Assembly (NCBI GenBank): GCA_022564295.1
Contig: JADFLR010000003.1
Span: forward strand, 124,001 to 188,000
Direction: 5' to 3'
Origin: Bacteroidota bacterium
Lineage (GTDB): Bacteria; Bacteroidota; Ignavibacteria; Ignavibacteriales; Ignavibacteriaceae
DNA: 64,000 nt
Shown: positions 1 to 64,000 of the stretch, piece after piece
Numbering within the stretch: the first letter of the stretch is position 1
Layout of the letters: each line of letters opens with the position of its first letter
Program-made: the position numbers and the translations under genes
Notes under the pieces: model-generated
Databases searched by the model: none
What the model saw: the letters and a program-made list of their open reading frames with translations, nothing else
Told to the model about the DNA's origin: nothing

Positions 1-857
1 CCGGAAAGAAGATCGATGCCTAAACCGAGTTTAGTGTTTCCTACCTTGTAAAACGTAATCGCTGAAACAAGGTAAGCCGAAATTTCTTTACCTTCCATAT
101 CGCCAAATTGATATGAGGCTTCGCTTATAACAGAAATCTTACCAAAAGTTCCCCAGTAAGAGGCACCCAAAGTTGGCATAAATAATTTGCAGGTTTCCTC
201 ATTGACTTTCGTACGGTCAATTTCCCAATATCCAAAAACATCGAGTTTGTTATTATCATTAATTTTTGTTTTTTTCCAGAAGCCATAAATGCTGCGCGAC
301 GGTGTTGCTTCCTGCGGATAAGGATAGACGCCTGGATTAGCATTACCAATATAGCCTACGGATTCTTTTACAGTTAAACCAAATAATTGCAGGTTAAAGC
401 CCTTTGGAGCATATACAAATCGTATTCCATCGAATGATCTTCCAACAAAATGCCAACCGACTGCGCCAAAGAATCTTTCAGTACCATATGATACTTCAAA
501 CCTTCCGGCTTGAATTGACCAGTTCCAGTTGAATAATTTATTAAGTTTCACATAACCCTGATGAAGATCGAGGTTTTTTGAATTAGCCAGTGTTCCGGAT
601 TCAGAGCCAAACACTCTTGAGTCCTGAACCTGAATAAATAAGGTGAGTTTTTTCTTAAAAGTTTTCTCAACACCCAATCTTATTTTGCTGCTTGCAAAAG
701 TTAACGGATGAGTGCTGTTAGAAAAATCCCTTCCATCTAACTCGCTTCTTAATTGAATTTGCCCAAGAATTTTCCACCCGTTACCCAAATCTTGTTGGGC
801 AAGAACCGGAAGACTGATGAATCCACAAATCAATAATAATATGATTAATTTTATCAT
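1..857 (-). CDS. Alginate-export-type outer membrane porin, partial at the window edge
   Basis: Open reading frame on the minus strand starting with ATG at 857 and still open at base 1, so the C-terminus lies outside the window. The N-terminus is a clear signal peptide (short basic start, LIILLLICGF core, ending PVLAQQ). The mature part has alternating beta-strand patterns such as LFIQVQDSRVFG, WSIQAGRFEVSYG and FDGIRFVYAP, as in the alginate export porin family common in Chlorobi and Bacteroidetes. It sits 68 bases downstream of nrfA on the same strand, so it may be an outer membrane channel of the same operon. Substrate cannot be told from sequence. Confidence 0.75.
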   Translation of the reverse strand, partial: MIKLIILLLICGFISLPVLAQQDLGNGWKILGQIQLRSELDGRDFSNSTHPLTFASSKIRLGVEKTFKKKLTLFIQVQDSRVFGSESGTLANSKNLDLHQGYVKLNKLFNWNWSIQAGRFEVSYGTERFFGAVGWHFVGRSFDGIRFVYAPKGFNLQLFGLTVKESVGYIGNANPGVYPYPQEATPSRSIYGFWKKTKINDNNKLDVFGYWEIDRTKVNEETCKLFMPTLGASYWGTFGKISVISEASYQFGDMEGKEISAYLVSAITFYKVGNTKLGLGIDLLS

Positions 858-925
858 CTTTCTATCTTATTTAATAGTTAACAATAATTAGAATTAACTT
901 TAATCACAGTATTTAAGATTTGCTC

Positions 926-2425
926 TTACTGATTTTTATATTCCTTTAAAGTGCCCTGCCTGTTTTTGGCTTCTTCGTCCCATTTAACAGCAGTCGTCTG
1001 TAAGAAATTCTGTTTGTCTTTAATAAGGAATTTCATATCTAACCCGATAAATTTTTGTGCTTTTTCTTTTGTTGAAATGTCAGGCAATTCAACCGGGTAA
1101 TTAACTCCTAGTTTTCCTAAGAGTACGGCAAGAAATCTTCTTGCTTGTTCTCCCTTATGAATCGATGTTCCGAGAACTCTTAAAGCTTCAACAGGTGAAT
1201 GAAATCCTAATCCGTTAGATGCAGCAACCCAGTCCCATCTCCACTGAGCATGCCTTATAAGGGTTAAAATCTCTTTCATCTGTTCTTGTGTTGCATTGTT
1301 ATCCCATGCAATTTTGGCTTCGATATGTGCAGAAGCAATTGTCTTTTCGGCTATTCTTCTTAACTCTTCAATTCTATCCTGTCTATCATAAACATCACGG
1401 AAGAGTGTTTCTTTTTCTTCCCTATGACAGACCTGGCAGGAATTTGCAACATTATTCAATGGAGACTGAATGTGGTGATCAGTATACTTCACACCGCCTT
1501 CACTTTTATAAGGCATATGGCAATCCGCACACGAAACCCCGCGCTTACTATGGATTCCGGTCTTGAATAATTCATAATCAGGATGCTGGGCTTTTAACAT
1601 AGGAGCTCTACTTAGTTTATGTGTCCAGTCAACAAAATTAATGTTATCGTAATACTCTTCCATTTCATCAGCGCTAAATCCGTTATCCCATGGGAAGGTT
1701 AAATATTGTTCCTTTTTACCTTTAAAGTAATATTCAACGTGGCATTGTGCACAAACTAGTGAACGCATCTCCTGCCTGGAGAAACTGTTAATATCTTTGC
1801 CTTGTCTTTCAAATGCTTCTATCAAAGCAGGGCGGGTAATTATGAGATCCAAAGTTTTATTATCGTGGCAATCCTGACAGCCGATTGGATTAATAATCTC
1901 TGAACCAAGATCAATCCATTTACCCTGGTAAAATTTTGCAGGACTCATATCTTTCATCACACGCGGTACATCAGGACTCTTGCAAGTCCAGCATGTAGCT
2001 GGCATTAGGCTTTCTTCATTACCTCCGGTTCTTAATGTGTTTCGTAGGTCTTCAATTGCGTAACCATGACCCCTACCCTGGTTGTAATCTTTTGAAAAAG
2101 CGTATCCGGCCCAAAGAACCACTAACTCGGGATATTTTTCAAGATAGTCGATCATTCCGGAACCGCCATGTTTGCTGTAGAAATCAGTATCTAAAGTTTT
2201 AAGATACGATTCATATTCCCGTGGAAAATTTTGACCCCAAACCTCATTACGCGGTTCCCAATCTTCAATTGGTTTGATCATCTGTAAAGTATAAATTCTT
2301 TCGGCCTTTCTTTCAATAATTGAAGATGCCAGCATTCCTAATAAAAAAACAACCACTATTGTAGCAAGGAATATTAGCCATGCAAATCCTGGCTTTTCTT
2401 TAATTACTTCTCTGATAGGTTTCAT
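926..2425 (-). CDS. nrfA: Ammonia-forming cytochrome c nitrite reductase, catalytic subunit
   Basis: Pentaheme periplasmic enzyme reducing nitrite to ammonium with six electrons (EC 1.7.2.2). The 499-residue length is normal. The diagnostic active-site heme motif CWTCK (residues 145-149, lysine as heme ligand) is present, followed by four CxxCH motifs: CQDCH (183), CAQCH (225), CADCH and CQVCH. The catalytic Tyr follows CAQCH (VEYYF) and the His lies in the ELFKTGIHSKRGV stretch. An uncleaved-looking N-terminal membrane segment (residues 14-33) could be a signal anchor. It follows nrfH by 25 bases, the usual NrfHA arrangement. Identification is very secure. Confidence 0.97.
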   Translation of the reverse strand: MKPIREVIKEKPGFAWLIFLATIVVVFLLGMLASSIIERKAERIYTLQMIKPIEDWEPRNEVWGQNFPREYESYLKTLDTDFYSKHGGSGMIDYLEKYPELVVLWAGYAFSKDYNQGRGHGYAIEDLRNTLRTGGNEESLMPATCWTCKSPDVPRVMKDMSPAKFYQGKWIDLGSEIINPIGCQDCHDNKTLDLIITRPALIEAFERQGKDINSFSRQEMRSLVCAQCHVEYYFKGKKEQYLTFPWDNGFSADEMEEYYDNINFVDWTHKLSRAPMLKAQHPDYELFKTGIHSKRGVSCADCHMPYKSEGGVKYTDHHIQSPLNNVANSCQVCHREEKETLFRDVYDRQDRIEELRRIAEKTIASAHIEAKIAWDNNATQEQMKEILTLIRHAQWRWDWVAASNGLGFHSPVEALRVLGTSIHKGEQARRFLAVLLGKLGVNYPVELPDISTKEKAQKFIGLDMKFLIKDKQNFLQTTAVKWDEEAKNRQGTLKEYKNQ

Positions 2426-2450
2426 TTTCGATCCTTATAATATTTTTTTA

Positions 2451-2990
2451 TTAATCTACTTTGGCAAAAGGTGTTGAACTGAGACTGTGGACCCTTCCGT
2501 GAGGGACTTCACGGTGGCAATCCCAGCATACAGCGTCCTTATCTTCATAGATGGATTTGTTTGAAATCGATCTTAAAGATATCGGATGAAGAAGATTCAA
2601 ATGGCATCGAATACAATTTTCCTGTACTACCTGCCGGCCGGCTTCCTTTATCCTTATCACTTGAGGCTCTAACCTGAAAGTAAACATATACGAATGGCGT
2701 AATCCATCACTCGCTTTAAATAAAAACTTACGAATAACATTATCATTCGGTACATGACAATCGTTACAGGTAGAAACTCGTCCGTGGCTTCCTCTTTCCC
2801 AAGTTGCATATTCAGGAATCATTACATGACAATTTGTACATGCCTTCGGGTTGTCGGAGAGATAGGATGTCGCATTTCCGACGTGCATGATTAAGAATAA
2901 AAAGCCAACTAATATTCCAACAAGAATTACAACTGTGAATCTCCATGCGGTAGGAGGAGCAAGGAATTTTATTAATTTATTTATTTCCAT
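2451..2990 (-). CDS. nrfH: NapC/NirT-family quinol dehydrogenase, NrfA partner
   Basis: Membrane-anchored tetraheme cytochrome that passes electrons from menaquinol to NrfA. It has one N-terminal membrane helix (about residues 17-37) and four heme motifs: CTNCHVM, CNDCH, CIRCH and CWDCH. The CxxCHxM form of the first motif is the NrfH signature, where Met ligates heme 1. At 179 residues it is slightly longer than typical NrfH (about 150-160), with extra residues at the C-terminus. The gene directly precedes nrfA. Confidence 0.96.
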   Translation of the reverse strand: MEINKLIKFLAPPTAWRFTVVILVGILVGFLFLIMHVGNATSYLSDNPKACTNCHVMIPEYATWERGSHGRVSTCNDCHVPNDNVIRKFLFKASDGLRHSYMFTFRLEPQVIRIKEAGRQVVQENCIRCHLNLLHPISLRSISNKSIYEDKDAVCWDCHREVPHGRVHSLSSTPFAKVD

Positions 2991-3060
2991 AATTATACTT
3001 TGATTACTTAACCTTTCGGTTGAATAAATACGTTGGTTGATTGGTAATAAAATTCATGTT

Positions 3061-3516
3061 TTATTTTTTGCTTTCAGAATTCTGAAGTTTGTTTTCCAAA
3101 TGAATTAATTCCTCATCACTAAGTAAATTTTGTATTAGGGGAAAAAGTTTCCTTTCTTCTTTCCTTATATGCGATTCAAGTAAATATCCAATTTCATCCA
3201 TGGTATCTTCAACATCATCATTACTCTCAAGCTTAGTAATTAATTTTTTTATTTGTTGATGTTCAGCTATGATCTCTTCAAACAAGCTGTCGATTTTTTT
3301 GTCTCTGTTTTTAACTAATGAGTAAAGAACTTTTTCCTCATCTTCAAAATGCCTTATCAATTCAGTATTGTAAAACTGAACAGCATAATTTTTCTTACCC
3401 TCGGTTGTAGAAGGAAGGTTTTCATATAGCGGACTGCCCTTTTTTATAAGTTGTGCAAGTATCAACCCACGATGATGATCGTGGGAGAGTGAATGTAAAG
3501 CTTCGTGTCGTTCCAT
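3061..3516 (-). CDS. Hemerythrin HHE-domain protein
   Basis: A 151-residue all-helical protein with the spaced His/Glu residues of a di-iron hemerythrin fold: HDHHRG near the N-terminus, LIRHFEDEEKVLY, IAEHQQIKKL and ESHIRKEERKLFPLI. Such proteins bind O2 or NO or act in iron/redox sensing. It sits between the RIC/ScdA gene and nrfH on the same strand, so a role in nitrosative stress accompanying nitrite reduction is a reasonable inference; no enzymatic activity can be assigned. Confidence 0.85.
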   Translation of the reverse strand: MERHEALHSLSHDHHRGLILAQLIKKGSPLYENLPSTTEGKKNYAVQFYNTELIRHFEDEEKVLYSLVKNRDKKIDSLFEEIIAEHQQIKKLITKLESNDDVEDTMDEIGYLLESHIRKEERKLFPLIQNLLSDEELIHLENKLQNSESKK

Positions 3517-3566
3517 TATTTTAGTTTATACAAGAATTGTTTAACCCACAAAATTGTTTTCTAAAT

Positions 3567-4316
3567 TTATAGCATTTCATTCTCTAATGCTATTGCCTTT
3601 GGAAATAAAATATTGTTTTCTAAGTGAATATGTTTATGAAGATCTTTTTCAAATTCCATTAGTGCATTATAAAATGCAGAATAAGTGGGACAAGCATCCG
3701 CAGGAATTTTATAATTCTTGCTGAGTCGCTTTATTTCATTAAATCCATCACCGGCATTCTCATGTTCGGCTTCCATCATTTGTATCGGGTGTTGAACACT
3801 GCCGAAATATGGTTTCTCGGTTTGACCATTATTTTTTTTGGCTTGAACAATTTGTTTAATAAATGGAAAGAGGATTTGCTCTTCTTTAAGCATGTGCTGT
3901 CTAAGATCTTTATAGATGACAGCAAATATCTCTGAGATTTTTAGCAACTCAGGATGATTCTCACCATGCGCCACAGTTGCTTTCTCGCCATGCTCAGCTA
4001 TTAATGGTATCATTTTTCTAATATACTGGTGATGAATGTTTATAATATAATCTATCAGAAAATCCATTGCCCAATCTTCATAATTCTGTTCGTTAACAAC
4101 TACATTGTTATTAACTTTTTCCAAATCAATTAATACTAAGTTTGGATCGATGTTATTTTCTTTACAAGCATCTTCAAATTGTTTTTTACCTTTGCAGCAA
4201 TAGTCCAGATTATATTTTTCGAACACGACGGCAGTATGGAAATTATCAGTTACTATTTCCGATAATGTTTTGGTTTTATGTTCATTAAATTTATTTTTGC
4301 TAGTCTGAGAATTCAT
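3567..4316 (-). CDS. ric: Iron-sulfur cluster repair di-iron protein (RIC/ScdA/YtfE)
   Basis: At 249 residues this has the standard two-part layout of RIC proteins. The N-terminal ScdA_N (DUF542) domain carries the LDYCCKG motif around residue 39, and a hemerythrin-like di-iron domain follows with IIHHQYIRKM-type, RQHMLKEEQILFPFI, EAEHENAG and HKHIHLENNILFPKA motifs. RIC proteins repair Fe-S clusters after nitric oxide or peroxide damage. Position downstream of an Rrf2-type regulator and upstream of nrfHA fits NO stress arising during nitrite reduction. Confidence 0.93.
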   Translation of the reverse strand: MNSQTSKNKFNEHKTKTLSEIVTDNFHTAVVFEKYNLDYCCKGKKQFEDACKENNIDPNLVLIDLEKVNNNVVVNEQNYEDWAMDFLIDYIINIHHQYIRKMIPLIAEHGEKATVAHGENHPELLKISEIFAVIYKDLRQHMLKEEQILFPFIKQIVQAKKNNGQTEKPYFGSVQHPIQMMEAEHENAGDGFNEIKRLSKNYKIPADACPTYSAFYNALMEFEKDLHKHIHLENNILFPKAIALENEML

Positions 4317-4374
4317 GTATCCCTCCGGTTATTTTTAATTACAGTACTGATTACATATTGCAATAAATTCAGTC

Positions 4375-4590
4375 TCAATTTTCTGTTTTTAAATTTATGA
4401 CGTACTTTTTATTAATTATATAATTTTTATTTGCTTCATTATTATATTTTTCAAATGATGTCGTGCTGGTTGAAGGACCATAAGCATTTAACTGTTTATG
4501 ATGAATTAAATATTCTTCTTTACTAATGTCATTCTGCCAGTTGCTTGAGATCATTCCTGCACCTGTAATCATCATAAATAAAGAAATCAC
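4375..4590 (-). pseudogene. Short membrane-protein remnant, possibly the tail of a membrane ferredoxin
   Basis: A 71-codon frame begins with GTG and opens directly into a hydrophobic segment (ISLFMMITGAGMISS) followed by WQNDISKEEY. Reading upstream in frame adds KGYVAIG and then a stop; an ATG at 4631 is present but in another frame. This looks like the last membrane helix and tail of a larger protein. The W-x(n)-EEY pattern recalls C-termini of NapH-like 4Fe-4S membrane proteins, but the match is from memory and weak. It may simply be a small membrane protein. It lies between the Rrf2 regulator and ric. Confidence 0.35.
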
Positions 4591-4660
4591 ACCAATGGCA
4601 ACATAACCTTTGTTTATCTTCTTTTATACATTGCAACCAACATTGAGTATTGTTAGTACG

Positions 4661-5092
4661 TTATAGAGATTGAATTTTGCTTAATGTCTTATCTTTTAAT
4701 TTATCCAATGTTTCATTAGACAGCATCTCAAATGCCTGGTCTCTTAAAGCACCCCAGCTATCGTGAACCGGGCAGGGAGTAACAGGCGAACATTCCGGGA
4801 AACCAAGTACACAACTGTTAAAGATTTCCAGCCCATCAATTGCTTCAACAATATCGATTAGCTTTATTTCGGAAGCTGGTTTTGCAAGACAAAATCCTCC
4901 TGATTTGCCTTTTGTTGAGCGGGTTATTCCACTATCTCGTAAGCTTTGTAATATTTTGGATATGAATTCGCGTGGAATTTTGAGGACTTCTGAAATTGTT
5001 ACCGCTGATACAACCGTTCCTGTTTTTTGGGCTGCAAGGAAGAGAACCGCCTGCAAACCGTATTCGCATTTTTTTGAAAATATAACTGTCAT
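4661..5092 (-). CDS. Rrf2-family [2Fe-2S] transcriptional regulator (NsrR/IscR-like)
   Basis: A 143-residue regulator with an N-terminal winged helix (YGLQAVLFLAA, ISEVLKIPREFISKILQSL, TRSTKGKSGGF wing) and three conserved cysteines in SCVLGFPECSPVTPCPVHD that would bind a [2Fe-2S] cluster. This is the class of NsrR (NO sensing) and IscR. It is the first gene of the minus-strand block that leads to ric, hemerythrin, nrfH and nrfA, so NO-responsive control is likely. A perfect inverted repeat overlapping its own start region suggests autoregulation. Confidence 0.92.
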   Translation of the reverse strand: MTVIFSKKCEYGLQAVLFLAAQKTGTVVSAVTISEVLKIPREFISKILQSLRDSGITRSTKGKSGGFCLAKPASEIKLIDIVEAIDGLEIFNSCVLGFPECSPVTPCPVHDSWGALRDQAFEMLSNETLDKLKDKTLSKIQSL

Positions 5093-5093
5093 A

Positions 5094-5113
5094 ATAAAAT
5101 CGGAGTATTTTAT
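5094..5113 (-). promoter_or_regulatory. Putative Rrf2-regulator operator
   Basis: A perfect 7-6-7 inverted repeat, ATAAAAT-CGGAGT-ATTTTAT on the plus strand, begins two bases upstream of the Rrf2 gene start codon. Its size and dyad symmetry fit an Rrf2-family binding site. A TTGACA hexamer about 40 bases further upstream on the minus strand could be the -35 element. Function is inferred, not shown. Confidence 0.5.
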
Positions 5114-5461
5114 CCAAATAATTTATACACAATAATTATTTTGTCAATAAATAAATAAATATTGTTTAATTTATTTTTAGAAGAGTAATTATTCAATAGT
5201 TAGTAAAAAAGGTTATTAAATTAATTTTGAATGTATAATATAACGTTACATTAGAATAAAAAAACGACATAATCTATTAGCAACCTCCGAGTTGCTGTTA
5301 CTCTAAGTCATTAACAGGATAAGATCAGTAACCGATAGACTAAACTTATAAATTGGTTTGCCTACCAGTTCGGCTTTTTGCCTTCCGTATTACAACTATT
5401 TCAGTAATTGTTTATCCTGTAATTGATAAAACCAATGAAGCAGATAATTAATTATCTAATC
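5114..5461. other. Intergenic region with hairpins and a repeated element
   Basis: No gene was found in this stretch between the glycosyltransferase stop and the Rrf2 start. It is very AT-rich at 5114-5270. From 5278 there is a 6-bp hairpin (AGCAAC/GTTGCT), a GTTACT/AGTAAC pairing around it, and at 5355-5383 an element almost identical to one at 51682-51711. No known riboswitch family was recognised. Confidence 0.5.
5355..5383. repeat. Copy 1 of a short dispersed element with a GGC-TTTTT-GCC hairpin
   Basis: The segment reads GGTTTGCCTACCAGTTCGGC followed by TTTTTGCCT. A second copy with only four or five changes lies at 51682-51711. Each contains a GGC/GCC mini-stem around five T residues. 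Both are intergenic. Confidence 0.5.
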
Positions 5462-6679
5462 TTAAGAATTAATTGCTTCCAAACTGCGTGTACCGATTTT
5501 ATCTTTCAATATTGGTAAAAAATTGTTAAGCTTTTTTTCTAAAGGAAGGCTGGAATGCTTTATTAAATGTTCAAGAACATTTAAATGTTCCTTAGCTGAA
5601 TTTGTCCAACTAAATTGCTTTGCCCTTTCCAATCCGTTATTGATCAACTCATTTCTAAGAGTCTTATTGTTTAATACAGTAATAATTCCTTCGGATATGT
5701 CTGAAGGATTATGCGGATTTACATAGTAAGCTGCCTCTCCGCATACTTCCGGTAAACTGGAATTATCAGAAACAATTACCGGGCATCCGCACGCCATTGC
5801 TTCCAAAGGAGGCAAACCAAAACCCTCGTACAAAGAAGCAAAAACAAGCAACGATGCATTCTTCATCAATGCACATTTTGATTCTTCATCAATATCCTGT
5901 TTAAAGATCACACGTTTTTTTATCTCCGATGATAACCTGGCAAACTTCATTTCCATTTGCAGAGTGGTTTCATTATCACCAACAATAACGAGCTTATGAT
6001 CGATTTTATCTCCTATCAAAGAATAAGCTTTTAATAAGTTTTTAATGTTCTTCATTTTAGTTATTCTTCCAATGTAGAGGATAAATTTCCCTTCCGGATT
6101 ATTATCAGTAACTTTTTTGTTCATCCCGATAGTGCTTGCTCCATTATGAATAAACTTTATTCTCTCATCGGGAAGATTATAAATTTGCTGAAGTAAATCT
6201 TTAGAATGTTCGGATGGAGTTAAAACATACTTAGCATATTTTAATCCATAAGTTAAAATAATTTTGAAATATGGATATAGTTTACGATGATACTCTTTAA
6301 ACAGAAGAGGAATAACATCATGAATTGTTACCACCTGATTTTTACGGAAGAAATTTATTTCACACTGACTTGTATTAAATAATAAATATTTCCAGTACTT
6401 GACTGACAAATAATTGGAATACATTAATCGTAATATATGTCCTTTAAAATTTTTATCGGGTGAAATTATTGACGATACCCATTTCACCATAAAATTATCA
6501 GGAAAATTTATTTCCTTAATATACGGTTCGCAGCTTTTGTTCAGATAAACAATAAAATTTAAATCTGTACTAAGACGGGTTAATTCCTTTAAGATATTTA
6601 ACGAATAGACACCAATTCCATGATATTTGTATCCAATATTTGTAGCGTTAATTATTACTGTGTTTTTAGAATTAAACAT
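5462..6679 (-). CDS. Glycosyltransferase family 4 (GT-B fold)
   Basis: A retaining sugar transferase of the GT4/group 1 type. The N-terminal domain has the [11 protein letters not shown] helix; the C-terminal Rossmann domain has [23 protein letters not shown] and the nucleotide-sugar binding signature [19 protein letters not shown] with the E-x7-E pair. I start it at the ATG at 6679, which has GGAAGGA six bases upstream; an in-frame ATG at 6691 is also possible. It is the last gene of a glycan synthesis/export operon. Donor and acceptor are unknown. Confidence 0.9.
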
Positions 6680-6708
6680 AATTCCTTCCATCTTATTACC
6701 TTTTGGTT

Positions 6709-7476
6709 CTATTGTACATTTACTAATCGTAATGGTGATTTTGAATTACGGTACGCCGAAGCTACTTCTGCCGGATTTCCATCCATCATAACTTCACCTT
6801 TTTCCAGCCATATTAGCCGCACGCACTGTGTGACAAGAAAATCTAAATTATGTGCAACGAAAATTGTAGTTACTCCTTTTGCCATCAGTTTCTGCATTCT
6901 TATAATACATTTGCGCATGAAGAATTCATCACCCACACCAAACACTTCATCAACAATTAATACTTGCGGATTTATATCTGTAGCGATAGCAAAAGCAAGT
7001 CTTGCATACATTCCTGATGAATAATTTTTTACCGGTTCATCAATAAATTCTTCCAATTCAGAAAATGCTATTATATCATTCATTTTATCCGAGATTTCTT
7101 TTTTCGAATAACCCATTAATATTCCTGACAGATAACAATTCTCCCTTCCCGAAAGATCAGCTTGAAAACCGATTCCAAGCTCTAATAAGGGAATGACATG
7201 CTGAGTTTCATCTCTGATTATATTACCATTGGTTGGAAAAATAACTTTTGTTAACACTTTCAATAGTGTTGATTTTCCTGCGCCGTTCCTTCCTATAATT
7301 CCAATATGATCGCCCTTCTCTATGTTAAGTGATATGTTATTCAATGCTTTAGTCTTTTCCAATCTTCTGCCTTTCAATCTCGAACCGATTGCTTCTCGTA
7401 GACTGCGCTGATTGAGGGAATGCTTTTCAAACTCGACACTGATATTTTGTAATTCAAATATTGTTTTGTTCTTCAT
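6709..7476 (-). CDS. Polysaccharide ABC transporter, ATP-binding protein (Wzt/KpsT/TagH type)
   Basis: A 255-residue ATPase with Walker A GRNGAGKST, ABC signature YSSGMYARL, Walker B VLIVDEVFGVGD and the switch His in VAHNLD. The N-terminal LREAIGSRLKGRR stretch is characteristic of ATPases that export O-antigen, capsule or teichoic acid. It lacks the C-terminal carbohydrate-binding domain found in some Wzt proteins, so it is the short form. The permease gene ends two bases upstream, so the two are surely co-translated and form one exporter. Confidence 0.93.
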   Translation of the reverse strand: MKNKTIFELQNISVEFEKHSLNQRSLREAIGSRLKGRRLEKTKALNNISLNIEKGDHIGIIGRNGAGKSTLLKVLTKVIFPTNGNIIRDETQHVIPLLELGIGFQADLSGRENCYLSGILMGYSKKEISDKMNDIIAFSELEEFIDEPVKNYSSGMYARLAFAIATDINPQVLIVDEVFGVGDEFFMRKCIIRMQKLMAKGVTTIFVAHNLDFLVTQCVRLIWLEKGEVMMDGNPAEVASAYRNSKSPLRLVNVQ

Positions 7477-7477
7477 C

Positions 7478-8260
7478 TTACAAGTAATAATAAAATTTTG
7501 ATTTGTATTTATTAACTAAGTAGATTCCTAAAAGCAGAGCAGCAATTCCAAACCCAAATGAAATTATCCATTCGTTGGCAGTGGGCCAGGCAGCCATATA
7601 TATAGGTTTCTGAAATAATGCTGCCAGGTATGTAAACGGGTGCAACTGCATTAGCTGCTGCTGAATTGTCCCCGTTTCAAAAATATCCGGCTTAAATAAG
7701 ATAGGCGATGTAAAAAAAGTTAGCGTAAGTAAAAGCTGAACAAGTGGTTTTACATCACGGAAAAATGTATAAAGAACAGCTCCTATTAATCCAATTCCGG
7801 CTGCAAGAAACGCCCATGGTATAATGGAGATTGGAAGCACGATTAAATGTATGCTCCAGTTTTCTTTGAGAAATATGAAAAGTATAAAAGCAGAAATCAT
7901 GCTGAACAAAAATTCAAAACTCGAGATAATCAAACGATTCAACGGAAACGCAAATGGAGAAACATACATCTTTTTTATCAACCACTCTCCGTTTACAATC
8001 GATTCTAGGATTGTGTTTACAACTTTTTCAAAATAACGCCAGGGCACAAGTGCACTAAAAAGAAATACTGCATAATCATTGATGTTCATCCGGTTAACTA
8101 CTGAAAAGACCAAGCTGAGGATAACCAGGTAAAGTGCGGGTTCGAGAAAATTCCATAAAAATCCCATTGCAGTATACCGGTACTTCGTCCTCAATTGGTT
8201 TTTAGCATACTGCCATGCAAATCGTATTGATGGTGTATGTAAGAAATGATCTATATACAT
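7478..8260 (-). CDS. Polysaccharide ABC transporter permease (Wzm/TagG type, ABC-2)
   Basis: A 260-residue integral membrane protein with six predicted helices and the ABC-2 permease hallmarks of glycan exporters: LRTKYRYTAMGFLWNFLEP near the N-terminus, FFRDVKPLVQLLL and FTSPILF. It partners the ATPase encoded immediately downstream. Together they would move an undecaprenyl-linked or lipid-linked glycan across the inner membrane. Confidence 0.93.
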   Translation of the reverse strand: MYIDHFLHTPSIRFAWQYAKNQLRTKYRYTAMGFLWNFLEPALYLVILSLVFSVVNRMNINDYAVFLFSALVPWRYFEKVVNTILESIVNGEWLIKKMYVSPFAFPLNRLIISSFEFLFSMISAFILFIFLKENWSIHLIVLPISIIPWAFLAAGIGLIGAVLYTFFRDVKPLVQLLLTLTFFTSPILFKPDIFETGTIQQQLMQLHPFTYLAALFQKPIYMAAWPTANEWIISFGFGIAALLLGIYLVNKYKSKFYYYL

Positions 8261-8262
8261 TA

Positions 8263-9651
8263 TTACACAATATTTTCTGATTGTTGAACATTATGTCTTT
8301 TCATATCATAAATTTTTTGGTTTTTCAAATTCCAGCTTTCCAACGATAAATTTTTAATTGTGCAATTTCCAGATTTCATTTTACCAACGATCGCAAAGCA
8401 ATAGTCGTCACTGATTTTTAATGTGATGAACTCTTCAATATTTCGAATAACTTTTATACTTAAATCTTTTTCAAAAATACACTCAACTATTTTTGAACTG
8501 AGAGTTGAGTAACTATGTATTCTTAGTTGAATAATATTTTCTGAACCTACCTCTACATCAGCAACTTCCATCATTATCTTAAATACTCTTGCGCCGCTGC
8601 CTAACCAAAAGTAATCTGTATGAAACAAAGTGTGGGAATTATCATCTTTCCCGTTACTTGAGAAAAAATTTGAATGATCTAAAAAGTAGTGAGAAACACC
8701 TTCCAGCAATGAAGAGAAGGGATTAAAGGAAATAACTGAGTTTTTCAATAGTTCAGAATATTTTTGCAGCCGATTTTGCAAATAATTTTCAGTTTCAGAT
8801 AAACCATTAAACATCACTTCCTTTTTAATTGATGCATATGTTTTCTTCCTCATAACAAATTGTATTGATGTAAAAGGATATTTGCCTCTAAGTAAAATCA
8901 CGTGCGGATAATTCTTCATCATTCCATCAATAAAACTCTCTCCATTATTATAGCATAGATTTCTAACGTTTGATGGAAGTGGTGTGTTGATTTCGTGATG
9001 TGCTAAATTAACATCGGTATCAACATCAGGTGTAAGTTTTATGCTTTTAAAAATTTCATTAAGGTAGGATGATGAAAAGATAAAGTTATTTTGATCTTTT
9101 ATTGTATCGCTGCCAATGTTTAATTCTGTAGTAAATACATATACACCATCTTCTTTTAATACTCTGTAAACCTCATCCAAGTGCCGAACAAAATCTTCAA
9201 AATCACCTATATGCTCAATTGCACAGGAAGAATAACAAAAATCAAAAGTGTTCTCTTCAAAATCGAGATAACGCATATCCATTCTGAATGCCTTAATTTT
9301 TGAATCATCAACATCGAATGGTTTACTTGCTTTTATATATTCATCAGGGTCTTTTGTTTTAGCACAATCCCAGGTAGTATCCTCGTCATAGAGATCGGTA
9401 ACTATCAACTTATTAACGTGCTTTGCAATCGAATACAATACTCTTTCGTTACCTCCGCCTAATGATAGTCCTGTCATATTCTCATTCAGGAAGCCAAGTT
9501 TTTTAAGTGCCAAAAATATCATTACGAATTCCCACTGTTTTCTATGAAAGCGGGGGGATTCCTTTAATTCGTTAACAATTATGGAATGAAATTCCGTATC
9601 GAACCAATCAGCGGCATCACATATTTTACTTAGGCTTTTCATTTCCCACAT
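8263..9651 (-). CDS. SAM-dependent methyltransferase with C-terminal beta-rich domain
   Basis: The N-terminal part (about residues 45-210) is a class I methyltransferase: motif I TGLSLGGGNERVL, acidic loop VTDLYDE, motif FDFCYSSCAIEHIGDFEDFV and LKEDGVYVFTTEL. The rest (about 290-462) is beta-rich with no catalytic motif I recognise, and may bind the glycan. It overlaps the upstream glycosyltransferase gene by 13 bases and lies three bases before the permease gene, so it probably methylates or caps the exported glycan. That role is inferred from position. Confidence 0.8.
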   Translation of the reverse strand: MWEMKSLSKICDAADWFDTEFHSIIVNELKESPRFHRKQWEFVMIFLALKKLGFLNENMTGLSLGGGNERVLYSIAKHVNKLIVTDLYDEDTTWDCAKTKDPDEYIKASKPFDVDDSKIKAFRMDMRYLDFEENTFDFCYSSCAIEHIGDFEDFVRHLDEVYRVLKEDGVYVFTTELNIGSDTIKDQNNFIFSSSYLNEIFKSIKLTPDVDTDVNLAHHEINTPLPSNVRNLCYNNGESFIDGMMKNYPHVILLRGKYPFTSIQFVMRKKTYASIKKEVMFNGLSETENYLQNRLQKYSELLKNSVISFNPFSSLLEGVSHYFLDHSNFFSSNGKDDNSHTLFHTDYFWLGSGARVFKIMMEVADVEVGSENIIQLRIHSYSTLSSKIVECIFEKDLSIKVIRNIEEFITLKISDDYCFAIVGKMKSGNCTIKNLSLESWNLKNQKIYDMKRHNVQQSENIV

Positions 9652-11534
9652 CTCTTTAATAACTTTTCTAACTCAAAAACAATTCTATTTACAGGGATGC
9701 TTTCCATACATGCACTGTTTCTCATTCCTGTTAGTTTGCAGGGAATATTTTCATTTCTCCAGCATGGTAAACATCCTAATTGGTCTTGTGCGTCAATAAA
9801 TTTGCAGTTAGAATAATTTTTAGTTCTAACTTCTCCATCAATAGGGCCGAAGAGCGCAATAGTGGGTATTTCGAAAGCAGCGGCAAAATGAACAAAGGAT
9901 GAATCGGGAGCGATAACGCCATCACATTTATGTGCGATTGCAAATGCTTCTCTTAATCTAAAGGAATCTATTTTTATAACGTTTTTAAAATTGTATCCAT
10001 CAATTCGGTAACTATCAAAAAGCAGTACCTTAAACTTTTTAGATAAAACTTCAACCAGGTTTTCCATTTGTGGGTAATCTCTGTAAGTTTCCTCAGAATG
10101 TAATTGAATACCTATTACTGCCTCATCGTTTAATTTTGCTCGTTCAAAAAAATCATCTGCGAACTTATGTTCATCCTGAGAAATAAAATAACGCGGGCGA
10201 CGATCCATGGTGAAAAGACGAATTCCCTTAACTCCCATTGCCTGAGCAAAAATGTCTATCCTGCTCTTCTTAACATTCGGAGCAGATCTACTTTCTTTTC
10301 TTGATGCGGGGCAGTCAGTAAAATTAAACCACCTTGTATACAGAAAATGAGAGAAAAAATCCTCTTCTATATCAATTAGTTTTACATCAGGATTGTTTTG
10401 AAAAATCTGAAAGTAACGGCGTGGAATAGCAAGATGAATTTCTTTATTGGGGAATTTATTTTTTAGTGCATGAAGACCAGGTGTCATCATAAGTAAGTCA
10501 CCAATTCCGCCCATTGCTCTTGTAATTAAGATTCTGGTTCCCCTTTCATTAGTTTTTTTCTCTTCAGATAAAATATCTAAATTGTTTACATCAGCAAGAA
10601 CGGGGCGGAAATTTCCAATGTGATTCTTTTTCAGCCGTACAGGTTCGGATTTCTTTATGTAATTAATTATATATACAATCCCTAAAAGAGACCTAGTAGC
10701 TGCTTTATTTATACTACCAAAATTGATTTTGTGAAAGTTCGGCAGTTTATAATATAACAGATGAATTAAATAAAGCAGTTTGTCAATAATTTTAACTTTA
10801 CGTTTAAAAAGAAGTTTATATGAACTTCTGTAAGTAAGTCTTAACTGATCTACAAAATCTCTTCGGGTTTCAGTATTTGTGTAAAAATACCTAAGTCCCA
10901 GGAACAACATCATTTTATACTGCGCAACTTCTCCGGATTTTAATACTGCTCTGCTCAATCTAAATAGAATATCCGGAACCTGGTTGCTATCAGTGATAAA
11001 GTAAGGATGTTCTATAAGATGAATTAGCTGGTTTGTAGAATCTTCAATCCTGCCTTGCTTACTGTAGATTTTAGTTATCTTATTAATTGCATCAACTCTA
11101 AGATTTGGAAAATTGTTGATCCCTAAATCGAAAGCAAGCTGAAGATATTTAATCGCCTCATTTAGTGATGCTAAATGAATAAGCTCCTCACTAACATAAA
11201 GTATAGATTGAAAAATCTCTTTTGGATAAAGATTAGTGAGATTACAATAGCTTATAAATTGTTCAAGAATATCAATTAAAAACTGTTTTTCATACTTTAT
11301 TAATTCATCATTATGAACGCTGCGTAACGATCTAATTCTCTCAATGCTGCCCCAGATAGTCTGACCTAAAATATCTTTATCAGAAAACTCATCTCTGCGT
11401 TCAACGGGTAATTTCCTTAGGATCGAATGAACTAATTCGTATTGCCCTGTGTATGCCATATAAGCAACTTGCTTGAAGCTTAATTCATCGGTAGTTAATT
11501 TATTAATACTAATTGCGGTTTGTGTGCCGATCAC
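9639..11534 (-). CDS. Glycosyltransferase family 9 (heptosyltransferase-like) with long N-terminal extension
   Basis: The C-terminal half (from about residue 330) is a GT9 enzyme: GGIGDLLMMTPGLHALKN, then LNDEAVIGIQLH, and CDGVIAPDSSFVHFAAAFEIP followed by ALFGP. The first 300 residues are helical and repeat-like (FQSILYVSEELIHLASLNEA, LRVDAINKITKIYSKQGR), resembling TPR repeats. At 631 residues it is nearly twice the size of WaaC/WaaF. Start is GTG at 11534 with AGGA eight bases upstream. Two cysteine pairs near the end (GCLPCW, PCKLTGMRNSAC) may bind metal. It is the first enzyme of the glycan operon. Confidence 0.85.
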   Translation of the reverse strand: MIGTQTAISINKLTTDELSFKQVAYMAYTGQYELVHSILRKLPVERRDEFSDKDILGQTIWGSIERIRSLRSVHNDELIKYEKQFLIDILEQFISYCNLTNLYPKEIFQSILYVSEELIHLASLNEAIKYLQLAFDLGINNFPNLRVDAINKITKIYSKQGRIEDSTNQLIHLIEHPYFITDSNQVPDILFRLSRAVLKSGEVAQYKMMLFLGLRYFYTNTETRRDFVDQLRLTYRSSYKLLFKRKVKIIDKLLYLIHLLYYKLPNFHKINFGSINKAATRSLLGIVYIINYIKKSEPVRLKKNHIGNFRPVLADVNNLDILSEEKKTNERGTRILITRAMGGIGDLLMMTPGLHALKNKFPNKEIHLAIPRRYFQIFQNNPDVKLIDIEEDFFSHFLYTRWFNFTDCPASRKESRSAPNVKKSRIDIFAQAMGVKGIRLFTMDRRPRYFISQDEHKFADDFFERAKLNDEAVIGIQLHSEETYRDYPQMENLVEVLSKKFKVLLFDSYRIDGYNFKNVIKIDSFRLREAFAIAHKCDGVIAPDSSFVHFAAAFEIPTIALFGPIDGEVRTKNYSNCKFIDAQDQLGCLPCWRNENIPCKLTGMRNSACMESIPVNRIVFELEKLLKRCGK

Positions 11535-11551
11535 TTATCAATCCTGCTCAT

Positions 11552-11710
11552 TTAATTTTGAAGATTACAATCACTAAGAAGAGCTTTCTCTTCATCTGCT
11601 AAATTCTTCAATTCATTGTAATATTCAACTGAAAAATCTATTTGTGTCAAATCGTTTAATCTATCGCATAATTGAAGAGCTTCATTAAAAAGATTTTTTA
11701 CGTCCGACAT
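11552..11710 (-). CDS. Small hypothetical protein (52 aa) sharing its N-terminus with the nar cytochrome gene
   Basis: ATG at 11710 with AGAGGAA eight bases upstream, 52 codons, stop 17 bases before the GT9 start. The protein is acidic and helical (MSDVKNLFNEALQLCDRLND, ADEEKALLSDC). Its first 11 residues mirror those of the cytochrome c at 38832 (MSDLINLFNKA), because promoter, leader and first codons are a copy of the same DNA. It may act as a translated leader of the glycan operon or be a by-product of the duplication. Function unknown. Confidence 0.6.
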   Translation of the reverse strand: MSDVKNLFNEALQLCDRLNDLTQIDFSVEYYNELKNLADEEKALLSDCNLQN

Positions 11711-11966
11711 TTATTATTCCTCTTTCTAATACTTGTTAACTTTTGTTAAAAATCTATAATCGGATATTTAAGTCTGATTAAATCTAATAAATTATTATTT
11801 ACTTGTCAAGATTAAAATTTTTGTTTTGTATAAAATAATTTACAAAGTGTATTGTAACCGACAAACAAAACCTTGTTAAAGGAGTTTTATTACAATGGAG
11901 GACTTTCTTTATCTATTTCTTATTTAATTAAGAAATACACAGACATGAATTGTAGTATTAGATAAC
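11679..11966 (-). repeat. Promoter-containing duplication, copy 1 (glycan operon)
   Basis: This 288-base segment aligns without gaps to 38801-39088 at a constant offset of 27122. I count about 15 differences over the 256 non-coding bases. The copies include the start codon and about 11 codons of two different genes, the ribosome binding site, a TTAAC-N4-GTTAA dyad in the leader and a good promoter. Similarity stops abruptly at 11966. Confidence 0.9.
11781..11809 (-). promoter_or_regulatory. Sigma-70-like promoter of the glycan operon
   Basis: On the minus strand TTGACA (11804-11809), a 17-base spacer and TAGATT (11781-11786). The leader that follows is about 65 bases and carries the TTAAC-N4-GTTAA dyad about 20-33 bases before the start codon. 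The identical arrangement precedes the nar operon. Confidence 0.6.
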
Positions 11967-12025
11967 ACCTAAGCTCACCTACCGCGATGAAGCATATCAA
12001 AATTGCGGTCAGGTGATGTGCCCTG

Positions 12026-12709
12026 TTATATTGATTTCTTACAAGCTGTTGCTGTCATCATTCCCCAAAGCCAATTGATCCTATACCTATCAATTTTAAT
12101 ATCATTAAATCCTGACGAACATAAAAGGTTATAACATTCTGTTTTTCTATATGTTTTGAAATGTGCCTCATTAAAGATTCGAAGAAATAAGTCACATATT
12201 CGACAGCTAATATAATCATTACACCAATCAGTAATTACAAGTCTTCCTGCTGGTTTAAGAATACGCATTGCCTCTTTGAGGGCAACGAACGGTTCTCGAA
12301 TATAGTGGAGCGTGTTGCAAGAAATTATGATATCAAATGTTTCGGCTTCAAATGGAAGTTTTTCTGCCCAGCTTCTCTCTAGATGAACGTTTTTCGACAA
12401 TCGCCTCCCCGCAATATCGAGCATTTCCTGAGTAGGGTCAACACCTGCCAAAATAATTTCGGGATTCTTCTTTTCTAAAGTTTCCAAAAAGACTCCTGTT
12501 CCACATCCAATATCAAGCAGCCTCTGTCCCGAATAAACCTCAATTCTATTCAAAGTTTCCTGAAGTGTTGCTTTAACATAAAAACTCCACTTATCATCAT
12601 ATTTTTCTGCCAATTGTGAGTACTCTTTTTGCACGGGACTATTATAAACGTTTTTTAAACCAGCGCGTTTCATATCCACCTTATCAAAAAACTTTAACGA
12701 CAATTTCAT
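12026..12709 (-). CDS. Class I SAM-dependent methyltransferase
   Basis: A 227-residue UbiE/Methyltransf_11 type enzyme: motif I LLDIGCGTGVFLETL, acidic residue in AGVDPTQEMLDIA, FDIIISCNTLHYIREP and LKPAGRLVITDWC. The substrate is not evident. It is third in an operon after a fatty acid hydroxylase-type protein and a radical SAM enzyme (34 bases from the latter), suggesting action on a lipid or other small molecule made by those enzymes. An 11-bp imperfect hairpin (11974-12016) lies just after the stop but has no T run. Confidence 0.85.
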   Translation of the reverse strand: MKLSLKFFDKVDMKRAGLKNVYNSPVQKEYSQLAEKYDDKWSFYVKATLQETLNRIEVYSGQRLLDIGCGTGVFLETLEKKNPEIILAGVDPTQEMLDIAGRRLSKNVHLERSWAEKLPFEAETFDIIISCNTLHYIREPFVALKEAMRILKPAGRLVITDWCNDYISCRICDLFLRIFNEAHFKTYRKTECYNLLCSSGFNDIKIDRYRINWLWGMMTATACKKSI

Positions 12710-12743
12710 TTGGTTTCACAAAACTGATCTAAATTTGATCAGG

Positions 12744-14036
12744 TTAATCTTGATTTGAGGTAAAGTTATAATGTAAAACTTTTTCTTTTTCCTTATCAGC
12801 TTCATTTTTTGGCACCATTCTTAAAAAGTCGCCATATTTCATCGGCTCTTCCAATCTACAAGACCAGACAAGTTTTTCCCTTCCGTCTTTATCTTTCCAA
12901 TAAGTGATATCCGGGCAGCCGTCACACATACTCTGATCACCGTTTGCCATCAGATCCGGGGGCTGTATGATCAAAATAGACTGCAAATGAGCCTTCTTAA
13001 AAATTCTTAAAGGATTAAGGGCTATATAAATTAAATAATTTTTTAATGCTTTCCGCACACCTTTATCAAGAAACCACAAGGTAAACATTGTTGATCTTCC
13101 AAAGCTTAATGTTTTTGGTGAGGCGTAGCTTAGATATCTATCATACTTAAAATGATAAACCGACATTACAAGTTCAAGAAACTTTTTGCCCACGTAACCG
13201 AATACCTTATCTTTGTTTCCAATTCTTTCGGACAACAGCCATTTGTAATCATCGGCTTTGTGCGTTCCGTTTAAATACGCTGCGGGTGAAAAATCCGGAT
13301 ATTTTTCTCTAATGTTTTTAACAACATCCGGTGCTTTCAAATCTATAACTTCTTCCTTATCAGAATGATAATAAATATCAGTCCAGATAATCCTTTTATC
13401 CCCGACATAAAAATCAAAGGGTGTGTTAGGCGTGATGTATCTAAACAAAATGAAGACCATAGTATCAACAATATTTATATGCTTATGGGCCCAATCAATT
13501 AATTCCGGGATGTATTGAACTGTATCGCCGTAAACAGTAGAATTGAATGAACAGGCGATTCCTCCTTCTGCTGCAAGCATATCGGCATAATAAAGTCGTA
13601 GTTCGTTAAGCTCCACTTCATTCTTACTGCGCCATTTTTCTTCTCTGCCTCTTCCCTGTTTGGAATCTATATGAAAAGTAAATCCAAACACTCCGGCTTT
13701 TTTAAGCTCTTTAAGAAGTTCTTTTGTTAGCGCAATACCATTTGTATTAATTATCGGTTTAAGCCCTCTGGATTTTATTTCAGATACTAATTCAATTATG
13801 TGCGGATAGACTAACGGATCACCTCCAGCAATGGAAATACAGTCTGATTTCCTCTGTGATTGAAAAAAATCTAATTCATGTTTAACCTGTTCCAGAGACT
13901 TATGCGAGTTTTTAATGTTCTTACGGTAGCAGCCGTAACAGTTTAAGTTACACTGTGATGTAGGCTCAAGCCAGGTAATAGAATTATCGGTTAGATTCCA
14001 GGGAAGTCTGTAATAATCAAGATGATTGAGTGTCAT
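12744..14036 (-). CDS. Radical SAM protein with C-terminal cysteine cluster
   Basis: The radical SAM motif is CNLNCYGC (CxxxCxxC) close to the N-terminus, followed by the GGDP SAM-binding motif (IAGGDPLVYPHI) and LKPIINTNG. Near the C-terminus further cysteines (MCDGCPDITYW, VWSCRLEEP) could hold an extra cluster as in SPASM-like enzymes. I choose the ATG at 14036 because GAGGTG precedes it by the right distance; the ATG at 14048 overlaps that site. It lies between a fatty acid hydroxylase-family gene and a methyltransferase gene. The reaction is unknown. Confidence 0.85.
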   Translation of the reverse strand: MTLNHLDYYRLPWNLTDNSITWLEPTSQCNLNCYGCYRKNIKNSHKSLEQVKHELDFFQSQRKSDCISIAGGDPLVYPHIIELVSEIKSRGLKPIINTNGIALTKELLKELKKAGVFGFTFHIDSKQGRGREEKWRSKNEVELNELRLYYADMLAAEGGIACSFNSTVYGDTVQYIPELIDWAHKHINIVDTMVFILFRYITPNTPFDFYVGDKRIIWTDIYYHSDKEEVIDLKAPDVVKNIREKYPDFSPAAYLNGTHKADDYKWLLSERIGNKDKVFGYVGKKFLELVMSVYHFKYDRYLSYASPKTLSFGRSTMFTLWFLDKGVRKALKNYLIYIALNPLRIFKKAHLQSILIIQPPDLMANGDQSMCDGCPDITYWKDKDGREKLVWSCRLEEPMKYGDFLRMVPKNEADKEKEKVLHYNFTSNQD

Positions 14037-14130
14037 TGTACACCTCATTAATAAATGGATAAAAAGATGATTTAATATTAATAGTCATAAAATATTGTCT
14101 AAAACTTAAAAGAGATACTTGTAGTGCCAT

Positions 14131-14934
14131 TTAATTAACAACATCAGTTTTTCTTAGTAGACGGTCAATCGGAACTTCTTTCCTGAAAAAAGCAACAAAC
14201 TGCCGGAAATATCCTCCGGGATATCCGGAATAGCAGAGACCGTATTGTTCAATTTTTTTATCCTTCGGTCTGTACGCAGTGCCAAAGATCCAGTCCCAGA
14301 TTGCAAGTTTTGTTGCCAGGTTAATGCGGCCGTATCCAGATGCGTGATGCCATCTATGCATTTCGGGACCGTTAATAACATATTGAAACCAGCCAGTGTA
14401 AACATTAATGTTTGCGTGAATCCATACACCCCAGGCACCGTCTATCAATCCCTTTAATAATGCTACTTCAGGAGCTGCACCAAGAATCACGATAGGAGCA
14501 AACTCTACAGTTTGGTTAATAAGTATTTCAAATGGGTGTGAACGTGAACCGGCGACCCAATCAACATCCCGGACCGAGTGATGCGCTTCGTGAAACCTCC
14601 AGAGAAATCTGTTATGGTGCATAAGCCAGTGAAATCCATAGATGAATAAATCGTGAGTGACGAGAAAAAATAATAGCTGGGCACCTAACGGCCAATCTGA
14701 TACCAGTTGTAACCTTGATAATTGAGCGTGATTATCTATAAACATTATTAGCTCGGCAATAATAAAACCCACTACAATGCCCTGAAAGATTGTATAGAAA
14801 ATGAAATCGTCCCAAAACCATTTCCTTAATAATTTTTGTTCTTTGTAAGGATACATTCTCTCCAAAATCACAATAATTATTACATAGAGAATAAGTGCTA
14901 ATACTGCATAAAGTCTTAAAATGTTATAATCCAT
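14131..14934 (-). CDS. Fatty acid hydroxylase / sterol desaturase superfamily membrane protein
   Basis: A 267-residue integral membrane di-iron protein. Histidine motifs of the superfamily are clear: HDLFIYGFHWLMHH, FHEAHHS and MHRWHHAS, with three to four helices around them. Members hydroxylate or desaturate lipids, carotenoids or alkyl chains using O2. It heads a small operon with a radical SAM enzyme and a methyltransferase. An oxygen-dependent enzyme in a nitrate-respiring neighbourhood suggests a facultative host. Confidence 0.9.
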   Translation of the reverse strand: MDYNILRLYAVLALILYVIIIVILERMYPYKEQKLLRKWFWDDFIFYTIFQGIVVGFIIAELIMFIDNHAQLSRLQLVSDWPLGAQLLFFLVTHDLFIYGFHWLMHHNRFLWRFHEAHHSVRDVDWVAGSRSHPFEILINQTVEFAPIVILGAAPEVALLKGLIDGAWGVWIHANINVYTGWFQYVINGPEMHRWHHASGYGRINLATKLAIWDWIFGTAYRPKDKKIEQYGLCYSGYPGGYFRQFVAFFRKEVPIDRLLRKTDVVN

Positions 14935-15007
14935 TTTGCTGCTCCAGTTCTTTTATAAAAAATTTATTTTGAATTTTCATATTACGCAGTTCAATTTTTC
15001 TTTTAAT

Positions 15008-15247
15008 TCAAAGATCTTTTTTCATCTGATCAAACTCCTCTTTGGTTATTTCGCCTTTGGCATATCGTTTTTTTAGTATATCTATAGCCGTTTCTGAGTC
15101 CGTACTTTCACTATGATGTCTGTCAGAATTTTGTCCCCAGGGTGGTCTGAATCCTCCACGCCGAAACATCATAAAAAAGAACATCATTATCATGCATATT
15201 ACCGGAAATATCCACCAACCACTCCACCCGAAATTTTCAGGTCCCAT
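15008..15247 (-). CDS. SHOCT-domain small membrane protein
   Basis: 79 residues. One membrane helix at 13-31 (WIFPVICMIMMFFFMMF) is followed by a basic linker and a C-terminal SHOCT motif (AIDILKKRYAKGEITKEEF). It shows what the intact version of the broken SHOCT tails at 39549-39608 and 48266-48346 would look like. SHOCT domains are thought to mediate oligomerisation; the exact role here is unknown. TTTCCTTTTC upstream gives a GGAAA-type ribosome binding site. Confidence 0.85.
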   Translation of the reverse strand: MGPENFGWSGWWIFPVICMIMMFFFMMFRRGGFRPPWGQNSDRHHSESTDSETAIDILKKRYAKGEITKEEFDQMKKDL

Positions 15248-15379
15248 TTGTTTTCCTTTCTTTTAGTATTATGATAAAAAATTTTAGAATATTTTATATT
15301 CATACCGGACATCACTATTATAAATCCTATACCAAGACCGAGAAGACAGATTATTAACCAATTAATTATTTCTCATTGT

Positions 15380-16093
15380 TCACTTTATTGCTCTTAGATA
15401 TTCCGGCTCTTTTTCTGTATAACGAGAAAGTTGATTCAGCAAAGAGTTCAACGATGATCCAAGAGATGTGTCTAACGAGGAGAAATCATATTCAGGGGGA
15501 ACATGGATTATGACATCAGCAGTAGAGTTCCCAGCCCCTACAATACCACCAGTAATGGCCCCGATCGGGGAAAGACACATGGACCACAACAAAGCCTTTG
15601 TCCCTGCAGTTAACTTAAGATAACCGCTTTCGTCATCACCACTAGCAAAGCCTACACTTACTCCGACAGCAGCACCTATTAATGCTCCATACCCCGCACT
15701 CTCCCAGAATTCAGATTTGCCTTCGACTGTTATCTTCTGTATCTCCTGGCCTTTGATTGAGAAAATTGGGTAAACTCCCTTAGCTAATTCTTCTTCTATG
15801 GCTGAATATTCTGTGCAGATAATAAGAGTACTATCCCGAACAGACAATAATTCACCATAAATCTCTGCCCTGTCCTTTAGTGATAATGTTACTTCAGCAC
15901 CCTCATTATCATCCCGATAATCGCCATAATTAATCCCCTCATCCTGCTCACTTTTATCGGATCCTAAGCTTAAATTAGTTGTGCCGCTGCAGCCAGTAGC
16001 TAATAAACCAATAAAAACAGTAACAATAAAAATTGCAGTTTTCCCTGCGAAGCCTGCCTTGGCGGCAGACAGGCGGGATTTCGTTTCACTCAA
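15380..16093 (-). CDS. Lipoprotein with glycine-zipper segment
   Basis: A 237-residue protein with a type II signal peptide, IFIVTVFIGLLATGC, whose Cys is at the lipobox. The mature part has an acidic patch, then a glycine-rich membrane-like segment (YGALIGAAVGVSVGFASG) and a second one (GAITGGIVGAGNS). The N-terminal codons before the signal core (SRLSAAKAGFAGK) derive from a palindromic DNA repeat inserted in the gene. No function is recognised. Confidence 0.7.
   Translation of the reverse strand: MSETKSRLSAAKAGFAGKTAIFIVTVFIGLLATGCSGTTNLSLGSDKSEQDEGINYGDYRDDNEGAEVTLSLKDRAEIYGELLSVRDSTLIICTEYSAIEEELAKGVYPIFSIKGQEIQKITVEGKSEFWESAGYGALIGAAVGVSVGFASGDDESGYLKLTAGTKALLWSMCLSPIGAITGGIVGAGNSTADVIIHVPPEYDFSSLDTSLGSSLNSLLNQLSRYTEKEPEYLRAIK
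16048..16083. repeat. Palindromic repeat within the lipoprotein N-terminal codons
   Basis: The sequence CGAAGCCTGCCTTGGCGGCA, continuing GACAGGCGGGATTTCG, folds on itself (CGAA/TTCG, GCCTG/CAGGC, CTGCC/GGCAG). It is read in frame as part of the lipoprotein signal region and is GC-rich against an AT-rich background. A related run (GCACCGGCAGGCAGGT) appears in the intergenic DNA at about 55720. Confidence 0.55.
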
Positions 16094-16107
16094 CCTAACT
16101 ATCTCCT

Positions 16108-16400
16108 AATTAATTAAGCGCTATGATCAAATCGTGAATCAAAAAAATCACTTTATTAAAACCATCTTCTTTATCTTAATATAATTTCCTGCTTGCAGAC
16201 TGTAGAAGTAAACTCCGCTTGGGAGGGTTTGATGAATCAAACCCGTACCATCGAATATTACTTCGTATTCGCCTACTAGTCTTTCTCCGTTAACTAAAGT
16301 TGCAATTTCATTTCCTAAAACATCATAAATTTTAATTGTAACAAAACTTAATTCTGGAATTTGATATCTTATTGTTGTTATCGGGTTGAACGGATTTGGG
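16108..16400. repeat. T9SS sorting-domain cassette plus downstream flank, copy 1
   Basis: The 3' coding end and about 40 bases downstream (AATTAAGCGCTATGATCAAA and onward) closely match 18758-19040. The match crosses the stop codon into intergenic DNA, so it reflects recent duplication or gene conversion rather than protein constraint alone. Confidence 0.7.
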
Positions 16401-16978
16401 TAATTTTGATATAACTGATAATCATCTAACTCTGTGTTATTACTAGAGATAATTGTAATATTGTCAAGGATTTTAACCGGAAACTTCGGGCCAAAATTCC
16501 ACTTATCCAGTGGATCTGGTATGGAATCCCACACTAAACTTAAACCACAGGAGTAAATTGTATCCCATTCTCCCGAAGTATCTGAAGCAGTATAGCCAAA
16601 GTTCCAAAAAATTGTATCCAGAGTCGTGGGGAAAGGCAAAGAGAATGCTTGTGTTAATTCATTTAATGCTAATGGATGCCTGTATGAAAAAGAATCTACT
16701 AGTTCCATTTTACCATATCGCCCTGCTACATTATAACCGCCGCCTTCTGCCGGACCGCCAAACATGTACATTCTGTAATACCCTGTTTGACCAATCTGCA
16801 AAGTATCGGGTCCTTCAACCCAAACAATCACGCTTGTATCGCGCTCAAGACCATGGCAAACACAGCCACTACCATTTAACTCAGTACCGCCAATCTTGTT
16901 TGTATCGTTTAAATTGGCAATTACAACAATCGAGATAAATGCAAGAAATAATAATGCTATGATGTAATTAATCTTCAT
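16148..16978 (-). CDS. Secreted protein with T9SS C-terminal sorting domain (choice-of-anchor type)
   Basis: 276 residues: signal peptide, then GSGCVCHG and a beta-sandwich region (WVEGPDTLQIGQTGYYRMYM) of the kind seen in choice-of-anchor V domains, and a type IX sorting domain from about residue 195 (YQNYPNPFNPITTIRYQIPE through KMVLIK). It is probably exported across the outer membrane and anchored or released. The sorting domain is nearly identical at DNA level to that of the gene at 18799. Confidence 0.8.
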   Translation of the reverse strand: MKINYIIALLFLAFISIVVIANLNDTNKIGGTELNGSGCVCHGLERDTSVIVWVEGPDTLQIGQTGYYRMYMFGGPAEGGGYNVAGRYGKMELVDSFSYRHPLALNELTQAFSLPFPTTLDTIFWNFGYTASDTSGEWDTIYSCGLSLVWDSIPDPLDKWNFGPKFPVKILDNITIISSNNTELDDYQLYQNYPNPFNPITTIRYQIPELSFVTIKIYDVLGNEIATLVNGERLVGEYEVIFDGTGLIHQTLPSGVYFYSLQAGNYIKIKKMVLIK

Positions 16979-17106
16979 TTTATTTTTTTGGATTATTGAT
17001 TATAAATAAATTTCTTAAAATTTGTTATTTATTTTCTTTAAATGCGACCTACAGTTGAGGTGAGCCGCGTTTTAAGATACCTCATCAACATTTATCCGCC
17101 GTAGTG

Positions 17107-18663
17107 CTAACGCAGGAGGATCATTTTTTTGGTAGCAATAAAATTGCTGCCGTTATTTCCATTTGCCTCCAGAACATAAAAATAAGTTCCGCTAGATAAA
17201 CTGCTTGCATTAAAATCAATATGATGAATTCCTGCAGAAATTTCAGAATTTAATAATTCAGCTACTTCCTGCCCGAGCATATTAAATAATTTCAGTTTTA
17301 CATTTGAATCAACAGGGATAGAGAATTTGATTGATGTAGAAGGGTTGAACGGATTTGGATAATTCTGGAATAAGGTAAACTGTACGGGAGTTATTCCTTC
17401 TACTTCTATAACTTCCGAGTATTCGTAAGTTCCGTCAAAATCAATTTGTTTTAATCTGTAATATTGAATTCCCGAAGCAAATTCAATAATTTTGTACGTA
17501 TAACTTTTTGATTCAGTTGTTGTACCAAAACCGGGGATAAATCCAATTTTTTCAAAAGTTTCATTATCAGAACTTCTCTCAATTTCAAATCCCTGGTTAT
17601 TTAACTCGGTTGCTGTCGTCCAATTCAAGATGATTACGTTTTCTGTAACTTCAGCGGTAAAAGAAGTTAACTCAACAGGAATAAATAAATCGGATGCAAG
17701 CTTATAAAATCCAGGGCCCTGTGCAGCAAACTGGGTCATAGAATCTACCGAAACTACTTGATAACCAGCGGGCGGTATGCTAATTGGTGTCCAGGTTACA
17801 CCTGCATCTATCGATCTCCAACTGCCAGCACCCACGGTATAACTATTAACTATAATTATATTCCCATCTGATGGCTGTATATGAACACCCCACATATTCA
17901 TCCCATTAAAATCTGGATGTGCAACCCATGTTTCACCATAATCAGTCGATTTTAACAATCCACCACCCCCACTCCATTTAGTTGCCCAGGCAATACCCGG
18001 ATTTGTAAAACTCACTGATATGGTAGGGATTTCTCCGGAAGTTGAATATTTCTGAGTCCAGGTTAATCCTTTGTCAGTACTTTTAAAAATACCGTTACCA
18101 GTATCCCCAATAAGAATAATGTTTGTATCTGGAAATACTTCAATATCGTCAGGAGCACCATTGGTTCCGAAATTACTCGAAATCGTTGTCCATGTATCGC
18201 CAAAATCAGTTGATAGTTTAAAGTTGGTGTTTACCATCGTGTAAATAGAATTTGAAATGCTTGGGTCCGGAGTCATAGGAATTCCGAAATATGACATCTG
18301 TCCTTCATTGAGTGTTAAAGTCCAGGTTGCACCATCATCTGTTGTTTTATAGATCTTATCGTTAGCTCCATGTTCTATAGCAACTAAAAATGTCCCTGGA
18401 TTTGCATCATCCACTATAATGCATTTTATTTCTGATGCATTCGGAACATTAGTTCCTGTCTGTGAGAATGTTTCTCCTCGGTCTACACTTTTATATATTG
18501 TATTATCTGAACCATAATAAACTATATCTGGATTATTTGTCAAGTAGTCAATAGGCCCACCTAAACTACTCCCTGATTGCTTGAGCTCCCACCAGTAAGT
18601 TTGGCTAATACCAGTAAATGATAGTAGACATACCATTAATATAATAGGATGGATGTATTTCAT
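17107..18663 (-). CDS. BNR/Asp-box repeat beta-propeller protein with T9SS sorting domain
   Basis: 518 residues with a signal peptide and repeated Asp-box motifs in the form S/T-x-D-x-G-x-T-W: SVDRGETFSQ, TTDDGATWTL, STDFGDTWTT, STDKGLTWTQ, STDYGETWVA and SIDAGVTWTP. These build a sialidase/VPS10-like propeller. A fibronectin-like module (NWTTATELNNQGFEIERSS) precedes the type IX sorting domain (FQNYPNPFNPSTSIKF). No sialidase catalytic residues are evident, so it is more likely a binding or structural surface protein. Confidence 0.87.
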   Translation of the reverse strand: MKYIHPIILMVCLLSFTGISQTYWWELKQSGSSLGGPIDYLTNNPDIVYYGSDNTIYKSVDRGETFSQTGTNVPNASEIKCIIVDDANPGTFLVAIEHGANDKIYKTTDDGATWTLTLNEGQMSYFGIPMTPDPSISNSIYTMVNTNFKLSTDFGDTWTTISSNFGTNGAPDDIEVFPDTNIILIGDTGNGIFKSTDKGLTWTQKYSTSGEIPTISVSFTNPGIAWATKWSGGGGLLKSTDYGETWVAHPDFNGMNMWGVHIQPSDGNIIIVNSYTVGAGSWRSIDAGVTWTPISIPPAGYQVVSVDSMTQFAAQGPGFYKLASDLFIPVELTSFTAEVTENVIILNWTTATELNNQGFEIERSSDNETFEKIGFIPGFGTTTESKSYTYKIIEFASGIQYYRLKQIDFDGTYEYSEVIEVEGITPVQFTLFQNYPNPFNPSTSIKFSIPVDSNVKLKLFNMLGQEVAELLNSEISAGIHHIDFNASSLSSGTYFYVLEANGNNGSNFIATKKMILLR

Positions 18664-18757
18664 TCAGCTAAACTCCTGAACTTTGTTAATAAAAGCACTT
18701 AGAGAAAAGGTAAAAAATTTACTGAGCATAACTACCTCATTGATCAATTATTAAATA

Positions 18758-19040
18758 GTATTAATTAAGCGCTATGATTAAATCTTGAATCAAAAAAATC
18801 ACTTTATAAAAATCATCTTCTTGGTTTCAATAAAATCTCCTGCTTTTAATCTATAAAAGTATATTCCACTTGTTAATTCACTCCCATCAAACTCAACTTC
18901 ATAACTGCCAACGGGTTTTTCTTCATTAACAAGTGTTATAACATCACTTCCTAATACATCATAAACTTTTATAGTAACAAAACTTAATTCTGGAATTTGA
19001 TATTTTATTATTGTGCTTGGGTTGAATGGGTTTGGATAAT
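18758..19040. repeat. T9SS sorting-domain cassette plus downstream flank, copy 2
   Basis: Partner of 16108-16400. Shared flank begins TTAATTAAGCGCTATGATTA and runs through the coding tail, including the stretch encoding YQIPELSFVTIK. Confidence 0.7.
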
Positions 19041-20946
19041 TTTGGCTTAATGAAAATGAAAACAGAATAGTCGTTTCATTTTCTACACTAGTAATTAAAT
19101 CATTTCGCAAAATATAAAATCCATCTCCGCCATCAGCTAAGTAAGCCAAATTGCAAGTAACGTGGATGCCCGTCGTAAAACCTCCAGTATCAAAAAAACC
19201 TACTTCCGTTGGTGAAATTGGGTCACTCACATCGATTATACGCAAACCAGCTAATCCGTCCCCTATGTATGCATAATTGTCTGAGACAAAGACACGGCGA
19301 GTATTGTGCCTCGTAGGAATAGAACTCACTTCTGATGGTGAAACTGGATCACTTACATCTATTATACGCAAGCCATGATCACTATCCGCCATATAAGCAT
19401 AATTGTTTAAAACATAAATACCCTGAGCAAAACCATCCGTATCTAAGGAACCGACTTCAGTCAATGATCCTGGATCATTGACATCAATAATGCGAAGACC
19501 ACTCCAGCCATCCGCCACATAAGCGTAATCGTTTGAAACAAAGACGGAAGTAGCATTATCCGTATCATACATTCCGACTTCAGTCAATGAAGCTGGATTA
19601 CTGACGTCGATAATGTGGATTCCATCCGAACCAGCCGCAACAAAAGCATAGTTATCTGAAACGGTAACCCACCGAGCCCATCCAGGAGGAATTGAATCAA
19701 GTATGATGGGCGAAACTGGATTACTAACATCGATTGTCATAAAACCATCAGATTTTCCGAGAGCTACATATGCGATGTTGTCGGAAACAAAAACATGACG
19801 TGTATCTCCAATATAATCTAAATGAGCGGTTTCCGTGGGAGAATTTGGATCACTTACATCGAATATCTGCAAGCCATGAAACCTATCTGCAACATAAAGG
19901 TAATCGCTGGCAAAATGGATGCCTTGAGCATAACCCCCACCATAAGACGCAACTTCAATAGGAGCAGTCAGATTACTTACATCTATTATCTTCAGACCAC
20001 CATAGTGATCAGCCACATATGCGTAATTATTAGAGAAGTGAATTCCCTCAGCTCTTCCATCCATATCATAGGAACCGATTTCCGTTGGAGATGTTGGATT
20101 ACTTACATCTACAATTCGTAAGCCACTATTTCGAGCCGCTACAAAAGCATAATTGTTTAAAAGATAAACTTCAGAAGCAGAACCTCCTGCATCAATAAAT
20201 CCAACTTCATTTGGATCAGAGGGATCGCTTACATCTATTATTCTTAATCCAGCAGTCCTGTCCAATAAATATGCGTAATTATTTGAAACAATAATATGCC
20301 AAGCTTCACCGCCAAAATCATAGGAGCCAATCTCAATTGGTGAAGTGGGATCACTCACATTGAATATCTGAAATATTGATGTATCCGCAGAAACAACATA
20401 TGCTAAACTATCTACAACGTATGCAAACTCTCCACGACCTAGTGTTGGAATTGACCCTATTTCATTCGGGGAGGTCGGATCACTGACATCGATGATGCGT
20501 ATATCCAGTGTATCATTACCCAAATAAACGGTATTGTCAATCACAAATAGCTTCCAGGCATCCGCTCCCGTTACAAATGATCCAATCTCGGTGGGCTGAG
20601 TTGGATCACTAACATCGATAATACGCAAACCAGCGTCCCAGTTGGCGATATATGCATAATAACCAGAAACCTGAATTTTACCAATTGTGGCTGAGGTTAT
20701 TATCTCTCCGACCATTACAGGTGAACTCGGAACTGAAATGTCGAGTATGTCCATAGCAGCTCCGTTAGCAACATAAGCGTAGTTTCCATCAGCAAAAGCT
20801 CCATAGCAATATCCATAGGGCCATCTGCCGATCAAGGTTACGTTATCACTATTGTACTGCGCTAATGCAGTTGGCGATAGAACCAATAGGAATAATGAAA
20901 CGCATAAAAACGTTTTTAGAATTGCAAGATGCGGTTCTGTTTTCAT
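18799..20946 (-). CDS. LVIVD-repeat beta-propeller surface protein with T9SS sorting domain
   Basis: About 715 residues. The ATG at 20946 has AGGAGG right upstream and opens a good signal peptide (MKTEPHLAILKTFLCVSLFL, ending ALAQ). A run of about a dozen or more repeats of roughly 42 residues follows, each of the form AYV-x(n)-GLRIIDVSDPTSPTEIGS, which is the LVIVD repeat. The C-terminus is a type IX sorting domain. An earlier ATG at 20985 lacks a ribosome binding site. Likely an exported propeller for binding at the cell surface. Confidence 0.9.
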   Translation of the reverse strand: MKTEPHLAILKTFLCVSLFLLVLSPTALAQYNSDNVTLIGRWPYGYCYGAFADGNYAYVANGAAMDILDISVPSSPVMVGEIITSATIGKIQVSGYYAYIANWDAGLRIIDVSDPTQPTEIGSFVTGADAWKLFVIDNTVYLGNDTLDIRIIDVSDPTSPNEIGSIPTLGRGEFAYVVDSLAYVVSADTSIFQIFNVSDPTSPIEIGSYDFGGEAWHIIVSNNYAYLLDRTAGLRIIDVSDPSDPNEVGFIDAGGSASEVYLLNNYAFVAARNSGLRIVDVSNPTSPTEIGSYDMDGRAEGIHFSNNYAYVADHYGGLKIIDVSNLTAPIEVASYGGGYAQGIHFASDYLYVADRFHGLQIFDVSDPNSPTETAHLDYIGDTRHVFVSDNIAYVALGKSDGFMTIDVSNPVSPIILDSIPPGWARWVTVSDNYAFVAAGSDGIHIIDVSNPASLTEVGMYDTDNATSVFVSNDYAYVADGWSGLRIIDVNDPGSLTEVGSLDTDGFAQGIYVLNNYAYMADSDHGLRIIDVSDPVSPSEVSSIPTRHNTRRVFVSDNYAYIGDGLAGLRIIDVSDPISPTEVGFFDTGGFTTGIHVTCNLAYLADGGDGFYILRNDLITSVENETTILFSFSLSQNYPNPFNPSTIIKYQIPELSFVTIKVYDVLGSDVITLVNEEKPVGSYEVEFDGSELTSGIYFYRLKAGDFIETKKMIFIK

Positions 20947-21033
20947 AGCTTCCTCCTGAAAAATTATGTGATTAATTTTCATCAAAGGGAAATAGGTAGC
21001 ACAGCAATTTATCCCTCCAATGAGTTATACTTT

Positions 21034-21115
21034 ACTCCACACCCTGGGGGAAATAGTAGAGAGAAATAATCTCATACTATACTGTTATGCACTCTACAAC
21101 TTCTCCCAGGGGAGT
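21034..21115 (-). terminator. Large imperfect hairpin after the HypC-like gene
   Basis: The left arm (ACTCC..CCCTGGGGGAAAT..TAGAG, 21034-21063) pairs with the right arm (CTCTAC..CTCCCAGGGGAGT, 21092-21115) with few mismatches and a loop of about 28 bases. It follows the 21139 gene on the minus strand. There is no clear T run, so it may be an mRNA-end stabiliser or leader structure of the next gene rather than a classic terminator. Confidence 0.45.
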
Positions 21116-21138
21116 ATTACTAAATATTTTATTGATCT

Positions 21139-21360
21139 TTAATTTGTTTTATTCTCTTCCGGTTGTGTTATAATTTTTTTTATCGTTAAATCGGAATGAA
21201 CAATAATTTTATCGCCGAGGTAAATATTCTCCACATCTTTCATTACTATATCAATAAAGCCGGAATTGTAGTGAAGCATAATAAAGTGGTTTCCATCTTT
21301 TTCATAAATCATGGCTACTTCACCGCAAAAACTTGTTATGTTTGAAGGGTTATTGTCCAT
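21139..21360 (-). CDS. HypC-like small beta-barrel protein
   Basis: About 73 residues. The pattern FCGEVAMIYEKDG...VENIYLGDKIIVHSDLTIKKI closely follows the HypC/HupF hydrogenase chaperone fold (GxV...D...VxVGDyVLVHaGfaIxKI), but lacks the N-terminal Met-Cys-x-x-x-Pro that HypC needs. I start at the ATG at 21360; a TTG two codons earlier is possible. No hydrogenase gene is in the window. It follows a sigma-54 activator and the ior/acyl-CoA synthetase genes. Function unknown. Confidence 0.55.
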   Translation of the reverse strand: MDNNPSNITSFCGEVAMIYEKDGNHFIMLHYNSGFIDIVMKDVENIYLGDKIIVHSDLTIKKIITQPEENKTN

Positions 21361-21520
21361 TATCAAGTTAGTTTGAATTGCTATTTAGGAATTATTGTTT
21401 ATTATTAACGCAATAACTGTTCCCTATTTAAAAGGGCTAATTTTTGTAGAATTGTATATGTTGCAGTATTGCAGCTACGGGATTCCGCATATTTATATAC
21501 GGATATCCGCAGGAGAGAAG

Positions 21521-22498
21521 TTAGGGATTCTCGCAGGGGATTTTGTATTTCTTACTTTTATCGCGGAAAGTGGATAAACTTAATCCAAGACTTTTTGCAG
21601 CCTGCGTCTGGTTCCCCTTTGATTTTCGAAGAGCTTCGGCAAGCAGGTTGCTTTCAAGGCATTTAACTACCTGATCAAAATTCATTGTTCCCTCTATATA
21701 ACATTTGTTACAAGCTTTAATGAGAAGCTCAATCGGGTTTTCATCTCTTATTTCCGGTGGAAGGTCATCCAAATTAATTTTATCATCCACATAAAGTGAT
21801 AACCTGTATATCGCGTTTTTCAATTCACGCACATTACCCGGCCAGGAATAACTAACAAGTGCACGCAGGGATTCATTTGATAAATTTATTTCTTTTTCGG
21901 GTTTGTAGTGGTTCAAAAAAAATTCAATTAAAGGTGGAATATCGTCTTTTCTCTCTCTAAGCGGAGGAATTTTAATAGGAACAACATTTATGCGATAAAA
22001 CAAATCTGCTCTAAACAATTCCTTTTGCACCAGTTCTTTTAAATCTAACTTGGTTGCTGTAATCAATCTAACATCAACAGATATTGGTACTGTACTGCCA
22101 ATCCGAAGCATTTCTCTCGATTCTAGGAACCTTAAAAGTTTGATTTGAATTTGAAGCGGAACATCATCGATATCATCTAAAAAGATTGAACCCGTGTGAG
22201 CTATTTCAAATAAACCTTTCTTCTCCCGCGATGCACTTGTAAACGCACCTTGTTCATGCCCGAAGAGTTCACTTTCAAGTAATTCCGCCGGCATTGCAGA
22301 AAGAGCGAGCTTTACAAACGGACCTTGTGCACGGGGGCTTGTTCTATGGATGTACTCTGCAATTATTTCTTTGCCAACCCCTGTTTCTCCAACCAGTAGA
22401 ATGGAACTATCGGAGTCAACTATTTTATCAACTCTGGCAATCATCTCCCGCATTGTTTCACTTTTTACTATGAAGCTTGGAGATTGTAAGGTTTTCAT
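21521..22498 (-). CDS. Sigma-54-dependent transcriptional activator without receiver domain
   Basis: 325 residues: AAA+ domain with Walker A GETGVGKE, GHEQGAFTSASREKKG, Walker B TGSIFLDDIDDV, and the R-finger region ADLFYRINVVPIKIPPLRER, then a Fis-type helix-turn-helix (QTQAAKSLGLSLSTFRDKSK). The sigma-54 contact loop reads GAFTSA rather than GAFTGA. There is no N-terminal sensor or receiver, so it may be constitutive or controlled in trans like PspF. Its promoter is a copy of the iorA promoter. Confidence 0.92.
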   Translation of the reverse strand: MKTLQSPSFIVKSETMREMIARVDKIVDSDSSILLVGETGVGKEIIAEYIHRTSPRAQGPFVKLALSAMPAELLESELFGHEQGAFTSASREKKGLFEIAHTGSIFLDDIDDVPLQIQIKLLRFLESREMLRIGSTVPISVDVRLITATKLDLKELVQKELFRADLFYRINVVPIKIPPLRERKDDIPPLIEFFLNHYKPEKEINLSNESLRALVSYSWPGNVRELKNAIYRLSLYVDDKINLDDLPPEIRDENPIELLIKACNKCYIEGTMNFDQVVKCLESNLLAEALRKSKGNQTQAAKSLGLSLSTFRDKSKKYKIPCENP

Positions 22499-22612
22499 TT
22501 ATTATTAGTGCAATTATTTCTTTATAACAAAATAGTAAGATTTTATAAAAATCCTGTCATTCCTACAAAGACGGGAATCAATTTATTCAATCCATATTTT
22601 TTAATTAGATAC
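22499..22612 (-). repeat. Duplicated terminator/promoter module, copy 1
   Basis: About 110 bases closely similar to 27021-27133. Each copy has a ATTCCCG...GGGAAT-like hairpin at the end of the preceding gene, an A/T-rich -35/-10 pair, and TTGCACTAA before the next start codon. Confidence 0.75.
22521..22549 (-). promoter_or_regulatory. Promoter of the sigma-54 activator gene
   Basis: On the minus strand TTTATA? replaced -35 (TTTATA at 22544-22549), 17-base spacer and TATAAA (22521-22526), 22 bases before the start codon. It belongs to a duplicated segment shared with the iorA promoter, where the same positions read TTGGTA and TATAAT. Confidence 0.5.
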
Positions 22613-22615
22613 CCA

Positions 22616-24754
22616 TTATGTGTTTAATACATCAAAAATATCCTGAATAGAATTGAATACCGGAATATTTTTATTTAGTAAATGGTATTTAAAATTATCA
22701 TACTGTTTTCCACTTTCTACAACTAATGCAAATGGTTTTTTGAACTCTTTAACGAGTTGATAATAACGAAGAGCGTTTCCTTTTACAATCTCTTCATCTT
22801 CAGTCTCAACCATAACTGTTAGTGGAACTATCCCACATATAAGCAAGTCTGTTTTTGAATCATTCAGAATTATCCGACAACAGTCTAGATAAACCTGATC
22901 ACTTGCCATTGGTGTCAGATCTAATGGATTATTGGTTGAAACTATATTGGATAACTTTGCTTCTTTAAAAACCTGCATCAGTTTTTTATTAGTTTCTTCA
23001 GAAAAAGGAGGCAATCCACTTTTAGATTTGTCAGCTCCAGCAACTGTTTCATAGCCAGCATTAGATAAAATCCTGACATTCCGAAAATTGGAATTGCTAT
23101 ATGCCGGGAACGAACTATACCACATTAAACTGTTTTCAAAAACTCGGAAATCCTCACAGACTATTGCCCCTGCATCAATCAATAATTTTTTTTCAATCTT
23201 ATAGTCTGTCGCAATTGCACCTGTATGTCCGGCAGCGGCTTGTTTTCCCTGTCTGTTTTTCCCGGCTCTGTATATGATTATTTTTTTTCGTGTGGCAAAC
23301 TCATTTACAACCTTTGCCAAACTTAAAGCGTCTCCATGTGGCGGTCCTTCCAGATATAAACCAACAACTTCAATTTCATCATAATCCAGCATTGCTCTTA
23401 ATATTTCTGTTGCGGACAGATCAAGCTGATTACCAACACACATTCCATAACGAACTGAAAGTGACGGCATCTTAGATAGCCGGGTAATAAAAAAAGCACC
23501 GCTCTGGCTTATCAAACCAACATTACTCTTTGGATCATAACTAATTCTAAGCTTGTTCTCAGGAATAAATATTGTATTCAGTTTTTGAGGAGCCAATAAC
23601 ACGCCCAGTGCATTTGGACCAATGATCAATGGACGAACTTTAAACTTGCTATCTTTAATAATTTCTAGTAGCTGGTCTTTATAAGCAGAATGATCTGCAC
23701 TATCACCAATCCCACCGGAGACAAGCTGAATGATTTTAACCTTATTGGTTTTCCAGATTTGTTTTATTACTTCCAATGCAGTAACAGCAGGTAAAGATAT
23801 AATCAAGATATCAACAGGAACTATTAGATCTGCAATGGTAGAGATACATTTAATTCCTTCAAATTCTTCCGCTCCGGGTTTCAGTATAACAATATTTTTT
23901 TGATCAATATTAGATTTTTTCAGATGGTCAAGTACAATGTTTGCAAAAGCTTTATTGTTACTGGATACCCCGGCAATTGCTATTTTTTGTGGGTTAAAAA
24001 GAGCATTTCGCTGGTCTTTACCTAACCAAACGTTATGTTGAGAATAAATAGCATTTGGAGTTTCATATTCACCAACAGCATCAAGGGCAATGAACTGCCC
24101 ATCCTTTGAAACAACCATAGGATTGATTTCTATAAATGACATCTTCTCTTCAACAAGGTTATAGGATAATCTCCATATTGATGATAGAAACTTCCTGATA
24201 TTTTTTAGAGTGGTTAATTTTGTTCCTTGTCTGATTTTGCCAAGAAGGATTTTAAACAGCAGACTGTTCTCCAGCTGATTAAATGCTGTCGTCTCAGAAT
24301 ACAAGTCGGGGAAAAAATGCATGACTGGATTCTTTAATTCTGCCGACCATAATTCAGTATATAATCCTCCAAATCCCAGAGTTATAACATTACCACAACT
24401 ACTATCGCGCTTGATTGAGACAAGAAGTTCGGAAGGCAATGAGTGGTCTGCATAATTTACCTTTTCACAAATTAGCATTCCCTGCCAATCTTTTTTTGAA
24501 GGATTCGCAGAATAAAATTGCCTAAAAGTTTTTTCAATTTCAGAACTGGAAAACGAACTGAATTTAAGAAGTTTTTGATCGGATTTATGCCAGACATTAT
24601 TAACAACCCCTTTTAAGACTATATCCTCACCAACGTTAAAAGAGGAATTAAGAGTTTCTGTACTTGATGTGATAAACGAATAACGTGGTAAGTTAATACC
24701 GTATTTACTTAAAACAGAGTAACATTTTACTTCATTGATAAACTGAGTTTTCAT
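22616..24754 (-). CDS. ADP-forming acyl-CoA synthetase (fused ATP-grasp and CoA-ligase domains)
   Basis: About 712 residues. Residues 1-240 are an ATP-grasp (succinyl-CoA synthetase beta-like) domain; from about 250 follows a CoA-binding Rossmann domain (KIAIAGVSSNNKAFANIVLD) and the ligase domain with VGLISQSGAFF and AAAGHTGAIATD. These enzymes turn an acyl-CoA plus ADP and phosphate into acid, CoA and ATP. The ATP-grasp-first order is the reverse of most bacterial fusions. I start at the ATG at 24754, overlapping iorB by 23 bases. Next to iorAB it would conserve energy from aryl-CoA esters. Confidence 0.88.
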   Translation of the reverse strand: MKTQFINEVKCYSVLSKYGINLPRYSFITSSTETLNSSFNVGEDIVLKGVVNNVWHKSDQKLLKFSSFSSSEIEKTFRQFYSANPSKKDWQGMLICEKVNYADHSLPSELLVSIKRDSSCGNVITLGFGGLYTELWSAELKNPVMHFFPDLYSETTAFNQLENSLLFKILLGKIRQGTKLTTLKNIRKFLSSIWRLSYNLVEEKMSFIEINPMVVSKDGQFIALDAVGEYETPNAIYSQHNVWLGKDQRNALFNPQKIAIAGVSSNNKAFANIVLDHLKKSNIDQKNIVILKPGAEEFEGIKCISTIADLIVPVDILIISLPAVTALEVIKQIWKTNKVKIIQLVSGGIGDSADHSAYKDQLLEIIKDSKFKVRPLIIGPNALGVLLAPQKLNTIFIPENKLRISYDPKSNVGLISQSGAFFITRLSKMPSLSVRYGMCVGNQLDLSATEILRAMLDYDEIEVVGLYLEGPPHGDALSLAKVVNEFATRKKIIIYRAGKNRQGKQAAAGHTGAIATDYKIEKKLLIDAGAIVCEDFRVFENSLMWYSSFPAYSNSNFRNVRILSNAGYETVAGADKSKSGLPPFSEETNKKLMQVFKEAKLSNIVSTNNPLDLTPMASDQVYLDCCRIILNDSKTDLLICGIVPLTVMVETEDEEIVKGNALRYYQLVKEFKKPFALVVESGKQYDNFKYHLLNKNIPVFNSIQDIFDVLNT

Positions 24755-25337
24755 TGTTAATAAGCTTTCTCCCTGTATTAAAAGCATGCAAGTTTTTATC
24801 CACCATCTTATTACCCTTGTTCTTAAATCTTTCTTTGATGGCTTTGTCCCACACTTCTTCATTCACCGGCAAATAGTTTGACGCATATCCCAGCAAGGTC
24901 ATGTTTCCTTTATGGGAGAAATGTATATCCTTTGCGATGAGATCACTGTCAATCATTTTTACACCATCAATGCTTTTTAAAAGATTCAGGATCTTTTTTG
25001 AAGAAGGATAATTTTCCATGTTTTCAATAGTAGTCATCGAGGTAATAATATCAGCATCTTTCTTTAAGTATTTAAGATGACGCAAAGTTTCCAGGGGTTC
25101 CAATCCCAAAAGCAAATCTGCATCTCCCTCTTCGATTGTGGGAGACATAACAGGATCCTTGCTGAAAATAATGTGTGCACTAACCTCACCGCCTCTCTGA
25201 CTCATACCGTGCACTTCGCTTTGTAGAACATGATATCCATCCATCCATACAGCACCGAGTATAAGCTGAGCAATGGTTATGGCACCTTGTCCGCCAACGC
25301 CAGCGACAACTAAACCGAATGTAGGGTTTTCACGCAT
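24732..25337 (-). CDS. iorB: Indolepyruvate ferredoxin oxidoreductase, beta subunit
   Basis: About 201 residues of the 2-oxoacid oxidoreductase gamma-type family: GLVVAGVGGQGAITIAQLIL near the N-terminus, then EVHGMSQRGGEVSAHI, both diagnostic of IorB. I start at ATG 25337, which overlaps the iorA stop by eight bases and has AAGGA ahead. With IorA it oxidatively decarboxylates aromatic 2-oxoacids to aryl-CoA. Confidence 0.92.
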   Translation of the reverse strand: MRENPTFGLVVAGVGGQGAITIAQLILGAVWMDGYHVLQSEVHGMSQRGGEVSAHIIFSKDPVMSPTIEEGDADLLLGLEPLETLRHLKYLKKDADIITSMTTIENMENYPSSKKILNLLKSIDGVKMIDSDLIAKDIHFSHKGNMTLLGYASNYLPVNEEVWDKAIKERFKNKGNKMVDKNLHAFNTGRKLINNENSVYQ

Positions 25338-26988
25338 GGAGAGCTTCCTTTTTTTCTGATAGATAGAGTTTACGCTGCATTGCAATTATGCATTTTCGTT
25401 TAAATATTATCAAACTTGGTTCATCACGCATAAAGATTTGTTCCAGCTGTTTTACATTTTCTTCAGATTTTTGAGGAAGAGGATTTAATAAATAGATTTG
25501 TTGTTCACTAAATCCCGTTGCCCTGGCGATAAGTGGAGCAATATCAGAAGCAACAGGTGCTTGTTGGCCTGTCATACCGACAATAGCATTATCCATGATG
25601 ATTAAATTAATATTCAATTTTACTTTTGCTGCTGAAAGTAAAGTGGGCATTCCTGAATGGAAAAAAGTTGAATCCCCGATTATCCCTATACTGGGACTCA
25701 TTCCGGCCATGGCTGCCCCAAATGCCATAGACAAAGACGCACCCATTTCTACGCAGGTGTGTATTGCATTATGTGGCGGTTGAACACCAAGAGAATAACA
25801 ACCAATATCTCCAAAAATACGCGGGTCGTCTACGCCAATATTCTTTAATGCAGAAGTTATATCATTAAATGCATCCCGATGTCCACAATCTTCGCATAAT
25901 TTTGGCGGGCGAATTTCAATAAGACTGGAAATTTGTGCGAAAAGATTCTCATCCACTATACTATCCAATTGTCTGTTCTCGAGAGCCTGGCGGATCAATG
26001 AAATGTTTAGCTCACCATCAACCGGCAGAGTCTGGTCACGTCTACCATGGACATCACATTTGCCCTTGCAATAGGGAATGAGCATATCTTCCAGATAAGG
26101 ATAGTTTTCTTCAAAAACGTAAATGGCATCACTTTTTTTTATGAGAGAAAGGAGCAAGTTTATATCCAAAGGATATGCTTTAACATTTAAATGATTATAC
26201 TTTTCATCAGAAATATTATTATTCTTTTTATACTGATGGAAGTAGGCGCTTCCCATACCTGAAGTAACAACACCAATTTGAGCGGATTGGAAGGTTTGTA
26301 ATGAATTAAATTTTTGTGCTTCTTCATACAGTGCCGGCAGCTTTTTCCGAAGCTCTCTGTAACGCACCCTGGCGATGGATGGAACTAACACCCAATTATA
26401 TATTTCAGATGTAGGCGGAATTCCTACACTCCCAGGTTTTAAACTTGTTTTCAAAGCAAAAACTTCGCCACGCGAATGAGCCAATCTTGTTACAAGACGA
26501 ACAACTACCGGTAATTTAAGCTTCTCAGATAAAGCAAATGCTTCTACCGTAAAATCGTATACTTCCTGAGGAGTGGAAGGTTCAAGTAAAGGTAGTTGTG
26601 CAAAGTCTGCAAGAAATCTGGTGTCCTGTTCATTTTGACTGCTATGCATACCAGGATCATCTGCAACTGCTACAACCAATCCACCCTGTATTCCTGTAAT
26701 AGCTGAATTAATAAAAGCATCAAAGGCAACATTTAAACCGACATGTTTCATAGTAACTACTGATCGGTAACCAGTGTAGCTTGTCCCCAACGCAAATTCG
26801 TACGCTACTTTTTCATTAGCAGCCCATTCTGCAATACGACCATCATTGAGGTTTTTAACATATTTTTCACCGGCTTCAAAAATTTCAGTGGAAGGTGTCC
26901 CGGGATAACCGTAAAAGGCCTTTACCCCGGCATCGCAAGCAGCAATTGCCAGGGCTTCATCTCCCAGAAGTAACTTGTTAGTTTTCAT
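25330..26988 (-). CDS. iorA: Indolepyruvate ferredoxin oxidoreductase, alpha subunit, lacking the ferredoxin domain
   Basis: 552 residues. The pyrimidine-binding half begins LLLGDEALAIAACDAGVKAF with YGYPGTPSTEI; the TPP-binding half has LCEDCGHRD, FGDIGCYSLG and the GDSTFFHSG...DN motif. Canonical IorA ends in a two-cluster ferredoxin domain (CxxCxxCxxxCP repeats). Here the protein stops after IIFKRKCIIAMQRK and no such cysteines exist in either subunit. It begins a three-gene operon with iorB and an acyl-CoA synthetase. Electron exit may need a separate ferredoxin. Confidence 0.9.
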   Translation of the reverse strand: MKTNKLLLGDEALAIAACDAGVKAFYGYPGTPSTEIFEAGEKYVKNLNDGRIAEWAANEKVAYEFALGTSYTGYRSVVTMKHVGLNVAFDAFINSAITGIQGGLVVAVADDPGMHSSQNEQDTRFLADFAQLPLLEPSTPQEVYDFTVEAFALSEKLKLPVVVRLVTRLAHSRGEVFALKTSLKPGSVGIPPTSEIYNWVLVPSIARVRYRELRKKLPALYEEAQKFNSLQTFQSAQIGVVTSGMGSAYFHQYKKNNNISDEKYNHLNVKAYPLDINLLLSLIKKSDAIYVFEENYPYLEDMLIPYCKGKCDVHGRRDQTLPVDGELNISLIRQALENRQLDSIVDENLFAQISSLIEIRPPKLCEDCGHRDAFNDITSALKNIGVDDPRIFGDIGCYSLGVQPPHNAIHTCVEMGASLSMAFGAAMAGMSPSIGIIGDSTFFHSGMPTLLSAAKVKLNINLIIMDNAIVGMTGQQAPVASDIAPLIARATGFSEQQIYLLNPLPQKSEENVKQLEQIFMRDEPSLIIFKRKCIIAMQRKLYLSEKKEALHA

Positions 26989-27020
26989 TTTGTGTTATTA
27001 AGCTCTATGATTCCAAGGTT

Positions 27021-27133
27021 ATTATTTATTGTTAGTGCAATTATATTATTATAACAAAATGATTATTTTTTACCAAAATCCTGCTACTCCCACAAAAGCG
27101 GGAATCAATTTATTCAATCCGTATTTTTTAATG
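27021..27133 (-). repeat. Duplicated terminator/promoter module, copy 2
   Basis: Partner of 22499-22612. It sits between the hemerythrin gene and iorA. The shared CGGGAATCAATTTATTCAAT block includes one hairpin arm of the upstream gene's end. Confidence 0.75.
27048..27076 (-). promoter_or_regulatory. Promoter of the ior operon
   Basis: On the minus strand TTGGTA (27071-27076), 17-base spacer, TATAAT (27048-27053), with a leader of about 53 bases to the iorA start codon. Confidence 0.6.
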
Positions 27134-27781
27134 AGATTCCATATCTTCAAATTCTTCATTTGATATAAGTTTCATCGCAAGAGGAAAGAGTGTTTCATCC
27201 TCCCTGTAAATATGAAGCCGCATAGTTTCTACAATTGTTTTCCCTTGTTCATAAGCAAGTTCAAAAACAATTTCACTGGATTTATTATCTTCTAATCTTG
27301 ATCCCAATCCTAAAAAATTTAAACACAAAGCGCCAAGCTGAGCCACCTTTATGTGTTCATCTTCCATAATATCAACCGCAGTTTTAGGTTCATCGCCAGT
27401 ACTGTGCTCACCTGTTTGCAATAACCTGCTGTGAAGCAGTGGAAATAATAATTTCTCCTCTTTTTTATTATGTCCTGGAGTATTATTATCCAGAAAAGAA
27501 AATAACTCGTTTAATTTTTTATTTATTTCATCATTAAAATACCAGTCATTTTTTTTCCAGCTAATTAACGCTGATTCAAAATTCTCAAGAACTGTTATGA
27601 GGACCTTATGTTCATCCATTAATTTTTGAAGAAAGGGAGCCATATCGTGGTAAGCAACTGGTTCAACTGTGGAGGGGGAAAAGGCTTCCGGGGGATTCAT
27701 CGGGGATGCCTCTTCAAATTCTGTTTCCTTTTCAACGAACCTTTTTACGGGATCAACTTTATTCACATTATTCAAATTCAA
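27128..27781 (-). CDS. Hemerythrin HHE-domain protein
   Basis: 217 residues with a Pro-rich N-terminal tail (about 45 residues) followed by a four-helix hemerythrin domain: LMDEHKVLITVLENF, NNTPGHNKKEEKLLFPLL, DEHIKVAQL and MRLHIYREDETLFPLA supply the iron-binding His/Glu set. It is the last gene of the nar operon, 18 bases after narK2, so it is likely to bind NO or O2 formed or met during nitrate respiration. Exact chemistry unknown. Confidence 0.87.
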   Translation of the reverse strand: MNLNNVNKVDPVKRFVEKETEFEEASPMNPPEAFSPSTVEPVAYHDMAPFLQKLMDEHKVLITVLENFESALISWKKNDWYFNDEINKKLNELFSFLDNNTPGHNKKEEKLLFPLLHSRLLQTGEHSTGDEPKTAVDIMEDEHIKVAQLGALCLNFLGLGSRLEDNKSSEIVFELAYEQGKTIVETMRLHIYREDETLFPLAMKLISNEEFEDMESH

Positions 27782-27798
27782 TCTTTATTCTCCTTCAT

Positions 27799-29427
27799 TT
27801 AAGGGTTTTTAACATAAGCATTTGGTCTTAAATAAAACCACCAGTTAAGGGCTAAACAAACTAAATAGAAAATTGCAAACCCATAAAGAGCATTTTCTGG
27901 AGTAGTAGCTTTTATTTCTTCGCCCAATACTTTCGGAATTATAAATGCGCCGTAAGCTGCAACAGCCGACGTCCATCCAAGAACAGGACCGGCTTGTTCT
28001 TCATTAAACACTATTGCTATAGTACGAAATGTAGAACCATTACCAACTCCTGTTGCGGTGAATAGAACAATAAATAAAATAAAGAACGGGAGAAAATATC
28101 GTTCGGGAGTTGCAGACTGATAAGCCGCAGTCATAAAATAAGCAACACCAAGTGCAGAAGCAATCATAACGATGGAAACAATCTGGGTTACTTTTGCACC
28201 ACCAACTTTATCCGATATCCACCCGCCAACCGGTCTTATCAGTGCACCAATAAATGGTCCCATCCAGGCATAAGTTAATGCACTTGGTCCGTTGGGATTA
28301 GCAATGTCGTGACTTATAACGCCATCAGGTCCTGCCACATGACTGAACCCAAAAATCACTTTAATAGCTAACGGAAATGCTGCTGAAAATCCTATGAAAG
28401 ATCCAAAAGTCATAGTATAGATGATAGTCATTGCCCAGGTATGTTTATTGTTGAATATCTTGTACTGACGTTTGAGATTTTGCTGCAGTTCGCCCCTGGT
28501 TAAGTATCTCATTAACAAAACGGTTGCAAAAATTATTATTGGAAGCACAATCCATTTATTTAATAATCCTATTCCGGTTGGTGATGGTAATAATAAATAT
28601 AATCCCATTATCGCCGTAACAAAACCGATAAAAAGAAGCCCGGATATTTTAGTAAATGCGCCAACCGGGTTACCGGGATTTGGTGTAACAGATTCAGTTC
28701 CTATATTATTCATCCCAAACCAGCCGGCAAAAGCTAATGGTATTAAAAACAGCAGCCATATAAAGCCGGAATTTTGAATCCAGGTTTCGGAGCCGGCAGG
28801 TATTTTACCAATAAGGGTGCCGCTTGTATTTATCAACTCCGATGATTCGCCAGCCAAAACACCAAACAACCCGATGGTCATAGCTAAAGGTATAAATATC
28901 TGCATTGTTGTAACACCAAAGTTTCCGAGACCGGCATTTAATCCAAGCGAAGTTCCCTGAACTCTTTTGGGAAAGAAGAAACTTATGTTGGACATCGAAG
29001 AAGCAAAATTTCCGCCGCCCAAACCTGATAATAAAGCAAGAAATTGAAATACCCAAAGAGGTGTATCTTTATCCATTAATGCCAACCCTGTCCCGAGTGC
29101 GGGGATCATAAGAAGGGCAGTGGTGAAGAAGATTGTATTTCTTCCACCGGCAATCCTGATGAAGAACGTGCTTGGAATTCTGAGTGTTGCACCGGTTAAA
29201 CCTGCAATTGCAGCAAGAGTGAATAGTTCACTTTGTTCAAATGGAAATCCTAAGTTCAGCATTTGAACGGTTATGATTCCCCACATAAGCCAAACGGCAA
29301 ACCCGCAAAGCAAGCTTGGAATAGATATCCATAAATTCCGGTTGGCTATCATTTTCCCGGTGGAGTTCCAAAAATCATTGTCTTCTACTCTCCACTCTTT
29401 TATATTTACATGTAGCACTGTTAACAC
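27799..29427 (-). CDS. narK: Nitrate/nitrite MFS transporter, NarK2 type
   Basis: 542 residues, 12 helices. The cytoplasmic start IKEWRVEDNDFW...RNLWISIPSLL is the classic NarK N-terminus, and the nitrate signature appears as AGLTGATLRIP and GLGGGNFASSMSNISFFFPK and later NGSTFRTI. Start codon is GTG. Likely a nitrate/nitrite antiporter, paired with the symporter-type copy just upstream. The gene pair narK1-narK2 inside a nar operon is common. Confidence 0.93.
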   Translation of the reverse strand: MLTVLHVNIKEWRVEDNDFWNSTGKMIANRNLWISIPSLLCGFAVWLMWGIITVQMLNLGFPFEQSELFTLAAIAGLTGATLRIPSTFFIRIAGGRNTIFFTTALLMIPALGTGLALMDKDTPLWVFQFLALLSGLGGGNFASSMSNISFFFPKRVQGTSLGLNAGLGNFGVTTMQIFIPLAMTIGLFGVLAGESSELINTSGTLIGKIPAGSETWIQNSGFIWLLFLIPLAFAGWFGMNNIGTESVTPNPGNPVGAFTKISGLLFIGFVTAIMGLYLLLPSPTGIGLLNKWIVLPIIIFATVLLMRYLTRGELQQNLKRQYKIFNNKHTWAMTIIYTMTFGSFIGFSAAFPLAIKVIFGFSHVAGPDGVISHDIANPNGPSALTYAWMGPFIGALIRPVGGWISDKVGGAKVTQIVSIVMIASALGVAYFMTAAYQSATPERYFLPFFILFIVLFTATGVGNGSTFRTIAIVFNEEQAGPVLGWTSAVAAYGAFIIPKVLGEEIKATTPENALYGFAIFYLVCLALNWWFYLRPNAYVKNP

Positions 29428-29444
29428 CTATTAATTTGTTAGAT

Positions 29445-30953
29445 TCAATTATTATCGTGCTTTGGTAAAAGTTCAATATGTTCCAGAGCCTCAGGTGCCT
29501 CCTCTTTCATCATAGATTCTGTAGATTTATTCAGCCACATCAGGCAAATAACTGATAACAGAAGCATGAACATCCAGCAGCTCGTCCATAAACCGGTTCC
29601 TTCCAGTAAATAACCAAAAATAATTGGACAGAAAAATCCTCCAAGTCCTCCTAAAACTCCAACCATTCCACCAACTACTCCTACTTCATCGGGGAAATGG
29701 TCTGGAATTAATTTATAAACACCTGCTTTACCTATACCCCATATACTGCCGATAAGAATAATTAAAACTGCGAATATCCATACATTTGCCTGAAAATATA
29801 TTCTTGTAACTCCTTTAGCTAGTAATTGTTTTTTTGAAACTTTGTCTCCAACCTTCACAACTGTTTCCTGCCATACTTCTTTTGTTGGTAAAACCAGGAG
29901 CTGGTCATCTGTAATATCTGTCTTGTTTGATTTTGAAACGACTGAATAATTTATATTTCCAACCTGAATAAGTGTATCCGAAACAAAAGAAACTTCACCA
30001 CTTCTTTTATTCATTATTCCTCTTCCAGGGGAGTAAACTTCCATTCTCGGGATAGTAAGCATGAAACTGATCAGTACTGATGAAGCGAGTACCCAGAACA
30101 TAACTCTTCTCGCTCCCCAGTGATCAGACATCCAACCACCAACCGCACGAATCACACCTGATGGGAAACTGAATAAAGCAGCGAATATTCCAGCGGTAAC
30201 AAGCGGTAAGTAATAAACATTTACAAAATACGGTACTAACCATTGGGAGAATGCAACAAAACATCCGAATACAAGAAAATAGTAAAGCCCAAATCTCCAT
30301 ACTCTTTTATCTTTTAATGGTGCCAGTATTCCTTTTAAAGATTTATTTTTGGATGCAGGTTTCTTATTTTCGGTGAAGATCAGGAATATAATTCCCATTA
30401 AAAGTAGTGCAGCAGCGTAAATGACTGGTAAATACCTCCATCCTTCAATATTTACACCATTATCTGTTAGATTGTTTAATAAGGTTGGAGCAAACAATGT
30501 AGTTAGTGCGGCACCTGCATTCCCTGCACCAAATATTCCCAATGCTCTTCCCTGCCAATGTTTAGGATACCAAACCGAAGTAAAAGCAATTCCAATAGCA
30601 AAGCTGATCCCTGTAAGTCCAAAACCGAAACTTGCTAATGCGAACCCGAAAAAGCTGTCCGCATAAGAGAGTAAAAACATTGGAATAGCACACACAATGA
30701 GTAAAATGCCGTACACTGGCTTTCCACCAAATTTATCCGTTAATATTCCTGCCGGCAAACGAAATAATGCGCCTGTAAGAACCGGGATACCCATAAGCCA
30801 GCCGATTTCAATCGGGCCCCAATCAAAAACCTGGTTGTCAACTAAAAAAGTTACCAGTACGCCGTTCAGCATCCAGGCGGCAAAGCAAATTGTAAATGCT
30901 AATGTGTTAAAGAATAGAATTTTATGAGCTTTTTTTGTAACTGTTACTTCCAT
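29445..30953 (-). CDS. narK: Nitrate MFS transporter, NarK1 type, with an inserted soluble loop
   Basis: 502 residues, 12 helices with NarK motifs (PVLTGALFRLPAGILTDKFG, FGFGLTGISFAIGIAFTSVW, GAGNAGAALTTLFAP). Between helices about residues 303-388 lies an unusual hydrophilic insertion rich in beta-strand pattern and ending VVKVGDKVSKKQLLAKG, which resembles a lipoyl/biotinyl-like barrel motif. That insert is absent from E. coli NarK. It probably imports nitrate by proton symport. Located upstream of narK2 and downstream of narI. Confidence 0.92.
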   Translation of the reverse strand: MEVTVTKKAHKILFFNTLAFTICFAAWMLNGVLVTFLVDNQVFDWGPIEIGWLMGIPVLTGALFRLPAGILTDKFGGKPVYGILLIVCAIPMFLLSYADSFFGFALASFGFGLTGISFAIGIAFTSVWYPKHWQGRALGIFGAGNAGAALTTLFAPTLLNNLTDNGVNIEGWRYLPVIYAAALLLMGIIFLIFTENKKPASKNKSLKGILAPLKDKRVWRFGLYYFLVFGCFVAFSQWLVPYFVNVYYLPLVTAGIFAALFSFPSGVIRAVGGWMSDHWGARRVMFWVLASSVLISFMLTIPRMEVYSPGRGIMNKRSGEVSFVSDTLIQVGNINYSVVSKSNKTDITDDQLLVLPTKEVWQETVVKVGDKVSKKQLLAKGVTRIYFQANVWIFAVLIILIGSIWGIGKAGVYKLIPDHFPDEVGVVGGMVGVLGGLGGFFCPIIFGYLLEGTGLWTSCWMFMLLLSVICLMWLNKSTESMMKEEAPEALEHIELLPKHDNN

Positions 30954-31022
30954 AAATCTTAAAAATAAATATTATTGATAAAATGATTTATTTTACTATT
31001 CTAAATAAATTACAGGACTTAT

Positions 31023-31751
31023 CTAATTGTTTTTTGAACGAGTTACATTCAATAATGTTTTCGGATCACGTATTTTTTTTCTGTTCCAATTCCATATTAC
31101 TTTTTGATAAGGGCGCCAGAGATAGCTTAAAGGAAAAACTAAAAGGTGAACTAATCTTGTGAAAGGAATTAATAGCACTATTGTAAAAGCAAGAGATACA
31201 TGTATTTTAATTACCCACGGCATCCTTGATACCGCATCTATTTGCGGATTGAGAGTGAAAATAGAGGTTAAGTACGGAGACATAACTGATGCAAACCACG
31301 AAGAACCCCAGCGGTATTCGTAAGCGACCCATAGACCAAAAAATATCTGTATTAGAAGCATTAACTCAATAAGCAAATCCATTTTACTTGTAATTATCTC
31401 AATTCTCGGATTGGTCTTTCTCCTTATTAAAAGACTGAACATCCCAACTAAAGCACTTATGCCAAATATAAATGCGGATACTTCCAAAATCATCAATCGC
31501 AGTGGACTGCTGTTCCACGAGAGGATCACATCCGGCAGCAAGAATGCCGTTAAATGCCCGAAGAACAAAACCATGATTCCATAATGGAAAGGAACTGAAC
31601 CCCAGAACAGTTTTTTACCTTCCAGAAATTGGGAAGATAAAGATGAAAATTTAAACTTCGTGCCTTTGTAACGATAAATTGTTCCGATTAAGAAAACTGT
31701 TAAAGCAATATAAGGCAATGCTATAAAAAGAAAGTTGTTAAGTAAATCCAT
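31023..31751 (-). CDS. narI: Respiratory nitrate reductase, gamma subunit
   Basis: 242 residues, five membrane helices, a diheme cytochrome b that oxidises quinol for NarGH. Heme-ligand histidines appear in PFHYGIMVLFFGHLTAF, and later in IKIHVSLAFTIVLLIPFTRLVHLLVFPL. The tail YLWRPYQKVIWNWNR matches the family. The gene follows narJ. Confidence 0.95.
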   Translation of the reverse strand: MDLLNNFLFIALPYIALTVFLIGTIYRYKGTKFKFSSLSSQFLEGKKLFWGSVPFHYGIMVLFFGHLTAFLLPDVILSWNSSPLRLMILEVSAFIFGISALVGMFSLLIRRKTNPRIEIITSKMDLLIELMLLIQIFFGLWVAYEYRWGSSWFASVMSPYLTSIFTLNPQIDAVSRMPWVIKIHVSLAFTIVLLIPFTRLVHLLVFPLSYLWRPYQKVIWNWNRKKIRDPKTLLNVTRSKNN

Positions 31752-31771
31752 GGTTCTTAATTATTTAATTA

Positions 31772-32434
31772 TTAATCTATCTCAATTTCAGATGTTATTG
31801 CATCAGTAAAATTGGTTTTATTATTCTCTTCCATTGGTTTGATGTAACCAAAATCATTTTCAATAATTTTATAAACAACCATTAACGGTAGAAGAAATAT
31901 TCTCCCATAATCTTCAGATTGCTCAATTATAGTTTTGTACTGCTTTTTGTAAACTTTATTCTTTAAGTCGATACTTTTAGTATCAAACTCGTTAATGATT
32001 TTTATAAGACTGGGCATTAAAATTATCTCAACAAGCTCATCCCTGATATCGTGGTTTTGCATTTTAGGAAGTAATGATAAGAGATTGGAAAGATTGTCTG
32101 CCAGTTCATCGGTGCATTTATTAGCTGCTTCACGATGCTCGCGGTTCAGGTTTACAAGCAATTCTCCTCTTTTATAATCATCACCAAAAAGCACATAACC
32201 TACATCAAGGGTTGTGATTGCCTGAACATCAAAAGTCCGTGTAAAGATCTCCGTAATTTCATCGAGTGAATTATTGGAAACAAAATCTGAGAACTGTTTA
32301 AAGGTTGAAAGAGTTTCAGGATATAGTTCACTTAACACAGTTTCAGCTTCTTTTACTTTTTTCTTGTAATCGGTTTTAGGATATTGAAATAGTTGAGCTA
32401 ATATTTCGTAATGATTAATGTTTTTAGTTATCAT
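31772..32434 (-). CDS. narJ: Nitrate reductase molybdenum cofactor assembly chaperone
   Basis: 220 residues of the NarJ/TorD helical family: YEILAQLFQYPKTDYKKKV near the start and EIFTRTFDVQAITTLDVGYV with GDDYKRGELLVNL. NarJ holds apo-NarGH during cofactor insertion and is not part of the final enzyme. Gene order narG-narH-narJ-narI is conserved here. Confidence 0.94.
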   Translation of the reverse strand: MITKNINHYEILAQLFQYPKTDYKKKVKEAETVLSELYPETLSTFKQFSDFVSNNSLDEITEIFTRTFDVQAITTLDVGYVLFGDDYKRGELLVNLNREHREAANKCTDELADNLSNLLSLLPKMQNHDIRDELVEIILMPSLIKIINEFDTKSIDLKNKVYKKQYKTIIEQSEDYGRIFLLPLMVVYKIIENDFGYIKPMEENNKTNFTDAITSEIEID

Positions 32435-32464
32435 CGATAGTTTACTCTTTTATAAATTCGTTAA

Positions 32465-34015
32465 TCAAATTCCTCTTGCAGGTTTTTCTATAAAACCAAA
32501 ACCGCTTGAACCTTTTACATCACCTGTATTTTCAACCATTTCAATAGCTTGCTCGCGGTGTGCAGGAGGTATAACAAAACGGTCATCAAATTTTGCAAGA
32601 GAAGTTAAATAGTAAATGTCATCTGCGGAGTCGGCGCTGAGATTAACATCTTTTAATGTTTTTTTAACATTTTCTTTATCAAGATCGCCAACAGTTTTAT
32701 CCCTGCGGTGAATTCTTACAGCCATAAGCTTTTTCATAATATCTTTTACTTTGCAAGTATCGCCGGCACTAAACATATTTGCCATATACTGAAGCGGAAA
32801 CCTCGCATCATCAATAGTTCCCCATAACTCTTCTGTACTGGTATCGTAAAGCCAATCATCATCCCATTTTTTAGCGATTGGATCAAGTTTATCAAGCTGC
32901 TCTTTATTTTTCTGCTCGCTTAAAGATGCCATAACAGGAAGCAGCGGCGGAACGTAAAACAACATCGGTAAAGTTCTGAACTCAGGATGCAGCGGTAACG
33001 CAATGCCCCATTCTTTTACAAACTTATAAACGGGAGAATCCTGAGCAGCTTTTATTGTTGAATCTGCAACACCGTTTTCTTTTGCTGAAGCTATTACATC
33101 TTCATCAAACGGATCGAGAATCATACTTAGCTGGCTGTTAACGAGATTATTTACATCGGCTGAGGCAACTTCATTAATCCTGTCAGCATCGTAAAGCATA
33201 ACGCCCAGATACCTTATTCTTCCTACACAGGAATGCATGCAAGCAGGAGCAATTCCCGATTCAATTCTTGGATAGCATAAAATACATTTTTCAGATTTTC
33301 CTGTGCTCCAGTTATAATAAGATTTTTTATAAGGACATGCAGTAACGCACATTCTCCACGCACGGCATACTTTCTGGTTTATAAGAACTATTCCATCTTC
33401 ACCTCGTTTGTAAATTGCACCGGATGGACAAGAGGCAACACAAGCAGGATTAAGACAATGATTACAAATTCTTGGAAGATAAAAGAACGCCATCTTTTCA
33501 AGCTGGAACATTGCTTCCTGTTCAGCGGGGGAGAGGTTCTCTAAGTTTGGATCTTTCCTTGCGTAATCAGGCGAGCCGCTTAAATCATCATCCCAGTTTG
33601 GTCCGGCTTTAATTTCAATTGGTTTGCCTGTGATGAGTGATATTGGTCTTGCAGTCGGCTGGTCATCCTGTGCAGGTGCTTCAATTAAATTTGAATACTT
33701 GTACGTCCATGGCTCATAGTAATCATCTATAACAGGAAGATGGGGATTGTGAAATATGTTAACCAATCCTTTTAATTTTCCGGAACCTATTAAGGAAATA
33801 CTTTTGCCGCTCTTTTCCCATCCGCCTTTATAAATATCCTGGTCTTCCCATTTGGTAGGATAGCCGGTGCCTGGTTTTGTCTCAACATTATTCCACCACA
33901 TATATTCCGCACCTTTTCTATCAGTCCAAATATTTTTACATGCTATAGAGCATGTGTGGCAGCCGATACATTTATCAAGGTGAAAAAGCATTGAAACTTG
34001 TGATCTGACATCCAT
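32465..34015 (-). CDS. narH: Respiratory nitrate reductase, beta subunit
   Basis: 516 residues carrying four iron-sulfur cluster motifs: CIGCHTCSIACKN, CNHCLNPACVASCPSGA, CRAWRMCVTACPYKK (the Trp in place of a Cys marks the [3Fe-4S] cluster of NarH) and CILCYPRIESGIAPACMHSC. It carries electrons from NarI to NarG. No signal peptide, as expected for a cytoplasm-facing NarGHI. Confidence 0.97.
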   Translation of the reverse strand: MDVRSQVSMLFHLDKCIGCHTCSIACKNIWTDRKGAEYMWWNNVETKPGTGYPTKWEDQDIYKGGWEKSGKSISLIGSGKLKGLVNIFHNPHLPVIDDYYEPWTYKYSNLIEAPAQDDQPTARPISLITGKPIEIKAGPNWDDDLSGSPDYARKDPNLENLSPAEQEAMFQLEKMAFFYLPRICNHCLNPACVASCPSGAIYKRGEDGIVLINQKVCRAWRMCVTACPYKKSYYNWSTGKSEKCILCYPRIESGIAPACMHSCVGRIRYLGVMLYDADRINEVASADVNNLVNSQLSMILDPFDEDVIASAKENGVADSTIKAAQDSPVYKFVKEWGIALPLHPEFRTLPMLFYVPPLLPVMASLSEQKNKEQLDKLDPIAKKWDDDWLYDTSTEELWGTIDDARFPLQYMANMFSAGDTCKVKDIMKKLMAVRIHRRDKTVGDLDKENVKKTLKDVNLSADSADDIYYLTSLAKFDDRFVIPPAHREQAIEMVENTGDVKGSSGFGFIEKPARGI

Positions 34016-34133
34016 AATTTTTAATTTTCTATTTATTATTGATTATTTACTATTGTTTTTTCTGTCCGTTTCTTAAGTTCTTCTTTATCCATTATTAAAA
34101 ATCATAAATAAGTTCACTTAAAAACCTAATGAA

Positions 34134-34234
34134 AACCGTTAAAACGGTTCGAGTCTTTTTTGGTTTTCATTAACCCACGACTTAAGTCGTGGGTTAAGAA
34201 TAACTTAACAATATTTCTAACCGTTTTAACGGTT
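34134..34234. repeat. REP/BIME-like palindromic element between narG and narH
   Basis: A symmetric array: AACCGTT-AA-AACGGTT (34134-34149), a perfect 28-base palindrome centred on CACGACTTAAGTCGTG (34170-34197), and AACCGTT-TT-AACGGTT (34219-34234) in opposite sense. It occupies most of an otherwise empty 275-base gap within the nar operon. The arrangement resembles bacterial REP clusters mobilised by RAYT transposases; no such transposase is in this window. Confidence 0.75.
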
Positions 34235-34290
34235 TATAATTATTTTAATAATTCATATCTATTAAATCATCCCGCAAAATGCGGGATAAA

Positions 34291-37200
34291 TTAATAAACG
34301 ACTTTTGTCATCTTTTTAATTACAACGTGTGTGTCCCTGTTTACAGCGGTGGGACCCCAATAATTAAAGTGATAAGTAAACTGCCCGTAACCACCTGCAA
34401 GCAAATTTGGTTTTAGATGAATACGTGTGAAACTGTTATGTCCGCCGGCACGTTTATTTCCTCTTACCTGAGATTTGACAATACCAACAGTTCGTTCCGG
34501 CACGTGGTAAACAATTGAAACACCTTTTGGAATCCTGCTGCTTACACATGCACGTGTACAATAAACACCGTGATCGTTATAAACTTCTACAAAATCATTA
34601 TCTTTTATGCCGAGATCCTTTGCATCTTCTTCGTTTATCCAGCATGGCTCACCTCCGCGCGAAAGTGTTAACATTCTAAGCGTATCGCCGTAAGTTGAAT
34701 GTATATGCCACTTACCGTGAGGCGTAAGACAGTTGAATATTTTCGCCTTACCTTCTTTTAAAGTCTCTCTTAAATCACCGTAAACTTCAGGTTTGGGTGA
34801 TGGTTTATAGGTTGGAAGGTTTTCACCAAAAGCTAAGTACATTTCGTGATCTAAATAGAAATGCTGTCTGCCGGTTAATGTTCTCCACGGAACCAATCTT
34901 TCAACATTGTACGTAAATGCTGAGTACGCTCTGCCGTTATGCATAAGTCCTGACCACAAGGGTGAAGAGTTATATCTTCTTGGTTGTGCCTGCAGATCTT
35001 TGTAATCAATTTTAACATCCCTGCTTCCTTCACCTAAATCGGCAAGAACGAGTCCTGTTTTCTTTTCTGCATTTTTATATGCACGAACAGTTAGCTCACC
35101 GTTTGTTAAAGATGAAAGGAACAATACAGCATTAGCAGCGGAAACATCTTCTTTAAGAGAAGGATAAGTTTTACCATTTAGTTTTTCGACAGGAAAATGT
35201 GCAGATTCAATCATTTCATCATAAAAATCTTCACACATATAATGATTACCATGAGCACCGAGCCCATTTGTTTTAATATTCTCACCTAAAGTTATAAACT
35301 TATCATATAGCTTTGTATAATCTCTTTCTACGATTGCAATCTTGTGCATTGTTTTACCAGGGATCGCTTCGCATTCACCTTTATACCAATCCTTTACAGT
35401 TGGCTGGGTTATTTCATCAGCAGTATCGTGTGCAAGTGGAGCGGTTACAATATCCTTAAGCGGTTCAGAAAAATGTTTCTTAGCAAGCTCGCTTGTTGCA
35501 AAGGCAATATGTTTGAAGATATCCCAATCGGTTTTCGCTTCCCAAACAGGTGCAATTGCTGCAGATAAAGGATGAATAAATGAATGCATATCGGTACTGT
35601 TAAGATCTGCTTTTTCATACCATGAAGCTGCTGGCAAAATAATATCAGAATAAAGCGCGGATGAATCCATCCGGAAATTAAGATCTATAACAAGATCCAT
35701 TTTTCCTTTTGGTGCAATATCGTGCCACTTAACTTCTTCAGTTTTCTGATCAGTTATATCTTTTGCAATGGCGTTTGAATGCGTGCCGAGGTAGTGTTTT
35801 AAAAGATATTCATGACCTTTCATACTTCCCATAATTGCATTTCCCCGCCAGATGTACCAGGTTCTCGGGAAGTTTTCCTCTGCCTCAGGATCACTGATAG
35901 AATATTTAAGTTCTTTTGATTTTAATTTTTCGAGAACATATTTTTTAATATCGTCATCGTTTTTAGCACCGTTGTTTATGGCTTCCTTGCTTAACTCAAA
36001 AGTATTTTGATTAAACTGCGGATAGAAAGGCATCCAGCCCATTCGTACAGATTTATAAATATGATCTGCATGATGTCCCTTTGTCCATTCATTATCAGGC
36101 ACTTTATTGTATTCTGAAAAATGACCATCGTAACGGTACTGGCAGGTGTTTATGTAGTGCCAGATAGGAGCTTGTTGTAATCTAACTGCATCCTGCCAAT
36201 CTTTTGCAAATGCTATTGTTCCCCAGGAATCCATAGGAGCTAATTTTTCCTGTCCAACGTAGTGGTTTAATCCGCCGCCGTTTCTGCCAATGCATCCGGA
36301 TAACATGAGCGCCATAATACCTGCACGGTAAATAAGATTATTATGATACCAGTGGTTTATTCCCGCACCGATGATGATCATACATTTACCTTCAGTTACC
36401 TCGGCAGTTTTTGCCCATTCTCTTGCAAACTGTACAACTGTTTTTTTATCTACACCTGTGAATATTTCCTGCCACGCCGGTGTGTATGCAGCATCTTTAT
36501 CATTGTAATCTGCAGGGTAATCTCCCTGTAAACCTCTGCTGACACCATACTGAGCCATTGTTAAATCGTAAACAGTTGTAACTACAATCTTCTTTCCATC
36601 AACTGTTTCAATATATTTTACAGGTACTCCACGCATTCTTTTATTATCCAAACCAAATTCAGTAAACTCAACCTGTAAGACTTCATCTTTATTATTAATA
36701 AGAGTGAGTAAAGGATTATACTGCTTGTTATCTTCAGCATCTTCGTGCTTCATGTTCCAGTTGCCGCCTTTTTTATCCCAGCGGTGTCCCATACTTCCTT
36801 TAGGCATTACAAGATCGCCGCTCTCTTCATCAATATTAAGGAACTTCCAATCGCCGTTTTCTACATCTTTATATTTTGATATTTGGTTGGCACGAACTAA
36901 CCTTCCAGGTTTATAAGTATCACCATCTTTTACAACTTCAACTAAATAGGGTGAGTCAGTATATTTCTTAACATAATCGATGAAGTAGGGTGTTTGTTTC
37001 TCATGATGAAATTCTTTTAATATTACATGAGTAACAGCCATCCAGTAAGCTCCGTCACTGCCTGCGTGCAATGGAATCCATTGATCAGCATACTTTGAAA
37101 CCTGACTAAAATCAGGTGAGAATACCACAGCTTTGGTGCCGTTATGTCGGGACTCCGCGAAGAAGTGACAATCAGGTGTCCTTGTCATATTTAGGTTTGC

Positions 37201-37911
37201 CCCCATAACTGCAATAAATTTTGAATTATACCAATCAGCGCTTTCACAAACATCTGTCTGCTCACCCCAAATTTCAGGTGAAGCAGGAGGGAGATCGCAG
37301 TACCAATCATAAAAACTAAGGTTCACCCCGCCAAATAATTGCAAGAATCTACTTCCGGCTGCGTAACTTAACATAGACATTGCAGGAATAGGGGAGAAAC
37401 CAACTAATCGATCAGGTCCATATTTTTTAGCAGTATAAATGTTAGCTGCTGCCATAATTTCAAGAACCTCATCCCAGGTAGCTCTTCTAAAACCTCCTTT
37501 GCCCCTTGCTTTTTGGTAAGCAGCACGCTTCTCTTTATTGTTTTGCAAATTTTCCCATGCTAACAAGGAATCGCCGGTTTTAGCTTTTTCTTCTCTATAA
37601 GCATCGAGCAGCTTACCTCTTATTAATGGGTACTTAATTCTTAACGGACTATAGAGATACCATGAAAAAGAAATTCCTCTTTGACATCCGCGAGGTTCGT
37701 AAGGGGGCAGACTGCTTTCAAGTAAAGGGTAATCTAATTGTTGTGTTTCCCAAACAACAATACCATCTTTAACGTGAATCTGCCAGGAACATCCTCCTGT
37801 ACAGTTAACACCGTGAGTGCTTCTTACAACCTTATCGTGCTGAAAACGATTTCTGTAAAACTCTTCCCATTCGCGGGTTTCAGGTGATATTAAATCTTTT
37901 ATCCAACTCAT
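34291..37911 (-). CDS. narG: Respiratory nitrate reductase, alpha (catalytic) subunit
   Basis: 1206 residues, the normal size. The N-terminal [4Fe-4S] motif H-x3-C-x3-C ([18 protein letters not shown]) with its NarG-specific His is present, as are the molybdenum-ligand region [20 protein letters not shown] and [15 protein letters not shown]. It reduces nitrate to nitrite at a Mo-bisMGD site in the cytoplasm. There is no twin-arginine signal, which separates it from the archaeal-type periplasmic NarG. Confidence 0.97.
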
Positions 37912-37944
37912 AATGATTATCTTAAAATTTAAATGATTATTGTA

Positions 37945-38832
37945 TTAGAATGTTTTTAATTGTCTTTTGAAAATTTTATCGTTAACTGGTTTGCGTTTCC
38001 TGTTCCACCAAATGCCTCCGTATATACCGAAGAGAATCGCTGCACCGAGCAGTCCCATCAATATAAAATTGCTTTGATAATTAACAGGTTGTTGATTTAC
38101 GGAATTGATATCTGCATGTTTTAGAAAAGCTATAAGATAAAATGCTTCATCTTTGGTGATCTTATTGTTATTATAAGCGGCATTCATAATAGGAAACGGA
38201 GAACTGAACATAATTGAATAAACCCCCGGAGCATTTAGTCTTGAATAAGTATTTGTTAAATCCATAGCTAACAATCCACCTGCGATAAGATTTTCAGCCG
38301 TTACATTATGACACGACATACAGGCTGGGCCTCCATTAGTTAACCTTACTTTTCCAAGAAACAAATTTCTTCCTGCTGAAACTTCATTTTCTCCTGCTTC
38401 ATCTATAGTCATTCCTGTACTGCTTTTAATATCCTCAGTAAGTGCAGTTGTTTGCCCACTGCCCGAAGACTGCTTTTTAATGTAACGCATAACATCCTTT
38501 ATTTGATCATCAGTCAGGTTTTGATCTGGCATAATGGATTTGTTATACTCATTAAATAGTACAACTGCATCAGGATCCCTTCTCTTAATCATCCTCTGGG
38601 ATGATTTTACAAAACTGATAATCCATTCTTCGGATCGTTTATTAAAAACATTTTTAAGATCAGGACCAACCAAACGACCGCTACCGATTGTATGGCAGGC
38701 AATGCAAGTCCTTTTGTAAATTATTTCGCCTTGCGATTGAGGATAAGAGTATTCGGATAAGAGTATTGCTGCGAAAGTAAATACAATTATTAACAATTTT
38801 GCTTTATTAAAAAGATTTATCAGGTCCGACAT
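37945..38832 (-). CDS. Membrane-tethered diheme cytochrome c at the head of the nar operon
   Basis: 295 residues: signal-like helix, a class I cytochrome c domain (CIACHTIGSGRLVGPDLKNV, distal Met in NKSIMPDQNLTDDQ), a second heme motif (GGPACMSCHNV) and a C-terminal membrane helix (FILMGLLGAAILFGIYGG). It comes 33 bases before narG, in the place where some bacteria carry a narC-type cytochrome, so it may link periplasmic electron carriers to nitrate reductase. The first 11 residues belong to the duplicated promoter segment. Confidence 0.88.
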   Translation of the reverse strand: MSDLINLFNKAKLLIIVFTFAAILLSEYSYPQSQGEIIYKRTCIACHTIGSGRLVGPDLKNVFNKRSEEWIISFVKSSQRMIKRRDPDAVVLFNEYNKSIMPDQNLTDDQIKDVMRYIKKQSSGSGQTTALTEDIKSSTGMTIDEAGENEVSAGRNLFLGKVRLTNGGPACMSCHNVTAENLIAGGLLAMDLTNTYSRLNAPGVYSIMFSSPFPIMNAAYNNNKITKDEAFYLIAFLKHADINSVNQQPVNYQSNFILMGLLGAAILFGIYGGIWWNRKRKPVNDKIFKRQLKTF

Positions 38833-39088
38833 TTATTATTCCTCTTTCTAATACTTGTTAACTTTTGTTAAAAATCTATAGTCGGATATTTAAGTCTGAT
38901 TAAATCTAATAAATTATTATTTACTTGTCAAGATTAAAATTTTTGTTTTGTAAAAAATAATTTACAACGTGTATCATAACCGACAAACACAAGTTTGTTA
39001 AAGGAGTTTTATTATAATTGAGGACTGTCTTTATCTATTTCTTAATTAATCGAGAAATACACAGAAATGAATTGTAGTATTAGATAAC
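38801..39088 (-). repeat. Promoter-containing duplication, copy 2 (nar operon)
   Basis: Ungapped partner of 11679-11966. It contains the first codons of the cytochrome gene, the ribosome binding site AGAGGAA, a TTAAC-N4-GTTAA dyad and a TTGTAA/TTACAA dyad (spacer 8) upstream of the -35 element. After 39088 similarity ends. Confidence 0.9.
38903..38931 (-). promoter_or_regulatory. Sigma-70-like promoter of the nar operon
   Basis: Minus-strand TTGACA (38926-38931), 17-base spacer, TAGATT (38903-38908). Apparent leader of about 65 bases. No canonical FNR box (TTGAT-N4-ATCAA) was seen; the TTAAC-N4-GTTAA dyad is similar in size and could serve a related regulator. Confidence 0.6.
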
Positions 39089-39186
39089 GATGTTGCTGCT
39101 AAGCCGCCCTCCCCGGAAAGGAAGAGCAGATTAAAACAACAAACTAAAAAATTGCAAAAATATTTATTTGATCACGTCATTGGTAA

Positions 39187-39366
39187 TCCGAAGAATGGCT
39201 GGCAAAAACACACTGGCTGTTTGGAATTGCATCAGCAATTTCCATCTGGTTATGGTAATTATGTTTATCAATTAAATCATTAAAGAAACTTACCTGGTTG
39301 TTTGCCGTTATCACTTTAATCCTCATATCTATCACCGGTTTATACGGTGGTATTTTAGCCCATTAG
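39187..39366 (+). pseudogene. Fragment of a small membrane protein, interrupted by a stop
   Basis: Sixty in-frame codons read SEEWLAKTHWLFGIASAISI...stop...LTWLFAVITLILISITGLYG and end GILAH-stop. Two hydrophobic helices remain, with one internal TAA after residue 23 and no start codon. The GLYGG ending resembles DUF2231-type membrane proteins found near copper or heme genes. Clearly decayed. Confidence 0.55.
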
Positions 39367-39396
39367 AATTTATTAGGTATCAAGGAGAATAAGAAA

Positions 39397-39534
39397 ATGA
39401 TTGATGAGGTTTTCGGGATCGAACTTGGCTGGATTGTCAGGTTAATACATATTGTCGTAATGGTGTTGGTGGCATTTCAGTTCAGAGGCGATAATCATGG
39501 TCATTATTATAAAGGTAATAATGCTCACTTCTAA
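39397..39534 (+). CDS. Small ORF (45 aa), membrane peptide with His-rich tail
   Basis: ATG at 39397 with AAGGAG nine bases upstream. It encodes one hydrophobic segment (IVRLIHIVVMVLVAF) and a tail GDNHGHYYKGNNAHF. It may be a small intact protein or the remains of a truncated membrane protein; the surroundings are pseudogenes. Confidence 0.35.
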   Translation: MIDEVFGIELGWIVRLIHIVVMVLVAFQFRGDNHGHYYKGNNAHF

Positions 39535-39548
39535 ATACAATATAACAC

Positions 39549-39608
39549 TACGCTAACGTAGAAATAAGCAAATATGAATTTGAAAGAATGAAAAAAGATT
39601 TAATGTAA
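39549..39608 (+). pseudogene. SHOCT-domain C-terminal fragment
   Basis: Encodes YANVEISKYEFERMKKDLM-stop with no start or membrane helix. The DNA nearly matches the SHOCT remnant at 48300-48346 (GAATTTGAAAGAATGAAAAA shared) and the protein matches the tail of the intact SHOCT protein at 15008. Confidence 0.65.
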
Positions 39609-39627
39609 TTTATTAGAGGGTTGAAAA

Positions 39628-39798
39628 ATGGAATATGATAATCATCGTGCAGTGAATGTACATAAAACTCACGGTCATCACCAAAATCTAGGGCACGAAC
39701 ACTACGGTCATTCACAAATGACATCCGACTATGAGAAGCGTTTATGGATTTCGCTTGGATTGACAATCCCAATATTACTCCTTTCACCGATTATTTAG
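39628..39798 (+). pseudogene. Truncated N-terminus of a CopB-type heavy-metal P-type ATPase
   Basis: ATG at 39628 after GAGGG. The 56 codons give a His-rich metal-binding tail (HKTHGHHQNLGHEHYGHSQM) and the start of the first membrane helix (YEKRLWISLGLTIPILLLSP), exactly as copper ATPases begin, then an amber stop where Gln is expected. Reading through gives KFLDMGTTFK, again ATPase-like, after which homology ends. The remaining roughly 600 residues are absent. Confidence 0.75.
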
Positions 39799-39904
39799 AA
39801 ATTCCTGGATATGGGTACTACATTTAAGCTATTAATAATTTTATTTTGATAATTGTGTAACTTAAGAAGAATGAAATAATTATTGACAATAATTCTACTT
39901 AAAT

Positions 39905-41323
39905 ATGTACGATAATATCAAATTTGATTTCAAAATTTTTGACAACTTCCATGATATGTGTTTTATTATTTCGCACAATGGTGTGATTTTAAATTTTAAT
40001 TCAACAGTAAAAGAGATGTTAGGATTTGATAAAAAAGATATTATAAATAAAAAATTATTTGATATTATTGATAAACCTTATTTAGAGAAATCAAAAAGTA
40101 TAGTAAATAACCAATTAGAGACAAAGGGGGGAAATATTTTTGTTAAGATAAAAAGAAAAACCGGGCTGGTTGATGTTGATTTAACATATATGCCTTTTAC
40201 TTATAATGGTAAAAGAATTATTTTTGTACTTGCAAGGGACATAACAGAGGATAAAGATAAGGAACTTAAGTTAAGGCGTTTCTATTCAGTGGCAAATAAA
40301 ACCATAAATTCAATTCAGATAACTGATGAAAATGGTAAAATTATTTATGTAAATCCTGCCTACATTAACGCTATTGGTTACAGTGAGGAGGAATTACTTG
40401 GAAAAGATCCCAAAGTTTTCGGCAGCGGAAAACATTCAAAGAAGTTTTGGGAAAATATGTGGAATACAATTAAAAGTGGTAAAGTATGGGTGGGCGAAAT
40501 TGAGGATAGAAAAAAATCAGGCGAACCTTTTTATACGCAGGCTATAATATCTCCAATTACAGATGATGATGGGAAAATTACAGGTTATTTCGGGATATAT
40601 AATGATATTGCAGAAAAAAAGATGCTCGAGAAAAATTTAATTCATTCCCAGAAAATGGAAAATATTGGAATTCTTGCAGCAGGAATTGCACATGAAGTTG
40701 GAAATCCACTTGCATCAATTTCAGCTTTGGTCCAGGTTGTTCAAAGAACTTCCAGTGAAGAATTTGCAATAGAAAAATTAGAATTAGTTAAAAGCCAGGT
40801 AAGAAGAATTTCTAAAACAATAAGAGATCTTGTTGATTTCTCGCGTCCTTCTAATTATGAGCTTCGTTTAACGGATATAAATAAAAATATACTGGATGCT
40901 GTTGAAATAATTAAAGCCGGAATAAAAGTGAAAAGCATTGAGTTCATTCTTAAGCTCAACTCTGAAATTCCTCCCTTATCCCTTGTACAGGATCAGATAG
41001 AACAGGTATTTATAAATATTCTGATTAATGCGATTGACGCTATTGCCGATGATAATAAGGATCTTAAAAAGATATTTATTTATACAGATATAATTAATGA
41101 TAATTTAATTATTACTTTTGAGGATACGGGAATTGGCATTTATGAAGAAGATATATCTAAAATTTTTGAACCGTTTTTTACTACTAAAGAAGAAGGTAAA
41201 GGAACAGGATTAGGTTTATGGATAACATACGGAATTATAAAGAGTTTTCAGGGTGATATAAAAGTAGAGAGTACTAAAGGTGTGGGTTCAAAATTCATTT
41301 TAACATTACCTATTAATAAATAA
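39905..41323 (+). CDS. PAS-domain sensor histidine kinase (NtrB-like, soluble)
   Basis: 472 residues, no membrane helix. Two PAS domains (about 5-120 and 125-245, the second with NAIGYSEEELLGKDPKVFGSG), then HisKA with phospho-acceptor His at about 263 in AAGIAHEVGNPLASISALVQ, and HATPase with N-box NILINAIDAI, DTGIGI, FEPFFTTK and GKGTGLGLW. It is a cytoplasmic sensor; its signal may be redox or oxygen through a PAS cofactor, but no heme or flavin ligand can be assigned. It precedes its regulator by six bases. Confidence 0.95.
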   Translation: MYDNIKFDFKIFDNFHDMCFIISHNGVILNFNSTVKEMLGFDKKDIINKKLFDIIDKPYLEKSKSIVNNQLETKGGNIFVKIKRKTGLVDVDLTYMPFTYNGKRIIFVLARDITEDKDKELKLRRFYSVANKTINSIQITDENGKIIYVNPAYINAIGYSEEELLGKDPKVFGSGKHSKKFWENMWNTIKSGKVWVGEIEDRKKSGEPFYTQAIISPITDDDGKITGYFGIYNDIAEKKMLEKNLIHSQKMENIGILAAGIAHEVGNPLASISALVQVVQRTSSEEFAIEKLELVKSQVRRISKTIRDLVDFSRPSNYELRLTDINKNILDAVEIIKAGIKVKSIEFILKLNSEIPPLSLVQDQIEQVFINILINAIDAIADDNKDLKKIFIYTDIINDNLIITFEDTGIGIYEEDISKIFEPFFTTKEEGKGTGLGLWITYGIIKSFQGDIKVESTKGVGSKFILTLPINK

Positions 41324-41328
41324 TCTGT

Positions 41329-42672
41329 ATGAATACTAATATTTTAATTGCTGATGATGAAGAGCAGATAAGGGAACCTCTCTCCTTTGTTTTAAATAAA
41401 GAAGGATATAACTGTAAAACAGTTAATGATGGCTCCAATGCTATAAAAGCTTTACAAGAAGATAATTATGACATCCTAATTACAGATATAAAAATGCCAG
41501 GGATGAACGGGGTTGAAGTGCTTGAAAAATCAAGAGAAATATCTCCTGAAACTATAGTTATTCTTATTACTGCATACGGTTCAGTTGAAACTGCAATACA
41601 GGCATTAAGAAAAGGGGCAGCAGATTATCTTTTAAAACCTCTCGATTTTGATGAGGTGCTGGTAAGACTAAAAAATCTCATCAGGAACAAGGAGCTTTTT
41701 CGTTTTAATAAAATACTGCGTAAACAGATTAATACTAATTATAATTTTGAAAATATAATTGGTAAATCATCTGTAATGAAAAAAATATTTGAAATGGTAA
41801 AACAGGTAAGCGAAGTAAGCACAAACATTCTTATAACCGGTGCAACAGGTACAGGGAAAGAATTAATTGCAAGAGCAATTCATAACAACGGCAGCAGAAA
41901 AGATAAACCTTTTATTCCTGTAAATTGTGGAGCTATCCCCGAAAACTTATATGAATCGGAATTCTTTGGTTACAAGAAAGGAGCTTTTACAGGAGCAGAT
42001 TCAAATTACGAGGGTCTATTCAAGTCTGCTGATTCAGGAACCATTTTTCTGGATGAGATAGCTGAACTTCCCGAGCATATGCAGGTTAAGCTGAATAGAG
42101 TACTTCAGGAAAGAGAGATTAGACCTATAGGCTCAAGCTTTACCATAAAAATTGATGTGAGAATTTTAGCTGCTACAAACAAAAATCTAGAAGAAGAAGT
42201 AAAAAGCGGATCTTTCAGGGAGGATCTATTTTACAGGATAAATGTTGTTGAATTAAAACTTCCTTCTCTTGCAGAAAGAAAAGACGATGTTCCTCTTCTT
42301 GTTGATCATTTTATTAATAAATATAACAACGAGCTTAATAAAAGTATAATGGGAATTGATAATGAAGTTATAAAATTATTTATGAGTTATGACTGGAAAG
42401 GAAATTTAAGAGAACTCGAAAATATGATTGAAAGGGCTGTACTACTTTGTCAGGAAGATATTATAACACCAAAATATTTACCTTCACATATATTTGAAAA
42501 TAAAAATGAATTGTATACGGATAATCTGAGTGAAGCTATGGAAACTTTTGAACAAAATCATATTAATGAAATTTTAATAAGAACAGAGGGTAACAAAACT
42601 GAAGCTGCTAAACTCCTTGGTGTTGATCCCTCCACCCTTTATAGAAAAATGAGTAAAAATTTAAAAAAATAA
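41329..42672 (+). CDS. NtrC-family sigma-54-dependent response regulator
   Basis: 447 residues: receiver domain with phospho-acceptor D53 (ITDIKMPGMNG) and Lys in YLLKPLDF; AAA+ domain with Walker A GATGTGKE, an intact GAFTGA loop, Walker B SGTIFLDEIAELP; C-terminal Fis-type helix-turn-helix (NKTEAAKLLGVDPSTLYRKM). Partner of the adjacent histidine kinase. The paired TTGCA-N4-TGCAA boxes upstream of nearby porin, YceI and cytochrome genes are its likely targets. Its last 34 bases overlap the 3' end of a converging yceI-like gene. Confidence 0.95.
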   Translation: MNTNILIADDEEQIREPLSFVLNKEGYNCKTVNDGSNAIKALQEDNYDILITDIKMPGMNGVEVLEKSREISPETIVILITAYGSVETAIQALRKGAADYLLKPLDFDEVLVRLKNLIRNKELFRFNKILRKQINTNYNFENIIGKSSVMKKIFEMVKQVSEVSTNILITGATGTGKELIARAIHNNGSRKDKPFIPVNCGAIPENLYESEFFGYKKGAFTGADSNYEGLFKSADSGTIFLDEIAELPEHMQVKLNRVLQEREIRPIGSSFTIKIDVRILAATNKNLEEEVKSGSFREDLFYRINVVELKLPSLAERKDDVPLLVDHFINKYNNELNKSIMGIDNEVIKLFMSYDWKGNLRELENMIERAVLLCQEDIITPKYLPSHIFENKNELYTDNLSEAMETFEQNHINEILIRTEGNKTEAAKLLGVDPSTLYRKMSKNLKK

Positions 42673-43073
42673 TCTCCACCGAGTTTGATATTTATGTCAG
42701 CCACATTTATAACCTGACTGATTCCGGCTATCAGATTGAACTTAATAACTAATTCATCATCAGCCTTTATTAAACCAAAAAAAGCAGAGGGAGGCTCAAT
42801 ATTAAAATCATGCATCGATAATTTTTTAATACCTAACAGATTATATTTTCCATCAGGCAGTTTCCTAACTTTAAGGGGAATATTAACAATTCTTTTATAT
42901 CCCGCAATTGTAAGATATCCTGTTATTTGTATTTCAGACCAGCCGCCAATCTCTTCTTCTGATACTATTTTACTATTTAATAACTCATACAAAATAAAGG
43001 GATTATTTTTATCCTTCATAGCTTCATACATATCATCATTCATCATTTCGTTCCTGCAATCCAGATTTTTCAC
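42639..43073 (-). pseudogene. N-terminally truncated YceI-family protein (copy of 44645-45331)
   Basis: 144 codons match the C-terminal two thirds of the YceI protein encoded at 44645-45331 almost residue for residue (MMNDDMYEAMKDKNNPFILY, IGGWSEIQ, TIAGYKR). The signal peptide and first part are missing: homology continues a little beyond the ORF start (to about 43120) but out of frame. It may be untranslated. It overlaps the ntrC-type gene tail-to-tail. Confidence 0.75.
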
Positions 43074-43120
43074 AACAATTGAGACGACAACTTAAGATTC
43101 AAATTTTTGATTTCCATTAG
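42641..43120. repeat. Segmental duplication, copy 1 (regulator 3' end plus yceI part)
   Basis: Aligns to 44638-45120. It includes the last 30 or so bases of the response regulator gene (CCTTTATAGAAAAAT) followed by the yceI-like sequence in reverse. Confidence 0.85.
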
Positions 43121-43123
43121 TTA

Positions 43124-43984
43124 TTAAATGCCAAAGTTAATACCACCTGATAATGAAAAATCAGATGTGGAATTATTTAAACCAAAAGAAGAGATAAAGC
43201 TGTAACTTAACAGCTGGCTAACAATATAACTATATCCGAGTGCAAATTGTTTTGGTGCAACAAAGCCGTTCACTAAAGTTGAATAGGAATCGTAACCAGC
43301 AAAAAGGGCATGATTTCCGTTACCAAGATAAACACCAATTCCAATGCTGAATGTTACAGGATTCGTAACATCTGTTCCTTCGGTCTTTCCAACAATTAAG
43401 TATCCAAGTTGTGTGTAGAATAAAAATCTATTAAATGTTTTTCTTAACGATAAAGCAACATTAAAGTCATATTCACCTGTTCCTATATTCAGCGAGGTGG
43501 TTGCAGTAGGAAACTTTATAAATCCATCCAGCGAAATTTCAGGCAAAACATTTTCCTGAAGAAGTAGTTTATAACTTCCATATAAATACAGGTCGCCAAT
43601 ACCGGCATTTAGTGAGGACATCATCCCGTTTGTGTCATCCATCATCGAACCGTACATGTTTAATTCATCATACCACATTCCACCTGTATCTTTACCATAA
43701 TGCCTGTTTGGAATAAATATACCGCCAACCTGTGTAAATGAACCTTTGCTTGCAAAAACTATCGGAAGGTTCACATTCAAATTGAATCTCTGTGCCTGAT
43801 ATCTTAAACCGCCATAAACATAAGTAGATACATAATGTGTCCCATCAGAAAAGTTACTACCTACAACTTGCAGGGTAGCATTTCCAATAAAACTACCCTG
43901 AGCGATACTGACATTACTGAGACTAATCAGAAAAAAGACAAGACCGCTTGCTATTAGGGCTTTACTATTACTTTGCTTACCCAT
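43124..43984 (-). CDS. Outer membrane transporter-like beta-barrel protein
   Basis: 286 residues, signal peptide ending SNVSIAQG, then amphipathic beta strands throughout (YVSTYVYGGLRYQAQRFNLN, FDYDVALSL-type repeats, LFAGYDSY) and a C-terminal aromatic-poor strand ending INFGI. Resembles the MetA-pathway/phenol-degradation type outer membrane proteins. It begins one base after the Met-rich protein gene, so the two form an operon. Substrate unknown. Confidence 0.6.
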   Translation of the reverse strand: MGKQSNSKALIASGLVFFLISLSNVSIAQGSFIGNATLQVVGSNFSDGTHYVSTYVYGGLRYQAQRFNLNVNLPIVFASKGSFTQVGGIFIPNRHYGKDTGGMWYDELNMYGSMMDDTNGMMSSLNAGIGDLYLYGSYKLLLQENVLPEISLDGFIKFPTATTSLNIGTGEYDFNVALSLRKTFNRFLFYTQLGYLIVGKTEGTDVTNPVTFSIGIGVYLGNGNHALFAGYDSYSTLVNGFVAPKQFALGYSYIVSQLLSYSFISSFGLNNSTSDFSLSGGINFGI

Positions 43985-43985
43985 A

Positions 43986-44453
43986 TTAATTCTTATCAGG
44001 GTAACTTTGCATTTGGTATTGTTGATTTAAGTAAATTATCATTCCATCATAATTTTCCATCATACCGTTCATATCTTTCATCATCTCGTTCATTTGTTCC
44101 TGCATATTTTCATCCTTCATCATACTTTCGTTCTTCATCATCTGATTCATCTGGTTAAGCATACCATCCATATTTTTAGACATGTCGTGCATATTGTTCA
44201 TGAATTGCATACTTAAGGAATTCTGCATCTGGGTCATATTCTGGCTCATGGATTGCATCAGTTGATTCATCTGTCCGTTCATTTCATCCATATGATTCAT
44301 CATCTGTTGCATGTTCATCATATTGTTTTGCATCATTCCCTGCATGTTCTGGAACATTCCGCCCTGCATATGCTGTGCATTAACAGAAAGTGTAAATACA
44401 ATAAATACGGCAACTAACAGAGCTGACATTTTATTTAAAGGTTGAGCTATCAT
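43986..44453 (-). CDS. Exported methionine/glutamine/asparagine-rich protein
   Basis: About 155 residues from ATG 44453, which has AAGGAGA nine bases upstream (an ATG at 44477 lacks one). Signal peptide ends SVNAQ. The mature protein is dominated by Met, Gln and Asn in heptad-like spacing (MQGMMQNNMMNMQQMMNHMD, MLNQMNQMMKNESMMKDENM) and is predicted to be a long coiled coil. Periplasmic Met-rich proteins often bind Cu(I)/Ag(I). The surrounding YceI, HMBD remnant and ATPase remnant support a metal link, but this is inference. Confidence 0.65.
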   Translation of the reverse strand: MIAQPLNKMSALLVAVFIVFTLSVNAQHMQGGMFQNMQGMMQNNMMNMQQMMNHMDEMNGQMNQLMQSMSQNMTQMQNSLSMQFMNNMHDMSKNMDGMLNQMNQMMKNESMMKDENMQEQMNEMMKDMNGMMENYDGMIIYLNQQYQMQSYPDKN

Positions 44454-44546
44454 TTTAGGTCTCCTTACATCATTCATTGTTTAAATATTTATTAAGTTGT
44501 ATAACATATCAGTCGTGTGCTGCGGTTGATAAATGTTAAAAAAATG

Positions 44547-44665
44547 CTAATTAACTTTAAAACCATTTTTCTCTAAGTTAGTTTTTGCTTCTTTCAGTGA
44601 AACCTCTAGAAGTTTCATTCCACATTGAGGGCATTCTCCATCCTTTATAGAAAAATTAGTAGAAA
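44547..44665 (-). pseudogene. C-terminal fragment of a heavy-metal-binding-domain protein
   Basis: In-frame codons read IKDGECPQCGMKLLEVSLKE and end KNGFKVN-stop. ECPxCGMKL is the metal-binding core of HMBD proteins usually linked to copper efflux. The upstream half (YTCPMHP-type) is missing; the sequence instead runs into the yceI/regulator duplication breakpoint at about 44638. Confidence 0.6.
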
Positions 44666-45120
44666 TTTAAAAGAATAATCTTCACCGAGTTTGATATTTA
44701 TGTCAGCCGCATTTATAGCCTGACTTATTCCGGCTATCAGATTGAACTTAATAACTAATTTATCATCAGCCTTTATTAAACCAAAAAAAGCGGAGGGAGG
44801 CTCAATATTAAAATCATGCATCGATAATTCTTTAATACCTACCAGATTATATTTTCCATCAGTCAGTTTCCTAACTTTAATGGGAATATTAACAGTTCTT
44901 TTATATCCCGCAATTGTAAGATATCCTGTTGTTTGTATTTCAGACCAGCCGCCAATCTCTTCTTCTGATACTATTTTACTATTTAATAACTCATACAAAA
45001 TAAAAGGATTTTTTTTATCCTTCATAGCATCATACATATCATCATTCATCATTTCGTTCCCGCAATCCAGACTTTTCACAACAATTGAGACTACAGCTTT
45101 GGATTCAAATTTTTGATTTC
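44638..45120. repeat. Segmental duplication, copy 2
   Basis: Partner of 42641-43120. The left end carries a stub of the response regulator 3' end, showing that the source of this copy was the regulator-yceI junction. Confidence 0.85.
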
Positions 45121-45331
45121 CATTTCCTTCTCTTTTTAAATTATCACTTTTAATGAAAGCGTATCCGTTGATTGAACTTGTTATGCATGTAAAATCAATA
45201 ATCGTCGAAGTTCCTTCAATCCATAATTTGCTTCCCGGGAGCGTTCTGTATTCAATTCCGTTTTTAATCTGCGAAAAGAGCAATGGAAATTGAATAAGAA
45301 TAAAAATAATATATACAAAGTATTTTAACAT
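44645..45331 (-). CDS. YceI-family periplasmic protein
   Basis: 228 residues with signal peptide (MLKYFVYIIFILIQFPLLFS) and a YceI lipocalin-like fold: KLWIEGTSTIIDFTC, WSEIQTTGYLTIAGYKRTVN, GIKELSMHDFNIEPPSAFFG. YceI proteins bind polyisoprenoids and often sit with cytochromes. It is the second gene of an operon started by another yceI gene nine bases upstream. Confidence 0.87.
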   Translation of the reverse strand: MLKYFVYIIFILIQFPLLFSQIKNGIEYRTLPGSKLWIEGTSTIIDFTCITSSINGYAFIKSDNLKREGNGNQKFESKAVVSIVVKSLDCGNEMMNDDMYDAMKDKKNPFILYELLNSKIVSEEEIGGWSEIQTTGYLTIAGYKRTVNIPIKVRKLTDGKYNLVGIKELSMHDFNIEPPSAFFGLIKADDKLVIKFNLIAGISQAINAADINIKLGEDYSFKFLLIFL

Positions 45332-45340
45332 TTTACATCT

Positions 45341-45955
45341 CTACTTTCTGTTCAGGATCATATCGAATTTTACAGTTATTTCATTTCCTGTATTCATTGT
45401 CCCAAAAAACATACTCGGAGGATCGACACCAAAATCAGTCATTAAAAGTTTTATTTCTCCCTTAAACTCAAATTTATTCTCACTGTGTTTTACAACAGTA
45501 ATATTCAAATCGACTGGTTTTTTTGTTCCGGCAACCGTTAGATTTCCAGTAGCATTTATTTTTATGGAATCAATTACATTATCAAAAGAAAAAACAACTG
45601 GAGAAATAAGTTCAAAGACTATATTGGGGTTTACCTTTGCTAATAAAGCCTCTTGCATATTTTCATCCATTGATTCGTCTCCGCTATCAAGTTTCCAAAC
45701 CGGAATAATAAGTTCAAGATTAGAAATCTTAAATTCCTCTTTAGAGTTATTTTCATCAACAGAACTTTCAATAATTAATGAGCTCATAAATTCTTTTGCG
45801 TTAATTGTAAAATCATGAAATGTTGAAGTCCCTTCAAGCCAAAGCTTACTTTCCGGTTGAAACCAGGATAATAATGAATTGTTATTTTGACTAAATGCTG
45901 CTGTGGATATTAAGATTGTTAATAATACTAAATAAACCAATTTTAACTTTTTCAT
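45341..45955 (-). CDS. YceI-family periplasmic protein
   Basis: About 204 residues from ATG 45955, preceded by AGGAGCAGAG. Signal peptide MKKLKLVYLVLLTILISTAA ends AFSQ. YceI signatures: KLWLEGTSTFHDFTI, NATGNLTVAGTKKPVDLNI, LLMTDFGVDPPSMFFGTM. First gene of the yceI operon, with a sigma-54-like promoter just upstream and paired activator boxes shared with the divergent porin gene. Confidence 0.88.
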   Translation of the reverse strand: MKKLKLVYLVLLTILISTAAFSQNNNSLLSWFQPESKLWLEGTSTFHDFTINAKEFMSSLIIESSVDENNSKEEFKISNLELIIPVWKLDSGDESMDENMQEALLAKVNPNIVFELISPVVFSFDNVIDSIKINATGNLTVAGTKKPVDLNITVVKHSENKFEFKGEIKLLMTDFGVDPPSMFFGTMNTGNEITVKFDMILNRK

Positions 45956-45999
45956 CTCTGCTCCTAAATTGAATAATAATTTTTTACTGCTCATCGAAG

Positions 46000-46015
46000 T
46001 CCAAACATCATACCA
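46000..46015 (-). promoter_or_regulatory. Sigma-54-like -24/-12 promoter of the yceI operon
   Basis: Minus-strand TGGTAT-GATGT-TTGGA, compared with consensus TGGCAC-N5-TTGCW. The predicted start of transcription is about 33 bases before the start codon at 45955. Confidence 0.45.
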
Positions 46016-46067
46016 AATATTCTTTTCGCATTTAAGAAATGAAAACGAAAAAACTAATCAATTCACT

Positions 46068-46113
46068 TTGCAACATTGCAAGTTTAATCATTCTTCCATT
46101 GCATAGCTGCAAT
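46068..46113. promoter_or_regulatory. Paired activator-binding boxes TTGCA-N4-TGCAA
   Basis: TTGCA-ACAT-TGCAA (46068-46081) and ATTGCA-TAGC-TGCAAT (46098-46113), centres 31 bases apart. They sit roughly 85-160 bases upstream of sigma-54-like promoters on both strands, the usual place for enhancer-binding proteins. The same pair with 32-base spacing occurs at 49132-49177. Confidence 0.6.
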
Positions 46114-46198
46114 GATCCGGGATTATAAATTTTTATGGTTTGATAAATAATATCAGTTAAACAATCAAAATCTAATATTTGACAAATTATTGATTGAA

Positions 46199-46214
46199 TG
46201 GCACTGCGTTTGTC
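46199..46214 (+). promoter_or_regulatory. Sigma-54 -24/-12 promoter of the porin gene
   Basis: TGGCAC-TGCGT-TTGTC matches the consensus TGGCAC-N5-TTGCW at all but two positions. Leader to the start at 46287 is about 60 bases. Confidence 0.6.
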
Positions 46215-46286
46215 TACCTGCAATAGCTTTGAAACAATAAAAAGCAATTAACAATAAATTATTAACCAATTTTAGTGAGGTATAAA

Positions 46287-47594
46287 ATGAAACAGTCTTT
46301 GTTGATATTTATCAGTTTAATATTTGTAATCTTGTTTGGTTTAACTGAGGAACAACTTGCCCAGGAGAGGGATTTACAGTACTTCCGATATCCTGATAAA
46401 AGAGGTCTTAATGTTTTTGAGACCTCTAAAAAAGATACCGTCAAATTTGATGGTTTAAAGGTGCGGATTGGTGGAGCATCAACACTTCAGTTCCAGGGTA
46501 TTGACCATAGCAATGAAGCAAATATTGTAGACGACGGTGAAGGTAATAATGTTAACCAACTGATCGAGTTAAGTAATAATTTTAATCTTGCAACCGCAAA
46601 TCTCGATTTTGATGTACAGCTTGCAAACGGTGTAAGAATGCATTTGAGAACATATCTTTCTTCAAGACACCATAATGAAGCATATGTAAAGGGAGGCTAT
46701 CTTCAAATTGATAAACTGGATTTTATAGATAAAGGATTCCTGGATGATATTATGGATGTTGTTACAATTAAGGTTGGTCATATGGAAATTAACTATGGCG
46801 ATGCTCATTTCAGAAGATCAGATAATGCTATGACTATATTCAATCCTTTTGTGGGTAATTATATTTTAGACGCATTTTCAACAGAAGTTGGCGGTGAAGT
46901 ATATTTCAAAAGTCATGATATCATTGCAATGGTGGGTTTATCAAACGGAAAACTAAACCAAAGTGTAAATGACGGTGGAGCTACGAGTGTTGCATTTTTA
47001 GCAAAGCTCGGTTTTGATAAACAATTCAGCAGTAACTTTAGACTTCGTTTATCAGGTTCCGTTTATACAAATAATAAAGCTGCCCGGATATACTTATATA
47101 GTGGTGATAGAGCAGGTGCCCGCTATTACAGTGTAATGGAGAGTATAACATCTACTCGTGATAACTTCACCTCCGGGAGATGGAATCCAGGATTTGCAGA
47201 TAAACTGACTGCATTTATGATAAACTCCTTTATCAAATACAACGGACTTGAACTATTCGGCACATTTGAAAGACCGGAAGGTGGGGATTTCCCTGGTGCT
47301 ACTGAAACAAGAGCGTGGAATCAATTCGCTATTGATGCAGTCTACAGGTTTGGAATGGAAGAGAATTTCTATGCTGGAATAAGGTATAATACTGCTAGTG
47401 GTAAACTTGCCAATAGCGATCCAAATGAAGTAACTATTAACCGGGTTCAAGCAAGTTTAGGATGGTTTTTGACTAAGAATATTCTAGTAAAATTTGAATA
47501 TGTAAATCAAACTTATGATGACTTCCCCTTAGATAATATTCATAGTGGGGCAAAATTTAGCGGGTATGTAATTGAAACCGCTATTTCATTCTGA
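46287..47594 (+). CDS. Outer membrane porin (OprP/phosphate-selective-like)
   Basis: About 435 residues from ATG 46287 (GAGG seven bases upstream; ATG at 46275 has none). Signal peptide ends EEQLAQ. Beta-barrel pattern throughout: VRIGGASTLQFQGID, VQLANGVRMHLRTYLSSR, YLQIDKLDF, KVGHMEINYGDAHF, and a final strand FSGYVIETAISF with C-terminal Phe. Controlled by a probable sigma-54 promoter with paired boxes. Followed by a strong terminator, so it is a single-gene transcript. Substrate not known. Confidence 0.85.
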   Translation: MKQSLLIFISLIFVILFGLTEEQLAQERDLQYFRYPDKRGLNVFETSKKDTVKFDGLKVRIGGASTLQFQGIDHSNEANIVDDGEGNNVNQLIELSNNFNLATANLDFDVQLANGVRMHLRTYLSSRHHNEAYVKGGYLQIDKLDFIDKGFLDDIMDVVTIKVGHMEINYGDAHFRRSDNAMTIFNPFVGNYILDAFSTEVGGEVYFKSHDIIAMVGLSNGKLNQSVNDGGATSVAFLAKLGFDKQFSSNFRLRLSGSVYTNNKAARIYLYSGDRAGARYYSVMESITSTRDNFTSGRWNPGFADKLTAFMINSFIKYNGLELFGTFERPEGGDFPGATETRAWNQFAIDAVYRFGMEENFYAGIRYNTASGKLANSDPNEVTINRVQASLGWFLTKNILVKFEYVNQTYDDFPLDNIHSGAKFSGYVIETAISF

Positions 47595-47609
47595 TAATAC
47601 TTTAACTGA

Positions 47610-47641
47610 CAGGGTTGTCTTAAAAAACAACCCTGTTTTTT
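47610..47641 (+). terminator. Rho-independent terminator after the porin gene
   Basis: Stem CAGGGTTGT / ACAACCCTG (9 bp), loop of eight bases, followed by six T. Confidence 0.9.
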
Positions 47642-47707
47642 ATGAATAGTTTTTATTGTAAAAATATTTTTTAAAATTATTTGAATTTCTCAAACATTTA
47701 GAAACTT

Positions 47708-48070
47708 ATGAAAAATATACTTTTTTATAGTTCAGATATTATGTTTAGTAATAGCTTTTTAATTTATTTACAAAATAAATTTAATGTTACAATAACAACA
47801 AACATAGATGACTTCAAATTGATCTTTTGTCATACACATTCCGATATTATTATTATGGATATAGAGCCTTCAAAAGCAATAGAAATAATTTGTAAAGATA
47901 TCCATCATATAAAAAGTAACATTCCCATTATCCTTACTTATGTTTTTAATAACAGGATAAAAGACTTCGATGACAGAATAAGAAAATATGTCAGATCAAT
48001 ATTTTATAAGCCTATTGATATAGATGAAATAACAAATAAGCTTGATAGCTTAGCATTTAAGAAGACTTAA
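47708..48070 (+). CDS. Stand-alone receiver-domain-like protein
   Basis: 120 residues shaped like a CheY receiver: ILFYSSDIMFSNSFLIYLQN at the start, a central Asp in IIIMDIEPSK, Thr in PIILTYVF and Lys in IFYKPIDIDEI. The N-terminal acidic pair that binds Mg2+ is reduced to a single Asp (SSD), so phosphorylation may be impaired. No output domain. It is placed after the porin and before metal-gene remnants. Confidence 0.7.
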   Translation: MKNILFYSSDIMFSNSFLIYLQNKFNVTITTNIDDFKLIFCHTHSDIIIMDIEPSKAIEIICKDIHHIKSNIPIILTYVFNNRIKDFDDRIRKYVRSIFYKPIDIDEITNKLDSLAFKKT

Positions 48071-48071
48071 A

Positions 48072-48176
48072 ATGAAAAATCTATATATTGAAGTAATTCT
48101 GATTCTAATTTTTACTATTGGGATAGATTTTGCACATGAATATCACAAAAATAAAAAACAAATACGGTTACAGTAG
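48072..48176 (+). CDS. Possible small membrane peptide (34 aa)
   Basis: ATG at 48072, one base after the receiver gene stop. Encodes MKNLYIEVILILIFTIGIDF followed by a basic tail. Could be real by its tight coupling, or chance in AT-rich DNA. Confidence 0.3.
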   Translation: MKNLYIEVILILIFTIGIDFAHEYHKNKKQIRLQ

Positions 48177-48265
48177 TTAATTGTTATACTAGGAATTAGT
48201 ATCTTGGCTCTATTCCAGTCTGCCGGTCGCATTCACAATGATACTCCGCAGGTAAAACGATTTCC

Positions 48266-48346
48266 ATTGGATATGCTGAAAATAGATATGCGCGTGGTGA
48301 AATAAGCATAGATGAATTTGAAAGAATGAAAAAAGATTTAATGTAA
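48266..48346 (+). pseudogene. SHOCT-domain C-terminal fragment
   Basis: Encodes IGYAENRYARGEISIDEFER and MKKDLM-stop with no proper start in frame. DNA of the last 47 bases nearly repeats 39562-39608. Confidence 0.6.
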
Positions 48347-48380
48347 CTTTTTAATCCGATAATTTAGAAGGAGAATGACT

Positions 48381-48764
48381 ATGTCTTACTATTTTTCAAA
48401 AAAACTGGATTTGGGGTTTGAGGAGGCAATAGAAAAAGTAACGGAGGCTTTAAAAAGCGAGGGCTTCGGTATCCTAACAGAAATTGATGTAAAGGAAACA
48501 TTAAAAAAGAAGCTGGATGTGGACTTCAGACCCTATAAAATTTTGGGTGCTTGCAATGCACCGTTTGCACATAAAGCTCTTGAAGCGGAAGATAAAATAG
48601 GAGCGATGCTTCCTTGCAATGTTATCGTTCAGCAGCTTGAAGACGGAGTTGAAGTTGCAGCTGTCGATCCGGTTGCATCCATGATGGCAGTTAAAAACGA
48701 TCAATTGGGTGAAGTTGCTTCAACTATACAGAGTAAACTGAAAAGTGTAATTAAAGGGTTATAG
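48381..48764 (+). CDS. DUF302-family protein
   Basis: 127 residues from ATG 48381 (AAGGAG seven bases upstream; the ATG at 48375 is too close to it). Classic DUF302: KLDLGFEEAIEKVTEALKSE, TEIDVKETLKKKL, YKILGACNAPFAHKALEAED, IGAMLPCNVIVQQ and VDPVASM. Fold is known but function is not; such genes often accompany copper or sulfur functions. Here it is intact among decayed metal-resistance genes. Confidence 0.92.
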   Translation: MSYYFSKKLDLGFEEAIEKVTEALKSEGFGILTEIDVKETLKKKLDVDFRPYKILGACNAPFAHKALEAEDKIGAMLPCNVIVQQLEDGVEVAAVDPVASMMAVKNDQLGEVASTIQSKLKSVIKGL

Positions 48765-48803
48765 TGAATGAGCTATCTAACTTTTTAAGGTGTTTTAAAA
48801 GTG

Positions 48804-49004
48804 ATGAACCGATTCGGCGGAATGTAGTTTGGTTGGTTTTTCTGGATTATGTTGCTTGCTCTTTTTGTATGGTTTGTCATCAAACTTCTACAAAGATTAA
48901 AGAATAACGATCTAAATACTTACTATAATATTTCTTCAGCAGATTTAGCAAAAAACACAAAAGGTGAGGAGAAAAGAAATAGTATTGAAAAAATAAATAA
49001 TTAA
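48804..49004 (+). pseudogene. Decayed SHOCT-like membrane protein gene
   Basis: Sixty-seven codons with a TAG at codon 8: MNRFGGM-stop-FGWFFWIMLLALFVWFVIKL, then a charged tail ending KNTKGEEKRNSIEKINN. The FGW...W...membrane helix layout parallels the intact SHOCT protein at 15008. A shorter frame from an internal ATG would still encode the helix. Confidence 0.45.
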
Positions 49005-49131
49005 TGCAAGGATAATTAAAATATCTTCATATATTGGCGCATTAAAATTTACTCTGGATTTGTAGTATTTATTTAATAATTACTTACAATTAGGATTCTT
49101 GCAAAACCAATAAAACTACCTTAAATACCTC

Positions 49132-49177
49132 TTGCAATTCTGCAAGATTTTCAAATATACATCTTGCAATTCTGCAA
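49132..49177. promoter_or_regulatory. Paired activator-binding boxes TTGCA-ATTC-TGCAA
   Basis: Two identical boxes (49132-49145 and 49164-49177) with centres 32 bases apart, each extended to CTTGCAATTCTGCAAG. A half box TTGCAAAA lies about 30 bases further upstream. A -24-like TGGCAC sits at 49264. Confidence 0.6.
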
Positions 49178-49263
49178 GACCTTCAAATAAATTAAAAAAA
49201 CGAAGTGGCTGTAACTGCTTATAATTCATTGAGTTAAGGATTTTCAATCATTGAATATTTCCT

Positions 49264-49279
49264 TGGCACAATTGTATAG
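49264..49279 (+). promoter_or_regulatory. Possible sigma-54 promoter of the cytochrome/porin operon
   Basis: TGGCAC-AATTG-TATAG: the -24 part is perfect, the -12 part (TTGCW expected) is poor. Placement relative to the paired boxes and to the start at 49340 matches that seen at the 46287 porin gene. Confidence 0.4.
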
Positions 49280-49339
49280 TAGCATTAATAAAACATTTAA
49301 ACTGCTAATAAATATCAAATAAGAAAAAGGAATTAAATT

Positions 49340-49777
49340 ATGCAAAAGATACTAAAATGCGCACTGTTTTCAGTTAGTTTTCTGTCTTTATTTATTTTGT
49401 TCGTAGCAGCTACGTTCAATGAAAATGGTTTCGGAGGAGGAGATGACTGGAAAGCCCCTGCTTCGGTAAAAACTCTTGAAAATCCTCTTGCAAAATTTAA
49501 AGGTAATTCCAAAATAACCAATCTTGGCAAATCATTGTATACACAACAATGTGCAACTTGTCATGGAGATTCGGGTTTAGGTGACGGTTCATCAGCAAGA
49601 TATTTACAAAAGTATCCAAGAAACCTAACTACATCAGAATTTCAATCTCAAACTGATGGTGAAATTTTCTGGAAAATAGTTAACGGTAATTCACCGATGC
49701 CTACTTTCAAAGATATATTAACTGAAAAACAAATGTGGATAGTAGTTAACTATCTGCGCACACTTGCTTCTAAATAA
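49340..49777 (+). CDS. Periplasmic monoheme cytochrome c
   Basis: 145 residues: signal peptide (SVSFLSLFILFVAATF), a class I cytochrome c domain with LYTQQCATCHGDSGLGDG and the distal Met in GNSPMPTFKDILTEKQMW. The mature protein is about 115 residues. First gene of a three-gene operon with a porin and a cytochrome lipoprotein. Good AAGGAA site before the ATG. Confidence 0.92.
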   Translation: MQKILKCALFSVSFLSLFILFVAATFNENGFGGGDDWKAPASVKTLENPLAKFKGNSKITNLGKSLYTQQCATCHGDSGLGDGSSARYLQKYPRNLTTSEFQSQTDGEIFWKIVNGNSPMPTFKDILTEKQMWIVVNYLRTLASK

Positions 49778-49820
49778 CTCATTATAAAAATATTAAGAAA
49801 TAGCTTGAAAGGAACTAAAC

Positions 49821-50984
49821 GTGAAGAAGGTTAAAATATTAATTGCATTTATTCTATCTTTTATGCTATCACAATCGTTGATGGCCCAAAAGGAACAGAA
49901 GTCTCTTCTAACGGGGTACGGTTTTACTAATCTGGAAATAGAAAGTGACGATCCTGCTCAGTTTAAAATTGGATTTAATCCTATATTCCTATGGAGTATA
50001 AATAACAATATTTTATTCGAAAGTGAACTTGAGTTTGAGATTGAAGATAACAGTACTGTTGTTGTTATAGAGTATGCACAAATTATGTACATAGCTAACG
50101 CATATATGACTTTTGGTGCCGGTAAGTTTTTAAGCCCAAATAATATATTTTCTGAACGCTATCACCCGGCATGGATAAATAAATTACCGAATATGCCATT
50201 AGGATTGTCTGCTCATTCTGGCGCACAATTATTGGCCGGAACACAGGTTGGTTTACAGGTAAGAAGCGGAATTCCTGTGGGGTCCTCAAAAATTGTTTAC
50301 GCTTTATATGTTTCAAATGGTCCGGCATTAATTGTTGACGAGGATGAGGATATCCACGGAGAGGGTGGCGGTGATGAAGATCCGCACGGAGAAATTGAAG
50401 AAGGAGGACATCACGGTGCAACAGGCCCGCTTAGTTTTAGTAATATACCAGATAATAATAGCGATAAAGCTATCGGTGGTAGAATCGGATTTATCCTATT
50501 CCCTGAATTGGAAATTGGTTATGGATTTGAAACTGCAAGAGTAGGAACTGATGATACCGAATTTAGTGATGTAAGGTCATTTAACAACGTTGTTGATCTA
50601 TCGTATGTGCAAGATATTAAATCTCTTGCCGGTAAGGTTGATGTTAGAAGCCAATTTACCTGGTTGAATGTTGATAATCCGGGAATAGATCACTTAAATT
50701 ACGAAAACAACAGTACTGCCTGGTATGCTCAATTTGCATATCAGCCTTATTATATAGAAAGCTCATTTTTACAGAATTTAGAATTCGTAGTTCGTTACGA
50801 TCAAATAGACTTGCCTAAAGAGGCCGAATTGAATACTGATCAAAATAGGATTACAGTTGGCGTCAATTATTGGCTCAATCATAGCACGGTAATTAAGTTC
50901 GCTTACGGAAATATAACTTCAGAACATGAAGATGGGAGTGAATCAGAATCAACACTTATCTTCCAGATAGCAATGGGATTTTAA
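49821..50984 (+). CDS. Outer membrane porin-like protein with acidic/His-rich loop
   Basis: 387 residues, GTG start with AAGGA upstream, signal peptide ending SLMAQK. Barrel strands throughout (FKIGFNPIFLWSINNNILFE, AYMTFGAGKFLSPNN, IKFAYGNITSE) and a terminal strand LIFQIAMGF. Residues about 172-200 hold a strongly acidic, His-containing stretch (DEDEDIHGEGGGDEDPHGEI, EEGGHHG) likely to bind divalent metal at the surface. Resembles proteins annotated as porins next to cytochromes in Bacteroidetes. Confidence 0.75.
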   Translation: MKKVKILIAFILSFMLSQSLMAQKEQKSLLTGYGFTNLEIESDDPAQFKIGFNPIFLWSINNNILFESELEFEIEDNSTVVVIEYAQIMYIANAYMTFGAGKFLSPNNIFSERYHPAWINKLPNMPLGLSAHSGAQLLAGTQVGLQVRSGIPVGSSKIVYALYVSNGPALIVDEDEDIHGEGGGDEDPHGEIEEGGHHGATGPLSFSNIPDNNSDKAIGGRIGFILFPELEIGYGFETARVGTDDTEFSDVRSFNNVVDLSYVQDIKSLAGKVDVRSQFTWLNVDNPGIDHLNYENNSTAWYAQFAYQPYYIESSFLQNLEFVVRYDQIDLPKEAELNTDQNRITVGVNYWLNHSTVIKFAYGNITSEHEDGSESESTLIFQIAMGF

Positions 50985-51005
50985 AATCATTAAGGAAAAT
51001 TTAAC

Positions 51006-51275
51006 ATGAAGAATAAAATATCAAAAATATTGTTTGTTAGTTTAGTTGTCGCATTTATTCTTATTGTGTTGGGCTGTGCTGCAGACCTAACAAATGCGAA
51101 TAAACCAGGCGCACTACTATGGGGAGAGAATTGTGGCCGCTGCCATAACGTTCGCCCGCCTTCAAGCCTTACAGATTCTGAATGGGATGTTGCAGTTTTG
51201 CATATGCGAACAAGAGCAAACCTAACCGAAACTGAAGCGGAGAAGATAGTAGTGTTCTTAAAAGCGGCGAATTAA
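51006..51275 (+). CDS. Small cytochrome c lipoprotein
   Basis: 89 residues. Type II signal peptide with lipobox VLGCA, then NCGRCHNVRPPSSLTDSEWD: a single CxxCH with no obvious distal Met except in LHMRTRANL. Fold fits the short cytochrome c family often predicted as sulfite/thiol- or porin-associated electron carriers. Third gene of the 49340 operon, followed by a terminator. Confidence 0.85.
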   Translation: MKNKISKILFVSLVVAFILIVLGCAADLTNANKPGALLWGENCGRCHNVRPPSSLTDSEWDVAVLHMRTRANLTETEAEKIVVFLKAAN

Positions 51276-51305
51276 TAATAGTGGGGCAACCCCCCGCTGA
51301 TTAAC

Positions 51306-51338
51306 AGGCGATTGATATAACACCAATCGCCTTTTTTA
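51306..51338 (+). terminator. Rho-independent terminator of the cytochrome/porin operon
   Basis: Perfect 9-bp stem AGGCGATTG / CAATCGCCT, nine-base loop, run of six to seven T. Confidence 0.92.
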
Positions 51339-51810
51339 TTTTGAACGATATACTCCTTAATTAAACACCAATATTATTCATCCCTAATTAATTTTTTAAT
51401 AGTGTGCGTTTATTTGTTACAATTATACTTACTATCCTTTTGTTGTAAATCAACCAACACCAAGTGCAACAACAATCACTAAGCTTAACACTTAATTCTA
51501 TTAACCGTTTAAAGGTTTCTTTCCAAATATTAAAGAAACTTATTTTAGTGGTATTGCAGATTTTTATACATTATTTATGATGGTTTGAAAATGGAAATAT
51601 TATGATAAACTTGCACAAGCTTATTTAGCAAGTTTTAATTTTAATATTGAGAGGGTTAGCAAAAACAAAAAAAATAGAAATGGATTTACCTGCCAGTTTG
51701 GCTTTTTGCCAGGATGTTTTGCAAAGGAGAAATTTTTAGTTCGGTAACTAAATATAATTTGCCCTGTTTGTAAAGCGGGACTTTTTTTATATAATTACGA
51801 GGAATAGAAA
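51339..51810. other. Non-coding region before the CMD-family gene
   Basis: No gene found. It holds an 8-bp hairpin GTTTCTTT/AAAGAAAC (about 51514-51538), the second copy of the dispersed GGC-TTTTT-GCC element (51682-51711) and, at about 51761-51788, a terminator-like GCCCTG..GCGGGAC followed by seven T just before the next ribosome binding site. That order could be an attenuator or a small RNA; I did not recognise a known riboswitch such as the Moco class. Confidence 0.45.
51682..51711. repeat. Copy 2 of the dispersed GGC-TTTTT-GCC element
   Basis: Reads GGATTTACCTGCCAGTTTGG followed by CTTTTTGCCA; partner of 5355-5383. Confidence 0.5.
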
Positions 51811-52125
51811 ATGTCACAAATACCAAAACGATATCTGAAGTTCAAAGAAGATTATTCTGATGTTGCAGCTGCTTACGAATCAATGGGCGATGCTGTTCAC
51901 AATGCAGGTCCGTTAAATGAAAAAACACGAGCATTAATAAAACTTGCAATTTCAACAGGCGCACAATTGGAAGGAGCAGTTCATTCGCACGTAAGAAAAG
52001 CAATAAATGTAGGTGCGTCGAAAGAAGAAATACGCCAGGTAGCTCTACTTGCTTTACCAACAATAGGGTTACCTTCGATGATGGCAGCATTAAGCTGGAT
52101 TGACGATATTATAGAAGTAAATTAA
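51811..52125 (+). CDS. Carboxymuconolactone decarboxylase-family protein
   Basis: 104 residues of the CMD/AhpD fold: PLNEKTRALIKLAISTGAQ, EGAVHSHVRKAINVGASKEE, IRQVALLALPTIGLPSMMAA. The Cys-x-x-Cys of AhpD peroxidase is absent, while Glu and His of the EGAVHSH motif are present, so it is more like the non-redox decarboxylase-type members. Substrate unknown. It precedes the molybdenum cofactor genes on the same strand. Confidence 0.88.
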   Translation: MSQIPKRYLKFKEDYSDVAAAYESMGDAVHNAGPLNEKTRALIKLAISTGAQLEGAVHSHVRKAINVGASKEEIRQVALLALPTIGLPSMMAALSWIDDIIEVN

Positions 52126-52279
52126 ATAACTAAATTTATCGGGCTGTTAAATAGCAAGTCTTTATATGATGAAGATATAATTCAACTTATTTTCGAAAAA
52201 CTATAATTTAATAAAGAGAACCACCCTAAGGTGGGGGAATTATTATCTTACATAAAAATCATATGTTAAGTATTGGTGG

Positions 52280-52777
52280 ATGATGGAAAAGAAATTAACA
52301 CACACGAACAAAAACGGTAAAGCTAATATGGTTGATGTTTCCGATAAGGAAATATCAATCCGAACTGCTGAAGCTTATTCCGAAGTGAGAATAAGTGATG
52401 ACGTTTTTAAAGCAATTAAAGAAAACAATATTAAAAAAGGCGATGTACTTACGGTTGCAAAAATAGCAGGAATTCAGGCAGCTAAAAAAACCGCAGAACT
52501 CATTCCGCTTTGTCATAACATTTTCATAACTAATATTGATGTTGAACTGCAATTAAACGAAGAGAAAAAACGTGTTGAAATAAAATCGTTTGCCAAAACA
52601 AAAAGTACAACAGGAATTGAGATGGAAGCATTAACAGCAGCTTCTGTGGCAGCGCTTACTGTTTACGATATGTGCAAAGCTATCGATAGATCAATGGTTA
52701 TTTCGGAAACAAAACTGATTTCAAAAACAGGCGGAAAGAGCGGCACGTATAAACTTGATGATTCAAATAATAAATGA
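52280..52777 (+). CDS. moaC: Cyclic pyranopterin monophosphate synthase
   Basis: 165 residues. MoaC signatures: MVDVSDKEISIRTAEAYSEV, QAAKKTAELIPLCHNI, TKSTTGIEMEALTAAS and YDMCKAIDR. It converts the MoaA product to cyclic pyranopterin in molybdenum cofactor synthesis. The cofactor is needed by NarG in the same window. moaA, moaD and moaE are not nearby. Confidence 0.96.
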   Translation: MMEKKLTHTNKNGKANMVDVSDKEISIRTAEAYSEVRISDDVFKAIKENNIKKGDVLTVAKIAGIQAAKKTAELIPLCHNIFITNIDVELQLNEEKKRVEIKSFAKTKSTTGIEMEALTAASVAALTVYDMCKAIDRSMVISETKLISKTGGKSGTYKLDDSNNK

Positions 52778-52839
52778 GAGTACAAGGAATACTCATTTGG
52801 AATACAACAAAGTGGTTGAACAATCAAATCTGAATTAAA

Positions 52840-54048
52840 ATGATATCATTTGACGAAGCGTATAAAATTATTGAAAAAGGTTTTAACGAAATAAAACCTG
52901 AAACTGAAAAAGTATTATTGGAAAGATCTTTGCACAGAACTTTAGCCGAAGACGTTATTGCCGATGTTGATCTTCCGCCATTCAATAATTCTGCTATGGA
53001 TGGAATTGCAGTTAAGTATAATGAGAATATTAATGAGTGGAAAATAGTTGGAGAAATTTCTGCTGGAAATTATGAAGAGTTTGAACTGAACAATAACTCC
53101 GCAGTTACAATAATGACGGGAAGCAGATTGCCTGAATTTTGCGATACTATAATTCCTGTTGAAGACATTGAACTAAACAAAGATACTGCTTCACTTAAAG
53201 AGGACGCCCAATTTAGAAAAGGTATGAGCATCAGAAAAAAAGGGAGCGACCTGGCAAACGGAGAATTGGCAATTCCGAAAAATACTTTTTTAAAACCAAG
53301 ACATCTTGCGGCGGCAGCTTCCTGTGGTAAATCTGAACTAAGTGTTTACAAAAAATTAAATGTTGGAGTGATGGCAACCGGCGATGAGTTAATTCCTGTT
53401 AATGAAAAACCATCCGGGGATAAAATAAGAATATCAAACACTTATTCCTTACTTGCAGTAATTGATGAGTTGAACATGAATGCAGTAGATTTGGGAATTG
53501 TTTCAGATGAAAAGATATTACTGCTGCAAAATATTGCAGATGCACTTAACAGCAATATCGATATTTTAATTACAACGGGAGGTGTTTCCGTTGGCAAATT
53601 TGATTATGTAAAAGATGTTTTTGAAGAGATAGGCGTTGAAATAATATTTTGGAAAGCAGCTATAAAGCCGGGCAAACCTATTGTGTTTGGAACATTTAAT
53701 TGTGGCGGTCACTCAAAACTTATTTTCGGACTACCGGGAAATCCTGTTTCGAGTTTGGTTAATTTTGAAATTTTCATTCGGGAAAACATCAATAAATTAT
53801 ACAATCAACCAAAACGGGATTACATTGAAGCTGTTCTTCAAAACAATTTGAAAAAGATAGATATGAAACGTCATTTTATGAGAGGTATTTTATCAACGAC
53901 AACAGATGGAAAGAATGAAGTAAGTTCGGAATTCACCCAGTCATCAGGCAGCCTGGTGGAAATGAGCAAGGCGAATTGTTTGATGATAATTGAAGAAGAA
54001 ACAATAAATCCGATGAAAGGAAAAATTGTAAAATGTATGATGATATAA
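52840..54048 (+). CDS. moeA: Molybdopterin molybdotransferase
   Basis: 402 residues. MoeA signatures: DVDLPPFNNSAMDGIAV, GVMATGDELIP, ITTGGVSVGKFDYVKD and IFGLPGNPVSSLVNFEIF. It inserts molybdate into adenylylated molybdopterin. It overlaps mobA by 16 bases. Confidence 0.96.
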   Translation: MISFDEAYKIIEKGFNEIKPETEKVLLERSLHRTLAEDVIADVDLPPFNNSAMDGIAVKYNENINEWKIVGEISAGNYEEFELNNNSAVTIMTGSRLPEFCDTIIPVEDIELNKDTASLKEDAQFRKGMSIRKKGSDLANGELAIPKNTFLKPRHLAAAASCGKSELSVYKKLNVGVMATGDELIPVNEKPSGDKIRISNTYSLLAVIDELNMNAVDLGIVSDEKILLLQNIADALNSNIDILITTGGVSVGKFDYVKDVFEEIGVEIIFWKAAIKPGKPIVFGTFNCGGHSKLIFGLPGNPVSSLVNFEIFIRENINKLYNQPKRDYIEAVLQNNLKKIDMKRHFMRGILSTTTDGKNEVSSEFTQSSGSLVEMSKANCLMIIEEETINPMKGKIVKCMMI

Positions 54049-54671
54049 CAGCAATTATTTTATCGGGTGGTAAAAGTTCAAGAATGGGAACAAATAAATC
54101 TTTTTTGAAGATAGGCAATAAAACCGTAATTGAGAGAATGCACGATTTACTGCAAAGCATGTTTAATAATGTAATTCTTATAACAAACGAACCCGATGAT
54201 TATAAATTTCTCGGTGTTCCAATTTATGAAGACATCTTCCGGCACAGAGGTCCTTTAGCCGGAATTCACTCGGGGCTAAAACATTCCAAAACAAATATAA
54301 ATTTTATTATCTCCTGCGATCTGCCTTTAATGACAAAGGAAATGATAAATTATTTGATGGAATATAAAACCAATAAATTAATAACGGTTGCAAAAGCAGA
54401 TGGATTTATTCAGCAACTTGCCGGAAAATATTCAAAGGATTGTTTAAGTGATGCAGAAGAAATATTAAAAGCTCAGTTAGAAGTTGAACTAAGAGACCAT
54501 GCACAAATGAAGAGACGCTGCAACGTATTAAAATTAATTGACCAGATAGGTGCTGAAATAATTAATGCTGAAATGCTTCCCTTTTATAATGAGGATCTAT
54601 ATTTCAATATGAATAAAACTGAAGATTACGAACTACTTCTACAAAAATTACAAGTTAAGAACTTTAGTTAA
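54033..54671 (+). CDS. mobA: Molybdenum cofactor guanylyltransferase
   Basis: 212 residues with the nucleotidyltransferase motif AIILSGGKSSRMGTNKSFLK and the acceptor-site motif RGPLAGIHSGLKH, followed by FIISCDLPLM. It attaches GMP to molybdopterin to give the bis-MGD form used by NarG. Its last 50 codons are repeated in diverged form at 55528-55680. Confidence 0.95.
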   Translation: MYDDITAIILSGGKSSRMGTNKSFLKIGNKTVIERMHDLLQSMFNNVILITNEPDDYKFLGVPIYEDIFRHRGPLAGIHSGLKHSKTNINFIISCDLPLMTKEMINYLMEYKTNKLITVAKADGFIQQLAGKYSKDCLSDAEEILKAQLEVELRDHAQMKRRCNVLKLIDQIGAEIINAEMLPFYNEDLYFNMNKTEDYELLLQKLQVKNFS

Positions 54672-54754
54672 GGTTAATGATATTTAATCAAGATTGCTCG
54701 ATATCCTTAATATTCTTAGGATATTTATAAAAACGCTTTGAGTTATTAATTTTT

Positions 54755-55525
54755 ATGGGTATTATTTTAAAAAACTATATTATTATATGGTTTGCAGTCT
54801 CGCAACCAATGAGTCAATGCTTGAAGAATTCCGCTATTCGAACGAGCCTCATAGCATCCTTATTAATGCTCGTTGCATCATCTCAAACATTATCACAAGA
54901 AGTGACGCCGGCAAACCACAGTTATATCCTGCAACTACTCGACTCATCATATGTCTTCGTCCACTGGAAAACAAAATGGAAGGAGCATCTTCCTTCTATG
55001 ACCTTGGAGCAATTCACCCTGTATCGGGAGAGTGAGATTGAAATAAACACTCATTCCAAGAAATCGCCGCTTGAGTATTTTCTGAGTAAACCTAACCTGG
55101 CGTTTTTCTCATTCTCTCCCAATGGTCTGCTGGCGGTTTCCTCAAGTGAGAGCTGGTCCATTTTTAAAAGGGACGGATTCTACCACGTGGGATATGATGA
55201 CAGTTCAGTGTTGCGTCTTTATGACTTCTCAAAAGAAGAATCTTATGTCGTCGTCCATTCCGGACTATATGGTCCTGGCTTCCACGGTTTTGCATGGCTC
55301 AACGATAATCTCTTAGTTGCTGTTGGCGCTATCTGGGACCTGGCTAAAGAGCGTGACGACTACGACCAAGTTGCACCGGCAGCTTTCGTGTTTGATTTTG
55401 CAAAGATGTGGGTCTCCATGTACAGAGGAAACAATGTACCTGCAAAGGATTACTACAAGAACAGACCCAGAGGACTCTCGTTTGAGACAAAATTAATGTT
55501 TGACTATCGTCCTGATTCAGAATAA
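54755..55525 (+). CDS. Exported protein of unknown function
   Basis: Up to 256 codons; a more natural start is the ATG at 54809, which opens a signal peptide ending in LMLVASSQTLSQ. The mature protein has a WKEHLPSMTLEQFTLYRESE region and beta-rich stretches (LAFFSFSPNGLLAVSSSESW, LVAVGAIWDLAKERDD) that recall a WD40-like propeller blade, but I recognise no family. Base composition is less AT-rich than its neighbours. It lies between mobA and a second, diverged mobA 3' end, which suggests it arrived by recombination. Confidence 0.6.
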   Translation: MGIILKNYIIIWFAVSQPMSQCLKNSAIRTSLIASLLMLVASSQTLSQEVTPANHSYILQLLDSSYVFVHWKTKWKEHLPSMTLEQFTLYRESEIEINTHSKKSPLEYFLSKPNLAFFSFSPNGLLAVSSSESWSIFKRDGFYHVGYDDSSVLRLYDFSKEESYVVVHSGLYGPGFHGFAWLNDNLLVAVGAIWDLAKERDDYDQVAPAAFVFDFAKMWVSMYRGNNVPAKDYYKNRPRGLSFETKLMFDYRPDSE

Positions 55526-55527
55526 GT

Positions 55528-55680
55528 CAGTTCAATGTATTAAAATTAATTGACCATGTAGGTGCTGAAATCATTAATGCAGAAACCCTGCCGTTTTATA
55601 ATGGAGACCTCTATTTTAATATGAACCGTACCGAAGATTATAATTTGCTGCTGAATAAATTGAGATTAAAAGAGAAATAA
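55528..55680 (+). pseudogene. Diverged second copy of the mobA 3' end
   Basis: Fifty codons in frame, QFNVLKLIDHVGAEIINAET and DLYFNMNRTEDYNLLLNKLR, match the MobA C-terminus (54519-54671) at roughly 75-80% by eye in DNA, with no start codon. It is the stump of another mobA allele. Confidence 0.8.
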
Positions 55681-55922
55681 GCTATTTTGTACCCGCGCCT
55701 ATCCTAAAGGGATACGTTTTGCACCGGCAGGCAGGTATGTACAGATAAAAACCCCCTTTCTGAATGACTACAATACTGGCTTGGGATGTTCCGATTTTTC
55801 GGTGGGTAGGAAATGGTCGGAGATGATTTTATATGAAATTAGGATATTACGATTTAATTCACGGTTTATATAACGACTTTAAAGTTGTATAGAAACAAGG
55901 TTAGCTAAAAAGAGATAATCAT
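55681..55922. other. Intergenic region after the mobA remnant
   Basis: No gene found. Contains a CACCGGCAGGCAGGT run related to the palindrome at 16048, and a short AACGACTTTAAAGTTGT dyad near 55871-55887. Confidence 0.45.
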
Positions 55923-56942
55923 ATGAAAAAAGAATGTCCAATTTGTTTCTTCCCAACATATTATTATGATGTTCTCGGATCTGGTACTCATAATTACAAG
56001 ATTAGATGTTATAAATGTGGGGAATATATTCTCGGCGATGAAGCTGAATATTATTTGAAAGAAAATCCCTTAGACTTACAAGAATCCTCAAATCTTTCTG
56101 GATGGTTAACATCAAACCAAAATTTTACTTTTTATAGGCAAGATATAATAAGATTAAGAAAATTGAAATCATTATATGCTGATGAAAAAGCTGAATTATT
56201 ATTTAGAGAGATTGCAAAAAAATATCCTACTCCTGGTGATAACATTCCTGATATTTTTCAGCTTATATCTAAAATTGTTGACCTAAGAAGAAAAGAAGAA
56301 TTCCCAAACATTGGTGGGCTTAACGAAAATAACGTTAAACTCGGATTGTGTTTTTATGCTCACTCAAGGAGCCAAAGTATAAAAGAATTTGGATACTTGT
56401 TAATTACATATCTAATTGAGCATAAAGGAATACTAATAAAAGATGGAAACTATTTTAGAATAACCCCCAACGGATGGAGTTTTTTCAATCATTTACAAAA
56501 TCCAAATCAAGCAAGCTCTATTGCTTTCATTGCAATGAAGTTCGAGGAGAAATTAAAAGAGTATTCAGATGATTGGTTTGAAACAGCTATAAAGAATGCT
56601 GGTTATAGACCTATTCGAATTGATAAATATGAGCATATTAATTTAATCGATGATGAAATTATTGCAAATATTCGTAAGTCAAAATTTATCATCGCCGATT
56701 TTACATATAATTCCCCTGGTGTGTATTATGAAACAGGTTATGCACGTGGATTAAATATTCCGGTTATAAATTTATGTAATAAAGAATGTTTTGAGAGCGA
56801 AGAAAATAAAGTCCATTTTGATACTAATCATTATCAATTCTTGTTATGGGAATGGGATAAAGGTGAGGATCTTAGCAATAGACTAAAAACAAAAATAGAA
56901 GCAACAATTGGGAAAGGAGATTTTTTAGAAAGTGATGGCTAA
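55923..56942 (+). CDS. Zinc-ribbon protein with nucleoside deoxyribosyltransferase/TIR-like C-terminal domain
   Basis: 339 residues. A zinc ribbon at the N-terminus (CPIC at 5-8, CYKC at 29-32), a middle helical/winged part (about 135-190), and a C-terminal Rossmann-like domain (about 196-339): SSIAFIAMKFEEKL, KSKFIIADFTYNSPGVYYET, GYARGLNIPVINLC and HFDTNHYQFLLW. The ADFT...GVYYE...GYARGL motif is shared with nucleoside 2-deoxyribosyltransferase-like and TIR-like nucleotide-cleaving domains, found in several antiviral proteins. A single-gene defence effector is plausible but unproven. Confidence 0.72.
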   Translation: MKKECPICFFPTYYYDVLGSGTHNYKIRCYKCGEYILGDEAEYYLKENPLDLQESSNLSGWLTSNQNFTFYRQDIIRLRKLKSLYADEKAELLFREIAKKYPTPGDNIPDIFQLISKIVDLRRKEEFPNIGGLNENNVKLGLCFYAHSRSQSIKEFGYLLITYLIEHKGILIKDGNYFRITPNGWSFFNHLQNPNQASSIAFIAMKFEEKLKEYSDDWFETAIKNAGYRPIRIDKYEHINLIDDEIIANIRKSKFIIADFTYNSPGVYYETGYARGLNIPVINLCNKECFESEENKVHFDTNHYQFLLWEWDKGEDLSNRLKTKIEATIGKGDFLESDG

Positions 56943-57139
56943 CCCGCCGCTCAACACGTCTACCTAAAAACGAGCAGTAACCTGCTCTAACTATTTCGCT
57001 TAATAATAATTCCTTTTAATCAACCTTGTACTTAATGATAACGGGATTAATATCCATAACAGCATGAAAACAATTGAAATAATTTACCAGTATCAAATTA
57101 ATTTTTGTCTAGTGGAAAATATAATTAAATATAATGCGG

Positions 57140-58129
57140 TTACTGGGTAATTTCGGTTATGTCAATCCATTCAGTAGTTTCGTGCTTTTTATCAAGCCGC
57201 TCATCAAACAACTTCCCAATCTCTGCACCAATAATAAATACCACGGCAGTATAGTAAATCCAGAAAGCTACTACAACTCCTAAAGCATAAGCACCGTAAA
57301 TTCTGCTAAATGTTGTAAAACTTGCAAGATACATACCGAAAAGCACTTTAGCCCCAACCCATAATACAGCAGCCCACAACGCACCGATTAATACAGAACG
57401 CTTGCGAATTTTTACAATAGGCATAAATTTATACATTAAAGAAAAGAGAAAATACATTATAATGAATGAAATGGAAGTAGAGAAAAATTGATGAAATATC
57501 GGTTTGTTAAAGAATTGAAGATATGGTGTTGCATCTGCAAATGAGCGGAAAAAATCTACCAAAGGCAGCAGCATTGTTGTGATAAAAAACGCAAGAACAA
57601 CGGAAAGAATAACAATAAAATCCCGAAGCTTACCTAAAAATATGTTCATATCAAGATCAGTCCCAAAAACTTTATTGAGTACCGTTCTTAAACTGCTTGC
57701 AAAACCACTGGCGGCAAAAAATAAACCAATTATTCCTACAAAACCGGCGAGGTTTCTAAATTCCACAACTTCGCTGACTCTGTCAAAAATAATTTGTTTG
57801 GCAAAATCTGCATAACCTTCGTACGGAATAACTGTTTCAATTAAAGTTATAATTTGTATTTCAACTTCAGCAGAATTGAGGAACTTACCAAGGAGCCAAA
57901 ATATAATTAGCGTAAAAGGTATGATACATACAAAAAGAGAAAACGCCAGCCCACCGGAAAGTAAAAAAACATGATGTCGGTCAACCCGGTAATATAATCC
58001 GCCAAAATAATGTCTGGAAAATGCTTTAAATTTATGCCAGGATGGTTTCAGATGAAGAATGAATCGTATTTTTCGGAAATATTTATAGAGTTTTGAAGCC
58101 CTGATTTTATTTAATATCTTATTTTTCAC
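57140..58129 (-). CDS. YihY/virulence factor BrkB family membrane protein
   Basis: 329 residues, six membrane helices. Family signatures: [60 protein letters not shown] and [20 protein letters not shown]. Formerly called ribonuclease BN by mistake; the true function (possibly transport or envelope-related) is unknown. Its start overlaps the purL 3' end by 11 bases. Confidence 0.92.
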
Positions 58130-60347
58130 TGTTCATTATATCTGGAATTGTGTTGTAATAAAGATCAGATATTTTATTTAACTCTAAATCAATTTCATCA
58201 TTTATTTTGAAACTTTCCCCTCCTACTTTACCAAGATAAGTAAACGACTGATTAAATTCCTTCAGCTTTGATTCAAAATATTCTTTGTTGTTTGTTGATA
58301 CTGATACAACTATTCTCGACTGGCTTTCTGAAAATAATGAGAAATCTGTTCTTGTTATTATGTGAATTTTAACTTCCGCACCGAGCATTTTCTCCTCATT
58401 AATTATACAGCACTCAGCCAAACAGCAAGCTATTCCACCTTCCGATACATCGTGAGCAGATTTTATAAGATCATCTTTAATTAAAGATAAAAGAGAATCA
58501 TGTAAAAGTTTTTCAACCGGTAGATTAATTTGAGGTGAATCACCCGCAACCTTTTTGTGAATTACTTTCAAGTATTCGCTGCCGCCGAGTTCTTCTTTAT
58601 CTTCACCTAATAAATAAATTAGATCGCCTTCATTTTTAAAATAAGATGTAGTAATGTTTTTCAAATCTTCAATCAAGCCAACCATTCCAATAGTTGGTGT
58701 GGGATAAACTGCAGTATCGGGTGATTCATTATAAAAGCTGACGTTTCCGCCAGTAACAGGTGTCTCAAAAAACCTGCATGCCTCGCCCATTCCTTCAATC
58801 GCTTTTGTAAATTGCCAGTAAACATCAGGTTTGTAAGGGTTGCCGAAATTCAAGCAGTTTGTTATTGCCAAAGGAATTCCTCCTGAGCAAACAATGTTTC
58901 TGGCAGCTTCGGCAACAGCTATCTTTGTTCCTTCTTTAGGGTTAAGATAAACATAACGCGCGTTGCAGTCGGTTTTCATTGCAAGCGCTTTGTTGGTTCC
59001 TTTTATATAAATCACAGCGGCATCGCACCCGGGACCGACTATTGTATTTGTTCTCACCATCGAATCATACTGTTCATATACCCATTTTTTAGAAACTATG
59101 TTAGGTGAAGAAAAAACTTTAACAAAAACTTCCTGAATGTTTTCAGGTTTGGAAAGTGAAGAAAAATCAAACACTCTTGTTTCTTTTAAATACGAAGGCT
59201 CTTTTTGTTCTCTCGTATAAACAGGTGCACCTCCACCAAGAACAAGATCAAAAGGTGGAAGAACTGCTTTTGTTTCTCCTTCGTATTCTACTTCAAGCAT
59301 TCCGTCCTTCGTAACTTCACCAATAATTTCGCAATGAAGATCCCATTTTTCAAAAACTTTTTTCACCCTGTCTTCGTAACCGTTTTTAACCACGCACAGC
59401 ATTCTTTCCTGGCTTTCGGAAAGCATGATTTCATAAGCGCTCATTCCATCTTCACGCAAAGGAACTTTATCGAGATTTATTTTCATTCCGGATTTACCTT
59501 TTTTACTCATCTCCGTTGTTGAACAGGAAATTCCAGCAGCACCCATATCCTGTATTCCTATAAGCCAGCCGTTTTTAATAATTTCCAAAGATGCTTCGAG
59601 TAAAAGTTTTTCAGTAAACGGATCACCAACCTGAACAGAAGGACGTTTTGCTTCCGATTTTTCTGATAACTCTTCAGAGGCAAATGTAGCACCGTGAATT
59701 CCATCTCTTCCCGTTGATGAACCAACAATCATAACAGGATTGCCTTCGCCTTTTGCAATTGCACTTGCATACTGTTTCTTCTTCACTATGCCAACCGCCA
59801 TTGCATTCACAAGCGGATTGCCCTGATACGATTCATCAAAATAAACTTCTCCGGCTACAGTGGGAACACCAAAACAGTTTCCGTAATCGCCGATTCCTTT
59901 CACCACACCTGCAAAAAGATAACGTGTTCGTGCATCTTCAATTGAACCGAAACGAAGTGAATTGAGTGAAGCAATTGGGCGGGCACCCATAGTAAAAATA
60001 TCTCTCATTATTCCGCCTACTCCTGTTGCAGCACCTTGATACGGCTCAACAGCAGAGGGGTGATTGTGACTTTCAATTTTAAATGCCACAGCAAGGTTAT
60101 CACCGATATCAACCAGTCCGGCATTTTCTTCTCCTGCTCCAACGAGTAACTTTCCACCTTCACGGGGAAGTGTTTTTAGTAAAGCAATTGAGTTTTTATA
60201 ACTGCAGTGCTCACTCCACATTACGCTGAAAATACCAAGTTCGGTAAAAGAAGGTGTTCTATCTAAAATCTTAAGTATTCTGTTATATTCTTCTTCGTTA
60301 AGCCCGTGCTCCATTGCGAGTTCAAGAGTAACTTCGGGTTCTTTCAT
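58119..60347 (-). CDS. purL: Phosphoribosylformylglycinamidine synthase, large subunit (small-type PurL)
   Basis: About 742 residues, the two-domain form that works with PurS and PurQ. Signatures: [66 protein letters not shown] and [16 protein letters not shown]. Fourth step of purine synthesis (EC 6.3.5.3). I start at ATG 60347, matching typical PurL N-termini; the frame extends 24 codons upstream without good signals. No Shine-Dalgarno is visible. Confidence 0.95.
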
Positions 60348-60408
60348 TAAAAATTGATTTATTTCTAAAATGTGATTATTAAAATGTGAAATATAGTAGA
60401 TTTGAAGC

Positions 60409-60439
60409 CTACTCCCCAACCTTTATCATGGGGAAGTAG
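60409..60439. other. Hairpin between purL and vapBC
   Basis: CTACTCCCCA pairs with TGGGGAAGTAG around a ten-base loop, one bulge. It is 60 bases upstream of the purL start and before vapB; possibly leader structure or a barrier between divergent transcripts. Confidence 0.4.
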
Positions 60440-60518
60440 AAAACATTGCATTTCTAAACTAATACTTATATTTTATGTGTAAAAGACTGTGTAAATTATT
60501 GTGTGAAAGGAGACAAGA

Positions 60519-60719
60519 ATGCCAACCAATTTAGCAATAGATGATAAATTAATAAAGGAAGCCGTAGAAATCGGTAAGCATAAGACTAAAAAAGCAGCAG
60601 TAACAGAAGCTTTGCAGGAATATATTCTGAAGCGTAAGCAGACAATGGTTCGTGAAATATTCGGAAAGATTGATTATGATGTAAGCTATAATTATAAAAA
60701 ACAGCGGAAAGTAAAATGA
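60519..60719 (+). CDS. vapB: Type II antitoxin, VapB family
   Basis: 66 residues. N-terminal ribbon-helix-helix-like half (MPTNLAIDDKLIKEAVEIGK, KAAVTEALQEYILKRKQ) and a basic C-terminal tail that would wrap the toxin. Strong GAAAGGAG site before the start. It overlaps vapC by four bases (ATGA-type coupling). Confidence 0.9.
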   Translation: MPTNLAIDDKLIKEAVEIGKHKTKKAAVTEALQEYILKRKQTMVREIFGKIDYDVSYNYKKQRKVK

Positions 60720-61117
60720 AGGTTATTGTAGATACAAGCATTTGGTCTTTAGTTCTAAGAAGAAGAAAAAAACCACAAACCAAGACGAGCGATAAAATTC
60801 TAAAATTAATTGATGAGGGTAGAATTGTAATCCTCGGACCAATTAGGCAAGAAATTTTGTCCGGTATTAAAATCAAAAAGCAATTTGAATTACTCAAAGT
60901 TTACTTGAAGGCATTCCCCAATTTAAATTTGGAAATAAAAGATTATGAATTAGCAGCAGAGTTTTTTAATATTTGTAAAGCAAAAGGTGTGCAGGGATCA
61001 AACACGGATTTTTTAATTTGTGCGGCAGCGGTGAATAACAATTTCAGTATTTATACTTCCGATAAAGATTTTAAATTGTTTAAAAACTACATTCCAATTC
61101 AATTAGAAAATATGTAA
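60716..61117 (+). CDS. vapC: Type II toxin, VapC PIN-domain endoribonuclease
   Basis: 133 residues. PIN-domain acidic residues: Asp in VIVDTSIWSLVL, Glu in GPIRQEILSG, and Asp residues in GSNTDFLICAAA and TSDKDFKLF. VapC toxins cut tRNA or rRNA when VapB is lost. Located between purL and an exonuclease gene as a compact cassette. Confidence 0.92.
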   Translation: MKVIVDTSIWSLVLRRRKKPQTKTSDKILKLIDEGRIVILGPIRQEILSGIKIKKQFELLKVYLKAFPNLNLEIKDYELAAEFFNICKAKGVQGSNTDFLICAAAVNNNFSIYTSDKDFKLFKNYIPIQLENM

Positions 61118-61135
61118 TCCTTAATCTAGCATAGA

Positions 61136-61828
61136 TTATTGATGGGCTAAAAACTCCTCCCAAATTTTATAAAGCTGGTATGTTGCATAAATATCCCTTG
61201 AGCAATAGATGGCAATGTCTCTCAGTCTTCCGGCTTCGTACAAATTTTTTACTTCCATCCCGGATATTTCTTTTGTCTTGGGTGATTCGATTCCAAATGC
61301 GTTGCAGTAAAAATCGAGATTGAATTTTCTTGTTAATCCGTAAAAGGTGAATTGCTCAAGAAGATCGATATGAGATTTTTTATCATACCTCCTGCCGACA
61401 AGGTTTTTGCTTGGTTTTATCTTCAGCATTGCGGAGCGTATCATTAAAAAAGGTATATCAAAATTTCTTCCGTTAAAAGTTACAACCTGGTCAGTTACTT
61501 CAATAATTTTCCATAAGGATTTTAACATTTCTTCTTCTATTAATCCTTTGTAGTGAATCTGCTGGTCTTCAGAAAACCACTCCTCGGCTTCTGCACTTTC
61601 GTAATAAACGAATGATTTATTTTTATCAATATCATAAATACCGATCGCAACACACTTTGCGGTTAAGGGATATAGGCTTGTGTAACGAATCGCCTGATCA
61701 GTCTGTTCTTGTTTTTTGCCGGGGTCAGTTTCCTTTTCAGCATAGCGCAGCAGATATTCCTGCTGGCTTTCGGAAAGTGATTCAAAAGGATAGGCACAGG
61801 TTTCAATATCGAGAACTATTTTTCGCAT
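61136..61828 (-). CDS. 3'-5' exonuclease, DEDD/RNase H-like (PolB exonuclease-like)
   Basis: About 230 residues from ATG 61828 (GGGAGG just upstream). Exo motifs: IVLDIETCAYPFES (D, E), VVTFNGRNFDIPFLMIRS (Exo II) and IYCSRDIYATYQLY (Exo III). Family of predicted PolB-like exonucleases without polymerase domain. Likely DNA or RNA 3'-end processing; the cellular role is unclear. Confidence 0.85.
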   Translation of the reverse strand: MRKIVLDIETCAYPFESLSESQQEYLLRYAEKETDPGKKQEQTDQAIRYTSLYPLTAKCVAIGIYDIDKNKSFVYYESAEAEEWFSEDQQIHYKGLIEEEMLKSLWKIIEVTDQVVTFNGRNFDIPFLMIRSAMLKIKPSKNLVGRRYDKKSHIDLLEQFTFYGLTRKFNLDFYCNAFGIESPKTKEISGMEVKNLYEAGRLRDIAIYCSRDIYATYQLYKIWEEFLAHQ

Positions 61829-61883
61829 AATGCCTCCCAATTAATTTAGGTGATTATATACTTGACACATACAATTAGAAATA

Positions 61884-62408
61884 TTATAAGCCGATTACAT
61901 CGGGTCTTTTTTTCATATAGTCCCAATAAATCGGAATTATCGTATAAGAAACCCCTTTTGGGGTTGATATCTGAGAAGTTATCTCAATTATTCCCAATGA
62001 ATGTAGACTATCTGCGGTTGAATTTCGTAAACTTAATCGTAGAGTTCTTGCATCTTCATTATAAAATCTACGCAATAATTCCTTTTCGTTTTCGGTTAAG
62101 CCAGATAAACGATAATGAATTTCTTTCAGGGTTAATTTTTCTGTTTTTTGTTCGCTGTTTTGGGCTTGAGAAGAAGGTACGGTTTTCTCAATAGTTTTAG
62201 GGAAAAGAAAGTGATAAACGATTGAATATAATAATACCAATATGGATAATATCAGTAGAATCAATAACCACTTATAAGATATTGCTTTTTCTACATAAAG
62301 ATAGAATGAATCGTTTATTTGTGATAAAAGATATGCTATTACAACACATATCAGCGTTATTAATATATTTGATACTATGTGTAATTTTTCTTTTGACACG
62401 AAGTACAA
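61884..62408 (-). CDS. SieB-like superinfection-exclusion family membrane protein
   Basis: 174 residues: two membrane helices (about 12-31 and 45-67), a linker with basic and Gln residues, then a winged-helix-like domain RLSGLTENEKELLRRFYNED, ARTLRLSLRNSTADSLHSLG, ending SYTIIPIYWDYMKKRPDVI. This layout matches phage superinfection exclusion B (SieB) family proteins as I remember them. Host-encoded homologues are widespread with unproven defence roles. Confidence 0.65.
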   Translation of the reverse strand: MYFVSKEKLHIVSNILITLICVVIAYLLSQINDSFYLYVEKAISYKWLLILLILSILVLLYSIVYHFLFPKTIEKTVPSSQAQNSEQKTEKLTLKEIHYRLSGLTENEKELLRRFYNEDARTLRLSLRNSTADSLHSLGIIEITSQISTPKGVSYTIIPIYWDYMKKRPDVIGL

Positions 62409-62434
62409 TATTAGGGATGTTATGAAACTTTCAT

Positions 62435-62896
62435 TTATTGTGTTCTCAATATTTTTACAGAAGTTTCAATCATTTTAACCTTCCGTAAAAATTCATCAGT
62501 TAACGGAGTGGATTTTCCGGTAAGTGGATCAACATGAACAGAAATACCCGCTCCCTCCGCAATTATCACTTTTGTTTTTGAATTTTCAACGATATGTTCA
62601 AATCCGAAACTCGAATGTTTAATATAGGATATTCTTGTATAAATATTCAGCTCATCATCAAAAAAAGCGGGTTTAAAATAATTTATTTCGTTATGAACCA
62701 TATAATACAAACTCTCTTCGGAAAAGATATTATCATCAGGCAATAATCCAGCATCCATTGCATATTGAATTCTCGCCTGCTCGAAATAGTTGAAGTAAAC
62801 AGCGTTATTTACAATGTGCAGCATATCAACTTCGTTAAATTTTACTTTTACTTTGTTGATGTGATGAAAATCTGATATGTTTTTAGTTGGCTGCAT
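62435..62896 (-). CDS. Acyl-CoA thioesterase, 4HBT hotdog family
   Basis: 153 residues with the hotdog motif VKFNEVDMLHIVNNAVYFNY followed by FEQARIQYAMDAG and the ligand-binding strand ESLYYMVHNEINYFKPAFFD. The catalytic Asp is in EVDM. It hydrolyses acyl-CoA esters. It lies downstream of an acyl-CoA-type SDR gene. Confidence 0.9.
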   Translation of the reverse strand: MQPTKNISDFHHINKVKVKFNEVDMLHIVNNAVYFNYFEQARIQYAMDAGLLPDDNIFSEESLYYMVHNEINYFKPAFFDDELNIYTRISYIKHSSFGFEHIVENSKTKVIIAEGAGISVHVDPLTGKSTPLTDEFLRKVKMIETSVKILRTQ

Positions 62897-63024
62897 GGAT
62901 ATAATAATTTTACTTTAATAATGAATTGTCATTCAGCAAGAATCCTGTTAATTTTTTTCGGGTAAAGTTTATTTATGATTTTCATTTCAATAACAAGTTC
63001 CTTTCTGGATGACAGAGATTTGCT

Positions 63025-63912
63025 TTAACTGCCTTTTGTTTTTCTTACCGTTTGTTCGATTATGTCCCACATCTCTTCGGGAACCATTTCGAGCATATTA
63101 AACTGTCCTGCACCTTTTAGCCACTCACCTCCATCTATCGTAATAACTTCACCGTTTATGTATGCAGAAAAATCAGAGACGAGATATGCTGCAAGATTTG
63201 CAAGTTCCTGGTGTTCACCAACTCTTTTTAAGGGGACTTTTTTTGCAAGGTCAAATTTATCTTTCATATCGCCGGGTAGTAATCTATCCCATGCACCTTT
63301 TGTGGGAAATGGTCCTGGTGCAATTGCGTTAAAGCGAATTCCGTACTTTGCCCATTCAACTGCAAGCGAGCGTGTTAATGCCAGCACTCCGGCTTTTGCA
63401 GCAGCAGATGGAACTACGTAAGCAGAACCTGTAAAGGCATAAGTGGTAACAATATTTAAAACTGTTGCTTTCTGTTTTTCTTTAATCCAATGCTTACCGA
63501 ATGCAAGTGTGCAGTTGTAAGTCCCTTTCAATACAATATTTATGATTATATCAAAAGCACGATGGGAAAGGCGTTCGGTTGGACTAATAAAATTTCCCGC
63601 AGCATTATTCAAAAGCACATCGACTCTGCCAAATTTATCAACGGATGTTTTTAATAAATTTTCTACAGAACTATAATCAGTTACATCACATTGAACAGGA
63701 AGGACATTTCTATCATAACTTTCTGATAATTCTTTTGCAGTTGCTTCAAGTACATCCATCTTTCTGCTTGCAATAATAAGATCGGCACCAAGCTCAACAA
63801 AGTATTTTCCCATCGCTTTGCCTAGTCCTGTACCACCCCCGGTTATAACAATTACTTTATCTTTAAGTGAATCTTCTTTTAGCATTGATGTTTTGTATTG
63901 TTGATTTTGCAT
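63025..63912 (-). CDS. SDR oxidoreductase of the 2,4-dienoyl-CoA reductase type
   Basis: 295 residues. Cofactor motif GGGTGLGKAMGKYF and NNAAGN are present. Instead of the usual Tyr-x3-Lys, the catalytic stretch reads SAYVVPSAAAKAG: Tyr, then Ser-x3-Lys, as known for mitochondrial 2,4-dienoyl-CoA reductase. It likely acts on unsaturated acyl-CoA in fatty acid oxidation, in keeping with the neighbouring thioesterase. Long tail MVPEEMWDIIEQTVRKTKGS is normal for this subgroup. Confidence 0.88.
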   Translation of the reverse strand: MQNQQYKTSMLKEDSLKDKVIVITGGGTGLGKAMGKYFVELGADLIIASRKMDVLEATAKELSESYDRNVLPVQCDVTDYSSVENLLKTSVDKFGRVDVLLNNAAGNFISPTERLSHRAFDIIINIVLKGTYNCTLAFGKHWIKEKQKATVLNIVTTYAFTGSAYVVPSAAAKAGVLALTRSLAVEWAKYGIRFNAIAPGPFPTKGAWDRLLPGDMKDKFDLAKKVPLKRVGEHQELANLAAYLVSDFSAYINGEVITIDGGEWLKGAGQFNMLEMVPEEMWDIIEQTVRKTKGS

Positions 63913-64000
63913 GTTTTAATTTTTGATATTAATAATTGTTTAATTAATGGCACACAGATTTATTATGATAGATATGATTCTTTAAGATCAAATCAAATCA

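Follow-up and report, generated by a model that had tools for sequence, protein, structure and literature searches.

A probable sigma-54 two-component regulon in an Ignavibacteria genome and a possible natural capture of a cytochrome operon by a paralogous activator

In the 64,000-nucleotide stretch of DNA analysed here (the window), pairs of TTGCA-N4-TGCAA dyads lie between divergent porin and yceI genes and again ahead of a cytochrome/porin operon, raising the question of which regulator reads them and whether both loci answer to it. The best explanation is a sigma-54 two-component regulon of the response regulator RR-A, and the sequence comparisons described below indicate that it probably comprises the porin/yceI divergon and a captured cytochrome operon (Table 1).

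The histidine kinase and NtrC-type regulator with intact GAFTGA read by an earlier note at 39905-42672 were confirmed by ORFs and Pfam. RR-A has the receiver, the Sigma54_activat domain with GAFTGA, the Fis-type HTH and the adjoining kinase of an NtrC-type response regulator, and forms clade A in the tree (support 98/96). HK-A, in which Pfam called no membrane domain, is the partner of RR-A in G069 as well, and its kinase core is conserved in the G024, G045 and G062 loci. RR-A scored below the curated cut-offs of the AtoC equivalog NF008469 (452.1 bits, cut-off 714) and the NtrC equivalog TIGR01818 (409.9 bits, cut-off 558.6), and a plasmid search with it found only distant sigma-54 regulators, the best being 43% identical among the matches listed. 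RR-A shares its recognition helix with regulators that go with the same box; the form (D/N)x(S/T)TL(Y/W)RK(M/I) occurs in clades A, B and E. RR-C, closely paralogous and present in four congeners, has the helix LSTLYRKL or LSTLYRRL, and no box with up to one mismatch was found in its fetched flanks (up to about 1.5 kb, one partly masked); hence boxes cannot be predicted from the helix by itself.

Table 1. Features of the two loci and of the adjoining two-component system, in order of position (strand "." where neither strand applies)
Feature	Coordinates	Strand	Evidence or remark
HK-A, histidine kinase	39905..41323	+	Pfam: two PAS stretches, HisKA, HATPase_c
RR-A, NtrC-type response regulator	41329..42672	+	Pfam: receiver, Sigma54_activat with GAFTGA, HTH_8; helix DPSTLYRKM
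Predicted outer-membrane protein	43124..43984	-	By reading, no Pfam match; distal in yceI direction
Met/Gln-rich protein, same direction as yceI	43986..44477	-	ORF; relatives in L098 and L101
yceI-2	44645..45331	-	YceI Pfam PF04264, E 1.2e-6
yceI-1	45341..45958	-	YceI Pfam PF04264, E 4.4e-14 for longer ORF
Sigma-54-like promoter, yceI	46001..46015	-	TGGTATGATGTTTGG; weak alone, p 0.17
Candidate enhancer box A1	46068..46081	.	TTGCAACATTGCAA; pair conserved in relatives
Candidate enhancer box A2	46099..46112	.	TTGCATAGCTGCAA; pair conserved in relatives
Sigma-54-like promoter, porin	46199..46213	+	TGGCACTGCGTTTGT; p 0.002 alone; TGGTACTTCGTTTGT in G069, TGGCACGGCAGTTGC in L197
Porin, OprP/OprO-like beta-barrel	46287..47594	+	AlphaFold pLDDT 88.5; best PDB match 2o4v OprP
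Intrinsic-terminator-like hairpin after porin	47608..47637	+	2 found in 3.5 kb against 1.3 expected
Small single receiver-like protein	47708..48070	+	No Pfam match; resemblance to relatives
Leader relic	48828..49086	+	Matches leader just upstream of hkB in congener G002 (blastn, alignment)
Deletion scar	49087..49089	.	About 3.2 kb present in G002, HK-B and RR-B included, is lacking
Half-site	49099..49109	+	TTGCAAAACCA; TGCAAA conserved in 7 aligned cytochrome enhancers
Candidate enhancer box B1	49132..49145	.	TTGCAATTCTGCAA; extra copy relative to 6 relatives
Candidate enhancer box B2	49164..49177	.	TTGCAATTCTGCAA; one full box here in 6 of 6 relatives, G062 copy with a mismatch
-24/-12-like element, cytochrome operon	49264..49278	+	TGGCAC -24, degenerate -12 (TATA); G024 AGGCATAATAGTTGC, G062 TGGCATAATGGTTGC
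c-type cytochrome	49340..49777	+	Pfam Cytochrome_CBB3, 1.9e-12
Porin2, outer-membrane barrel by reading only	49821..50984	+	No Pfam or NCBIfam match; 81% identical to G002
89-aa protein, third gene of operon	51006..51275	+	One CxxCH haem-binding motif (CGRCH); 82% identical to G002; no Pfam match

Both yceI products scored above the gathering cut-off of PF04264 (29.4 and 53.5 bits, cut-off 23.7), and the start of yceI-1 was placed at the later ATG of the 45994 ORF as the TSS is predicted shortly downstream of 46001. A first porin model, built from 6 sequences, was poor (pLDDT 47) and was replaced by the one in Table 1, for which Foldseek gave 2o4v at E 6.2e-13 (TM 0.57 by query length, rmsd 6.9, 11% identity) and placed OprO 4rjx/4rjw within the top 5 structural matches. 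The predicted model has the general fold of OprP/OprO, a likeness of fold alone that does not imply the same family. Counterparts of the receiver-like protein follow the porin in G069 (63%) and L197 (17%) and stand beside RR-C in 4 congeners (33-40%); Asp51 and Lys101 are invariant in the 7 aligned rows. Relatives of the outer-membrane protein distal to yceI adjoin the cytochrome and porin2 genes in 4 of the 5 fetched loci of the same order. Rfam, at gathering thresholds, had no match in 38800-52000.

The two dyad pairs, placed at 46068-46113 and 49132-49177 by the earlier note, are both real and exact, only the first end coordinate being one base too large (46112); dyad starts are 31 bp apart in A1/A2 and 32 bp apart in B1/B2. 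Single dyads with up to two mismatches occurred in the window at chance level (53 against 52.4 expected), and the signal is the exact tandem arrangement, not single dyads. Genome-wide (4.07 Mb), 16 exact dyads were found, and the reversed control pattern occurred once. The scan for paired boxes suggested in the earlier note yielded these two exact tandem pairs only (gap 2-32 bp; reversed control 0), where about 0.0003 would be expected from 16 dyads at spacings of 28-36. Of the 12 other dyads, the 11 inspected (all except the one on C56) are single and inside ORFs. A looser tandem pattern gave no third pair in the whole genome, and a wider regulon was rejected on this ground. Ahead of HK-A (38833-39904), the sole box-like sequence with up to two mismatches is a poor single one at 39580.

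Absence of rpoN from the genome, which would have spoken against sigma-54 control, does not apply: a single rpoN is present (PF04552, E 2.5e-61), and its RpoN box, ARRTVAKYREQ, is intact. When a fixed consensus was scored against 500 mononucleotide shuffles, the porin, yceI and cytochrome elements gave p values of 0.002, 0.17 and 0.47, and the porin element alone is thus significant by itself. Six other divergent loci repeat the geometry of the yceI-side element at 53-70 bp from the yceI start, and GG and TTG are correctly spaced in the porin and yceI elements of 7 divergent loci. The GC of the -12 is replaced by GT, GG or GA in the 7 divergent loci except L197, a Balneolales relative in which both sides of the divergon are textbook TGGCAC-N5-TTGC and the yceI side is perfect (TGGCACGGTGCTTGC). 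With the fixed score, most sides in the other divergent loci were not significant alone (porin side p 0.05-0.41, yceI side 0.016-0.35), and in L047 it favoured another yceI-side site. Box centres lie about 95 and 126 bases from the GG of the -24 for the porin and the cytochrome, and about 60 and 91 for yceI, so that the distance of 85-160 bases first proposed was only roughly right.

The comparison of loci ties the paired box to RR-A in particular. A tandem TGCA-N4-TGCA pair, 31-33 bp apart, was present in 8 of 8 examined porin loci whose genome has an RR-A orthologue (the window, G069, G035, G052, G024, G062, G045 and L197), always between sigma-54-like elements on both strands; RR-A is linked to the porin locus in seven of them and is on another contig in G052. 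Six regions were compared with 2000 dinucleotide shuffles each, and a tandem pair with up to one mismatch occurred in at most 0.05% of them. When 80 porin loci were scanned, a pair within 600 bp upstream was found in 4/4 with RR-A in the flank versus 1/76 without it (upstream flank below 8 kb in 12/80 loci); the Fisher p of 3e-6, uncorrected for relatedness, is too small because the scanned loci are related. L200 has a box pair and no visible RR-A on a contig of only 3.3 kb, and one loose pair in L214, 4.5 kb downstream of the porin start, was left out of the upstream count. Across 196 genomes, that of the window included and many of them draft or metagenome assemblies, exact pairs occurred in 9 and loose pairs in 21. 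Several of the relatives' pairs are repeat arrays by eye (e.g. G006, G014, G039, G089, G106 and G167), and no activator adjoined the pairs of G106 (L021), G162 (L023) and G099 (L024) in the fetched flanks; not every tandem pair in a relative is regulatory. In 7 loci fetched for their pairs, the same pair is found next to an activator of a third clade, a PAS-PAS one-component bEBP, and it is therefore not RR-A-specific across the class. As a separate observation, A boxes lack the outer TT/AA in the g20 genomes, a single lineage where A and B coexist.

These results argue strongly for RR-A and sigma-54 at the porin/yceI divergon. HK-A, probably a soluble PAS-PAS kinase, would phosphorylate RR-A, oligomers of which would bind both TGCA-N4-TGCA dyads, spaced by about three helical turns, so that one shared enhancer would drive RNA polymerase-sigma-54 at both divergent promoters. 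The earlier proposal of one two-component system over outer-membrane and periplasmic electron-transfer genes is supported to this extent, by the 4/4 versus 1/76 loci and the sigma-54-type elements on both sides of the divergon.

Control of the cytochrome/porin2 operon by RR-A is plausible but indirect, and this part is less firm because relatives have a different adjacent two-component system, missing here, and because the -12 is weak. In three congeners and another genus, the operon adjoins its own system, TCS-B, composed of RR-B and HK-B, the latter 6TM PilS-like plus PAS, and the relatives' cytochrome enhancer consists of a half-site and one full box. The leader relic of the window matches G002 in two blocks, 48828-48922 (89% identity) and 48920-49086 (90%), and the full box is duplicated into an RR-A-like pair. 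We infer from these comparisons the direction of change, loss and not gain, and its timing. The operon would originally have been under HK-B and RR-B; the pair would have been deleted in the window's lineage, and a 32-33 bp duplication would have turned a half-site and one box into a half-site and two full boxes, the layout of RR-A, which now most likely drives this operon too. Takeover would be possible because the recognition helices of RR-A and RR-B are nearly the same. We therefore lean, with some reserve, towards a natural regulon capture between paralogous sigma-54 activators, in which the two-component system was deleted in place with its leader left behind, the paralogue took over and the duplication completed the two-box enhancer.

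RR-A might instead control the divergon only, leaving the cytochrome operon orphaned, with relic boxes, a neutral duplication and transcription that is unregulated or due to a housekeeping sigma factor. The element at this operon has a good -24 (TTGGCAC, 49263) and TATA in place of TTGC, a degenerate -12 that suits such a reading; TTGC is found in G024 and G062, TTGG in G045, and neither in the window and 3 congeners, poor versions occurring also in congeners that retain RR-B. A sigma-70-like TTGAAT-18-TATAGT at 49251-49280 points the same way, such matches being near background (23 found, 17.9 expected). Nevertheless, the duplicated boxes are identical at 14/14 positions whereas the remainder of the unit differs at 6/18, the duplication yields the spacing used by RR-A, and the recognition helices of RR-A and RR-B are almost alike, which together make an orphaned operon rather unlikely. 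An assembly error behind the deletion and the second box is very improbable: many of the genomes are drafts and the deletion is known from one contig, but the junction is internal to that 220 kb contig, its two flanks both match the sequence of the relative, and the rest of the genome, which is rated 100% complete, yielded no RR-B.

FNR, DNR and NnrR dyads have the outline TTGNN-N4-NNCAA, the same half-site geometry as the boxes, which might thus be CRP/FNR-type sites under nitrate or nitric-oxide control. Genes for respiratory nitrate reductase lie nearby (Nitr_red_bet_C of the beta subunit, 1.5e-15), and a search of the genome itself gave two CRP/FNR-type HTH genes over the cut-off. However, one of the two proteins has the FNR-like helix SRETISRTL, which prefers TTGAT and not TTGCA, the boxes follow RR-A across loci, and their distance to the -24 elements is about 60-126 bp, with the tandem 31-33 bp spacing conserved; this assignment was put aside as highly unlikely. 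It is equally doubtful that another of the 12 clear Sigma54_activat proteins (bEBPs) binds the boxes with RR-A a mere neighbour, since the STLYRKM-type helix was not seen in any of the other 11 over their final 55-60 residues (nearest SERTLYRKI in L112; no Fis-type helix seen in L110) and RR-A is linked to the loci as described, or present unlinked in G052.

The regulon of RR-A resembles NtrC-type sigma-54 regulation in its receiver-AAA+-Fis HTH architecture with GAFTGA and in dyads paired at a distance of about three turns, the spacing of the NtrC sites at glnA, ahead of -24/-12-like elements. The NtrC site itself differs from the TGCA-N4-TGCA box; RR-A is far below the NCBI ntrC and AtoC cut-offs, and the genes targeted here belong to the envelope and to electron transfer. 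AtoS-AtoC of Escherichia coli provides the best-scoring NCBIfam models for HK-A and RR-A, below cut-off. The verified AtoC site at atoD, GCTATGCAGAAATTTGCACA, also contains TGCA half-sites, but these are spaced TGCA-N6-TGCA versus N4 here, and AtoC has other targets (PMC3118216). The sigma-54 regulome of Desulfovibrio vulgaris likewise consists of small regulons, mostly of 1-4 operons, found via co-localised activator, dyad and promoter, and two of its paralogous regulators, DVU0539 and DVU0946, reportedly share one recognition site (PMC4641369, PMC3333781). In the parts of these two papers covered there is no case of loss and takeover, and the string TGCA is absent from their main text, the logos being in figures; a literature search on the box motif found no paper.

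That the promoters of an RpoN-dependent activator can be taken over by a relative is already known from laboratory selection. In Pseudomonas fluorescens, loss of FleQ lets the homologous activator NtrC take over (PMC10621929), through kinase and HTH mutations there, whereas here, in a natural genome, the regulator would have been deleted and the DNA box duplicated. If capture is true, the locus is the equivalent in nature: one genus shows the states before and after, the sequence bears a deletion scar and a candidate cis-regulatory step, and the matter is open to test with two promoters, two regulators and the single duplicated box. With TCS-B lost and the two-box enhancer completed, the operon would then answer to a soluble PAS-PAS sensor and not to a membrane PilS-like one. 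In addition, the suggested DNA-recognition rule, STL(Y/W)RKM with TGCA-N4-TGCA, could predict regulons in the poorly studied Ignavibacteria and Balneolales.

A sequence check found the four TTGCA-N4-TGCAA dyads reported in the window by the earlier note to be exact, at the positions in the table. When we scanned the 4.07-Mb genome, 16 exact dyads were found against 1 for the reversed control, and the only 2 exact tandem pairs (reversed control, 0) were those of the window; by chance, about 0.0003 pairs at 28-36 bp would be expected from 16 dyads. Inspection of 11 of the remaining 12 showed single dyads only, each within an ORF. A looser search of this genome (TGCA-N4-TGCA twice, 17-23 bp between) yielded no third pair. 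Repeat arrays of TTGCAAGGTTGCAAGAATGCAA-like units mimic the box pattern on three contigs of another searched genome (G089: C10, C46 and C54).

Features of the regulatory locus and its surroundings
Feature	Coordinates	Location	Content or reading
HK-A, histidine kinase	39905-41323		PAS stretches, HisKA, HATPase_c; no membrane domain called
RR-A, response regulator	41329-42672		receiver, Sigma54_activat with GAFTGA, HTH_8
Molybdopterin oxidoreductase	34291-37911	upstream of HK-A	read as narG
Respiratory nitrate reductase beta subunit	32465-34015	upstream of HK-A	read as narH
Porin	46287-47594 (+)	porin/yceI divergon	
Box pair	46068-46081, 46099-46112	porin/yceI divergon	TTGCA-N4-TGCAA, twice
Box pair	49132-49145, 49164-49177	cytochrome operon	TTGCA-N4-TGCAA, twice

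The kinase and NtrC-type regulator with intact GAFTGA, placed by the same note at 39905-42672, are seen in ORFs and domain matches, and a genome search found one rpoN with its RpoN box intact, a gene on which the sigma-54 reading depends. The nearest NCBI models to HK-A and RR-A are AtoS and AtoC, with scores of the window proteins far below the cut-offs. PDB structures matched by the porin model (pLDDT 88.5) include OprP, OprO and further porins, at identities of 8-13%.

Near the start of the window, 926-2425 encodes a cytochrome c552 of NrfA type (Pfam, 1.5e-175), and the adjoining ORF was read as NrfH; this contig has genes for nitrate and, probably, nitrite ammonification. A truncated yceI-2 copy (42639-43073) follows the RR-A gene, separated from the intact copy by outer-membrane and Met-rich genes, as if it were the remnant of a partial duplication. 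A small single receiver-like protein (47708-48070), which may serve as a phosphate sink or as a third component, also follows the porin in G069 and L197 and adjoins RR-C, a paralogue of RR-A, in four congeners. A receiver-less sigma-54 activator with HTH_8 (21521-22498) has GAFTSA in place of GAFTGA.

The -24/-12-like elements proposed for three promoters fared unevenly. When a fixed TGGCAC-N5-TTGC score was compared with 500 mononucleotide shuffles, the porin element stood out alone (p = 0.002), whereas the yceI (0.17) and cytochrome (0.47) elements did not. At the other divergent loci, p was 0.05-0.41 on the porin side and 0.016-0.35 on the yceI side; at L047 a different yceI-side site was favoured, and L197, a Balneolales MAG in which each side has a textbook sigma-54 promoter (TGGCACGGCAGTTGC and TGGCACGGTGCTTGC), gave 0/500 shuffles for both. 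For the cytochrome operon, p was ≤0.002 in G024, G045 and G062, and 0.53, 0.17 and 0.33 in G002, G003 and G004, with other sites favoured in G002 and G004. YGGYNY-N5-TTG followed by G, T or A occurs in similar places on both strands of the other divergent loci; its presence on both sides together was matched in 0/2000 shuffles, a flattering result because the pattern was derived from the same loci. Judged by the fixed-score p values, individual promoters are weak evidence, and the case for these predicted elements rests on the repeated geometry and L197.

Porin relatives were found in 8 of the 196 searched genomes, own included. In six (G069, G035, G052, G024, G062 and G045), two yceI genes are divergent and the boxes form a tandem pair spaced 31-33 bp, with 0 or 1 mismatch in both cores combined; the G035 and G052 porins are only 26-30% identical, yet the pair is kept. 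An RR-A orthologue adjoins the porin in five of the six and is on another contig in G052. At the two porin loci of G172, yceI runs in the same direction, and neither RR-A in the fetched 20 kb nor a pair was found. A scan of named genomes gave 249 porin-relative loci, of which the best 80 were analysed; L135, L137 and L138 are evidently G069, G062 and G024 again, leaving L197 and L200 as the only new pair-bearing loci. RR-A lay within the fetched flank at four of the 80 (L135, L137, L138 and L197); in all four, yceI is divergent and a tandem pair precedes the porin within 600 bp. Among the other 76, where RR-A was judged from the flanks (<8 kb upstream in 12 of the 80), 75 had no pair upstream of the porin and one did (L200, on a Balneolaceae contig of 3.3 kb that leaves RR-A little space). 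Pair and RR-A were associated (Fisher, p = 3e-6, treating loci as unrelated). Most likely, and with strong support from this comparison, RR-A acts on both arms of the divergon through the paired boxes: HK-A would switch RR-A, which would bind the predicted boxes and activate sigma-54 polymerase on both sides. The cytochrome and porin2 share a Flammeovirgaceae cluster (UBA7330, L201) with the yceI-porin, with a relative of the narG-side cytochrome and with a P-ATPase for heavy metals (HMA and HMBD domains); neither RR-A nor boxes are in it, which suggests that the functional link predates the regulation.

The recognition helix of RR-A is DPSTLYRKM, also in L197, and other clade A members have D(P/K/A/T)STLYRKM. 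Clade B (RR-B) has NPSTLYRKM or NSSTLYRKI, and clade E, PAS-PAS one-component activators, (N/D)PSTLWRK(M/I) or DVTTLWRKM. In the regulator tree, a single branch separates each of clades A, B, C and E from the rest (bootstrap 98-100). The own genome has 17 Sigma54_activat matches, 5 weak and 12 clear (RR-A included), and the RR-A-type helix was absent from the last 55-60 residues of the other clear ones. The rule from helix to box is incomplete, because RR-C has LSTLYRKL, yet no box in its flanks. TCS-C, the system of RR-C and the third of these paralogous systems, stands with a small receiver in G001, G003, G004 and G005 (L124-L127); the flanks fetched there showed no TGCA boxes. A CxxCH protein accompanies it in G003 and G004, the G004 copy scoring just below cytochrome c3/c7 model cut-offs. 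One PAS-PAS activator clade (L049-L052 and L103-L105, in G048, G053, G153, G168, G016, G159 and G123), whose helix is STLWRK or TTLWRK, carries tandem TGCA-N4-TGCA boxes immediately before the activator gene. Facing genes, where examined, are radical-SAM (G053) and ARMT1-like (G153); G168 has an additional pair ahead of an ARMT1-like gene that lies about 4 kb away from the activator.

The cytochrome/porin2 operon has a different history. Porin2 relatives occur in 13 of the 196 genomes, own included. In G002, G003 and G004 (same genus), G024 and G045, a second system, TCS-B, directly precedes the operon with one exact box between; its kinase HK-B is 6TM PilS-like with PAS, and RR-B is 43-46% identical to RR-A. 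G062 has a box with one mismatch, and its contig ends in a regulator fragment. At five same-order loci, the fetched stretch yielded no regulator relative, and the operon had no box upstream. Seven cytochrome enhancers, window included, align as a TGCAAA half-site followed after about 33 bp by a full box.

In a comparison with G002, the stretch 48828-49086 of the window corresponds to the leader immediately before hkB at about 90%, apart from another 140 bp of G002 absent from within it, and from 49090 onward the box and operon match at 84%. The roughly 3.2 kb between these matches, all of HK-B and RR-B, is absent from the window; left of 48828 the neighbourhoods are unlike. An RR-B search of the whole own genome returned RR-A itself (45%) and other full-length regulators at ≤41%. 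Loss of TCS-B in the window lineage is a simpler reading than gain, because two genera of the family carry TCS-B beside the operon. The second full box at this operon in the window comes from a 32-33 bp duplication (units agree at 26/32, box 14/14). None of the congeners G001-G005 has a tandem pair or an RR-A orthologue (best match 45-50%), and the congeneric sequences included in the tree belong to clades B or C.

With TCS-B lost, RR-A would have taken over the operon, and this capture is plausible from the sequence comparison; laboratory evolution has documented one RpoN-dependent activator taking over from another (PMC10621929). The single two-component system once proposed for envelope and electron-transfer genes is strongly supported for porin and yceI, and plausible for the cytochrome operon. 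Desulfovibrio sigma-54 regulons are of the same kind; the main text of those papers lacks the letters TGCA (PMC4641369, PMC3333781), and the box spellings matched nothing in the collection of papers searched. We regard the window's system as a genuine two-box regulon of sigma-54 type, modest in size. In place of a membrane sensor, a soluble PAS-PAS sensor would now provide the input of the cytochrome operon. Because nitrate reductase is adjacent and cytochromes lie near TCS-A (HK-A/RR-A), TCS-B and TCS-C, the gene contexts suggest a signal concerning respiratory electron flow. As a probable case of regulatory rewiring, the locus is unusually easy to read.
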